Positions 1 to 36,180 of a DNA stretch of 36,180 bases are shown here, one piece after another (the stretch's first letter is position 1; each line of letters begins with the position of its first letter). The DNA is taken from positions 1 to 36,180 of the forward strand of contig JAIPBL010000063.1 of NCBI GenBank assembly GCA_021739645.1, read 5' to 3'. Source of the stretch: Saprospiraceae bacterium. Its GTDB lineage: Bacteria > Bacteroidota > Bacteroidia > Chitinophagales > Saprospiraceae. A model generated the notes under the pieces. It saw only the letters and a list, made by a program, of their open reading frames with translations. It was not told where the DNA came from and did no database searches. Made by a program: the position numbers and the translations under genes.

Positions 1-65
1 ACCCCATCGTCAAAAAGGGTAAGAAAAAAGAGAAAATCAAGCTTCTGACCGAAAAATCGGAGTGA
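1..65 (+). CDS. 3' end of an unidentified gene (partial)
   Basis: An open frame enters from the left edge and stops at TGA 63-65. The visible C-terminus is about 20 residues and very lysine-rich (PIVKKGKKKEKIKLL, then TEKSE). This is too little to name a family; a basic tail of this kind is common in many proteins. The next gene begins about 45 bp downstream on the same strand. It is not certain this frame is real, but it is the only frame open from the window edge to a stop with protein-like composition. Confidence 0.4.
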   Translation, partial: PIVKKGKKKEKIKLLTEKSE

Positions 66-110
66 GCTTGACTTCAAATAGTTTCATTTTTCTCGGCAGC
101 CCGTTGGCTG

Positions 111-3100
111 GTGATAGAAAAGTGTCCAAAGTCTAATACAACAGTATCCTCGGAAATAAGCACTAATAACGACCAAGATTTTTGGCGTATCCCAATAGAG
201 GGAGCCGGAACTTTGACGCTCACGCTTTTTGACCTTCCGTTTAACTATCAATTACAATTGATGGGTTCCTCGTCTGGTCTGCCTAAATACTCTTCAAATA
301 CAGGCACCAACGAGGAAGTAATAACTTATCACTATGCTGGTACTAATCCAATTGATTTGTTTGCACTCGTCTATGGCGAAAGTGGAGCCTATGCCCCGTG
401 TAACAGCTATAAACTTCGCCTCGAATGGCAACCCGACGCCCCCTGCGTCGCCATTACCTTGTCCACGCAAACCACGCCCGCCAGCAGCGGCACATCGCAG
501 GACGGTTCAGTGCTGCTGAACATCACGGGCGGTCAGCCGCCGCTTGCCATTCTCTGGTCGAACGGGCAGACCACGCAAGACCTGACCAATGTGCCAGCCG
601 GGTCTTATTCTGTCACGGTCACGGGCGACGACGGTTGCACGAAAACAGCGACGGCTTATGTAGGCATATCGGGCAGTGCCGACCCTTATTGCAGCGGCAC
701 GGCCACGCTCACGCAGCCTTCGGGCAGCTTCTCCGATGGCAGTGGAAGCAGCAACGATTATGCAGCTTACAGCAATTGCAGATGGCTTATCAATCCAGCC
801 AATGCCACCAGCATCACCTTGTTTTTTCCCTTCTTCAACCTCAGCGGCGGCGATGTGGTGGAGGTCTATGATGGCAGTTCCGTCAATTCGCCTTTGCTGG
901 CCACATTGGACAATACGACCTTGACCAATATTTACCATTCCACGGGCGGAAGTATGTACGTCCGTTTCATTTCCGATGGCATTGACGAGGGGCAGGGCTG
1001 GACAGCAAGCTATACTTCAGAATCGAGCAGTGGTGGGCCGAAATTGGTAGCTTACGAGTACTGGTTCGGCGATGATGCCGCCGGACGGCAACAGGCATAT
1101 TATACGCCAGTTACCACCAAAAACCTCAATACATCTTTCAACACGGATGGGCTGGCGCAAGGGGTACATCGATTCCATATCCGCTTTCTGGATGAATACG
1201 ATAATTGGAGTTCGGTGCTGTCGCAATTCTTTGTGAAACAGCCCGTTGCCGAGCCGAACAATACGATTGAGGAATACGAATACTGGTTCGATGACGATTA
1301 CACCAACCGCAATTCGGGCGGCACATCGGGCGAGCAGACCTTTGAACTGAACGAGACCGTTTACGAATCGGCACAATTGGTGAACGGCGTTCACCGCTTC
1401 CATGTCCGCTTCAAGGACCGGGCGGGCAATTGGAGTTCGGTGCTGTCGCAGTTTTTCGTGCGGCAGCCGGGCGGCGGCAACTTCCCGAACAAGGTTGCAG
1501 CCTACCGCTACTGGTTCGACCTGAGCGATGCCGCCATGAACAACGTGACGCTGCCAAGCCCCGTCAATCCTTATGAGTTGTCGCCTTCGATTGCGGCGAA
1601 CAGCCTCAGCGACGGGCAGCACTCGGTGCATTTTCAGTTCTTGGACATCAATGGCAATTGGAGTTCTGTGCTGTCGGAGACTTTTGAAAAAACTGCCGCC
1701 ACGGTAGCCGTTTTCACCTACGCAAATGTACCCTGCACCAATGGTCAGGTGGCATTTACCAATACAAGCACTGGGGCAAACACTTGGCTTTGGCAATTCG
1801 GCGACGGTGGCACTTCCACCTCGGCATCGCCTACCCACCAGTACGCAACAAATGGCACGTACACGGTTACGCTGACCGCTACGAACAGTGCCTCTGGTGC
1901 ATCCAATACGCTATCGAGCCAAGTGCAGGTGACGAACACGGCCATCACGGCAACGATTACGCCACAAGGGTCAACCCAGCTTTGCCAGGGGCAGTCTGTA
2001 TCGTTGCAGGCAAACACTGGCTCAGGCTTCACCTATCAATGGAAGCTCAACGGAACGGATATAGTGGGAGCCACCGCTTCGACATACACTGCCACGCAGA
2101 CAGGCGATTACCGGGTGGTGGTGACGAGTGGACCTAATTGTTCGGCGACTTCGTTGGCAACACTGGTAAGCGTAAATGCTGCCCCATCGGCAACTGCGAC
2201 ACCTGTCGGTGCTCCCACAGTTTGCGCCGGAAATACGGTCACGCTGAACGCCAACACGGGTACTGGCTTGACGTGGCAGTGGCAATTGAACGGTGGCAAT
2301 ATCGCTGGCGCAACGGCCAGCAGCTATGCTACAAATACAGGTGGCAACTACACCGTTGTCGTGACGAATGCCATCAACTGCACAGCGGTTTCCTCGCCTG
2401 TGAATGTGGTGATAAACGCTTTGCCCACCATAGCTGCCACGGCAAATGACCTTTCGTTGTGCCTTGGTCAATCTGCCACGCTCACTGGTTCGGGTGGTAT
2501 CACCTATACTTGGCAGCCCGGTAACCTTAGCGGTACGCCTGTTATTGTTTCACCTACAGTCAGCACCGTGTACACGGTATCAGGCACGGACGCCAATGGA
2601 TGCTCCAATCAAGGTACCGTTTCAATTATCGTACTTGCATTGCCAACCATTTCTGCCGATGCCACCAATGCCGCCTTTTGCATTGGTGGCTCGACCGACC
2701 TAACCGCCAATGGTGGGGTCAATTACCTTTGGCAGCCAGGCAATTTGATTGACCCGGCAATAAACGTAGCGCCTACTGCAACGACGAACTACTCAGTAGT
2801 TGGCACGGATGCCAATGGCTGCTCCAACTCGGCAACGGTGCAGGTGACTGTTTACCCGCTGCCGACAATTGTTGTTTCCGACCTTGGTATTTGCATGGGT
2901 GAAAGCGGTCAGCTTTCCGCTTCTGGTGCGGTTAATTATAGCTGGTCACCAACTGCCGGATTGGACAATCCCAATATTCCAAACCCGGTTGCTTCGCCAA
3001 CGATGACGACCGTTTATACGGTTACAGGTACCGATGCCAACACATGCGTAGGCTACGAAGAAGTGACAGTTACTGTGAATGATTTGCCCGTAGTTGACCT

Positions 3101-3572
3101 TGGCCCTAATGTCATCATTTGTGAGAATGCCACCTTGGCGCTCCATGCCGGGGTAGGTTTTTCAGAATATCTCTGGTCAACTGGCGCTACCACGGAAGAA
3201 ATGACGGTGGCAGGTGGAGCTTATTCGGTAACGGTTGTTGACCAAAACGGATGCAGTGCTGTGGATGAAATTATCATCACGGAAGAGGTGTGCAATGCTA
3301 CAATCAATGCATTAAATAACAACCAGGTACAACTGTATCCCAACCCAAACAATGGCAACTTCATGCTGTCTATCATCTCCGAAGTATCGGGCGAGCTGAC
3401 ACTTGAGATTTTCAACCCATTGGGGCAAGCCATAGCGAAGGTTGAGACCATCAAGTCAGAGCGAAATTTCAGTCATGAATTTGCATTGGCTGGGTTACCG
3501 CCTTCGGTTTATGTTTTGAAGGTTCGATTGAAGGGGGTGAGCTATTGGAAGACGTTTGTGGTGCAGCAGTAA
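111..3572 (+). CDS. Multidomain T9SS cargo protein (PPC-SprB-CUB-PKD-Ig-like-CTD), apparently 5'-truncated
   Basis: Surface or secreted protein exported by the type IX system. In order: a partial bacterial pre-peptidase C-terminal (PPC) domain (residues ~1-105, NNDQDFW); a SprB-like repeat (~110-185, ending PAGSYSVTVTGDDGC); a CUB-like domain (~193-302); three ~70-residue repeats with YWF and GNWSSVLS motifs (~307-527); a PKD domain (~530-607, WQFGDGGT); several Ig-like/PKD-like modules with CxGQS-type starts; and a type A sorting domain at the end (LYPNPNNGNF). The only plausible start is GTG 111; the frame is closed by TGA at 69-71. No signal peptide is present and the protein begins inside the PPC domain, yet T9SS cargo needs Sec export first. 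The gene is therefore probably truncated or rearranged at its 5' end. The rest of the frame is intact, so the loss may be recent. Confidence 0.8.
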   Translation: MIEKCPKSNTTVSSEISTNNDQDFWRIPIEGAGTLTLTLFDLPFNYQLQLMGSSSGLPKYSSNTGTNEEVITYHYAGTNPIDLFALVYGESGAYAPCNSYKLRLEWQPDAPCVAITLSTQTTPASSGTSQDGSVLLNITGGQPPLAILWSNGQTTQDLTNVPAGSYSVTVTGDDGCTKTATAYVGISGSADPYCSGTATLTQPSGSFSDGSGSSNDYAAYSNCRWLINPANATSITLFFPFFNLSGGDVVEVYDGSSVNSPLLATLDNTTLTNIYHSTGGSMYVRFISDGIDEGQGWTASYTSESSSGGPKLVAYEYWFGDDAAGRQQAYYTPVTTKNLNTSFNTDGLAQGVHRFHIRFLDEYDNWSSVLSQFFVKQPVAEPNNTIEEYEYWFDDDYTNRNSGGTSGEQTFELNETVYESAQLVNGVHRFHVRFKDRAGNWSSVLSQFFVRQPGGGNFPNKVAAYRYWFDLSDAAMNNVTLPSPVNPYELSPSIAANSLSDGQHSVHFQFLDINGNWSSVLSETFEKTAATVAVFTYANVPCTNGQVAFTNTSTGANTWLWQFGDGGTSTSASPTHQYATNGTYTVTLTATNSASGASNTLSSQVQVTNTAITATITPQGSTQLCQGQSVSLQANTGSGFTYQWKLNGTDIVGATASTYTATQTGDYRVVVTSGPNCSATSLATLVSVNAAPSATATPVGAPTVCAGNTVTLNANTGTGLTWQWQLNGGNIAGATASSYATNTGGNYTVVVTNAINCTAVSSPVNVVINALPTIAATANDLSLCLGQSATLTGSGGITYTWQPGNLSGTPVIVSPTVSTVYTVSGTDANGCSNQGTVSIIVLALPTISADATNAAFCIGGSTDLTANGGVNYLWQPGNLIDPAINVAPTATTNYSVVGTDANGCSNSATVQVTVYPLPTIVVSDLGICMGESGQLSASGAVNYSWSPTAGLDNPNIPNPVASPTMTTVYTVTGTDANTCVGYEEVTVTVNDLPVVDLGPNVIICENATLALHAGVGFSEYLWSTGATTEEMTVAGGAYSVTVVDQNGCSAVDEIIITEEVCNATINALNNNQVQLYPNPNNGNFMLSIISEVSGELTLEIFNPLGQAIAKVETIKSERNFSHEFALAGLPPSVYVLKVRLKGVSYWKTFVVQQ

Positions 3573-3584
3573 AGTTTTGGAACA

Positions 3585-3619
3585 GAGGGTTGACAAACTT
3601 CTAAAATTTGTCAACCCTC
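3585..3619. terminator. Perfect 13-bp hairpin between convergent genes
   Basis: Arms 3585-3597 and 3607-3619 (gagggttgacaaa and its exact complement) enclose a 9-nt loop. It lies 12 bp after the stop of the T9SS protein and 7 bp from the stop of the convergent metal transporter gene, so it probably ends both transcripts. There is no long T-tract on either side. Confidence 0.65.
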
Positions 3620-3626
3620 CGCCCAA

Positions 3627-4310
3627 TTATGAAAACATCCCCTCCAGCACATTGCCAGCAAAATAGGCAAGTATGGCAGCTCCGCTTCCCAGCGCCAAGG
3701 TTTGTGTCACTCCTTTCCAAAGTGGTTGTTCGCCCACATAACTTTTTAGTAAGCCAATACAGGCAAACGCCAGTGCTGTCATCAGCCCTGAGACAAGGAA
3801 CAGGTCTTGGGAAATTTTGGTAAAATAATCTAACAGGTAAATTGTCAGGGGAACTAGGCCAACCAAGTTAAAAGCTATAAAAGTGACCATCGCCTTGGAA
3901 AGTGGGGAGCGGGAACCTGGCGTCAGGTTCAGTTCGTCTTTCATCATGGTATCGACCCAAACGTCTTTGTCGGAAGTGATGGCTTTTACCACCGTCTCCA
4001 ACGTGGTACCACTCAACCCTTTTTTGATAAAAATCTGTCTGATTTCTTCCCGGCCTTCTTCAGGGTTGTGTTCAACTTCGAGGTACTCCAGGCGCCTGTA
4101 TTTTTCGTAGGTATGATTTTCAGAATGATTGGCGAGGTAGCTGCCAACGCTCATCGAGAAGCCATCGGCAATCAGGTTGGCAAAGCCAAGGATGATGACC
4201 ACCGAGCTGTCCAATCCCGCACCAGCAGCACCGGCCACTACTGCGAAGGTGGTGACAATGCCGTCCATTCCACCATAGACGAACTCGGCGAGATAATCTT
4301 GTAGTTTCAT
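3627..4310 (-). CDS. VIT1/CCC1 family Fe2+/Mn2+ transporter
   Basis: Integral membrane transporter of the vacuolar iron transporter family (227 aa, usual bacterial length), expected to move Fe2+ or Mn2+ across the inner membrane. Visible marks are the N-terminal [19 protein letters not shown] helix, the second helix [17 protein letters not shown] with its conserved Asp/Met residues, a charged cytoplasmic metal-binding stretch (about residues 65-135, rich in Glu: [15 protein letters not shown]), and three further hydrophobic segments to the C-terminus. It is the last gene of a leftward group after two CBS genes, with an inverted repeat in the 86-bp gap. Export or storage of iron/manganese would fit the stress island, but the direction of transport is inferred from the family. 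Confidence 0.85.
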
Positions 4311-4337
4311 TTTTTAGCGGGTGAAGTAATGCCTGAA

Positions 4338-4394
4338 GTTCGGCAGTTGGCAGTCAGGGTCGTGGTAGCAGTTCCTGACTGCCAACTGTCGAAC
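4338..4394. repeat. Imperfect 21-bp inverted repeat of the cagttggcagtc family
   Basis: Arms 4338-4358 and 4374-4394 pair with one mismatch around a 15-nt loop. The arms are internally repetitive (ggcagttggcagtc). The right arm runs to the stop codon of the CBS gene (TAG, 4397-4399). A 20-bp string from it, actgccaactgtcgaactgc (4378-4397), recurs exactly at 31936-31955 inside the helicase gene. Probable terminator or dispersed repeat. Confidence 0.7.
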
Positions 4395-4396
4395 TG

Positions 4397-4843
4397 CTAA
4401 CTCAAAAGAGCCGGTTCCATGAAGGCGAAATTCAGCATGTCGAAAGTGGTGACAATGCCCACCAGTTTTTTCTGGCGATCTACCACGGGGATGGCATGAA
4501 AGAGGTTTTCCCGAAAATAGCCAGATGCAACGTCCACCGTGTCGTCCGGCTGGAGGGTCGCTACCTGTTTTGTCATGACCTCGCCCACCAGCAAGGAGCG
4601 CAGAATGGCCTTGTTGTACTCTATGCTTTTGTCCGTTTTAAAAAGCGTAAAGCCGTGCAGTATTTTCAAGTAATCCACTTTGCTGATGATGCCTATGACA
4701 TGGCTGTCGTCGTCAATGACAGGTATGTGGTGAATATTATGGATTTTGAACAGTTCATCTACCCGCTGCATGGTGTCGTCGGGGTGAACGAAGAATACAT
4801 CACGGGTCATGATGCTAGCGATGGAAGTGGTTCTGTCAAACAT
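4397..4843 (-). CDS. Tandem CBS-domain protein
   Basis: A 148-residue protein made of two CBS motifs (about 10-60 and 88-142) and nothing else. CBS pairs (Bateman modules) bind adenine nucleotides and sense energy charge. Characteristic strings are IMTRDVFFVHPDDTM, HHIPVIDDDSHVIGIIS and HAIPVVDRQKKLVGIVT. It is a paralogue of the next gene upstream (4911-5372) and of the CBS gene at 16452-16907, which shares the pattern of a first CBS ending in IISK(V/T)D followed by a 30-residue linker. It lies between another CBS gene and the metal transporter, in the same direction. The partner it regulates is unknown. Confidence 0.85.
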   Translation of the reverse strand: MFDRTTSIASIMTRDVFFVHPDDTMQRVDELFKIHNIHHIPVIDDDSHVIGIISKVDYLKILHGFTLFKTDKSIEYNKAILRSLLVGEVMTKQVATLQPDDTVDVASGYFRENLFHAIPVVDRQKKLVGIVTTFDMLNFAFMEPALLS

Positions 4844-4910
4844 GATTGGTGTTTTTTAGAGGTATGCTAATTCACTCGCCATGGCGCAGCAAATTGGAAT
4901 ACCTGTTTTT

Positions 4911-5372
4911 TTAACCTTCGTCATAGTTCTCTAGCTCCAATTGCTCTCCGATAGGGGAGGAAAAACTGTAAGCCAATAGGTCGTGAGCGGTGATGATGCC
5001 AACGAGTTGTCCATCGTCCACGATGGGCAGTGCATGAAACTTGTTGGCTAGAAAGATATCGGCAGCCAAGCCAACAGTGTCTTCGGCACTCAGTTGGAGC
5101 GGGTACTTCGTCATGATGTCCTCTGCCAGCAGGTGCTGGAACCGTGACTTCGTTTCCGAAGACCTCGTAGCCTCCACAGATAGCACGTATGCCACTTTGA
5201 AGAAATCCTCCCGGCTGATAATGCCGACAAGCTCACCGCTTTGCTTCGTGACGGGTACGTGATGAAAGCTGTTCCTTGAAAACAATTCCCGTACTTCGCC
5301 CAAGGTCGAATTCGGTTGAACGGTGACCGGGTTAGCGGTCATGATTTCTTGAACGGTGATATTCGGGTTCAT
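4911..5372 (-). CDS. Tandem CBS-domain protein
   Basis: Two CBS motifs fill the 153-residue protein (IMTANPVTVQPNSTLGEV, HHVPVTKQSGELVGIIS; IMTKYPLQLSAEDTVGL, HALPIVDDGQLVGIIT). The start at 5372 (MNPNITVQEIM) is chosen because CBS homology begins at once; an in-frame extension to 5456 would translate the upstream terminator hairpin. The gene lies 39 bp downstream of a strong terminator that follows the Hsp20 gene, so it depends on read-through or on its own promoter, which I could not identify. Adenine-nucleotide sensing is known for the family; the target here is unknown. Confidence 0.85.
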   Translation of the reverse strand: MNPNITVQEIMTANPVTVQPNSTLGEVRELFSRNSFHHVPVTKQSGELVGIISREDFFKVAYVLSVEATRSSETKSRFQHLLAEDIMTKYPLQLSAEDTVGLAADIFLANKFHALPIVDDGQLVGIITAHDLLAYSFSSPIGEQLELENYDEG

Positions 5373-5411
5373 CTTTGTTGTGTTTAGAAGGTGTATAAAA
5401 ATGTGCAGTGT

Positions 5412-5449
5412 AAAAAAAAACCGGAAGCCACCTTGCGGCCGGCCTCCGG
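5412..5449 (-). terminator. Rho-independent terminator after hsp20
   Basis: Read on the minus strand, the stem ccggaggcc / ggcttccgg (one wobble) is followed by nine T residues (complement of 5412-5420). It lies 42 bp past the stop of the Hsp20 gene at 5492-5947 and just before the CBS genes. Confidence 0.85.
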
Positions 5450-5491
5450 GATACACCTCTCACATTGAAGAATGAGTTTTTGTGCCGGTGG

Positions 5492-5947
5492 TCAAGAAAC
5501 TTTGACCACCTTGGCCGGTTCTTCTTTTTGAACTTTAACTTTTGGAACTTCAATTTTCAGGATACCGTCGTTGTACGTGGCCTTTATAGCCTCGTCTCTG
5601 ACGTTCTCTGGAAGCCAGAAGGAACGGCTGAATGCCTGATAATTGAACTCCTTGCGAGTGTAGCTATCGTCTTTTTCTTCCTTCTCTTCCTTGGTCTCGG
5701 CACTGATGCACAGATGCCCATCTTTTACCTCAACCTTGAAGTCGTCTTTTTTCATGCCGGGGGCAGCTACCTCCAGCTTGTATGCTTCCTTCGTCTCTTT
5801 GACGTTGACGGAGGGCGTCGTCATTTCAAAAGTGGGCAACCACCTTTTGTCAAAAAAGTCGTCGTCCCTTAAAAAATTCGAGGCCCAGTCCGGCATGTTC
5901 AATACAGGAAGCAATTCGTTTCGATTTTTCCATTTAATGATTGACAT
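5492..5947 (-). CDS. Small heat shock protein (Hsp20/alpha-crystallin)
   Basis: ATP-independent holdase chaperone that keeps unfolding proteins soluble; forms cytoplasmic oligomers. The start MSIIKWKNRNELLP at 5947 gives 151 aa, typical for the family. The alpha-crystallin domain spans about residues 45-140 (TPSVNVKETKEAYKLEVAAPG, then KEFNYQAFSRSFWLPE and the hallmark AxxxxGIL as ATYNDGILKIEVPK). A C-terminal I-x-V-like tail is present. Longer in-frame starts up to 6112 are rejected: the predicted transcription start is near 6104, after two TGAC-type operators. It ends at a strong terminator. The two upstream operators predict tight induction with the other island genes. Confidence 0.92.
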   Translation of the reverse strand: MSIIKWKNRNELLPVLNMPDWASNFLRDDDFFDKRWLPTFEMTTPSVNVKETKEAYKLEVAAPGMKKDDFKVEVKDGHLCISAETKEEKEEKDDSYTRKEFNYQAFSRSFWLPENVRDEAIKATYNDGILKIEVPKVKVQKEEPAKVVKVS

Positions 5948-6109
5948 AACATACCAGTTTTGTAAGGCATCAAGTTGGGCAAATGGGCAAATACCCAAGT
6001 CATCCCAAATCCGGTCTTCGGGGGCAAGCCCATCGGGGGGCGAATGCCCTGAATATTGTCCATTTACCTTTCTCTCAAACCCGGTTTTTAACCTCTTTTG
6101 ATTATGTAG

Positions 6110-6175
6110 CAAAAGTAAATTGGATGCCCTTGGCTTTAAATGACTTCTATCAATCGCCTAGTTGACTTATATCAA
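6110..6175 (-). promoter_or_regulatory. hsp20 promoter with tandem TGAC-N4-GTCA type operators
   Basis: On the minus strand a perfect Bacteroidota -7 element TACTTTTG occupies 6117-6110. Upstream are two palindromic sites: 6141-6152 (TGACTTCTATCA) and 6162-6175 (TTGACTTATATCAA). Their centres are 36.5 and 58.5 bp from the last G of the -7 element. If transcription starts about 6 nt further on, these are -42.5 and -64.5, class II and class I activator positions. The predicted leader is about 157 nt. Most of the 314-bp gene-free stretch 5948-6261 is this promoter and leader; I see no gene in it. Confidence 0.65.
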
Positions 6176-6261
6176 AAGCAATATTTCTTCTTATGATTTC
6201 AAATGACAGGGTCAGTTCTTTAACTCACCCTTAAAAGTGAAGGTGCGCTGGGAACTTAGCC

Positions 6262-6708
6262 TCAGCTCACCATGACCTGACGAGCCAGTTTGTCCAGCGG
6301 TGTTGCTTCTTTAAAAAAACTAATCCGGAGGACACCGTTTTCGCACTTGGCCTCCATGTGCTCGGCTTGGAAACCGTCAGCCAGCTTGAACTTTCGCTCA
6401 AACGAGTCCATTGAAAATTCTTCCATGATGCACTCCACGCCTGTTTTTTCCAAACGGTGCGGCTTTTCGCCCTTTACGATTAAAGTTCTGCCCTTGAGCA
6501 CTATTTCGAGGTCGTCCTTTGTAAATCCAGGCACGGAAACTTCCAGCACTACCTTCTCTTCTTGTTTAGAAACATTGGTTGGCGGCATTTCATGCCAAGG
6601 AATATCAAAAGGAGAACGGCCAAGAAAATGGCTAGAATCTATCAGCGGACTGTACCGCTCGCCCATCCAGTCGAAGGTGTGGCTGCGAAGATTTGGTCTC
6701 CATCTCAT
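6262..6708 (-). CDS. Small heat shock protein (Hsp20), second copy, divergent
   Basis: A second Hsp20-like holdase (148 aa from ATG 6708, MRWRPNL). The crystallin domain covers about residues 42-140: PPTNVSKQEEKVVLEVSVPG, TLIVKGEK, the FERKFKLADGF strand, and CENGVLRISFFK in place of the usual AxxxxGVL. It is clearly different from the 5492-5947 protein, so this is an old duplication or separate acquisition. An in-frame extension to 6888 is rejected because the operator and predicted start of transcription (about 6820) lie inside it. It is followed leftward by the first hsp20 promoter and preceded by the eRF1-like gene; each has its own operator, so they are separate transcription units of one regulon. 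Confidence 0.88.
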   Translation of the reverse strand: MRWRPNLRSHTFDWMGERYSPLIDSSHFLGRSPFDIPWHEMPPTNVSKQEEKVVLEVSVPGFTKDDLEIVLKGRTLIVKGEKPHRLEKTGVECIMEEFSMDSFERKFKLADGFQAEHMEAKCENGVLRISFFKEATPLDKLARQVMVS

Positions 6709-6825
6709 GATGCAAATATTTAGGTTTCGACATCCGGTGGCCATATTCCCCTGCATCTTCATCAGCTCCCACGCTTTGGCCGAAACAGGTGATTTAATGC
6801 TGCAAAGTTCCTTGGATTCAAAGCT

Positions 6826-6868
6826 CAAAGCATTGTTTCTTGTCAATCGGTTCTGGTGACTTTTGTCA
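6826..6868 (-). promoter_or_regulatory. Promoter/operator of second hsp20
   Basis: A perfect palindrome TGACTTTTGTCA (6857-6868) lies upstream of a weak -7 element ATGCTTTG (6833-6826, minus strand). The centre-to-G distance is 36.5 bp, identical to the other class II sites in this window. Predicted start near 6820, leader about 112 nt. The poor -7 element fits an activator-dependent promoter. Confidence 0.6.
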
Positions 6869-6894
6869 GCGAAGAAGGACGGAAACATCCTTTT

Positions 6895-7311
6895 TCAATT
6901 GGCCTCGAAAAAGCTTTTTACATAAGCTACCTTTTGATTTTCAGTCATGCTGTCTGCCGTTAGCACGGCCTTCAGGTCTGAATTGAAATGGTTTGGATCC
7001 GTTTTTATGGCACTGACCAACAAATCCTTTGCCTCGCCTGGTCCGAAGATGACCACCTCATCAGCATCCCGGACATTCTCGATGATTTTGGAGAAATAAC
7101 TCTTCTCCTCATTGCGCCGGCGATTTTCAAAAGTCTTCTCGGATACACCGGCCATGATGCCGCCCGCTTTTCCGCGGTTTTGCATTCCGCCCCTCGCTTT
7201 TGAAGTGTCCACGTCAGAATCTATTTTCCGGAACTGCTTCAACTCTCCGTCCAACAGTTCGATGAAATTGGCTTCCTTGTAGTCGAGCCAAATGCCTGTT
7301 TGCTTTTTCAT
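6895..7311 (-). CDS. eRF1/host-attachment-like protein
   Basis: A 138-residue protein starting MKKQTGIWLDYKEANFIELL at 7311. It has the layout of bacterial eRF1-domain-like proteins (BaeRF/host attachment group): an N-terminal strand with an Asp, a charged middle (RRRNEEKSYFSKIIENVRDA), then VVIFGPGEAKDLLVSAI, the GPG(E/X)AK-like motif of that fold, and a C-terminal helix. Such proteins are suspected to interact with stalled or dormant ribosomes, but no function is established for this one. An in-frame start at 7365 is rejected because the -7 element lies inside it. It has its own promoter with a TGACTTTTGTCA operator, so it belongs to the same regulon as the neighbouring Hsp20 genes. Confidence 0.55.
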   Translation of the reverse strand: MKKQTGIWLDYKEANFIELLDGELKQFRKIDSDVDTSKARGGMQNRGKAGGIMAGVSEKTFENRRRNEEKSYFSKIIENVRDADEVVIFGPGEAKDLLVSAIKTDPNHFNSDLKAVLTADSMTENQKVAYVKSFFEAN

Positions 7312-7334
7312 GACAAATTTATTTTGATGAAAAA

Positions 7335-7399
7335 CAAAGCTACCGAGCGCCTTTGCTAAAGGCAATGAGCCTAATTAAGCGATTGAATGACTTTTGTCA
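7335..7399 (-). promoter_or_regulatory. Promoter/operator of eRF1-like gene
   Basis: A perfect palindrome TGACTTTTGTCA (7388-7399) and a perfect -7 element TAGCTTTG (7342-7335, minus strand). Centre-to-G distance is 58.5 bp, the same as the distal site of the first hsp20 promoter. A degenerate copy (TGAGCCTAATTA, 7366-7377) falls exactly at the 36.5-bp position, so the layout may again be tandem. The leader would be only about 18 nt. Confidence 0.6.
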
Positions 7400-7450
7400 G
7401 GGTGACAAAACAGCCAATAGAAGACAGGATTGGGATTGGGAAAAGCGTGG

Positions 7451-8428
7451 TTATTTATCGATACTCGTAAGTGAATTCTTGTAAATGTCCTTTAACCGGA
7501 GGGTGTCGCCCTGCTCGTTTATCACCTCCAGGTCGTACCTGAAAACGACCTTCGTGCCAAGCGGGGCATAGTAGTAGATGCGCCAGGCATCCGCCTCTTT
7601 CGTACCAACGCAACCATTGGAGTAAGCTTTTCCGACAGATTTTGGGTTGGAAGTTGGGTGTATCATCTGCCCTGTGCGCTGACCGTTCAGTTTCGGTTCT
7701 ATCCACGGAATGAGCGGCATCCGGGTCTTTTTGTTGTCGTCCCGTTTAGTGATGTTGAACATGCGGCCGTCCACGGGGTCTCGAAAAAACGGGTCTTTGG
7801 AAATGCGGTCAATGGTACCTGTGCCAGTCCTCGTGCGCAGGTCGGTCACCCGGTCTGTTGCCAGCAAGTAGCGCTTTCGGTTCTGCCCGACCCGCACGGG
7901 GAAGGTGTGAATCGTGTCGCCGTTTTCAATGATGCGCAGCTTGAACTCAGGGATGTTGATGTCCAGCACCGTGTTCTCCATTTTCCGCAGCAGCTCACGG
8001 GCCTTGGTTTCATTCGGAATAAAAAACGTATCGCCCTCATGCATCACCACCAGCAGGCGGTTGTCGAAGTTGAAAATGCCCCGCTCCTTCAGGCGATAGT
8101 AGTCAGTGTTTTCAAGGCTGTCGATGAGCCAGGGGTTTGCCCGCACCAGCAGGTGCTCGGACACTGGATAGGGCGCCAGCGTGTCGTAATGCGCCACGAG
8201 CGTATCCAGAAAATCAAACAGGCAACTGATGGTAACATCGTAGGAAAGCACGACCGTATCGAAGGCGGGGAAGGTGGGAATTGTGTCTTTTGGTACGATG
8301 GTCTCCACTTTTTCAATATTGGATTGTGGGGGTTTTTCCGCCTTGTTTTTACAGGATAAAAAAAGTGCTGTGGAGACAAATATGGTAAGGGAGGCCGTTA
8401 AAAATATTTGCTTGGATTTCAGGTTCAT
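7451..8428 (-). CDS. L,D-transpeptidase lipoprotein (YkuD family)
   Basis: Envelope enzyme expected to form or edit 3-3 cross-links in peptidoglycan, or attach proteins to it. The start at 8428 (MNLKSKQIFL) gives 325 aa with a lipoprotein signal: hydrophobic ATGs 10-24 then the lipobox LSC (Cys26). The YkuD catalytic domain lies at about 163-300: His257 in MIHPTSNPKSVG and the nucleophile Cys273 in YSNGCVGT, followed by EADAWRIYYYAPLGTKV. The family motif is usually HGC; here it is NGC, which also occurs in active members. A longer frame to 8647 is rejected because it would only translate the adjacent palindromic repeat. A TGACTTTT half-site lies at the start codon but is not a full operator. 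Confidence 0.85.
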   Translation of the reverse strand: MNLKSKQIFLTASLTIFVSTALFLSCKNKAEKPPQSNIEKVETIVPKDTIPTFPAFDTVVLSYDVTISCLFDFLDTLVAHYDTLAPYPVSEHLLVRANPWLIDSLENTDYYRLKERGIFNFDNRLLVVMHEGDTFFIPNETKARELLRKMENTVLDINIPEFKLRIIENGDTIHTFPVRVGQNRKRYLLATDRVTDLRTRTGTGTIDRISKDPFFRDPVDGRMFNITKRDDNKKTRMPLIPWIEPKLNGQRTGQMIHPTSNPKSVGKAYSNGCVGTKEADAWRIYYYAPLGTKVVFRYDLEVINEQGDTLRLKDIYKNSLTSIDK

Positions 8429-8495
8429 GTCTTTGACTTTTGGGGACGAAATGTCCGTAACGTGAAATGGCACATGGTTCTGAAATTTGGAAAAT

Positions 8496-8702
8496 ATGCG
8501 AATTAGGGGTTGAAATGCGGCTAAACGTGCCGTTAGGCACGAAATATTGGTAGCAATATGCCCAAACACCGGTCTGCGTGCCGTTAGGTACGCTACTTCT
8601 CGTGGGGATTGTTGCGTACCTACGGCACGCAGCAGACCCATTTTCATTCGATTTCTACCGACATTTTGTGCCTAACGGCACATTTCAACCCCTAATTCGC
8701 AT
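8496..8702. repeat. Nested REP-like palindromic mosaic
   Basis: A perfect 22-bp outer inverted repeat (8496-8517 and 8681-8702) encloses several smaller palindromes built on the same core: 8526-8541 (cgtgccgttaggcacg), 8571-8593 against 8614-8638 (ggtctgcgtgccgttaggta and its near complement), and 8667-8682 (tgtgcctaacggcaca). The core gtgccgttaggcac appears in both orientations four times. This resembles composite REP/BIME elements mobilised by REP-associated tyrosine transposases; that link is inferred, and no such transposase is in the window. It fills the gap between two leftward genes. Confidence 0.8.
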
Positions 8703-8715
8703 AAAATGCCAAAAA

Positions 8716-10617
8716 TCATTCACAGTCCTTTAGCAGCTCGGCAGTAATCTTCATAAAATCACGCTCCGTTACCAGCCCTGCCAACTTGTTCCCATGCAAC
8801 ACGGGCAGGCAACCCACGTAGTTCTGTTTCAATAACTCCAATGCATCCACTGTTTTTGTTTGGGGTGAAACGGTGATGAGCTCCTTCTCCATAATTTCCC
8901 TCACGGGGGTATTCCCTCCGTCCTGATGGTTGCTATAATACAACATGACAAGCTTGCAGGTGACCAAGCCAGTCAGTTCGCCCAAGTTGTTCTCGACGGG
9001 CAGGTGGCGGATGTTTTTCCAATACATCATGTTGGCAGCAAGCTGAACGGGTTCGTCTTCGTTGACCGTGAACAATTCAGTTTTCATGATTTGTTCAATT
9101 GTCCAATATCGGTTCTTCCAATTGCCGGCCTCTGTTTTTTCGGGCAGGTCCCAGGTGTGTACGGGGGAGCCTTCCTGTTGTCGGCGCGACATGCCAGCTG
9201 TGATCGCTATAAGCGCATCGTCTTTGGTGGTTTCCTTGCTTAGTTTTTGAAAGGCATCCAGTGTCCATTGAGAGCCGGTTTTACCCGTTTTCACCCGCTC
9301 TTCGATGATGCCGAGCAGTCGGTCAGCGTCTGCCACGTTCACTGCCGCCTTGGCCAGTCCTTCCTTGGCGATGGGCAATAATTCCTTGAGAATCAGCTCA
9401 TCGGACCTGATTTGCTTGTCACTGCCGTTCCAATAAAAATTTGAGCCAAGACCCAATTGCGCAGCATACAGAAAGTTGCGCTTTGCGACATCGAAGTCCA
9501 TTCGCTGGTTGATCTTGGCGTATTCCGGCGGCATCCCTTTCATCAATCCTAGCCAAAAAGCGGCATTTGCTACCTCGTCAATGATGGTTGGGCCAGCCGG
9601 CAACGCCCGGTTTTCGATGCGTAGGTGGGGTTCCCCTTCGGTAATGCCGTAGCATGCCCGGTTCCAGTTGTAAACTGTTCCGTTGTGAATGCAGAGCTGG
9701 TGAAGGTTGGGCACACCACCTGCTTCCAGCACTTTCAATGCATCCTCCTGCCGGGTGGAAATAAATATGGGCTTGTGCCGGGTAGCGTTTTCCCGATAAA
9801 TATCAAGCACGGAGTCATTCACCCAGCGGGTGCCGAAATCCACCCTGGGTGACCGCTCACGGTAGTAGCTGCTCGTGCTGCGCACATCTGTTGACTGTTG
9901 AAAAAGGGCAATCCGGGTCTCCCGCCAAAGCCGCTTTCCAAGGAATATCGGCGAGTTGGTGGCACATGCCAACACTGGGGCAGTGATGGCTAGCGCCCAA
10001 TTGTAGGCAGCGGCGAAATCATCGGGCTGAAGTTGGTAGTGCACCTGAAAACTCGTGTTGCTGCTTTCGTAAAACGAATCTTGCGCCCGGGCAATCCATT
10101 GGTCTTTTCCCTCAATCCTAAACTCGAAACTATCCCCCCGCATCTCGTGGAGCGAGTCCAACAAGGATTGGTAACGGGGAGACGGGGTGATATTTTTTAT
10201 GTCCAGGTCGCTTTGGTGGAGTGTTGGCAAAATGCCGACAAGAATCAGGTGGGCGTCAAAAAGGTTGGCCGTTTTTTCCCCTTTTACCAATAGTCGCCAG
10301 AGGTTTCTTTCCAACTGAGAAAGGCAGTCACCGGTGAAAACGAGCGGTTCGAGGTTGATTTCCATATTGAACTGGGCCAATTCGGTCGTGAAGCGTTCGT
10401 CGCCTATTTTGCCCAAGATGTCCATCAGAACTGGAGCGGGACCCCAGCCTTTGCCGACCAGCGATACTTCCTGTTCGGCCCCAATGCGCTGTACGTCTGT
10501 TTCGATGACGCCATTGTTGATCATCATTTCCAGCGCTTTCAAATCATGCAACAAATGAGCAGTTGCCTCTAGGCGCTGGTTCTTGTCTTTGATGATGGCT
10601 ACCTTTTCAGCTCCCAT
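8716..10617 (-). CDS. GCS2-type carboxylate-amine ligase fused to a CBS pair
   Basis: A 633-residue two-part protein. Residues ~1-480 match the glutamate-cysteine ligase family 2 / carboxylate-amine ligase fold (ATP-grasp-like glutamine synthetase superfamily): the conserved IGAEQEVSLV near residue 46, FNMEINLEP, FQVHYQ, FISTRQED and the ENRALPAGPTIIDE stretch. Residues ~500-630 form two CBS motifs (IMKTELFTVNEDEPVQLA; IMEKELITVSPQTKTVDAL, VGCLPVLHGNKLAGLVT). The family makes gamma-glutamyl bonds; the actual substrate is unknown. The fusion suggests that activity is gated by adenine nucleotides. It lies downstream of trxA in the same direction, separated by a terminator. A near-consensus operator copy (10831-10842) lies further upstream. 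Confidence 0.8.
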   Translation of the reverse strand: MGAEKVAIIKDKNQRLEATAHLLHDLKALEMMINNGVIETDVQRIGAEQEVSLVGKGWGPAPVLMDILGKIGDERFTTELAQFNMEINLEPLVFTGDCLSQLERNLWRLLVKGEKTANLFDAHLILVGILPTLHQSDLDIKNITPSPRYQSLLDSLHEMRGDSFEFRIEGKDQWIARAQDSFYESSNTSFQVHYQLQPDDFAAAYNWALAITAPVLACATNSPIFLGKRLWRETRIALFQQSTDVRSTSSYYRERSPRVDFGTRWVNDSVLDIYRENATRHKPIFISTRQEDALKVLEAGGVPNLHQLCIHNGTVYNWNRACYGITEGEPHLRIENRALPAGPTIIDEVANAAFWLGLMKGMPPEYAKINQRMDFDVAKRNFLYAAQLGLGSNFYWNGSDKQIRSDELILKELLPIAKEGLAKAAVNVADADRLLGIIEERVKTGKTGSQWTLDAFQKLSKETTKDDALIAITAGMSRRQQEGSPVHTWDLPEKTEAGNWKNRYWTIEQIMKTELFTVNEDEPVQLAANMMYWKNIRHLPVENNLGELTGLVTCKLVMLYYSNHQDGGNTPVREIMEKELITVSPQTKTVDALELLKQNYVGCLPVLHGNKLAGLVTERDFMKITAELLKDCE

Positions 10618-10697
10618 AGTTCAAAGTGTTGTGGTGTGGAGGGTTCTATGGAGAAAAAAAGGAATGTTACGCCATATCATTGGATATAAGCGAACAC

Positions 10698-10735
10698 AAA
10701 AACACCCCCTTCACGATACGCTTTACGTGAAGGGG
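10698..10735 (-). terminator. Rho-independent terminator downstream of trxA
   Basis: Stem ccccttcacg (10706-10715) with cgtgaagggg (10726-10735), 10-nt loop, then on the minus strand a T-rich tail (complement of 10698-10702). It probably ends the trxA transcript. The remaining part of the 10618-10847 gap holds a near-operator at 10831-10842 and nothing gene-like. Confidence 0.75.
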
Positions 10736-10775
10736 AGAATAGTTTTTAACCAGTAATAGCTTATAACTTGTGTCC

Positions 10776-10842
10776 CAAATATGAGTCTTCGCAGGGCACT
10801 TATTAGGTGATGAATGGCAAGTGTTTTAGATGAGTTTTGTCA
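10776..10842 (-). promoter_or_regulatory. Possible operator and -7 element upstream of the GCS2-CBS gene
   Basis: TGAGTTTTGTCA (10831-10842) differs from the regulon palindrome at one base. On the minus strand a -7-like CATATTTG (10783-10776) lies 60.5 bp from its centre, two bases off the 58.5 seen elsewhere. A transcript from here would have to pass the terminator at 10698-10735 to reach the gene, so this is weak. Confidence 0.25.
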
Positions 10843-10847
10843 GTGGG

Positions 10848-11153
10848 CTAGGCATATTTTTCCAAAACGCCCTTCAGTTGTGGCCCGGAAATCATGCCCA
10901 CGTGCCGCCAAGTTTCTTTGCCTTTTTTGAACAGAACAAAAGTGGGTACTCCCTGTACTTGCATGCTCCCAGCGAAGGCGGAGTTGCGGTCAATGTCCAC
11001 TTTTACGATGGTCGCTTTCTCGCCCAGTTGCTTTTTTACGTCCTCCAGTACGGGAGCCATCATGCGGCAGGGGCCGCACCAGCTTGCGGTGAAATCAATG
11101 AGGACGGGCTTTTCGCCACTGAGCAATTCTTTGAAGCTTACTTTATTTTCCAT
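10848..11153 (-). CDS. trxA: Thioredoxin
   Basis: Cytoplasmic disulfide reductase, 101 aa, complete thioredoxin fold. The active site is WCGPC with Cys26 and Cys29, preceded by the buried Asp in VLIDFTASW, and followed by the cis-proline loop VQGVPTFVLF. It starts at ATG 11153, with a 254-bp divergent region before the coiled-coil gene. The region contains a regulon operator and -7 element (11272-11314), and, unusually, a terminator hairpin between the predicted transcription start and the start codon. It is probably one of several thioredoxins in the genome, here tied to the stress regulon. Confidence 0.93.
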   Translation of the reverse strand: MENKVSFKELLSGEKPVLIDFTASWCGPCRMMAPVLEDVKKQLGEKATIVKVDIDRNSAFAGSMQVQGVPTFVLFKKGKETWRHVGMISGPQLKGVLEKYA

Positions 11154-11194
11154 TTTTTATTGTTGTCAGGTTTGAGAGTCATTTTCAATGTCAT

Positions 11195-11222
11195 TAAAAA
11201 AGAGCGCCACAAAAGGCGCTCT
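11195..11222 (-). terminator. Intrinsic terminator inside the predicted trxA leader
   Basis: Perfect 8-bp stem agagcgcc (11201-11208) / ggcgctct (11215-11222) with 6-nt loop, followed on the minus strand by six T residues (complement of 11195-11200). It lies 42 bp upstream of the trxA start and about 45 nt after the predicted transcription start, so it could be an attenuator or the 3' end of a ~70-nt RNA. Confidence 0.65.
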
Positions 11223-11271
11223 GACAATATTTAATCACCCGAAATATGAATCTCTTAAATTAATTTCATTA

Positions 11272-11314
11272 CAAAAGAACGCCCTTTATGCCCCAAAGTT
11301 GGTGACTTAACTCA
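11272..11314 (-). promoter_or_regulatory. trxA promoter/operator
   Basis: A near-palindrome TGACTTAACTCA (11303-11314, one base from the consensus) and on the minus strand a -7 element TTCTTTTG (11279-11272, one base from TAnnTTTG). Centre-to-G distance is 36.5 bp, identical to three other promoters in the island. Predicted start near 11266. Confidence 0.5.
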
Positions 11315-11407
11315 CTTATTCCCATGATGTTCCTCAGTTCGTTTAGCCTTGTATTTGCTGCATTTTTGCAGTGATGAATCATATTTTTTCACAAAAATCA
11401 AATAGCC

Positions 11408-12019
11408 ATGACACTGCAAGAAGAATTAATGGATATCGGCAAAGAACGCCTCACGCAGATGAAAGTGTTATTGGATGAGCTGCAAGTGCAGATGGCACTT
11501 GGGAAAGCGGATGCCAAGGACATTTTTGACCGTGAACGCAAAAACTTTCTTCAGTTCGTTTCGGAAGAAAAGAACATTCTGCGCCGCACGGGGGAGACCG
11601 CCAGCAAGCATCGACAGACGCTGGTGGAGAAATGTGACACACTGAACGCACGGCTTGCCAAGGCTACCGCCGAAAACAAGCGCCAATACGATGTGCAAAA
11701 AAGGGAAACCCTTCATGCCATCTATGAGCTTGAACTGGCCATGAAAGAAGCCTACGGCGACGTTGGTATGGCGCTGCAAACCAAGCTCGATGCTTTCCGT
11801 GCGAAGTTGGACACTTACCGGATCAAGCTGGCGTTGGGCGAGTTTGAAGCTGAGTCTGAGTTGGAGCCATTGAAGCCAGAACTGGTCGAAGGGGTTGCCA
11901 TTATTCAGGAACGGCTGAAGAAAGAAGTGGGAGCTGGCGAGAAGATTGACGCTTTTTCCAATGAAATTTCCACTTCGTTTGACCACATGAAGAAGGCATT
12001 TGCTGACTTGCTTTCATAG
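11408..12019 (+). CDS. Coiled-coil protein of unknown function
   Basis: A 203-residue soluble protein, almost entirely charged helix, with heptad-like runs (for example KHRQTLVEKCDTLNARLAKA and ELELAMKEAYGDVGMALQ). No signal peptide, membrane segment or known catalytic motif is visible. It starts at ATG 11408 (MTLQEELMDIG) and ends before a 22-bp perfect palindrome that precedes the AarF kinase gene on the same strand. It is divergent from trxA and shares its promoter region; a -7-like TAGCCTTG (11344-11351) could serve it. I do not recognise a family. Position and composition suggest a stress-associated structural or chaperone-like role, which is only inference. Confidence 0.7.
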   Translation: MTLQEELMDIGKERLTQMKVLLDELQVQMALGKADAKDIFDRERKNFLQFVSEEKNILRRTGETASKHRQTLVEKCDTLNARLAKATAENKRQYDVQKRETLHAIYELELAMKEAYGDVGMALQTKLDAFRAKLDTYRIKLALGEFEAESELEPLKPELVEGVAIIQERLKKEVGAGEKIDAFSNEISTSFDHMKKAFADLLS

Positions 12020-12030
12020 GAATTATGATA

Positions 12031-12078
12031 TTGAGTGATTGGGATATTGGGATATGTCCCAATATCCCAATCACTCAA
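12031..12078. repeat. Perfect 22-bp palindrome after the coiled-coil gene
   Basis: Arms 12031-12052 and 12057-12078 are exact complements around a 4-nt loop. Each arm is built of related 7-9 bp units (gtgattggga, tattggga). It lies 12 bp after a stop codon and 19 bp before the next start, so a terminator or RNA-processing role is likely. Confidence 0.85.
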
Positions 12079-12097
12079 CTTCTAATTGCACCTCCAC

Positions 12098-13780
12098 ATG
12101 ACTGCCACGAACTCACATAAGCCTACCCTCATCGGGCGCTATGAAAAAGTCATCGGCGTACTGGTGAAGTATGGCTTTGCAGATGTGGTCACGCACCCGC
12201 CTTTTAGTCGTTTTGTTCCAAAATGGAAAAAGCTCATCCCGAAGCATGAAGGTGTGCCAGTGACTGAGTTTACCCGTTACGAGCTTATACGGATGGTCTG
12301 TGAAGAACTCGGGACTACCTTTATCAAGTTTGCCCAGATTGCCAGCAACCGACCCGACATTTTGCCGGAGGAGCTAATCGAAGAGTTGCAGAAATTCCAA
12401 GACCAGGCAATGCCCGTACCCGTTGAGAATGTACAGGGCACTCTGGAACAGGAGTTGGGCGAGAAGCTAGAAAAATCCTTTGAAAGCATTGATTTTCAGC
12501 CTATTGCATCTGCCTCTATGGCACAGGTGCACCGGGCTGTATTGGTTGGTAGAAAGGAGGTGGTGCTGAAAGTGCAGCGCCCCGGCATCGAAGATACGGT
12601 GGCGTTGGACATTCAAATCCTCAAAAGCTTGGCCCGACTCGTGGAGTCCCGTTTTCCTCAGTTTGATGCCTACCAGCCCATGGAGTTGGTGAAAATGTTT
12701 GAAACCAGCATCCGCAAGGAACTTGACTTTACGATGGAGGCAGCCAATATGCGGCGCTTCGAGGAGCAGTTCAAGGGCAATCCCGATATTTATGTACCGA
12801 CCGTCTATCCTGAGTTCAGTACCGAAAAAGTGCTGTGCATGGAGTATATCGATGGTCTCAAATGCACCGACCTTGTTGCCCTCGAAGGCATCGGAATGAC
12901 GGGTGCAGAGCTTGCTTTCAAGGGTATCAACCTTTACTTCGAGCAGGTGTTCGACCACGGCTTTTTCCATGCCGACCCCCACCCCGGCAATATCTTCGTG
13001 CTGCGTGACCAACGGGTCTGCTTCATTGACTACGGCATGATGGGCACGGTGATGGAGGGCGACCGGGAGATGCTGGCCGACTTGTTGTTGGCGGTACATG
13101 ACCACGATGTGGATGGACTGAAAACTGCCCTGCTTCGTTTTTCTTGGGACGAGGCAAAAATTGACCATACCAACCTGGAGTACGACATCAACGAGTTTTT
13201 TCAAAACTACTCAAATATTGGCTTGGAGGAAATTAACTCCAACGAAGTGATGGCTGCCCTCAACTCGCTGTTTTTTGAGTACAAAATCAAGGTGCCCTCT
13301 AACCTGCTGCTGCTGCTCAAAGCCCTCGTTATCATTGAGGGAGTGGGCCTGATGCTCGACCCCAAGTACAATATCATCGAGAACATCCACCCGTTCGTAG
13401 TGAGGCTTTTGCGAAGAAAATACAGCCCTGCCAAGCTTTCCAAAAAAATGGTCAAGACGTTTGGTGACCTCACCAAATTGGCGACTTCGCTGCCAGAGGA
13501 TATAGAAGATATTATCGGAAAATTGAAGCAAGGGAAGTTGCATATCGAGTTTGAGCACCGGGGCCTTGCACCTTTGAACCATGCGATGGAAGCGGCCTCA
13601 AAGCGTATCTCTTTTGCCGTCGTGCTAGGGTCGCTCATCCTTGGTTCTTCCTTGTTGGTAATTGCTGACGTGCCGCCTCATATCAAGAACGTGCCGGCTT
13701 TGGGTGTCTTCGGTTTTGTGATTGCTGGTATTTTCGGACTGCGATGGCTGGCTTCGATATGGAAACAGGGGAAGTTTTGA
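12098..13780 (+). CDS. AarF/UbiB/ABC1 family atypical kinase
   Basis: Membrane-associated atypical kinase/ATPase of the UbiB (ABC1/ADCK) family, known for supporting quinone synthesis or lipid homeostasis. With ATG 12098 (MTATNSHKPT) the protein has 560 aa, usual for the family. Visible marks: the KxGQ-like segment as FIKFAQIASNRPDILP, the alanine-rich loop SASMAQVHRA, the lysine in VVLKVQRPGIE, the catalytic HADPHPGNI and the metal-binding FIDYGMMG, and two hydrophobic helices at the C-terminus (about 510-555). A TTG 12 bp upstream is possible but unneeded. It is followed by a palindrome and a convergent response-regulator gene. Its place in a probable low-oxygen island would fit respiratory quinone upkeep. 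Confidence 0.9.
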   Translation: MTATNSHKPTLIGRYEKVIGVLVKYGFADVVTHPPFSRFVPKWKKLIPKHEGVPVTEFTRYELIRMVCEELGTTFIKFAQIASNRPDILPEELIEELQKFQDQAMPVPVENVQGTLEQELGEKLEKSFESIDFQPIASASMAQVHRAVLVGRKEVVLKVQRPGIEDTVALDIQILKSLARLVESRFPQFDAYQPMELVKMFETSIRKELDFTMEAANMRRFEEQFKGNPDIYVPTVYPEFSTEKVLCMEYIDGLKCTDLVALEGIGMTGAELAFKGINLYFEQVFDHGFFHADPHPGNIFVLRDQRVCFIDYGMMGTVMEGDREMLADLLLAVHDHDVDGLKTALLRFSWDEAKIDHTNLEYDINEFFQNYSNIGLEEINSNEVMAALNSLFFEYKIKVPSNLLLLLKALVIIEGVGLMLDPKYNIIENIHPFVVRLLRRKYSPAKLSKKMVKTFGDLTKLATSLPEDIEDIIGKLKQGKLHIEFEHRGLAPLNHAMEAASKRISFAVVLGSLILGSSLLVIADVPPHIKNVPALGVFGFVIAGIFGLRWLASIWKQGKF

Positions 13781-13790
13781 GGAAGGTATG

Positions 13791-13823
13791 AGGTATGGAG
13801 GCATGAGGTATGCCTCCATACCT
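13791..13823. terminator. Palindrome between convergent genes
   Basis: Perfect 14-bp arms 13791-13804 and 13810-13823 (aggtatggaggcat and complement), 5-nt loop. It lies in the 44-bp gap between the AarF gene and the convergent regulator gene, ending 1 bp from the latter's stop codon. The flanks repeat the unit gaggtatg. Likely two-way terminator. Confidence 0.75.
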
Positions 13824-13824
13824 C

Positions 13825-14874
13825 CTAAGTCGGCAGGCTTTCCAGTTTTTTCTTGTTCAAAATACGGATAGCACCATCCTTGATTTCGATGAACCCATCT
13901 TCCTTGAATTCGGTGAGTGTGCGTATGACGCTTTCCTTCGCCGTTCCGACAATATGCGCCAGGTCTTCCCGAAGAATTTGAATATCTTCTTTGCCTTCCT
14001 TTGAGTAGCGGTCGTGGAGCAGCAGTACGGCTTCAGCCACCCGTTTGCGCACGGAGTTATAGGCGAGTTGCAGCAGTTGGGATTCTTTCTCTGCCACGTT
14101 GTCGGCCAGCATTTTGATGAGGCGGCTGGCTACGTCCCGGTTGGCGTAGAGGAGTTTAAGGAAGTCCTCCTTTGGAATTAGGCTGGCCGTTGTGTCTTCG
14201 AGTGCAGCGGCTGAAAAGCTGTACTGCTCGTTTTTGATGAGGGCGGTGTAGCCGATGAATTCGCCAGCGTTGCGTATGTTGATGATATACTCTTTGCCGA
14301 TGTCGTTGGTTTTGTAGATTTTGACCTGGCCTTTGCCAATGAAGTACAAGTAACGTGGGGTGTCGCCTTCTTCGAACAAGGTGTCCCGTTTTCTGTATTC
14401 TTTGGTGCGTTTGTCGAGGGAGAGTTTTTTCAAATCCTCGTATCCCTTTGCTTCATTGATGAAGCTGATAAGCCCTTCCTCGGTGCGGTTGAACTTGCGC
14501 AGCCGTTCGCTTTTTCTCAGGCGGGTTTCAAGTACGGCAAGCAGTTCGTCTTTATAAAACGGCTTGGTTACATAGTCGTCGGCACCGAGGTTCATGCCCC
14601 TGCGGAAGTCTTCTTTTTCGGTTTTGGCGGTGAGGAAAACAAAGGGGATGTCGGAGGTTTCTGGTCGTTTGCTCAGGATGTTGAGCACACCGAATCCGTC
14701 GAGCTTGGGCATCATTACGTCGCAGAGGACGAGATCGGGGTGCTCTCTCATGGCGAGTTCTACGCCTATCGTGCCGTCTTCGGCTGCTAACACCTGATAG
14801 CCGGAAATTTCCAGTATTTCCTGAAGGTTTTCACGAACTTCCAAGTTGTCTTCAATGATGAGGATTTTTCTCAT
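13825..14874 (-). CDS. Response regulator: receiver + cNMP-binding fold + Crp/Fnr HTH
   Basis: A 349-residue DNA-binding regulator. Residues 1-120 form a complete receiver (acidic pair Glu8-Asp9, phosphoacceptor Asp52 in LVLCDVMMP, Thr82, Lys104). Residues ~150-265 are a cNMP-binding beta-roll, but the phosphate-binding Arg of cAMP-responsive members is not seen (YSFSAAALED). Residues ~275-340 are an HTH_Crp whose recognition helix TAKESVIRTL keeps Glu314 and Arg318, the pair that reads the TGA core in Crp and FNR. No FNR-type cysteine cluster is present, so the signal probably enters by phosphorylation. It starts 2 bp after the kinase gene and is surely its partner. It is my candidate for the activator of the TGAC-N4-GTCA sites in this window. 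Confidence 0.9.
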   Translation of the reverse strand: MRKILIIEDNLEVRENLQEILEISGYQVLAAEDGTIGVELAMREHPDLVLCDVMMPKLDGFGVLNILSKRPETSDIPFVFLTAKTEKEDFRRGMNLGADDYVTKPFYKDELLAVLETRLRKSERLRKFNRTEEGLISFINEAKGYEDLKKLSLDKRTKEYRKRDTLFEEGDTPRYLYFIGKGQVKIYKTNDIGKEYIINIRNAGEFIGYTALIKNEQYSFSAAALEDTTASLIPKEDFLKLLYANRDVASRLIKMLADNVAEKESQLLQLAYNSVRKRVAEAVLLLHDRYSKEGKEDIQILREDLAHIVGTAKESVIRTLTEFKEDGFIEIKDGAIRILNKKKLESLPT

Positions 14875-14876
14875 GG

Positions 14877-16196
14877 TTATTCAATTTTGCTTTTGTTGAG
14901 TGGGATGTTTACGCTAAAAACACTGCCATGGCTGGGTTTGCTACTAAAAGAAATATCGCCACCCAATAAATTCAAGTAGCGTTTTACAATATTCAAACCT
15001 AGGCCAGTTCCTTGAATATTTTCAACATTATTTGCCCTGAAAAACCGCTGGAACATGTACGGCTGGTCTTCTTCAGGTATGCCAATGCCTTGATCTTCCA
15101 CTTCGATATAAAGCACTTCGTCAATTACCCTTAACCTGCAAAAAATGGGCTTGCCTTGGTTGGAATATTTGCTAGCATTGGATATCAAGTTGTAAATGAT
15201 GTTTTTCAATATTTGCTTGTCCAGAAACACTTTTGCGTTGCAGTTTTCGTGTTCCTGAATGATGTGCTGACCTGGCTTTAGCAGTCCTTGCATTTCGTCC
15301 TCCACCTCGTCACAAAACGCTTTAAGTTTAAAATTCACGGCTTGGGTTTGCACCATGTTCTCCTCCAGCTTACTCAAAGACAGAAAATCGTTCAGGATAC
15401 TCGTCAGTGTCCCCACCGCTGTTTTGATGCGCTGGAGGTGCCTGCTTCTTTTCTGTTGGTGCTCCTCACCACCTGTATAGGCTTCGGCGAGGTCAGCCGA
15501 AGACAGCACGGTGCTGAGCGGCGTACGGAACTCGTGAGAGGCCATGCTCACAAATCTGGACTTAAGTTCGTTTAACTGCTTTTCTTTTTTTAGCGCATTG
15601 CGCAATTCTTCTTCGCTTTTGCGTAGCGCAGCCTCCGCTGCCCGCCGTTCCTCGGCCTCCCTTACCAGTTGCTGGTTCACGCTCAAGAGCCTATTGACAG
15701 CTTCTGAAAGTTCCTCGGTGCGCTGGTTCACTTTTAGTTCAAGTCGGTCGTTTTGGGACTCTAGGTCTTCGTTCAGTTTCCGGATTTCAGCTTCTGCCTC
15801 TTTCATTGCCGAGAGGTCGTGGAGAATACCTGTGAAGACTCGTCGGTCATCGAGCATGGTTTCACTTACTGCCAAACGGAGCGGCATTTCAGTACCGTCC
15901 TTGCGAAGCCCAATCACCTCCCGCCCAATGCCAATGATACGGGGCTGGCGAGTCTCAATGTAGCGGTTCAAATACCCGTCATGTTGATGCCTGTAAGGAT
16001 TAGGCATGAGCATTGAAATATTATTGCCTAAAACTTCGGAAGCGTCATAGCCAAAAAGTTGCTCTGCTGCAGGGTTCATCTGCTCAACAATACCACGTTC
16101 GTCGATAGTGAAAATGGCATCAATGGCCGTCTTGAATATTGCTTCCAAGTACGCAGCCATTTCCTCCTTGCTCTTGTTTGGCGATTTCTCCTTCAA
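14877..16196 (-). CDS. Cytoplasmic PAS-domain sensor histidine kinase (FixL-like)
   Basis: A 439-residue kinase without membrane segments. A PAS domain at ~15-130 resembles FixL (LMPNPYRHQHDGYLNRY then IIGIGRE), followed by a long coiled coil (~135-210), HisKA with the phosphoacceptor His221 (ASHEFRTPLS), and HATPase_c with N box (NLISNASKYS), G1 (EDQGIGIP) and G2 (GTGLGLNIVK). In heme FixL the residue just before IIGIGR is, from memory, the heme-ligating His; here it is Arg86, so heme and oxygen binding are doubtful. It is the first gene of an operon with the Crp-type response regulator and is divergent from the CBS-usp operon, sharing a 255-bp intergenic region that holds a perfect regulon palindrome. 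Confidence 0.92.
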   Translation of the reverse strand: MKEKSPNKSKEEMAAYLEAIFKTAIDAIFTIDERGIVEQMNPAAEQLFGYDASEVLGNNISMLMPNPYRHQHDGYLNRYIETRQPRIIGIGREVIGLRKDGTEMPLRLAVSETMLDDRRVFTGILHDLSAMKEAEAEIRKLNEDLESQNDRLELKVNQRTEELSEAVNRLLSVNQQLVREAEERRAAEAALRKSEEELRNALKKEKQLNELKSRFVSMASHEFRTPLSTVLSSADLAEAYTGGEEHQQKRSRHLQRIKTAVGTLTSILNDFLSLSKLEENMVQTQAVNFKLKAFCDEVEDEMQGLLKPGQHIIQEHENCNAKVFLDKQILKNIIYNLISNASKYSNQGKPIFCRLRVIDEVLYIEVEDQGIGIPEEDQPYMFQRFFRANNVENIQGTGLGLNIVKRYLNLLGGDISFSSKPSHGSVFSVNIPLNKSKIE

Positions 16197-16321
16197 TGCG
16201 GTGGTTGTTTAAATGCAAAGGTGTTGATTTTCAATGGATTAACAGTAAATGAAAACATTCAACGCCACAAAGTACCGAAGATGGTCATCCCATCCAAATG
16301 CATTTAATCACGAAAAGGGGG

Positions 16322-16364
16322 TGACAAAAGTCATCGCGCACCGTTGCTACCTGCCAGAACTTTG
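16322..16364 (+). promoter_or_regulatory. Promoter/operator of the CBS-usp operon
   Basis: A perfect palindrome TGACAAAAGTCA (16322-16333) lies upstream of a plus-strand -7 element GAACTTTG (16357-16364, one base from TAnnTTTG). Centre-to-G distance is 36.5 bp, as at three other promoters here. Predicted start near 16370, leader about 82 nt. The same site lies about 126 bp upstream of the histidine kinase start and could also act leftward. The rest of the 16197-16451 gap shows no gene. Confidence 0.6.
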
Positions 16365-16451
16365 CCTCGAAAGAAATCCATCACATGGCTCACAATGCAA
16401 TTGGATTTTGAAGGAAAACCAAAAGCATTATAGAGCAAAAAGAATGAAGTA

Positions 16452-16907
16452 ATGAACGTCTTAGCACCAATCTCAACAATCATGACGGCCAAGTTGCACA
16501 CCGTCAATCCAGATGACAGCTTGATGCAGGTCAAGGAAATCTTTGACCAGCACAAGATACACCACATTCCTGTAGTTCGCTATAAGCATATTGAGGGAAT
16601 TGTTAGTAAAACGGACTTTCTGCATTTTCTTCGGGGGTTCAAAAGCAACGAAATGGACAAGTTCATTGATGAAACACGCCTGCGTTCTTGGAAGGCCGAA
16701 AAAATCATGACCAAAGGCCTCGCCAAAGTGGAAAGCAGTGACCCCATCCGCACGGCATTGGAGGTGTTTCTCGTCAACCGTTTTCATGCTATTCCAGTCG
16801 TTGACAATGATGAACTGGTAGGCATCATAACCACCTTTGACGTCATAAAAGCCATTGAGGATGAACCAATCCCACTTGAAAATTACAAGAAGGCGAAAGC
16901 CGTTTAA
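16452..16907 (+). CDS. Tandem CBS-domain protein
   Basis: A 151-residue stand-alone CBS pair (IMTAKLHTVNPDDSLMQV, HHIPVVRYKHIEGIVS; IMTKGLAKVESSDPIRTAL, HAIPVVDNDELVGIIT), an adenine-nucleotide sensor module. It is the paralogue closest in layout to the protein at 4397-4843, sharing the first-CBS/30-residue linker/second-CBS plan. It is first in a two-gene operon with the universal stress protein, 21 bp apart, behind a perfect regulon palindrome. Co-transcription of CBS and Usp proteins is a known feature of hypoxia/dormancy regulons. Its partner protein is unknown. Confidence 0.88.
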   Translation: MNVLAPISTIMTAKLHTVNPDDSLMQVKEIFDQHKIHHIPVVRYKHIEGIVSKTDFLHFLRGFKSNEMDKFIDETRLRSWKAEKIMTKGLAKVESSDPIRTALEVFLVNRFHAIPVVDNDELVGIITTFDVIKAIEDEPIPLENYKKAKAV

Positions 16908-16928
16908 ACCCATTCGGTATAAGTTTAC

Positions 16929-18038
16929 ATGACTACGATTCAAGTCCTTGGCATAGACGGGAGCGTTCAGACCCGACAACTTCGAGCTAACCTGATTGAA
17001 GCACTTGCTTCTTTGGGGATCAAGGCAGTCGTGGAAAACGTGTCCGGCATGGACAAACTGATGAAATACCACATCAATGGCATACCCGCTCTCGTAGTGG
17101 ATGGTACGGTGGTGTTACAGAAAATGGTTCCGCCTGCCGAGGACTTGAAGATTTTGCTTAATGCCTTTGTTGAAGGGGCTTTCAAACAGTTTGCCATGAA
17201 AAACATCATCGTCCCAACCGATTTTTCGCCAGCTGCAAAAGGTGCTTTTCAGTTTGCCCTCGATCTTGCCGAGCTGCAAGGTGGGAAAGTGAAGGCGGTA
17301 CATATCTACCATCCTGAGTTTGACCCTGAGAGCAATTGGCTCAACAACAGTTTTTTGGATGGTGTTAGCTTCGCCAAAGAGCGGCTTGATACTTTCGTAA
17401 AAGAGGAATTAGCAGCGGCAGGTGCTGGCCAAGTAGCCACGGAGGTGGAGGTGGAGCAAGAGGTCATCACTGGTTTTGCAGTGGATGAAATTTTGGAACA
17501 GTCTCGCTGCAAGGATATTGACCTAATGGTGATGGGCAGTACAGGTGAGCGTGGCTTTTTGGAGAAAATGTTCGGCAGTGTTTCCACCAATGTTACCCAA
17601 AGAGCCGAGTGCCCAGTGATGTTAGTGCCGCAGGGCGTCCAGTTCCACGGGTTCAAACACATCATGTACGCCAGCAATTATGAGGCTGCAGAACGCCCAA
17701 CCCTCCATAAACTGGTGGACGTGGCCAATACCTTCCACGCAAATATCCACTTCGTGCACGTGGCGGAGGAGGGTGATTCAAAAACCTATCAGGAAGTCGA
17801 AAGCAGACTTTTCAATGTGCTTTTCAATGGCAACGAACCATCGTTTGCCTTCAGCCTCACCAAAATTGAAGGGAATTCAGTGGTAGATGGCCTGAACGAC
17901 TACGCCATCAAGTATAATATTGACCTCGTGGTGATGGTGTCGCCGCACCGCAATTTTTGGGAGCAGCTCTTCCACAAAAGTGTGACCAAGGCCATGACCC
18001 TGAACACCAAAATACCGATACTCGTACTGCACGAATAA
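16929..18038 (+). CDS. Universal stress protein, tandem Usp with N-terminal redox-dead thioredoxin-like domain
   Basis: A 369-residue three-part protein. Residues 1-~82 match the thioredoxin_3 (small redox-protein) fold: IQVLGIDGSVQ, then KLMKYHINGIPALVVDGTVV with its cis-Pro, but the CxxC site is replaced by DGSVQ and no cysteine is left there. Residues ~90-240 are a Usp domain starting MKNIIVPTDFSPAAK with an intact nucleotide motif G-x2-G-x9-G-S (GSTGERGFLEKMFGS). Residues ~245-369 are a second Usp domain whose nucleotide motif is lost (VSPHRNFWEQLFHKS). So one ATP site should remain. It is second in the operon behind the CBS gene under a regulon operator. ATG 17196 would start a plain Usp, but the fused frame is continuous and starts 21 bp after the CBS gene. 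Confidence 0.88.
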   Translation: MTTIQVLGIDGSVQTRQLRANLIEALASLGIKAVVENVSGMDKLMKYHINGIPALVVDGTVVLQKMVPPAEDLKILLNAFVEGAFKQFAMKNIIVPTDFSPAAKGAFQFALDLAELQGGKVKAVHIYHPEFDPESNWLNNSFLDGVSFAKERLDTFVKEELAAAGAGQVATEVEVEQEVITGFAVDEILEQSRCKDIDLMVMGSTGERGFLEKMFGSVSTNVTQRAECPVMLVPQGVQFHGFKHIMYASNYEAAERPTLHKLVDVANTFHANIHFVHVAEEGDSKTYQEVESRLFNVLFNGNEPSFAFSLTKIEGNSVVDGLNDYAIKYNIDLVVMVSPHRNFWEQLFHKSVTKAMTLNTKIPILVLHE

Positions 18039-18039
18039 A

Positions 18040-18082
18040 TGAGGTATTGAGGTATGGGTGACTCGCATACCTCAATACCTCA
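18040..18082. terminator. Perfect 17-bp palindrome between convergent genes, carrying a stop codon
   Basis: Arms 18040-18056 and 18066-18082 (tgaggtattgaggtatg and complement), 9-nt loop; the arms are direct repeats of gaggtatt. It begins 1 bp after the Usp stop codon and its right arm supplies the stop (TGA, complement of 18072-18074) and last codons of the convergent TlpA-like gene. Likely two-way terminator. Confidence 0.75.
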
Positions 18083-18617
18083 CACCTAATTTTAGCAACT
18101 GCTCCAACTCCTCGTAGTTGGCCATTTCTCCCGACTTCACCACCCTTCCTTTTTTGTTGTAAATCAGTGTGAAGGGGATAGCTCCGTCCCATTCCGTGCT
18201 CACCTTGTCAATCCATTCATTGTAGTCCAAGTCGGCGAGTGCCACCACGTGGCTTTCCAGTTTTCGCTTCGCAACGAACGGGATAAGCTTTTTGATGATA
18301 TCCTTCGGAAAATCCATGCTCACCAGCAGCACTTTGATAGGTTGATTGGCCACAGCCGGTATCAGTTTTTCGAAAAACGGAAGTTCCTCCACGCACGGCT
18401 TGCACCAAGTTGCCCAGAAGTTGATGACGTAGGTGGTGTCGTTCGAGTGAAGGAGGTGCGGCTCAAATTCTCCGTAGGTCATGTACACGGGGAAAGGGAT
18501 GGAGTCGTTGGTAACTGATGACGTGGCAGTTGGGGCAGAGGCGGTCGCTGCTTCTGGCGATTTTGCGGAGCAACCAAAAAATAGCGCCACGAAGGCCAGC
18601 TGGAAGATGATTTTCAT
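18072..18617 (-). CDS. TlpA/ResA-like thioredoxin lipoprotein
   Basis: Envelope-anchored thiol-disulfide oxidoreductase, 181 aa. A lipoprotein signal (MKIIFQLAFVALFFGCS, lipobox FFGC, Cys16) is followed by a Ser/Thr/Ala linker and a thioredoxin fold with active site WCKPC (Cys72, Cys75) after VINFWAT, as in TlpA/ResA/Bacteroidota AhpC-TSA-like proteins. The C-terminal cis-Pro is in GAIPFTLIYNKKGRVV. Role: reduction of periplasmic disulfides, for example in cytochrome c maturation, is known for the family but not shown here. Its last two or three codons and stop come from the palindrome shared with the usp gene. The 133-bp upstream gap is divergent with the next gene. Confidence 0.88.
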   Translation of the reverse strand: MKIIFQLAFVALFFGCSAKSPEAATASAPTATSSVTNDSIPFPVYMTYGEFEPHLLHSNDTTYVINFWATWCKPCVEELPFFEKLIPAVANQPIKVLLVSMDFPKDIIKKLIPFVAKRKLESHVVALADLDYNEWIDKVSTEWDGAIPFTLIYNKKGRVVKSGEMANYEELEQLLKLGVRY

Positions 18618-18663
18618 GTGAATTGATTTTACCTCAAAAATCGATTAAAATATCCGATGGAGG

Positions 18664-18671
18664 TAGTTTTG
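18664..18671 (+). promoter_or_regulatory. Candidate -7 element for the NAD(P)-binding protein gene
   Basis: TAGTTTTG matches the Bacteroidota TAnnTTTG consensus and would give a leader of about 74 nt before ATG 18751. I see no convincing -33 TTTG at the right distance. Confidence 0.3.
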
Positions 18672-18750
18672 GCGATCCGTTTGATCATACGTTAACTCAA
18701 TGGTGTTCAATTTGCGCAAATCTTAACAACCAGTTTTAAGTAAAATTATC

Positions 18751-19410
18751 ATGAAAATCAAAGCAATCATCACTGGCACCACAGGCATGGTCGGAGAAGG
18801 CGTGCTCCACGTTGCCCTCGCCGACCCACGGGTGGAGAAAGTCCTCGTCATCAACCGCCGCACTTGTGGCGTGCAGCATGAAAAGCTTACGGAAATTCTT
18901 CACAAGGATTTCCACGATTTTTCGGCCATCGAAGGCCAGCTTTCGGGCTACAATGCCTGCTATTTTTGCCTCGGCGTCTCTTCCATGGGCATGAAGGAGG
19001 AGCAGTACCGCCACCTCACCTACGACTTGGCAATGCACGTCGCCAACACCCTCGTTCGGCTGAACCCGGACATGACCTTCTGCTACATCTCCGGTGCTGG
19101 CACGGATGGCACGGAGCAAGGGCGCTCCATGTGGGCGAAGGTGAAGGGCAAGACGGAAAACGACCTTGCCAAGCTGCCGTTCAAAGCCGTGTACAATTTC
19201 CGGCCTGGCTACATTCAACCGATGGTAGGGATGAAGAACACCTACAAAGTCCTTCGGTACATCAGTTGGATGTTCCCAGGTTTCAAAGTGCTGTTTCCGA
19301 GTTATGTGGTGCGGTTGGAACAAATTGGGCAAGCGATGCTGAATGCCACCGAAAAAGGGTACTCAAAACAGGTGTTGGAGTGCAGGGACATTGTGGCGTT
19401 GGCAGGGTAG
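18751..19410 (+). CDS. NAD(P)-binding Rossmann-fold protein (atypical SDR/epimerase-like)
   Basis: A 219-residue short-chain dehydrogenase/epimerase-like protein. The nucleotide-binding loop is TGTTGMVGEG near residue 9, followed by an acidic/basic cofactor region (VLVINRRTCG), the CYFCLGVSSMGM strand, and the active-site-like CYISGAGTDG, then RPGYIQP. It has the length of the atypical extended-SDR group with oxidoreductase-like members of unknown substrate. The usual YxxxK is replaced by a MWAKVKGKTE stretch, also seen in that group. It is alone on the plus strand between two leftward genes. Confidence 0.85.
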   Translation: MKIKAIITGTTGMVGEGVLHVALADPRVEKVLVINRRTCGVQHEKLTEILHKDFHDFSAIEGQLSGYNACYFCLGVSSMGMKEEQYRHLTYDLAMHVANTLVRLNPDMTFCYISGAGTDGTEQGRSMWAKVKGKTENDLAKLPFKAVYNFRPGYIQPMVGMKNTYKVLRYISWMFPGFKVLFPSYVVRLEQIGQAMLNATEKGYSKQVLECRDIVALAG

Positions 19411-19423
19411 AAAATTCAAATTT

Positions 19424-19987
19424 TCACTTAAACCTCACCGCCACTTCCCGCTGGTTCAGGGCCTCGTTGCCGGGGTCGTTGAAGAGGAAAAAAACGAAGA
19501 CCGTGCCTTGCCCTTCCCGGCTCAAAGCCAATAACTTGCAGGCCGGCTTGTCTGAAAATGCGGGTTTTGGTGTAAAAAAATAGGTCATGCCCCAGTCGGC
19601 GTTGAAGTCCCGGAGCAGGGTTTCTTTAGTCGGTTGAATGGCAGAAATAACCGCTTCGCCCGCATTGGTAGCCACGCTGGTCAGCACCCGGAAAGTGGAT
19701 ACGTGCGGGGCAGTGGTATTGGCATCGGCCTCGTTCCATGGCTGTACGTAGTAACGGATTTCGAGGTGCTCCCGGTTGGAGTTGATGGCATACTGGCAGT
19801 TCAGGTAGTCATTTTCCTGGGGCTGGATGGTGCGGTAGCCTGCATCCAGTGGTTCAAAGAATTCAAGGCCCGCACTTTCAAGCAAATGTTCAAACGCAAC
19901 GTGCTGTTCGCTTTTTTGCGAAAGCAAACATTGCGGCAGCAAAAGAAGCAGGCAGGCTGCTGAAATGGATGGCCAATTCGATGTCAT
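19424..19987 (-). CDS. Secreted protein of unknown function
   Basis: A 187-residue protein starting MTSNWPSISAACLLLLLP at 19987, with a clear Sec signal peptide likely cut near LLSQ. The mature part has mixed alpha/beta composition (IRYYVQPWNE, FNADWGMTYFFTPKPAF, GTVFVFFLFNDPGNEALNQ). No family is recognised; it could be a Bacteroidota-specific periplasmic protein. A start at 20026 is possible but adds residues before the signal peptide. It converges with the Rossmann-fold gene (13 bp gap) and is preceded by degraded transposon material. Confidence 0.75.
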   Translation of the reverse strand: MTSNWPSISAACLLLLLPQCLLSQKSEQHVAFEHLLESAGLEFFEPLDAGYRTIQPQENDYLNCQYAINSNREHLEIRYYVQPWNEADANTTAPHVSTFRVLTSVATNAGEAVISAIQPTKETLLRDFNADWGMTYFFTPKPAFSDKPACKLLALSREGQGTVFVFFLFNDPGNEALNQREVAVRFK

Positions 19988-20036
19988 GTCAGGTAGTTTC
20001 AGTAGGCAAATATAACAAACAAGCACTGCCTTTCCG

Positions 20037-20093
20037 TCAAGCTGCCCGGTACTGCTTCGGGCTGCTTCCCATCACCTTCTCGCTCTTTGGCAA
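20037..20093 (-). pseudogene. C-terminal scrap of an AraC-type regulator
   Basis: On the minus strand the frame ending at TGA 20039-20037 reads VMGSSPKQYRAA just before the stop, which matches the typical AraC/XylS C-terminus (G-x-S-P-x-x-Y-R). Upstream the similarity is lost into IS630-like sequence within about 20 codons. Short, so only moderately sure. Confidence 0.35.
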
Positions 20094-20149
20094 ATAGTGT
20101 GGAACAAGCCCGAGGGCTTGAACTTGAATAGCCCCTCAACATACGAGCT

Positions 20150-20358
20150 ATCGGGAGCCTTTGCCGGGACATGCCCGGTTTTCAACTCGCTCTGGCTCAT
20201 TTTTGTCCCGGCCAGTTCCTTCACCCCTGGCCACGGCCTCCTTGGCCGTCCGGGGCGGGCGCTCCCGGAAAAAAGCCTCCAAGGTGACACGGTGGCCCGT
20301 CAGCACGGAGTCGAGCCCCTTGTAGTTGAAGCGCCGCAGCACTTCCAGCCCGCCTGCG
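20150..20358 (-). pseudogene. IS630-family transposase fragment with frameshift and deletion
   Basis: The minus strand encodes the N-terminal half typical of IS630 transposases in two frames: first GGLEVLRRFNYKGLDSVL and FFRERPPRTAKEAVAR, then after a one-base shift KELAGTKMSQS followed directly by TGHVPAKAP. In full-length relatives about a dozen residues (the LKK-containing helix) lie between the last two pieces, so there is also an internal deletion. No catalytic DDE domain follows. It abuts a truncated IS3 orfB on its upstream side. Confidence 0.65.
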
Positions 20359-20535
20359 GTGCTCCATGAAGCTTGACTTCAGCGCCAAGCGTGCGCCCGC
20401 TTCGTTCGTTCTTGGCCGGTGCGCAAGGCCCTGCTTGAAGGCATAGTAGGCGCTCCTGCTGACGCCCAAGGCGGTGCAGGCGGCCTTGACGGGGTACTGG
20501 CCAAGTTGGATGTCAATGAGCTGATAGGTCATCAC
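20359..20535 (-). pseudogene. IS3-family transposase orfB, N-terminal fragment
   Basis: Starts at ATG 20535 overlapping the orfA stop by 4 nt (ATGA), the usual IS3 layout. The first ~55 residues match OrfB N-termini (YPVKAACTALGVSRSAYYAF, then a charged helix to SSFMEH). After that the frame runs out of homology and IS630-like sequence takes over in another frame, so the DDE integrase core is gone. Non-functional. Confidence 0.7.
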
Positions 20536-20855
20536 GATGTCGTCCGGCTGAAAATGTTCAAGGCTTTTTTTAAAATATCACGCTCCATTTCGGCTTCTTT
20601 AAGCCCCTTCCGCAGTTGTTCTGTCTCTTCCCTGGCTATCTTCAACTCCAAGGTGCTCTCGGAGGCGGAAAGCCCTGTTTCTTTGCTTTTCCAGTTGTAG
20701 AGTACTTGCTCGCTTATGCCCAGTTGCTCGGAAACCTCTTTTGCGCCCTTACCGTTCTTAAGCATCCTAAGCGCTTCTTGCTTGAACTCCCGGTCGTACT
20801 TGCGGCGCAAGCGGTTCCCGCTTGCATTTGTCTGTTGTTGTTGTTGTTTCTTCAT
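20532..20855 (-). CDS. IS3-family transposase OrfA
   Basis: A 107-residue HTH protein of IS3 elements. A Gln-rich start (MKKQQQQQTNASG) precedes the helix-turn-helix YDREFKQEALRMLKNGKGAK / VSEQLGISEQVLYNWK and a C-terminal leucine-zipper-like coil (about 65-100, ELKIAREETEQLRKGL then MERDILKKAL). The frame is intact, but its orfB is truncated, so it cannot supply transposition. It could still bind related IS ends and act as an inhibitor. The start codon lies 48 bp inside the IS terminus. Confidence 0.85.
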   Translation of the reverse strand: MKKQQQQQTNASGNRLRRKYDREFKQEALRMLKNGKGAKEVSEQLGISEQVLYNWKSKETGLSASESTLELKIAREETEQLRKGLKEAEMERDILKKALNIFSRTTS

Positions 20856-20900
20856 GACACAAAACTAAGTTAGATTTGTGCCCGGCTAAATCAGACCACC

Positions 20901-21092
20901 TCATACAAACCTTCGTTCGAAGTGTGAACCTTTAAATATTTCGTCAGGCACTAATGTAGCATAGAGTGGTTTCGAGGGATGGTGTTTCTCTTTAATGAAC
21001 GGGCCATTGATGAGAACATTATCCATTACGCTATCCATCATAGATAAAACTACGTTCTTTATTGCCTGGCCTATTCGTTCTTTTCTGTTCAT
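20901..21092 (-). pseudogene. N-terminal fragment of a TdeIII-like restriction endonuclease, cut by IS3
   Basis: The 63 codons from ATG 21092 (MNRKERIGQAIKNVV) include LVPDEIFKGSHFERRFV, which resembles the conserved N-terminal P-E-I-x-(R/K)-x-S-x-F-E-R-x-F-V segment of TdeIII-type type II restriction enzymes, as I recall it. The frame then ends at a TGA that is the first three bases of the IS3 terminus. The rest of the gene is not found in the window. Family assignment is tentative; truncation by the IS is well supported. Confidence 0.5.
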
Positions 21093-21189
21093 ACTGCTCA
21101 GAATGTTAAATCAAAAACATATCGATAAGCTTTTTAGCCAAGTTGTAAGTACCTGAACCCCAAAAATAAAGCACCAAAGCATAAAACCC

Positions 21190-22212
21190 TCACCTTTCCC
21201 GCCAAACCCAATCCCCCCAGCCATTCACGTACCCCCATTTCCCATCCACGCTGACCCAAGCCAGGCCATCCCGGTAAGGCAGCACCGCATCGAACATGGG
21301 CTGGATGACCAGCCTGCCCGTGGTGTCCATAAAGCCCCATTTGTCATGGTGGTACTTCACCTGAGCGAGGCCCTCGGAAAATACGCCCGCATCTACAAAG
21401 CCCGGTTGTATGGCTTGCTTGCCCGTTTTATCAATAAACCCAAACTTGCCGTCCGTTTCCACCAGCGCCAGCCCCTCGCCAAAGTCCCCGGCGAAGTCGT
21501 ATTGCGGGGGTATCGCAATTTCGCCCGTATTGCTCACGAAGCCGTATTTGCCATCTTGCACGGCCACGGCCATGCCGTCGAAAAACTCGCCGTTGGCATA
21601 ATCGTCGAGGAGGTCGAACTGCGGCAAGAGAAGCAACTTGCCCGTTTTATCCACCAAACCCCAGCGGCCTTGGCGAACCACCACCGCCACATCGCCCTGA
21701 AACGGCTGACATTCATCGAAGAGCGGGTCAATCACCCACTCGCCGCTGCGGTTCACGTAGCCGGACACCTCGCCCTCACTGGCTGGGGCAAGGCCGCTCT
21801 GAAATTCACCCGCCCAATTGAACTGGGGCTGCACCACAAAAACGCCTGCCGTGTCAATGAACCCGAACTTGCCACCAATGGAAACCGGGGCTAGTCCCTC
21901 GCTAAAATCCCCTGCGTCACTGAACTGAATGGGAATGGCGATGCGGCCCTTTTCGTCTATGTAGCCCCATTTTTGCACCAGTTGTACATTGGCCAGCTGC
22001 TCCTCGAACAGCCCAACATAGCCAAAAAGATTGCGCAGCAACAGCCTGCCCTGGCTGTCAATCGGCACCATGCGGTCGTTGAAGCGCACCCTGGAAAAGC
22101 CGTTGTAAAAGTCCTCGGCCTCCATGTACTGCGGCTCGATGACCACCTCGCCGATGGCATCCATAAAGCCGAATTTTCCGTCTTCCCGTATTTTAAAAAG
22201 TGGTTTCTTCAT
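21190..22212 (-). CDS. WG-repeat protein
   Basis: A 340-residue protein made almost wholly of about nine WG (KWG) repeats of 30-40 residues, each with the pattern (K/R)(W/F/Y)G(F/Y/L)(I/V/M)D..G...I.P.F(D). Examples are KFGFMDAIGEVVIEPQY, KWGYIDEKGRIAIPIQF, RWGLVDKTGKLLLLPQF and KWGFMDTTGRLVIQPMF. It starts directly with a repeat at ATG 22212 and has no signal peptide, so it is probably cytoplasmic. The repeats form beta structures of unknown role, abundant in Bacteroidota. It is downstream of the S9 peptidase in the same direction but separated by a palindrome. Confidence 0.88.
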   Translation of the reverse strand: MKKPLFKIREDGKFGFMDAIGEVVIEPQYMEAEDFYNGFSRVRFNDRMVPIDSQGRLLLRNLFGYVGLFEEQLANVQLVQKWGYIDEKGRIAIPIQFSDAGDFSEGLAPVSIGGKFGFIDTAGVFVVQPQFNWAGEFQSGLAPASEGEVSGYVNRSGEWVIDPLFDECQPFQGDVAVVVRQGRWGLVDKTGKLLLLPQFDLLDDYANGEFFDGMAVAVQDGKYGFVSNTGEIAIPPQYDFAGDFGEGLALVETDGKFGFIDKTGKQAIQPGFVDAGVFSEGLAQVKYHHDKWGFMDTTGRLVIQPMFDAVLPYRDGLAWVSVDGKWGYVNGWGDWVWRER

Positions 22213-22259
22213 GCAGGTACTGGTCGTAAAGCGGGCAAGATAGCAGGTTTTGAGGATTC

Positions 22260-22322
22260 GAGGATTTGAAGATGCGAGGATTTGACCAATACCCCATCAA
22301 ATCCTCGCATCCTCAAATCCTC
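22260..22322. repeat. 26-bp inverted repeat carrying the S9 peptidase stop codon
   Basis: Arms 22260-22285 and 22297-22322 pair with one mismatch around an 11-nt loop. Each arm is built from 7-9 bp units (gaggattTga, gatgcgaggatttga). The right arm contains most of the stop codon of the S9 peptidase (TGA, complement of 22321-22323). Probable terminator of the same structural class as those at 12031, 13791 and 18040. Confidence 0.8.
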
Positions 22323-24321
22323 AATCAAGTCCGTCAATAAACTCCTTCCCGAACATCACCTCGAATTTGCCTGCTTCGATGTCGTTCAGGCGGCCTTGCT
22401 TGCTGCCGCCAAGGTTTTTGCTCAAAAATGCCTCTGTGATGGCCCAAAACGACACCCAAGATTCCGGCTTGCGGTAGTCGTGACCTTCTTCTGGGTAAAA
22501 AAAGTAGGTCACGTCCTTTTTGGCGGATTTCAGTTCCGATGCGAATTTATCGGACTGCTCCTGTGGCACCCGGTCGTCGAGGCTGCCCGTTGTGAGCAGA
22601 ATCGGGTTGGCGATGCCTTTCAGGTAGGTCATGGGGGAATGTTTTTCTAACAAGGCCAAACCTTCATCCGTATTTGAGTCGCCGACCCGGGTGCGCCAAA
22701 GGTCGTTGTCAGCGAAGGGTAATTGGCAAAATGCAGGCAGGTCGCTGATGCCATACATCGATACCCCGCATTTGAATAGGTCGGGTGAAGCGGCCATGGC
22801 AAAATTGGTGGCATAACCACCATACGACCAGCCCCAAATACCGAGTCGGCTGCGGTTCGTAATGCCCTGCTTGATGGCCCAGGTCGCCACGTCCACGATG
22901 TCGTAGTGCATGGCCTCGCCCCACTGTTTGTCCCCAGCATCGGTCATGGCCTTGCCCAGCCCCGTCGTGCCCCGGAATTCCATGTTGATGACGACGTAGC
23001 CCCGGTTGGCGAGCAGTTGGAAATTGCGGTTGTGAAACCAGCTGTTCCAGTGTGTGACACCCGCCCAGGGGCCGCCATGCACGTAAATAATCGTTGGAAG
23101 TGGCGTCTTCGGTGTGCCGTCTCCCCGACTCATTCCGAAGGGAACATACACGTGTACGGGCAGTTTCATGCCGTCCCGAGTCGTCACTGTGTACGCCTTT
23201 CGGGTGGCGAGGTCGTAGTCATTGAGGTACTCGTAGTCATTAAAAAGTGGGGTTAGTTTTTGGGTTTTCCGGTCGTAGATAAAATAAGAAACTGGCCCGC
23301 CATCGAGCTTGCGCACCAACCAGGTGCTGTCGTTTTGGCTGGCGCCGGCGAAGCTCGTGCTTCCCTTCAGTTCTTTGTCCAAAAAATCAAAATCAGCCCG
23401 AACGCTCTCGTCCACGATGTGCCGACGGGTGTCGGCGTAGATAGCCACGACCGAGGTTGGGTTGCCGTCCAAGTCAAGCGTAAAAGCGGCAGGAAAAATA
23501 TCGGCATCGGGGTCGCTGGCTAGTTCTGTCACTTCGCCTGTTTCAGTATTGATGGAAATGAGGGTGGATTTATCTTTGCCCGAATTGTCGGTAGCGTAAA
23601 TGGCCTGACCGTCTTTGCTCACCGAAATGATTTTCGATACGCCACCGATGAAGTTATCGGGAGCAAATGGGTAGCTGATGACCTCCTTCCACTGTCCGTT
23701 GTGGCGTCGCAGCAGGGTGCGCACTTGGTTGGAATCATTGCGGAGCGCCGCCACCAAGCCGAAGTTTTCATCCAGAAAAACCTGCTCAAACCCATCCATG
23801 AGGGTGAGGCGCTTGGTGCTCCCGCTCAGGATGTCGAGGATGTACAGGCCACTTTGCGATGGTTCCACCGCCACGATGTCGGCGGCTATTTTGTTGGGGA
23901 AACGGGCGCTGGTATGCACCATTTTCAGTTTTTTGAAAGGAAAAAAATTCACCTTCCGCAGCTTGTTCGACGTCAATGAGGTACTGTAAAGTGTAAAACT
24001 GGTGTCCTGCTGCACAACCGCCAACAGACCGCCATCGTAGAGCATGTCCCAATTTGTCAACTTACCTTCAAAGCGCCTTTTCTTTTCGTGGAGTGGAAAA
24101 TTCACCTTCAAATAGTACAGCGTACTGTCCGAGCCATCGGCTTTTTTTTGATAAAAAACCGAGCTGCCGTCCAGCGAGAGGCGCACGTTGTTCCGGGTTT
24201 TATCCTTGAAAAAAAGGGTGCGGGGAATCAGGTTGTCGGGGCTGGGACTTTGGGCAGACAGCGCAGTTGTAGGAAGCACGAAAACCAGCAGCAACAACCA
24301 ACACGTGACGGGATATTTCAT
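22321..24321 (-). CDS. S9 family serine peptidase (prolyl oligopeptidase-like), secreted
   Basis: A 666-residue exported peptidase. A Sec signal peptide (MKYPVTCWLLLLVFVLPTTA) precedes a seven-bladed beta-propeller-like region (~40-375) and an alpha/beta hydrolase domain (~385-645). Catalytic triad by motif: Ser499 in GWSYGGYA, Asp582 in GSLDDRVP, His613 in EEGHDYR; the oxyanion motif is YVHGGPWAG. Such enzymes cleave peptides after proline or act as dipeptidyl/acylaminoacyl peptidases in the periplasm; the specificity here is unknown. ATG 24321 is the natural start. Its stop lies within the 22260-22322 palindrome. A large degradative secretome fits the T9SS protein at the window start. Confidence 0.93.
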   Translation of the reverse strand: MKYPVTCWLLLLVFVLPTTALSAQSPSPDNLIPRTLFFKDKTRNNVRLSLDGSSVFYQKKADGSDSTLYYLKVNFPLHEKKRRFEGKLTNWDMLYDGGLLAVVQQDTSFTLYSTSLTSNKLRKVNFFPFKKLKMVHTSARFPNKIAADIVAVEPSQSGLYILDILSGSTKRLTLMDGFEQVFLDENFGLVAALRNDSNQVRTLLRRHNGQWKEVISYPFAPDNFIGGVSKIISVSKDGQAIYATDNSGKDKSTLISINTETGEVTELASDPDADIFPAAFTLDLDGNPTSVVAIYADTRRHIVDESVRADFDFLDKELKGSTSFAGASQNDSTWLVRKLDGGPVSYFIYDRKTQKLTPLFNDYEYLNDYDLATRKAYTVTTRDGMKLPVHVYVPFGMSRGDGTPKTPLPTIIYVHGGPWAGVTHWNSWFHNRNFQLLANRGYVVINMEFRGTTGLGKAMTDAGDKQWGEAMHYDIVDVATWAIKQGITNRSRLGIWGWSYGGYATNFAMAASPDLFKCGVSMYGISDLPAFCQLPFADNDLWRTRVGDSNTDEGLALLEKHSPMTYLKGIANPILLTTGSLDDRVPQEQSDKFASELKSAKKDVTYFFYPEEGHDYRKPESWVSFWAITEAFLSKNLGGSKQGRLNDIEAGKFEVMFGKEFIDGLD

Positions 24322-24415
24322 GTATGAGTTTGACTTTTTTGAAAAAATTTAGCGCAAAAGTAAGGAGTTGGCAGGGCAAAATGAGCAAACGCAGCAATCT
24401 TGTTTTTTGTATAAA

Positions 24416-25873
24416 TCAGCCCGCCAACTTCCTTGCCACCAACTCATTCGTCGCCTTCGGCTCCGCCTTCCCCTTCGAGGCCCGCATCACCTCACCCATG
24501 AAAAAACCAATTAGGCCCTTCTTACCTTTGCGGTACTCCGCCACCTTGTCGGGGTTGGCGGCCAGCACCTCGTCCACGATTTTTTCCAGAAAATCAGCGT
24601 CCGAACTTTGAATCAAATTCATTGATTTTGCCAGTTCGAGCGGTGGGGTGGTGGGGTTCGCTACCAGTTCCGGGAAGAGCCGCTGGTAGGCGATGGAGGC
24701 GCTCACTTTGCCATCTTCGATGAGTTGGAGGAACGCTGACAGTTGCTCCGCTGAAACGGGAAAACCTTCGATGCCGCTCCCTGTTTCCGCCAGCCAAGGG
24801 CTTATTTTGTTGATAAAAAGATTGGCGGCGGATTTCCCGGCAATTCCCTGCGAGGCGCAGACCTTCACCGTTTTTTCAAAAAAAATGGCCGTTTCCCGCT
24901 CGTTCGTCAGCAGCCGAGCGTCGTTTTCCGATAAATCAAACTCATTGACAAACCGCTTGAAAAGCACCTGCGGCAGTTCCGGCAGCGTATCGGCCACCTC
25001 GTCCACCCACTGCTGCGTGAAGACCACGGGTGGCAGGTCGGGGTCGGGGAAGTAGCGGTAATCGTGGGCGCTTTCCTTGTCCCGCATGGGGGAGGTTTCG
25101 CCCGTGGCGGGGTTGAAATTGAGGGTGGAGCGCACGATTTCCACGCCACTTTCCAGCAAGTCCACCTGCCGTTTCACCTCAAATTCGATGGCCTGCCTTG
25201 CGAAGCGCATCGAGTTCACGTTCTTGATTTCGCAGCGCTCGCCGAGCAGCGTCTCGCCTTTTTTCCGCACGGAAACGTTCACGTCGCAGCGCATGGAGCC
25301 TTCCTGCATATTGCCGTCGGAGATGCCGAGGTAGCGAGCCAGTTGGCGCATGGCGGTCATGAAGGCGTCCACCTCTTCGCCGCTGCGCAGGTCGGGTTCG
25401 CTCACGATTTCGAGGAGCGGCACACCCGCCCGGTTCAGGTCAATCATCGAGTGGCGGGGGCTGAGGTCGTGGATGCTCTTCCCGGCGTCCTCCTCCATGT
25501 GCAGGTGGTGGATGCGCACCGTGCGGCGGTAGCCGTCCATCTGCAGTTCCATCGAGCCACCGACGCAGATGGGCAGGCGGTCTTGCGTGATTTGGTAGCC
25601 CTTCGGCAAATCGGTGTAGAAGTAGTTCTTCCGGTCGAACGCATTGCGCAAGCTAATGATGCTGCCGAGCGCCAAACCGAGGCGCACGGCGTACTCGACT
25701 TGCCGCTTGTTCAGCCGGGGCAAGGTGCCGGGATGCCCCAGCGAGATGGCGCTGACATGGGTGTTCGGTTCACCGCCGAAGCTGGCGTCGTCGCTGCAAA
25801 ACGCCTTGCTTTGGGTGGCGAGTTGGAGGTGGATTTCGAGGCCGATGACGGGTTCGTATTGTTCGTAATTCAT
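24416..25873 (-). CDS. gatB: Aspartyl/glutamyl-tRNA amidotransferase subunit B
   Basis: Subunit B of the GatCAB complex, which converts Glu-tRNA(Gln) (and Asp-tRNA(Asn)) to the amidated form. 485 aa from ATG 25873 (MNYEQYEPVIGLEIHLQL), the usual length. Typical marks: VIGLEIHLQL, the Cys/His-rich GHPGTLPRLNK region, KNYFYTDLPKGYQITQ, EEDAGKSIHD, DLNRAGVPLLEIVSEPDLRS cut in parts here as DLNRAGVPLLEIVSEP and MQEGSMRCDVNVSVR, and the C-terminal YqeY-like tail ending in GKAEPKATNELVARKL. A 33-bp longer frame is possible but unnatural. The PIN toxin-antitoxin pair lies just upstream and is followed by a second, broken copy of the gatB 5' end. Confidence 0.96.
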   Translation of the reverse strand: MNYEQYEPVIGLEIHLQLATQSKAFCSDDASFGGEPNTHVSAISLGHPGTLPRLNKRQVEYAVRLGLALGSIISLRNAFDRKNYFYTDLPKGYQITQDRLPICVGGSMELQMDGYRRTVRIHHLHMEEDAGKSIHDLSPRHSMIDLNRAGVPLLEIVSEPDLRSGEEVDAFMTAMRQLARYLGISDGNMQEGSMRCDVNVSVRKKGETLLGERCEIKNVNSMRFARQAIEFEVKRQVDLLESGVEIVRSTLNFNPATGETSPMRDKESAHDYRYFPDPDLPPVVFTQQWVDEVADTLPELPQVLFKRFVNEFDLSENDARLLTNERETAIFFEKTVKVCASQGIAGKSAANLFINKISPWLAETGSGIEGFPVSAEQLSAFLQLIEDGKVSASIAYQRLFPELVANPTTPPLELAKSMNLIQSSDADFLEKIVDEVLAANPDKVAEYRKGKKGLIGFFMGEVMRASKGKAEPKATNELVARKLAG

Positions 25874-25939
25874 GAAAATAAAGTTTGGAAGGCTATTGAA
25901 CGCCAAGATGGGGTCTCTGTTTCATTGCTTGATTCGGAA

Positions 25940-26347
25940 TTAAGATTGCAATTTTTCCCGGAATTGCTGTTTGTCAATAATCTCAACCTTTGGAAATTCA
26001 ATGGTTTTCAAGATTTGGAAATGCCTGTCGTCACTGACCAAAAATTGGGCATCGGCAGCAATGGCACAGTCCACAAACTTGTTGTCGTCAGGGTCGGCAG
26101 TGATGAGATTCCAGTGAAAATACCGATTTATGAAATGAACATTGGGCAGGGAAACAAGCAATTCGATAGCCGCACTTGCAATGGCTGGCCCATTTTTCCG
26201 GGCGATGATTTCTTCGTATTCCAGCAAAATATCGGGAGTGACGCAAACCTCATATTCCCCATTTAACAAAGCCAGAAACAAATCATGGTCAACAGATTTT
26301 TCGGGCAACATGACAAGCATGAGGTTGGTATCAATGACGACCTTCAT
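25940..26347 (-). CDS. PIN-domain toxin (putative ribonuclease)
   Basis: A 135-residue PIN-domain protein of the COG1569/PIN_3 type. Acidic metal-binding residues are in place: Asp6 (VIDTNLML), Glu43 (DILLEYEEI), Asp88 and Asp93 (DDNKFVDCAIA), Asp106 (FLVSDDRHF). It should cut RNA, as a VapC-like toxin. Its ATG at 26347 overlaps the stop of the upstream gene by 4 nt (ATGA), the usual toxin-antitoxin coupling. It lies 66 bp upstream of gatB and in the same direction, so it may be co-transcribed with it. Confidence 0.85.
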   Translation of the reverse strand: MKVVIDTNLMLVMLPEKSVDHDLFLALLNGEYEVCVTPDILLEYEEIIARKNGPAIASAAIELLVSLPNVHFINRYFHWNLITADPDDNKFVDCAIAADAQFLVSDDRHFQILKTIEFPKVEIIDKQQFREKLQS

Positions 26348-26580
26348 GCCTTGGCCGCTTGTTGGCTGCGATAGGGTGTACGGTTATGCTCCTTGTACCA
26401 TTGGTCAAGGGTGGCTTGCGTCCAACCCTTTTCTTCCCATTGGGCATTCATCATTTGTTGAAGGCGTTGGTAACGAAACTGCACCAGCATGGAGCGCAAT
26501 TGCTCCAATTCTGCCTCGGTAAGTGGCTCAGACAACAGTTCCAGCAATGTCCTTTGTGCGTTATTCAATGAATTGGCCAT
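26344..26580 (-). CDS. Putative antitoxin partner of the PIN toxin
   Basis: A 78-residue helical, charged protein (AELEQLRSMLVQFRYQRLQQ, then EKGWTQATLDQW and a basic tail ending RSQQAAKA). No clear ribbon-helix-helix or AbrB signature is visible; assignment as antitoxin rests on size, position directly upstream of a PIN gene and the 4-nt overlap. The C-terminal tail could be the toxin-binding part. The promoter should lie in the gap 26581-26624. Confidence 0.7.
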   Translation of the reverse strand: MANSLNNAQRTLLELLSEPLTEAELEQLRSMLVQFRYQRLQQMMNAQWEEKGWTQATLDQWYKEHNRTPYRSQQAAKA

Positions 26581-26624
26581 GTGGCGGAATTTTTATTCAA
26601 AGTTAGCCATTTTTCCCCAAAACT

Positions 26625-26709
26625 GCCACAGAAGGCTTTGCGCTGCGTGGCGAGTTGGAGGTGTATTTCGAGGCCGAGTTACTGGCTCGTATTGTTCGTA
26701 TTTTGTCAT
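26625..26709 (-). pseudogene. Duplicated, broken 5' end of gatB
   Basis: From CAT 26707-26709 the minus strand reads MTKYEQYEPV, then after a small deletion with frameshift LEIHLQLATQRKAFC. This copies the first ~28 codons of the intact gatB (MNYEQYEPVIGLEIHLQL...) at 25873 with several differences. It is in the same orientation as gatB and lies just beyond the antitoxin, so the toxin-antitoxin pair is bracketed by gatB 5' sequence. The remainder of the 26581-26910 gap holds the antitoxin promoter region and the control region of the next gene. Confidence 0.85.
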
Positions 26710-26828
26710 TGTTGCTGGATTGTTGTCGGTCTTTTACGAGTAAATGAAGCGATTGTTTGTGAGGGCAAATATGTTGAAAATATGTTTCAAGTATTCAATT
26801 GTCAGGAAATGCAGATGCGGGATGGGGT

Positions 26829-26847
26829 TCGGTAAAAAAAATACCGA
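26829..26847. promoter_or_regulatory. Candidate operator of the XRE-S24 regulator
   Basis: Palindrome TCGGTA-N7-TACCGA (spacer all A) 64 bp upstream of the regulator start. Symmetry and position fit an operator bound by the HTH protein, but a second copy was not found. The -7-like AATTTTTG at 26881-26888 could be the promoter. Confidence 0.35.
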
Positions 26848-26910
26848 TTAATTTACTGGCTTCCTTGCCCATGTTGCTGGAATTTTTGACTTTTGTAAAA
26901 ATTTTCGGCA

Positions 26911-27696
26911 ATGCTTGGCAGGAACCTGAAATACCTACGCAGTCAAAAGAAGTTGTCGCAAGCGCAACTTGCTGTAATGGTAGGTATCAGTCGCCCAACT
27001 TTAGGGGAGTATGAAAATGAAAATTCAGACCCTCCAACTGGCGTTTTGAAAAAACTGGCAGCGGTTTTTCAAACAAGCCTTGACGAATTAGTTACCAATG
27101 ACCTTGGTGCGCCACTTTTTCAAAAGGAGAAAAAAGCGGGCACAAGAATTATAGGAAATGGAGTTCGAGTCCTCACCGTAACACAGCACGATGATGAACG
27201 TGAAAACATCGAGTTTGTACCTTATCGAGCGTTTGCGGGGTATGCGACAAGCTATGCCGACCCCGAATTTGTATCAGAGCTACACCATTTCCATCTTCCG
27301 AAGCATGAACACGGAACATACCGGGCATTTGAAATCAAGGGCGATTCCATGCCACCTGTGGACGACGGCTTCATCGTGGTGGGAAAGTACGTTGAGGATT
27401 GGCGGGACTTGGCAACTGGAAAACGATACGTGTTTATCTTGCAGGAACAGGGCATTGTTTTCAAAAGAGTGGTTAGGGATAGCCGCCCTGGAAGGCTGAT
27501 GCTCTTCTCCGACAACTCGGCATTCGGGCCATTTCCCGTCGAGGCGACAGAAATATGCGAGGCATGGGAAATGGTTTCCTACATTGCCTTTCCTAAAACT
27601 GCAACCAGTTACGACAACCTGATTTTTGACAGATTATTTGCCATCGAACAAAAAGTTGACGCCATTTCATCCGGTAAACCCCGCAAGGGCAATTGA
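26911..27696 (+). CDS. XRE-HTH / S24 peptidase regulator (LexA- or phage-repressor-like)
   Basis: A 261-residue repressor-like protein. The N-terminal XRE HTH (~5-62) is LKYLRSQKKLSQAQLAVMVG then SRPTLGEYENENSDPP. The C-terminal S24 domain (~110-230) has a possible Ala-Gly cleavage site (RAFAGYATSY), the catalytic Ser in IKGDSMPPV and the general-base Lys in GIVFKRVVRD. Family members cut themselves when RecA filaments form, or act as sensors of peptide ligands. It starts at ATG 26911 and its stop is 2 bp from the methylase start, so it leads the defence operon and probably represses it. The C-terminal ~30 residues after the S24 fold (FDRLFAIEQKVDAI) look like a coiled coil. Confidence 0.85.
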   Translation: MLGRNLKYLRSQKKLSQAQLAVMVGISRPTLGEYENENSDPPTGVLKKLAAVFQTSLDELVTNDLGAPLFQKEKKAGTRIIGNGVRVLTVTQHDDERENIEFVPYRAFAGYATSYADPEFVSELHHFHLPKHEHGTYRAFEIKGDSMPPVDDGFIVVGKYVEDWRDLATGKRYVFILQEQGIVFKRVVRDSRPGRLMLFSDNSAFGPFPVEATEICEAWEMVSYIAFPKTATSYDNLIFDRLFAIEQKVDAISSGKPRKGN

Positions 27697-27698
27697 TT

Positions 27699-30600
27699 AT
27701 GGGAGCTATCAGTAATGACATGGGTTTTCTCCACACCGTTGAGGTGTTTGGCAATGAATTGCCACCTTCGGCAATCAAGCTGCACCATGTTCGGGAGCTT
27801 AGAAAATGGAAGGACAATGGCGGCGTGGTAGTGGACGAGGCTTATTTTAGTGGGGAGTATCCTTCCGTTTATTACAAAAAGGTCAGCGATTTTCAAGAGC
27901 CACACGTCAAAGCAATCCTTGCAGCTCACAAAAAAATATGGAACCAAGGCAAGGTCACTTTCCTAGTGGTTGAAAGCGATGCGGAGTTCAGGGTTGTCAA
28001 CTGCTCTGAAAAACCATTTGTTCCGTTTCAGCAAGGTAAAAGCCTTGACGACCTTACCCTGCTAAAAGGACGTCGTGACGATGCTGGAAAAATGCAGGAA
28101 CTCAAAGCCGTTTTTGGCAAAATATCCATTGAATCAGGGCTTTTTTGGAAGGAAAAGAATTACGCCCAAAAAGTAAAATCAGACAAGCGGGTAGAAAAAG
28201 TCCTGGTTGAAAATATGAAAACAACACGCAGGGAACTGCGAAAAGAACTGCCACCGCCCATCATTCACAATTTGTTGCTGCGCTCCTTGTTCGTGCTATA
28301 CCTTGAAGATAGGGGTGCCAACAATCCTGAATTTTACGCTGAATACCTGCCGGGAGCCAAATCCTATTTCGATATATTGAAAAGCCATGAGGCTACTTAT
28401 CGTTTGTTCCAAAAATTGGACACCTCCTTCAATGGCAACCTAAGCCCCGTTACCGATGACGAAAAGAATGCCGTCAACGATGGGCATTTGCTGAAAATAA
28501 AGGAATGCTTCTGGTCGAAAATCCAGCAACATGGGCAATTGACACTTTTTGATTGGCGGATGTTCGATTTCAGCGTCATCCCCATCCAACTCATCAGCGA
28601 GATTTACGAGGACTTTTTGAGGGATGAAAAAGGGGAAGCGGAGCAATCAGCCAAAGGGGCATTTTATACCCCACACCCTTTGGCGGAGTTCATCATGAAC
28701 GAGGTATTGCCCTATCCGTCAGAGGGTGACAATCGCTACAACTACAAAATCCTTGATCCGACCTGCGGCTCTGGCATTTTCCTCGTCGAAAGCCTCAACC
28801 GCCTGCTCGACCGCTGGGAGGCTGCACACGAGGGTACTGACGAAAAATTGACCTTTGAGAAAATCGAAGAAATCGTCTGCGACAATATCTTCGGCATCGA
28901 AGTGCAGTCGGAAGCCATCAAGGTGGCGGCGTTCAGCCTTTACCTCGCCATGCTGGATAGGCTCGACCCGAAGGTCCTGTGGGCTATCAAGAAATTCCCG
29001 TACCTGATACATGACCCAGATGAAGAAGATGCCGAAAAGCGGGGGAGTAATTTGTTCAGGATGGATAGCATTGAGAGCGGTCCATTTGAAAAAATAAAGT
29101 ACGATTTTGTGGTTGGCAATCCACCTTTTGGCACAAAAGAATTGGAGGATAACGTCAAGGAGTATGTTCAAAACCTCGGCTTCGCCACGGAGACGGTACT
29201 TGCATTTTTGCACCGTGCAACCGTACTATGCCCAGAGGGAAAAATTGCGTTGATAGCAACCAGCAAAATCCTTTTCAATAATAAAAGTACCTACCAAAAC
29301 TTCCGGCAATTCTTTTTCAATGAACTGGATGTGGAAAAAATCTACAATTTCTCCATCCTCCGCAAAGTGTCCATGGAGGAGGGAAGAAAGTACATCCCAA
29401 ATGCCTCAGTGCCTATCAGCATATTTTTTTATTCAAAAAACAAACCCGTAAAATCACGAAAAAAACTTTTTTACTGCGCCCCAAAAACTGCTATTAAGAA
29501 CCAATTGATTGACGGAATTGCCATTGACCCGACTGACATAAAGTATCTCCCAATGGAGGAGTGCAGGAAGCCTAATTCTAAGATTTGGAAGGTGGCAATG
29601 TATGGGACTGAGCGAGATTTTGATATGATGAAAGCGTTTGAACTTACACCTTCAATTGAAGAATTTGCAGATAAACGAAATTGGGATAGAGGAGCAGGAT
29701 TTCGATTACCCTCTGAAAAATTTAAGAAAAAAACCGATTTAGAAATTAGGTTAGTACCCTATTTAGATGTAGATAAAGTTGACCGTTATCATACCCCAGA
29801 AAAGTTTTCAGAACCTTTCAATGAAATACTATTTAGATGGCTTGGCGACAAAGGCGCATATAAAGGGCCTCATGTGCTTTTAAAAGAAGGACAAAAAGAT
29901 AATAAATTTTGCGCTTCATTTTTAGACTATAGTTGCTCATTTAAGGGTACTATTTATGGTATCCATTCAACTAATGAAAATGAACTTAAATTACTTACAG
30001 CATATCTAAACTCTTATCTTTCATCATATCTTATGTTCCTCACTTCAGTTGATTGGGGAATAGAAAGGCAAAGATTGATGCCAAACGAAATCCTCAGCCT
30101 CCCCGCCCTCTGCTTTGACCTGCCGGAAGCATCTAAAAACGCCATCGTCGGCTATATGGACGAAATCATCCAAGTCAAAAAGGAAGGCTTTTTTGGCGTT
30201 GACCAACAATTGGCAGAACTGGAGGATAAAATAGAAACCGCCCTGCTTGCAGGTTGCAACCTTTCCGACACCGAGAAAGTGCTAATAGAAGACTTGCTAC
30301 GCTTCAGCTTGGGCGCTTTTCAGGACAAGGAAAACTCGGATGCTTACCACCCTTGCAACAGCACGGATTTGAACCAATACGCCAAATACCTGTGCAGTTC
30401 CATCAACCAATTCCTTGAAAACACGCCCAATTTATCGGCTTGGGCATCCGTATTTGAACTGACGCCCCGTTCCCCGCTCAACATCGTGGCACTCCGATTG
30501 AACAAAGCCAAAAAAGCGGGTGAAACCGAAATCCTGCCGGGCGCAACCATGCAACAGGCATTGAAGGATATCGAGGAATACACCTATCGCAAACATTCCG

Positions 30601-30755
30601 AAAGCATCTATTACCGCAAGTTCATCCGCTATCATAGCGGTGACACAATTTATATTGTAAAACCCAACGAAAAACGCTGCTGGTCTCGCTCCTTGGGGTT
30701 GAATGACGGGGACGAGATTATTGCAGAAATCCTCGAAAACGCAAATGCAAGATAA
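27699..30755 (+). CDS. Large N6-adenine DNA methyltransferase (type IIG/Eco57I-like)
   Basis: A ~1018-residue modification enzyme from ATG 27699 (MGAISNDMGFL), 2 bp after the regulator stop. An N-terminal ~330-residue region of unclear role is followed by an N6-adenine methylase domain: SAM motif LDPTCGSGIFLVESL near residue 352 and catalytic NPPFG near residue 473 (KYDFVVGNPPFGTKE). Residues ~620-790 (29560-30065) form a probable target recognition domain, and the C-terminus has helical segments. No PD-(D/E)xK motif was recognised in the N-terminus, so cutting is probably by the next gene. The target-recognition part is visibly AT-richer than the rest, suggesting a domain swap. It overlaps the nuclease gene by 11 nt. 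Confidence 0.88.
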   Translation: MGAISNDMGFLHTVEVFGNELPPSAIKLHHVRELRKWKDNGGVVVDEAYFSGEYPSVYYKKVSDFQEPHVKAILAAHKKIWNQGKVTFLVVESDAEFRVVNCSEKPFVPFQQGKSLDDLTLLKGRRDDAGKMQELKAVFGKISIESGLFWKEKNYAQKVKSDKRVEKVLVENMKTTRRELRKELPPPIIHNLLLRSLFVLYLEDRGANNPEFYAEYLPGAKSYFDILKSHEATYRLFQKLDTSFNGNLSPVTDDEKNAVNDGHLLKIKECFWSKIQQHGQLTLFDWRMFDFSVIPIQLISEIYEDFLRDEKGEAEQSAKGAFYTPHPLAEFIMNEVLPYPSEGDNRYNYKILDPTCGSGIFLVESLNRLLDRWEAAHEGTDEKLTFEKIEEIVCDNIFGIEVQSEAIKVAAFSLYLAMLDRLDPKVLWAIKKFPYLIHDPDEEDAEKRGSNLFRMDSIESGPFEKIKYDFVVGNPPFGTKELEDNVKEYVQNLGFATETVLAFLHRATVLCPEGKIALIATSKILFNNKSTYQNFRQFFFNELDVEKIYNFSILRKVSMEEGRKYIPNASVPISIFFYSKNKPVKSRKKLFYCAPKTAIKNQLIDGIAIDPTDIKYLPMEECRKPNSKIWKVAMYGTERDFDMMKAFELTPSIEEFADKRNWDRGAGFRLPSEKFKKKTDLEIRLVPYLDVDKVDRYHTPEKFSEPFNEILFRWLGDKGAYKGPHVLLKEGQKDNKFCASFLDYSCSFKGTIYGIHSTNENELKLLTAYLNSYLSSYLMFLTSVDWGIERQRLMPNEILSLPALCFDLPEASKNAIVGYMDEIIQVKKEGFFGVDQQLAELEDKIETALLAGCNLSDTEKVLIEDLLRFSLGAFQDKENSDAYHPCNSTDLNQYAKYLCSSINQFLENTPNLSAWASVFELTPRSPLNIVALRLNKAKKAGETEILPGATMQQALKDIEEYTYRKHSESIYYRKFIRYHSGDTIYIVKPNEKRCWSRSLGLNDGDEIIAEILENANAR

Positions 30756-31404
30756 CCTCGACCAAAATATTGCAACTGGTTTCCTATCGGCTTTTCATGA
30801 CTGGTGCTACCAAGCCGTCATTGAGGGGTATCGGGAGATGGTGAAGGATACTACAGCGGGATTTTCGGAGTGGGATGAAGAAAACCTTACAGCAAGATTG
30901 AAAAAAGAGATGCTTGCATCGCCTGTTGTTAAGTCCAAAAAGATTGATATTGTTCGGGATTATTACATTGATGACGATGCGATTTTATCTGGCACAAAAC
31001 CCGCTAAATCTGCCAGAAGGATTGATTTTAGGTTTTATTCAAAATGGACTTTTGAAAACGAATACGAATATTTTGCCGAAGCCAAGAACCTTTACCATGC
31101 CGATAGGCGGCGGCGTGGCGATGCCAATGAGTCAAAGAATTACTATATCAGTGATGGCATCCAACGATATGTAAGCGGTGCGTATCCTAATGGATTTATG
31201 CTTGGATATGTACTTCGAGGAGAAATAGAAAGTATTGTGAGCGACATTAATCAAATCATGGACAAGAAAATAATGCCGCCAAGTATAAGTATCGGTCATA
31301 TCACCTCAAAATCAACGCTACATTCCCATCCGTTTTGCTATACTTCCACCAATACCATGAGCAATGGTGTTTTGGAATTGCGGCATATTTTTTTGAAATT
31401 TTAG
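30745..31404 (+). CDS. Putative PD-(D/E)xK restriction nuclease
   Basis: A 219-residue protein from ATG 30745 (MQDNLDQNIATG), overlapping the methylase stop by 11 nt (translational coupling). A nuclease-like core is visible: Asp94 in RRIDFRFYS, then Glu112-x-Lys114 in EYEYFAEAKNL, matching the D-(X)n-(D/E)xK signature. A DGIQRYVSGAYP stretch with GFMLGYVLRG follows. No family is recognised by me. Position directly behind an adenine methylase and its AT-rich composition, like that of the methylase recognition region, suggest it cuts the sequence the methylase protects. A start at 30703 is possible but would lie inside the methylase end. Confidence 0.6.
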   Translation: MQDNLDQNIATGFLSAFHDWCYQAVIEGYREMVKDTTAGFSEWDEENLTARLKKEMLASPVVKSKKIDIVRDYYIDDDAILSGTKPAKSARRIDFRFYSKWTFENEYEYFAEAKNLYHADRRRRGDANESKNYYISDGIQRYVSGAYPNGFMLGYVLRGEIESIVSDINQIMDKKIMPPSISIGHITSKSTLHSHPFCYTSTNTMSNGVLELRHIFLKF

Positions 31405-31429
31405 GTTCAAACTCAAACTAACTTAGGAT

Positions 31430-31473
31430 AGTTGCCTTGTATGGGGCAACTTAATTCTCGTACTTCCGAGAAT
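31430..31473. terminator. Two hairpins between defence operon and convergent helicase gene
   Basis: First hairpin: agttgcc (31430-31436) with ggcaact (31445-31451). Second: attctcg (31454-31460) with cgagaat (31467-31473). They lie between the nuclease stop and the helicase stop and probably end both transcripts. Confidence 0.5.
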
Positions 31474-31523
31474 ATTAAAGCAAAATCCTCTGAGCATAAA
31501 CCGCCATGCCCCCGCTGCAAACC

Positions 31524-34500
31524 TCAATCATCCAACTCCTCAATCTCCACCTCCGCAAAACTATCCACCTGCTGCTGGTTCTTCAAGAAATTGCACCAAG
31601 AACAGTTCGCCTCGCCACAGCCTTCGTAGAATTCCTGCCGCATGATTTTGCCGTAGGTGTCCACGATGAGGTTTTTCACGAAGGCCACATCTCCCGGCTC
31701 GAAGTGGATGCGCTTGTCGGTGAAAGCCCCTTTCGCATCGGGTTCGAGGTAGCTGATTTCGGCGCTGACGGCTAGGGCAGGGTTGTTCCGCCAGTTTTCG
31801 AAGAGGATTTTGTAGAAAACCAATTGTCGCCAATACGTACCACCGTAGATGGTTTCAGGTTTTTGGTTTTTGGGTTCTGGGAGGGCACTGCCAATTTCCG
31901 ACTGTTGGACTGTCGGACTGTCGAACTGACTGCCAACTGCCAACTGTCGAACTGCCAACTCCATTTCAGGTCTTTTCAACTTTGCCGAGTCCTGATTCCC
32001 CGTTTTATAGTCCACGATGTGCGCCTCCAGCTCGTTTTTGCTGAAGTAATCAATGCGGTCAATAACACCCATGATGGGCACGCCTTCCACGATGACGTTT
32101 TTAAAAGATTGCTCCACCTTGCAGTTCTTCGTCCAGTCGTGTTGGTGCTTCGCAACATAGTCGTGAAGGTACTGCCTGCCCAGTGCCATGCGCCGCTCAA
32201 AGTCTTTTTTGCTGAAAAACCCCTGCTGGCGCTTCATCTCCTGTTCAAAAAACTGCACGAACTCTCCGGCAAAAGGGAACTGTCGTTTTTCCGGCACATT
32301 GCGCAGCATCTTTTCAAAACCCCGTCGCAGCGCATCGTGCATGGCCGTGCCGTAAAACGCTGCCTCGGTCGCCACCGCTGGGGCTCGCAGCACGTTTTCG
32401 TAGTAAAAACTCAGCGGGCAGCGCAGGAACTTGTTCAGCGACGACACGCTCAGCGTGAATTTTTCGAGCAGCACCTGCACCGCCTCCCGGTCGTGCGGCT
32501 CGATGCCCTTGGGCTTATTTTCCAGCAAAAGCGCTGCCTGCGTTTCCAGCAGTGCCGCTGGTGAAGCGCCGCTAGGCTGTGCCTCGCTGCCTGTTCCCTC
32601 CAATGTTTCCGCCACAAAAATGGCAGGGTTCAGCCCCTTTCCATCGTCGCCCTGCTCGGCGTAACTCATTTGCAGTGCCTCCTTCGCCCGTGTCATGGCT
32701 ACATAAAACAGCCGCCGCCGAGCCTCCTCCTCATCCGCCTCGCCACTCAGCGTCAGCGTGTCCGGGAACGAAAACTGCTGGCCACCGCTGCGTTTGCTCG
32801 GTTCCCAGTTGTCCTTCACGCAGTCCAACAGGAACACCCGCCTGAATTCGAGACCCTTGGCGGAGTGGGAGGTGAGGAGTTGGATTGCGGATTGGGGATT
32901 GTGGATTTCGGATTGAGGGGGCGTGCTGGGGCCATTCCGCAATCCGTAATCCGAAATCCGCAATCCAATCCGGTTTGCGTCCATGCTTTTCAAAATCTCC
33001 AGCAGGCGGCTCAGGCTGAGGCGGGGGTTGCGCTCGGTTTCTTTTTCGAGGAAACTGGTGAAGGCAAACAGCACCTGCAAATGCTCCTGCCGCCCCAAAG
33101 GGGTAAACTGGTCGCCGTCCAAAATATTGCGGAGCAAACCGCTGAGGTTGATGACCCGCTCCACAAAGACCGGAAGGCTTAGGTTGGCGTATTGCGCCAG
33201 CATAAGTTCCAGAAAATCAGCCACTTGCAACAATGTTTCAGGTTGTTCCAGCCCTGCTTCTTTCAGTAATTTTGGGTTGGAAATGGTGCTCCGCAAATAC
33301 AGTTCAACGGAGCGAACACCGGCACGGGGAGGCAGTTTTTCGCCGTCCGTCCAACCCTCGCCCTCGGCAGCGAGCCACATGCTGAGGCGGGCGAGGTCCT
33401 GCGGTTTTACCCCAAAAAAATCAAAATGCAGGATGCGGAACAGCCCCTGTTCGCCGCTGTACGGCTTGTGGAATTCATCGTGAAAATAGCCGAGCAGCAG
33501 CCGGAGGTTCTGGATGAGCGGCAGGTCGAGGGCGTTCACGGACTGGCGGGTCTGGTATGGGATACCTTTTTTGCCCAAAATCGCCATCAGGCGCTTGGCC
33601 TGTTTGTGCTTCGCAAAAATGACGGCCACCTCGTCGAGCGGGAAGCCCTCCTGCATCAGTTTTTCGAGCTGCTCCGCAATGGCCACCTCCTCCTGCAAGC
33701 GATTCGGGTAGCTTGTCACGACAGGGCGCAGCGCCAGTTCGGCGAACTCGGCATGGCGAGCGGTGAGGAGCTTGTTCAACCCCAAATCCTTGAGGCTGTT
33801 GAGGATGCGAATCTGGTTTTTGTCAATCAGTGTGCCCGAAGTGTCGAGGATATGTTGCGAGGAGCGGTAGTTTTCCGTGAGTACCACCACCTTCAGTTCG
33901 CCGTGGTAGGTGTGGTAAAAGTCAGAGATGTTCTTCAGCCTCGCCCCCTGAAACTCGTAAATGCTCTGGTCGTCGTCGCCGACGATGAAGACGTTGGGGG
34001 CTTCCCAAAACTCGGTCAGGCGGCTCAGGATTTCGTTTTGGGCGCCGTTGGTGTCCTGGTACTCGTCGAGCAGGAAGTAGAGGTACTGTTCCTGGTAGCG
34101 GGCGAGCAGGCTGGGCTGCTCTTGGAATGCCCGCAGCACCCAGAGAATCATGTCCTCGTAGTCGTAGCGGCGGGCGTCGTGCATCAGTTTTTCGTAGCGG
34201 TCAAAAAGCTGAACGGCGCTGCGCAGGCGCTCCATTTTCAGTTGCTCACCCTCGATGGCTGCGGTTTTGAGGTCGCCTTTTTTCCAGTTCCCCCGGTTTT
34301 GCTGGTAAATGAATTCCTTGCGGGTGGGCAGGTCGAGGAGGTACTCGTCAATCTTTTTTTCGATAAAACCCACCGTCCAGTTCTCCGATTTCATCTGGCG
34401 GAAAAGGTTCTGGAGGTGGTTTTCGTAAAAATAACCGTCTGACCGCCCCCGGCGCAGTGGGTGCTCCCACGGCAGTTCATCGAGCAGCTTTCGGCTGATT

Positions 34501-34880
34501 TCCACCCGTTCGAGGTCGCTGAGCGGCTCCAGTTCCCGGCGGCCAAAGCGGTCGAGGTTGTCCTGGATGATGGTGTTGCAAAATGAGTGAAAAGTGAAAA
34601 TATGCACTTTGTGGGCATCCGGCCCGATGAGCGAGAGCAGCCGCTGGCGCATGGCCTGCACCCCTGCGTCGGTGAAGGTGAGGCAAAGGATGTTGTGCGG
34701 CTGTGCGTCCGTTTTCAGCAAAATATTGCCAATGCGAGCGGCGAGGATATGGGTTTTGCCAGTACCCGGCCCGGCGATGACCAGTACGGGGCCTTCGATG
34801 GCGTCCACGGCTTCCCGTTGCGCCGGGTTGAGGCGCTCCAATTCGTGAAGGAAGGTTTCGTTGTAGGTATGGATGGTCAT
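31524..34880 (-). CDS. UvrD/Rep-type helicase with C-terminal RecB/Cas4-like nuclease
   Basis: A ~1118-residue superfamily 1 helicase-nuclease from ATG 34880 (MTIHTYNETF). Walker A is GPGTGKTHIL (Gly37-Lys42); Walker B/motif II is LLDEYQDTN (~270); motif III GDDDQSIYEFQGA; motifs V/VI are LLTSHSAKGLEFRRVFLLD and RRRLFYVAMTRAKE. The C-terminal ~300 residues form a nuclease: Asp in GVIDRIDYF, catalytic VDYKTG (~957), and four cysteines (LRCP near 820, then CGEANCSWC near 1090) that fit a 4Fe-4S cluster as in AddB/Cas4. It probably resects DNA ends in recombination or attacks foreign DNA. Two repeat-derived insertions are translated in frame: ~32880-32972 and ~31848-31966. It converges with the defence operon. 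Confidence 0.88.
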   Translation of the reverse strand: MTIHTYNETFLHELERLNPAQREAVDAIEGPVLVIAGPGTGKTHILAARIGNILLKTDAQPHNILCLTFTDAGVQAMRQRLLSLIGPDAHKVHIFTFHSFCNTIIQDNLDRFGRRELEPLSDLERVEISRKLLDELPWEHPLRRGRSDGYFYENHLQNLFRQMKSENWTVGFIEKKIDEYLLDLPTRKEFIYQQNRGNWKKGDLKTAAIEGEQLKMERLRSAVQLFDRYEKLMHDARRYDYEDMILWVLRAFQEQPSLLARYQEQYLYFLLDEYQDTNGAQNEILSRLTEFWEAPNVFIVGDDDQSIYEFQGARLKNISDFYHTYHGELKVVVLTENYRSSQHILDTSGTLIDKNQIRILNSLKDLGLNKLLTARHAEFAELALRPVVTSYPNRLQEEVAIAEQLEKLMQEGFPLDEVAVIFAKHKQAKRLMAILGKKGIPYQTRQSVNALDLPLIQNLRLLLGYFHDEFHKPYSGEQGLFRILHFDFFGVKPQDLARLSMWLAAEGEGWTDGEKLPPRAGVRSVELYLRSTISNPKLLKEAGLEQPETLLQVADFLELMLAQYANLSLPVFVERVINLSGLLRNILDGDQFTPLGRQEHLQVLFAFTSFLEKETERNPRLSLSRLLEILKSMDANRIGLRISDYGLRNGPSTPPQSEIHNPQSAIQLLTSHSAKGLEFRRVFLLDCVKDNWEPSKRSGGQQFSFPDTLTLSGEADEEEARRRLFYVAMTRAKEALQMSYAEQGDDGKGLNPAIFVAETLEGTGSEAQPSGASPAALLETQAALLLENKPKGIEPHDREAVQVLLEKFTLSVSSLNKFLRCPLSFYYENVLRAPAVATEAAFYGTAMHDALRRGFEKMLRNVPEKRQFPFAGEFVQFFEQEMKRQQGFFSKKDFERRMALGRQYLHDYVAKHQHDWTKNCKVEQSFKNVIVEGVPIMGVIDRIDYFSKNELEAHIVDYKTGNQDSAKLKRPEMELAVRQLAVGSQFDSPTVQQSEIGSALPEPKNQKPETIYGGTYWRQLVFYKILFENWRNNPALAVSAEISYLEPDAKGAFTDKRIHFEPGDVAFVKNLIVDTYGKIMRQEFYEGCGEANCSWCNFLKNQQQVDSFAEVEIEELDD
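31848..31966. repeat. Dispersed repeat inside the helicase coding sequence (cagttggcagt family)
   Basis: An array of related units (gactgtcg, aactgac, tgccaac) sits between the catalytic VDYKTG and the conserved TYWRQLVFYKI of the nuclease domain, adding about 40 codons (ELAVRQLAVGSQFDSPTVQQ onward) without breaking the frame. It shares 20 exact bases (31936-31955) with the intergenic repeat at 4378-4397. Confidence 0.7.
32880..32972. repeat. Dispersed palindromic repeat inside the helicase coding sequence (ggattgcggatt family)
   Basis: Units of ggatt(g/t)cggatt form a left arm (about 32883-32916) and a complementary right arm (about 32939-32970). It is translated in frame as LRISDYGLRNGPSTPPQSEI and onward, just before the conserved helicase motif LLTSHSAKGLEF. 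Such peptide strings are typical of translated intergenic repeats. Confidence 0.75.
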
Positions 34881-34919
34881 TGCGGAGCAAATGTAGGAAA
34901 CTGCTTGCGTTTCGGTACT

Positions 34920-35007
34920 CGCCGCTCTTGTCATTGTGAAACAAGCCGTGCTCGCTGCACTTGCCCTTTAGCCGTGGACGGATTGCTTCGCAATGACAAA
35001 GGCGGCG
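34920..35007. repeat. Inverted repeat with ggattgcttcgcaatgac core
   Basis: Arms 34920-34940 and 34987-35007 pair with three mismatches. Part of the core (gacggattgcttcgcaa, 34978-34994) recurs as a direct repeat at 35036-35052. It fills the 200-bp gap between the helicase gene and the HEAT-like gene. The core resembles widespread intergenic repeats in other bacterial phyla. Confidence 0.6.
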
Positions 35008-35081
35008 CACAGCGTGACGCATACCGAGATAGGGACGGATTGCTTCGCAAAAAAAATGATGACGAGCGCCGAAAGCATTGA

Positions 35082-35612
35082 TTATTTGCCAAGGGCTTTC
35101 GAAATATCTTTCAATACTTTTTTGCCCCTCGACCGCATTCCGGCCGTGCCGTGCGGCATCAGGTCTTCGATGGTGAGCCGCAATTCTTCGAGCAAGTCAG
35201 GCTCATTTTTGCAGAGGTTGAACAGGGCGCTCATGGAAAAAACACGCACGGCCACCGTCTCCTTTGGGTTGGCTACGAACTGGAAAAGGATGTCCACAGC
35301 CTCACCGATTAGAGCTTCCGGTATGGGCAAGAATTCCAAGATTTTGGCGGTATTGCGTTTGACGGCGTCGTGGATGTGCGTATTGCGTAGGTTTTTTACC
35401 AAACTTTCAAGGTGGGGGTACGCAAGGTGGGGATGTTGTTCCACACAGAAGCTCATCACCCATGCGGCTCGTTGCGCCGCTTTAAGCTCGTTGCAAAGCA
35501 CCAAACTCATCAACTCATCAAAGGCGGCCTGGTCGTCGCCGATGTTGCGGACGATACGCATGGTCTGCGCTTTGGAATGCTCTTGAAGAATTTCGTCACG
35601 GAGGGAAGGCAT
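35082..35612 (-). CDS. HEAT-like helical repeat protein of unknown function
   Basis: A 176-residue all-helical protein with HEAT/ARM-like repeats (for example AAQRAAWVMSFCVEQHPHLA, VAVRVFSMSALFNLCKNEPD, RSRGKKVLKDISKALGK). No signal peptide or membrane segment. It probably binds another protein; the partner is unknown. It starts at ATG 35612, directly downstream of a 16-bp tandem repeat array whose minus strand carries an ATG every 8 bp, so the true start or a leader peptide may vary with copy number. Confidence 0.7.
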   Translation of the reverse strand: MPSLRDEILQEHSKAQTMRIVRNIGDDQAAFDELMSLVLCNELKAAQRAAWVMSFCVEQHPHLAYPHLESLVKNLRNTHIHDAVKRNTAKILEFLPIPEALIGEAVDILFQFVANPKETVAVRVFSMSALFNLCKNEPDLLEELRLTIEDLMPHGTAGMRSRGKKVLKDISKALGK

Positions 35613-35625
35613 GGATTCATTGTTT

Positions 35626-35689
35626 CATGGTTGCATGGATTCATGGTTGCATGGATTCATGGTTGCATGGATTCATGGTTGCATGGATT
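35626..35689. repeat. Four perfect copies of a 16-bp tandem repeat
   Basis: Unit catggttgcatggatt at 35626, 35642, 35658 and 35674, with an imperfect copy at 35610-35625. Each unit is two related 8-mers (catggttg, catggatt). It lies 14 bp upstream of the HEAT-like gene start. Not a CRISPR: there are no spacers. Confidence 0.92.
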
Positions 35690-35741
35690 CATTACTTCAT
35701 TGCAATAAAGGCAGTCAGGTGGTTAAGTAGGGTCTCCCTGT

Positions 35742-35788
35742 AAAAGGCTAAGATGTTGCAAATCAACATTTCAGCCTTTATTTTTTTT
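35742..35788 (+). terminator. Hairpin with T-run near the left end of the right-hand IS
   Basis: Arms 35742-35758 and 35764-35780 pair with three mismatches, then eight T residues (35781-35788) on the plus strand. No plus-strand gene precedes it, so it probably shields the transposase from incoming transcription, as many IS ends do. Confidence 0.6.
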
Positions 35789-35872
35789 CAGGAAAGCGCC
35801 CCGGAAAGCACAGGAAGCACTAAATTCGGTGCGCAAACAATATTCGTTCACCAAAGGTAGCCAAACAAGATT

Positions 35873-36180
35873 TTGCAGGCCTCACTTTTTCCCGCCTACG
35901 TTGACCACCGGCTCCAGGTTTTTATCCGCACAGAGTTGGGGCAGCTATGCCAGGCAATCCCGTTCAAGGGCATGGTGGGCCGCTGGCGCAAGTCCCTGGC
36001 GCTGAACGGCGATTGGGGACAGTTGCAGGACATCCTCGTCCCGCACTGGAAAGGGCACCTGGGCCAGACGCACGTGCGCATGGACGGCGCCACCGTTTTT
36101 GAGAGCCGCATCAAGCACCCCGCCGACCAAAAGCTGCTGTGGGACTGCATCGAATTGGTGTGGGGGGAACTGCTGGCGCT
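35873..36180 (+). CDS. IS transposase, N-terminal part (cut by window edge, possibly internally deleted)
   Basis: After TAG 35858-35860 the frame opens; likely start ATT or TTG at 35870/35873 (LQASLFPAYVDHRLQVFIRT). It matches N-terminal domains of Bacteroidota DDE transposases of the IS5/IS1182-like kind: LFPAYVDHRL, ELGQLCQAIPF, then LQDILVPHWKGHL and HVRMDGATVFESRIKHPADQ, the last resembling the first catalytic Asp region (MDATxxESxxRxPTD). In full-length relatives roughly 100 residues lie between the IPF and LQ..L..HWK segments; here only about 20 do, so an internal deletion is likely. The gene runs off the window. Confidence 0.65.
   Translation, partial: MQASLFPAYVDHRLQVFIRTELGQLCQAIPFKGMVGRWRKSLALNGDWGQLQDILVPHWKGHLGQTHVRMDGATVFESRIKHPADQKLLWDCIELVWGELLA

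Follow-up and report, generated by a model that had tools for sequence, protein, structure and literature searches.

Several described systems come close to the locus analysed here. The DosR/DevR dormancy regulon of actinobacteria is two-component, has a haem sensor and is rich in Hsp20, Usp and CBS genes, and so resembles the present system; the DosR output domain is LuxR-type, that of the regulator reported here HTH_Crp. FixJ consists of a receiver and a LuxR-type helix-turn-helix (HTH). In Bradyrhizobium diazoefficiens, genes with reduced expression in fixK2 mutants and a putative FixK2 box include those for Hsp20, universal stress, host attachment, 'translational machinery' and cytochrome c, according to passages of PMC9104804, which also give the FixK2 box as TTGA/C-N6-T/GCAA. 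FixL, Hsp20 and a CBS protein are among the entries of a predicted alphaproteobacterial list, which we read as that of FixK, in an excerpt of PMC2908626.

The window (the whole stretch of DNA analysed, 36,180 nt from a Saprospirales bacterium) carries TGAC-N4-GTCA palindromes, a FixL-like kinase and a response regulator, RR-Crp. Our favoured reading, with a probability of about 0.7, is that the kinase and RR-Crp drive a low-oxygen regulon through these sites. No described regulon of this type was found among the matches listed for the open-licence literature searched. The original prediction had already described a stress regulon of Crp/Fnr type whose sites keep a fixed phase to their promoters. 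What goes beyond it is the identity of the regulator, the site in front of the regulator operon, the arrangement of sites in tandem and the FixL-like kinase.

Palindromes and promoter phasing

The genes read as targets are as follows.

5492..5947, minus: Hsp20 (a), target (Pfam on a longer frame; ATG start read from sequence)
6262..6708, minus: Hsp20 (b), target (Pfam on a longer frame)
6895..7311, minus: eRF1-like protein, 138 aa, target, family uncertain (weak eRF1_2 match, E 0.12, alone)
10848..11153, minus: thioredoxin (trxA), target (WCGPC in the translation)
11408..12019, plus: 203-aa protein without a match in Pfam or NCBIfam, probable target (divergent from trxA; phased site 11303)
16452..16907, plus: two-CBS-domain protein, target (Pfam)
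16929..18038, plus: thioredoxin-like and universal stress protein, target (Pfam; in line with the CBS gene)

The palindromes and their -7 elements are listed below, with spacing taken from the palindrome centre to the last G of TTTG in the -7 element.

6141-6152: proximal site of a tandem pair, TGACTTCTATCA, 36.5 bp to the -7 element of the first hsp20
6163-6174: distal site of the pair, TGACTTATATCA, spacing 58.5 bp; the proximal site 6141 is 22 bp away
6857-6868: site TGACTTTTGTCA; ATGCTTTG lies 36.5 bp and GAACTTTG 59.5 bp away
7388-7399: site TGACTTTTGTCA, 58.5 bp to the -7 element TAGCTTTG; a TCAT half-site lies 22 bp closer
11303-11314: site TGACTTAACTCA (TGAGTTAAGTCA on the minus strand), 36.5 bp to trxA (minus), 59.5 bp to the 11408 gene (plus)
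16322-16333: site TGACAAAAGTCA, common to the divergent CBS-Usp (plus) and kinase-regulator (minus) promoters
6110..6117, minus: -7 element of the first hsp20, TACTTTTG, common to sites 6141 and 6163
6826..6833, minus: weak -7 candidate of the second hsp20, ATGCTTTG
6803..6810, minus: alternative -7 element of the second hsp20, GAACTTTG, an octamer identical to the CBS-Usp -7 element
7335..7342, minus: -7 element of the eRF-like gene, TAGCTTTG
11272..11279, minus: -7 element of trxA, TTCTTTTG
11361..11368, plus: -7-like element of the 11408 gene, CATTTTTG, 59.5 bp from site 11303
16357..16364, plus: -7 element of the CBS-Usp promoter, GAACTTTG, 36.5 bp from site 16322
16268..16275, minus: -7-like element of the kinase/RR-Crp promoter, GTACTTTG, 59.5 bp from site 16322

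TAnnTTTG is the -7 element of the Bacteroidota primary promoter. The window promoters fit this type, with a perfect TAnnTTTG in two of the five octamers TACTTTTG, ATGCTTTG, TAGCTTTG, TTCTTTTG and GAACTTTG. As read from the sequence, the spacing is 36.5 bp for sites 6141, 6857, 11303 and 16322 (plus strand) and 58.5 bp for 6163 and 7388. An additional spacing of 59.5 bp links 16322 to the kinase gene, 11303 to the 11408 gene and 6857 to a second TTTG. With a start assumed 6 nt downstream of the last G of TTTG, the sites would lie at -42.5 and -64.5; Crp/Fnr class II activators bind with the centre of the site near -41.5 relative to an active start. All six palindromes originally predicted were recovered in place, one with narrower limits (6163-6174 for 6162-6175); three had been called perfect, and three exact ones were counted. 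The predicted spacings (36.5 bp in four cases, 58.5 bp in two) also stand in the window, but calling them invariant was a slight overstatement, as the genome also uses 37.5 bp.

The three exact palindromes compare with a mean of 0.42 in dinucleotide shuffles of the window, where three or more occurred in 8/1000. With up to one mismatch and TTTG at 36.5 bp, the window holds four sites against a mean of 0.20, and with TTTG at 58.5 or 59.5 bp five against 0.41; 0/1000 shuffles reached either count. Palindromes with up to two mismatches were hardly enriched (161 against a mean of 138.9, reached in 5/100 shuffles), which argues that the signal is carried by the phase. In the source genome, 10/58 exact matches fall at gap 27, the remaining 48 being spread across 30 gaps. 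Degenerate sites with TAnnTTTG (33 genome-wide) peak at 36.5 (n = 7), 37.5 (n = 8) and 58.5 bp (n = 4), with one at 59.5 bp and 13 in the other 27 gaps together. Across 52 relatives' loci there are 29 sites at the 36.5-bp gap versus about five per unphased gap, and no other 4-mer is as frequent as TTTG at the phased gap (29 versus 11 for the next). The first T of TA is present in 66% of 21 sites, the A of TA having been a selection rule. On-phase sites are mostly intergenic (8/9), off-phase sites less so (6/22). It is thus highly improbable that the palindromes arose by chance or that some unrelated factor with a palindromic target binds them: the near-chance frequency of the word at up to two mismatches would suit it, but the phase spectrum in window, genome and relatives contradicts it.

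Target genes and the proposed receiver-Crp regulator

A phased site precedes 22/103 target-class genes (Hsp20, CBS, eRF-like or Usp-type; off-phase mean 0.6) versus 23/593 other genes (off-phase mean 1.8), both counts being taken outside the window and its nearest relatives. A perfect site in phase is likewise present at the eRF1-like homolog in L101, and L062 carries a tandem pair with the identical two spacings before Hsp20. Site 11303 has one-mismatch counterparts in L062 and L065, each showing both phases; in L068 the spacings are 36.5 and 58.5 bp. Taken together, the phase peaks, intergenic bias and target bias support the Crp/Fnr-type stress regulon of the original prediction: its spacing is indeed hard to explain by chance, the peaks recur when the whole genome is scanned, and sites concentrate at Hsp20, CBS, eRF-like and Usp-type genes.

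The candidate regulator lies between trxA and the CBS gene.

13825..14874, minus: RR-Crp, response regulator with receiver, CNMP-binding-like and HTH_Crp parts (Pfam; translation)

RR-Crp is likely, judging from its sequence, to be the DNA-binding regulator of the palindromes. Matches above the Pfam cut-off were to PF13545 (HTH_Crp) and PF00027 (CNMP-like). In an alignment of 72 rows (70 homologs and the window's copy twice), the phospho-acceptor D52 and K104 of the receiver are kept in 72/72, and the E and R of the recognition helix in 71/72 each, placing the protein in the Crp/Fnr superfamily. Its helix, GTAKESVIR, is the only one of its kind among five Crp/Fnr helices compared in the source genome. 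RR-Crp occurs in about half of the Bacteroidia genomes sampled (151/296).

Three other identities were rejected. CRP contacts cAMP through E72, R82 and R123; in RR-Crp the first is Y (61/72) or F (8/72), the second is mixed (R in 5/72) and the third is N in 54/72. A single-piece FixK/FNR does not fit the complete receiver, and the FixK model NF050806 scored 78 bits against a cut-off of 300. The output of RR-Crp, CNMP-HTH_Crp, also sets it apart from FixJ.

The kinase gene is in line with RR-Crp, and site 16322 lies between this operon and CBS-Usp, in front of both. An exact site occupies this position in 7/8 scored loci with RR-Crp identity of at least 80%, window included; an alignment of ten site-bearing sequences also supports the site and its flanking -7 elements. 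Overall, a phased site lies upstream of the regulator operon in 16/70 loci; with five sets of off-phase gaps the count is 0, 0, 0, 0 and 4 of the 70. In L089 and L093, where no kinase precedes RR-Crp, RR-Crp itself has a phased site before it. The regulator probably controls its own operon in the source lineage. Phased sites fall from 7/8 (at least 80% identity) to 5/21 (65-80%) and 4/41 (<65%), or 9/62 outside the eight closest loci. Since most RR-Crp operons have no recognisable phased site, the regulator does not control itself in general, and word and protein are less firmly linked as distance grows.

This absence from most distant operons would also suit a different arrangement, in which the sites are genuine for the Crp/Fnr family but a different member of it is their main binder, RR-Crp sharing or ignoring them. 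Exact phased matches number 62 in 145 genomes without an RR-Crp match versus 134 in 145 with a strong one (raw counts, uncorrected for genome size), so other Crp/Fnr proteins can read the word. Ten RR-Crp-less genomes that carry several sites share the helix GTATE(T/S)xIR in their best Crp/Fnr match, and 8/10 of these proteins have N-terminal cysteines. A phased exact site also precedes norCB of the source genome, a target that may belong to another regulator. Candidates are an Fe-S FNR or a NO-responsive type, for example the cysteine-bearing protein at G000:C80 or the one at G000:C61, whose helix (SREVVTR) likewise keeps E and R. The C80 protein adjoins a frame that by eye resembles a hemerythrin domain. 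Yet the C80 helix differs (TTANAIR), two SRQTVT proteins of the source genome have no E..R pair, and the excess of phased sites before the RR-Crp operon (16/70 versus 0 to 4 off-phase) points to RR-Crp. We consider this arrangement unlikely.

The FixL-like kinase and its probable signal

RR-Crp as the regulator is preferred, and its probable partner is encoded beside it.

14877..16196, minus: PAS histidine kinase with a FixL-like haem-PAS (TTG start at 16196; a later ATG would give 427 aa)

FixL accounts for seven of the top eight PDB sequences matched by the PAS domain (lowest E 1.2e-28, FixL haem-PAS), with identities of 48% to the Sinorhizobium meliloti FixL PAS and 41% to that of B. japonicum. 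H72, the haem histidine, is invariant in 25/25 aligned PAS domains and R92 is kept in at least 90%; we take them to be the proximal haem histidine H200 and the distal arginine R220 of BjFixL. Among kinase rows, 41/50 have the FixL-type motif, the histidine being present in 41/41 of these. The FixL equivalog model NF041777 gave 159 bits against a cut-off of 850, marking the kinase as a relative rather than a rhizobial FixL. A kinase ORF lies within 300 bp of RR-Crp in 49/52 loci, and a kinase homolog directly upstream of RR-Crp in 18/20 further Bacteroidia loci. The sensor part is mostly different outside Saprospirales, so the reading of oxygen as the input may not carry over there.

Haem PAS domains can also bind NO and CO. 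RR-Crp could thus be the regulator while its kinase senses NO, CO or redox, or has a haem-like PAS that is a relic; this overlaps with the favoured reading in everything except the signal. The RIC iron-sulphur repair gene, a target in one relative, and the phased norCB site point to NO. Against this stands the near-complete retention of histidine and arginine, and phased sites at HemN and HemA in relatives fit low oxygen. A signal other than oxygen, or a relic PAS, is rather improbable.

Proposed mechanism and comparison with known systems

In the favoured low-oxygen reading, the haem-PAS kinase (14877-16196) would most likely autophosphorylate at low oxygen and pass phosphate to the receiver of RR-Crp (13825-14874). 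Phosphorylated RR-Crp, as a dimer, would bind TGAC-N4-GTCA through its Crp-type HTH near -42.5 (class II) and in many cases near -64.5 too (class I, upstream by another two helical turns), and recruit Bacteroidota RNA polymerase to TAnnTTTG-type promoters. It is predicted to act on genes that protect proteins or serve at low oxygen (Hsp20, thioredoxin, CBS, Usp, eRF1-like) and, in the source lineage, on its own operon. The cascade would work like rhizobial FixL-FixJ-FixK, except that a single protein combines the receiver of FixJ with the output of FixK. The analysis shows the sites, their phasing and recurrence in relatives, the domains of the two proteins and their linkage, from which oxygen sensing, phosphotransfer, binding by RR-Crp and activation are inferred.

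A Bacteroidia-wide scheme is offered tentatively, as close to an even bet: the word at about -42.5/-64.5 would be read interchangeably by an Fe-S FNR (some lineages) or a phosphorylated receiver-Crp fusion (about half), the sensor kinase of the latter being exchangeable and, in Saprospirales, of the FixL-like haem-PAS kind. If true, an oxygen cascade of three steps would have been reduced to two proteins, of which the sensor can be swapped. What the analysis offers on low-oxygen survival in a large environmental Bacteroidota group is concrete: a regulator, a DNA word, a promoter geometry and a list of targets. The fixed phase makes targets predictable in unculturable genomes. The analysis also links rhizobial FixL biology to another phylum and shows how an oxygen cascade could become shorter by fusion of a receiver with Crp.

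Among known systems, the cysteine-bearing FNR-type regulators of Bacteroidia have a helix, GTATE(T/S)xIR, nearly equal to that of RR-Crp, in genomes chosen for having sites. Unlike them, RR-Crp has a complete receiver and, by sequence comparison, no N-terminal cysteine cluster. The low-oxygen-activated (lxa) locus of Burkholderia cenocepacia is similar in that genes for six Usp and one heat shock protein are clustered there and tied to low oxygen, as described in passages of PMC6127331. FixL-FixJ-FixK2 of Bradyrhizobium and other rhizobia shares the FixL-type haem-PAS kinase and Crp/Fnr output; its box, as given in passages of PMC9104804, covers the window's (T)TGAC-N4-GTCA(A), and the FixK2-dependent genes named above are a further likeness. 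It differs in that receiver and Crp output here form one protein, with no separate FixJ or FixK step, and in that the sites, at about -42.5 and -64.5, serve a Bacteroidota TAnnTTTG promoter.

Palindromes and their promoter spacing

The original prediction placed six TGAC-N4-GTCA palindromes in the window, at 36.5 or 58.5 bp (palindrome centre to the last G of TTTG) from a -7 element of the form TAnnTTTG. All six (starting at 6141, 6163, 6857, 7388, 11303 and 16322) and both spacings are present in the sequence; the palindrome assigned to 6162-6175 is real, but its coordinates are 6163-6174. The interval of that prediction (6110-16364) also holds two regulatory genes:

13825-14874 (-): response regulator with receiver, CNMP-like and HTH_Crp domains (RR-Crp)
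14877-16196 (-): PAS histidine kinase

Two sites also face divergent genes at 59.5 bp, 16322 towards the kinase operon and 11303 towards the gene at 11408. Two promoters are possible for site 6857: GAACTTTG at 59.5 bp and, at 36.5 bp, a weak candidate. To estimate chance occurrence, the window was dinucleotide-shuffled 1000 times. When up to one mismatch was allowed and TTTG required, the window had four sites at 36.5 bp (shuffle mean 0.20) and five at 58.5 or 59.5 bp (mean 0.41), and none of the 1000 shuffles reached four or five, respectively. The palindrome word by itself, regardless of phase, has an unremarkable frequency in the window.

The window is the whole of contig C67 (36,180 bases); pattern searches were run across the genome to which it belongs (G000; 147 contigs, 6.16 Mb). 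The exact palindrome followed by TTTG gave 58 matches over 31 gaps against 28 in the reversed control, with ten of the 58 at 36.5 bp by manual count. As predicted, phased sites concentrate outside genes: 8/9 on-phase matches lay outside ORFs (ATG-started, at least 130 aa) compared with 6/22 off-phase matches, where nine of the ten on-phase matches were counted (C124 left out, two of the nine in the window) and later off-phase matches were left out. The ninth falls where the frame of the second hsp20 can be extended upstream. The degenerate pattern TGAY-N4-RTCA with TAnnTTTG gave 33 matches against five in the control; by manual count seven were at 36.5, eight at 37.5, four at 58.5, one at 59.5 and 13 elsewhere. 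Because these matches peak at both 36.5 and 37.5, the spacing, which had been called invariant, is tight but not single-valued. The 37.5 bp peak, one base beyond 36.5, includes some matches within genes; it may arise because the spacing is flexible or because a different Crp/Fnr protein is at work. Since several matches fall within genes or precede unrelated genes, the genome match lists are impure.

The spacing recurs in relatives. Those named are Saprospirales/Saprospiraceae MAGs, with RR-Crp identity of up to 97%. Across 52 relatives' loci that encode all or part of an RR-Crp homolog, exact sites with TTTG numbered 17 at 36.5 and ten at 59.5; no other gap between 5 and 89 had more than five. 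With near-duplicates removed, the 596 sites that differ from the palindrome by no more than one base gave 29 at 36.5, ten at 37.5, 15 at 58.5 and 12 at 59.5 (remaining gaps: mean 5.0, maximum 12). At the 36.5 gap of relatives' sites with at most one mismatch, TTTG was the top 4-mer of all. Tandem pairs spaced 22 or 23 bp recur in seven loci (L062, L073, L093, L099, L101, L102 and L104), and among the 24 far sites the near position is often occupied by a TCAT half-site (T 62%, A 70%, T 75%).

Genes preceded by phased sites

Phased sites were counted upstream of gene classes in 73 loci, the window included.

Genes with an upstream phased site (36.5, 37.5, 58.5 or 59.5 bp) in 73 loci; kinship among loci is not removed.
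Hsp20 genes: 5/12
CBS genes: 14/42
eRF-like genes: 2/5
11408-like genes: 3/5
Thioredoxin genes: 1/3
633-aa CBS protein: 1/2
Usp genes: 7/62
Kinases of any kind: 15/75
RR-Crp genes: 2/71
Other genes: 25/666
Window genes outside the proposed targets (six types): 0/16

The proposed bias towards stress genes persisted once the window had been set aside together with seven loci of at least 80% RR-Crp identity, five off-phase gap sets serving as control: 22/103 target-class genes had a phased site (off-phase mean 0.6) compared with 23/593 other genes. Kinases and RR-Crp genes together gave 11/138 (off-phase 1.4). Other genes near RR-Crp are also enriched, since their 23/593 exceeds an off-phase value of 1.8; those with phased sites include HemA in Pontibacter, and HemN and RIC elsewhere.

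Elsewhere in G000, intergenic phased sites lie upstream of norCB, feoA and a small cytochrome c (C132), and tandem intergenic sites at 59.5 and 36.5 precede a CBM48 protein gene. A homogentisate-dioxygenase-like gene is also preceded by a phased site, across which its frame can be extended, and the site of a second cytochrome c (C10) has an imperfect -7 element, with two mismatches in all. A protein of ~117 aa with no Pfam match (G000:C15:3537) has a phased site, as does a similar-looking protein in a relative (L062:18673); this is perhaps a conserved unknown regulon member.

The stress cluster of the window also contains, within 3627-5456 and 8716-10617, a VIT1-family gene, two further CBS genes and a 633-aa protein with C-terminal CBS domains. 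Neither of the two VIT1 genes in the loci compared was preceded by a phased site. The product of 6895-7311 had no match in the PDB; it matches eRF1 domain 2 at E 0.12, and on this weak match the gene is named only eRF1-like. At 8527-8681 an inverted-repeat element of ~155 bp, built from three copies of GTGCCGTTAGG(C/T)AC, precedes the YkuD gene. The 14-mer occurs 42 times in the genome against one for the control, and this outer pairing, ~138 bp apart, is often repeated; the element is a dispersed palindromic (REP/MITE-like) one.

The sensor, RR-Crp and alternative readers

We put at about 70% the reading in which a FixL-like sensor drives RR-Crp as a one-piece FixJ/FixK equivalent acting on these sites. 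The kinase would bind haem and sense oxygen, phosphotransfer would pass from it to RR-Crp, and RR-Crp would bind the sites directly, presumably activating rather than repressing from the predicted start sites. FixL haem-PAS structures rank first among PDB matches to the kinase PAS domain (48% identity to S. meliloti FixL, 41% to B. japonicum FixL). In 50 kinase rows (the window and 49 neighbours of RR-Crp, some near-identical to one another) the FixL motif IIG(I/T)GR is found in 41, all 41 of which keep the histidine. Among the nine rows without it, five from Pontibacter (L094-L096, L098 and L106) have, as judged by eye, a receiver-like stretch at this place; L110 and L134 differ, and L080 and L086 are cut. 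Across 72 RR-Crp rows (70 homologs, with the window copy counted twice), every row has the phospho-aspartate and the lysine (72/72 each), and the recognition-helix E and R are each present in 71/72.

One alternative, that another Crp/Fnr protein mainly binds the sites while RR-Crp shares them or does not use them, is unlikely. In its favour, most distant RR-Crp operons have no phased site within 350 bases; against it, 16/70 operons overall do have one, and the five off-phase gap sets give 0, 0, 0, 0 and 4 (L065, which has a site, and two operons with too little upstream sequence are not counted). This unselected count speaks against self-regulation as a general trait, and therefore lowered our confidence in RR-Crp as the reader and raised that in another Crp/Fnr protein. 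The share falls with RR-Crp identity, from 7/8 at 80% or above to 5/21 at 65-80% and 4/41 below. In L089 and L093 no kinase lies ahead of RR-Crp, and the site directly precedes the RR-Crp gene. A ten-sequence alignment of the kinase/CBS divergent region has 12/12 site columns invariant compared with 27/229 others, an invariance that is partly by choice because sequences were picked for an exact site and kinase-side TTTG; both -7 elements and the near TGAT half-site are also well kept.

Among five Crp/Fnr proteins compared in G000, RR-Crp alone has the helix GTAKESVIR. A protein on C61 (helix SREVVTR) keeps E and R and may be an alternative reader. Across 296 Bacteroidia genomes, of which 151 have an RR-Crp match (E ≤1e-40; six weak), the sites cannot be assigned to RR-Crp exclusively, since genomes lacking it keep about half the phased-site rate. 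The exact phased pattern with TAnnTTTG gave 198 matches in 115 genomes (nine in the reversed control, by manual reading). Uncorrected for genome size, this amounts to 0.92 matches per genome where RR-Crp is strong (145 genomes), 0.33 where it is weak (six) and 0.43 where it is missing (145). The last group is probably accounted for by FNR-type proteins that share this helix: in ten such genomes, picked because they contain at least two sites, the helix of the best Crp/Fnr match is GTATE(T/S)xIR in 10/10, and N-terminal cysteines are present in 8/10. Two SRQTVT Crp-like proteins of G000 are not favoured, as they lack the E..R pair, and a cAMP-CRP reading is ruled out by the lost cAMP contacts and complete receiver.

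Between 3743 and 4623 relative to the start of RR-Crp, locus L227 also has a Crp/Fnr gene that bears N-terminal cysteines as well as tandem phased sites; it adjoins a ScdA/RIC-like gene (ScdA_N match) with an exact phased site, an arrangement that could represent cross-talk between the two regulators. In G000:C101 (L058) an HTH_Crp_2 match has one TAA inside the aligned stretch; an intact 232-aa frame spans the gene, and the TAA looks like an alignment edge effect.

Comparison with low-oxygen regulons

A kinase homolog lies directly upstream of RR-Crp in 18 of 20 further Bacteroidia loci (one cut by a contig end), and the FixL pattern adjoins it in just one, from the same family; the regulator is thus broadly kept while the sensor varies. 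In L245 the adjacent kinase lacks the haem-PAS motif, and a second kinase (382 aa) upstream of the operon has it. Tentatively, one word and geometry may be read across Bacteroidia by either an Fe-S FNR or a receiver-Crp fusion with exchangeable sensor kinases.

Other Saprospiraceae CRP/FNR homologs are treated as MalR-like in the accessible text of PMC8510549. The gene content found here resembles low-oxygen Crp/Fnr regulons of alphaproteobacteria, and it is on this resemblance that RR-Crp is read as a one-piece FixJ/FixK equivalent under a FixL-like sensor. In the accessible text of PMC9104804, where the FixK2 box is TTGA/C-N6-T/GCAA, genes lowered in fixK2 mutants and carrying putative boxes include Hsp20, universal stress, host attachment, 'translational machinery' and cytochrome c genes. 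The part of a predicted list that we take as FixK includes FixL, Hsp20 and a CBS protein, and its FNR part includes glutamyl-tRNA reductase and UspA (PMC2908626, in the portion available). The proposed system would work like FixL-FixJ-FixK, but RR-Crp is a member of neither the FixJ nor the FixK family.
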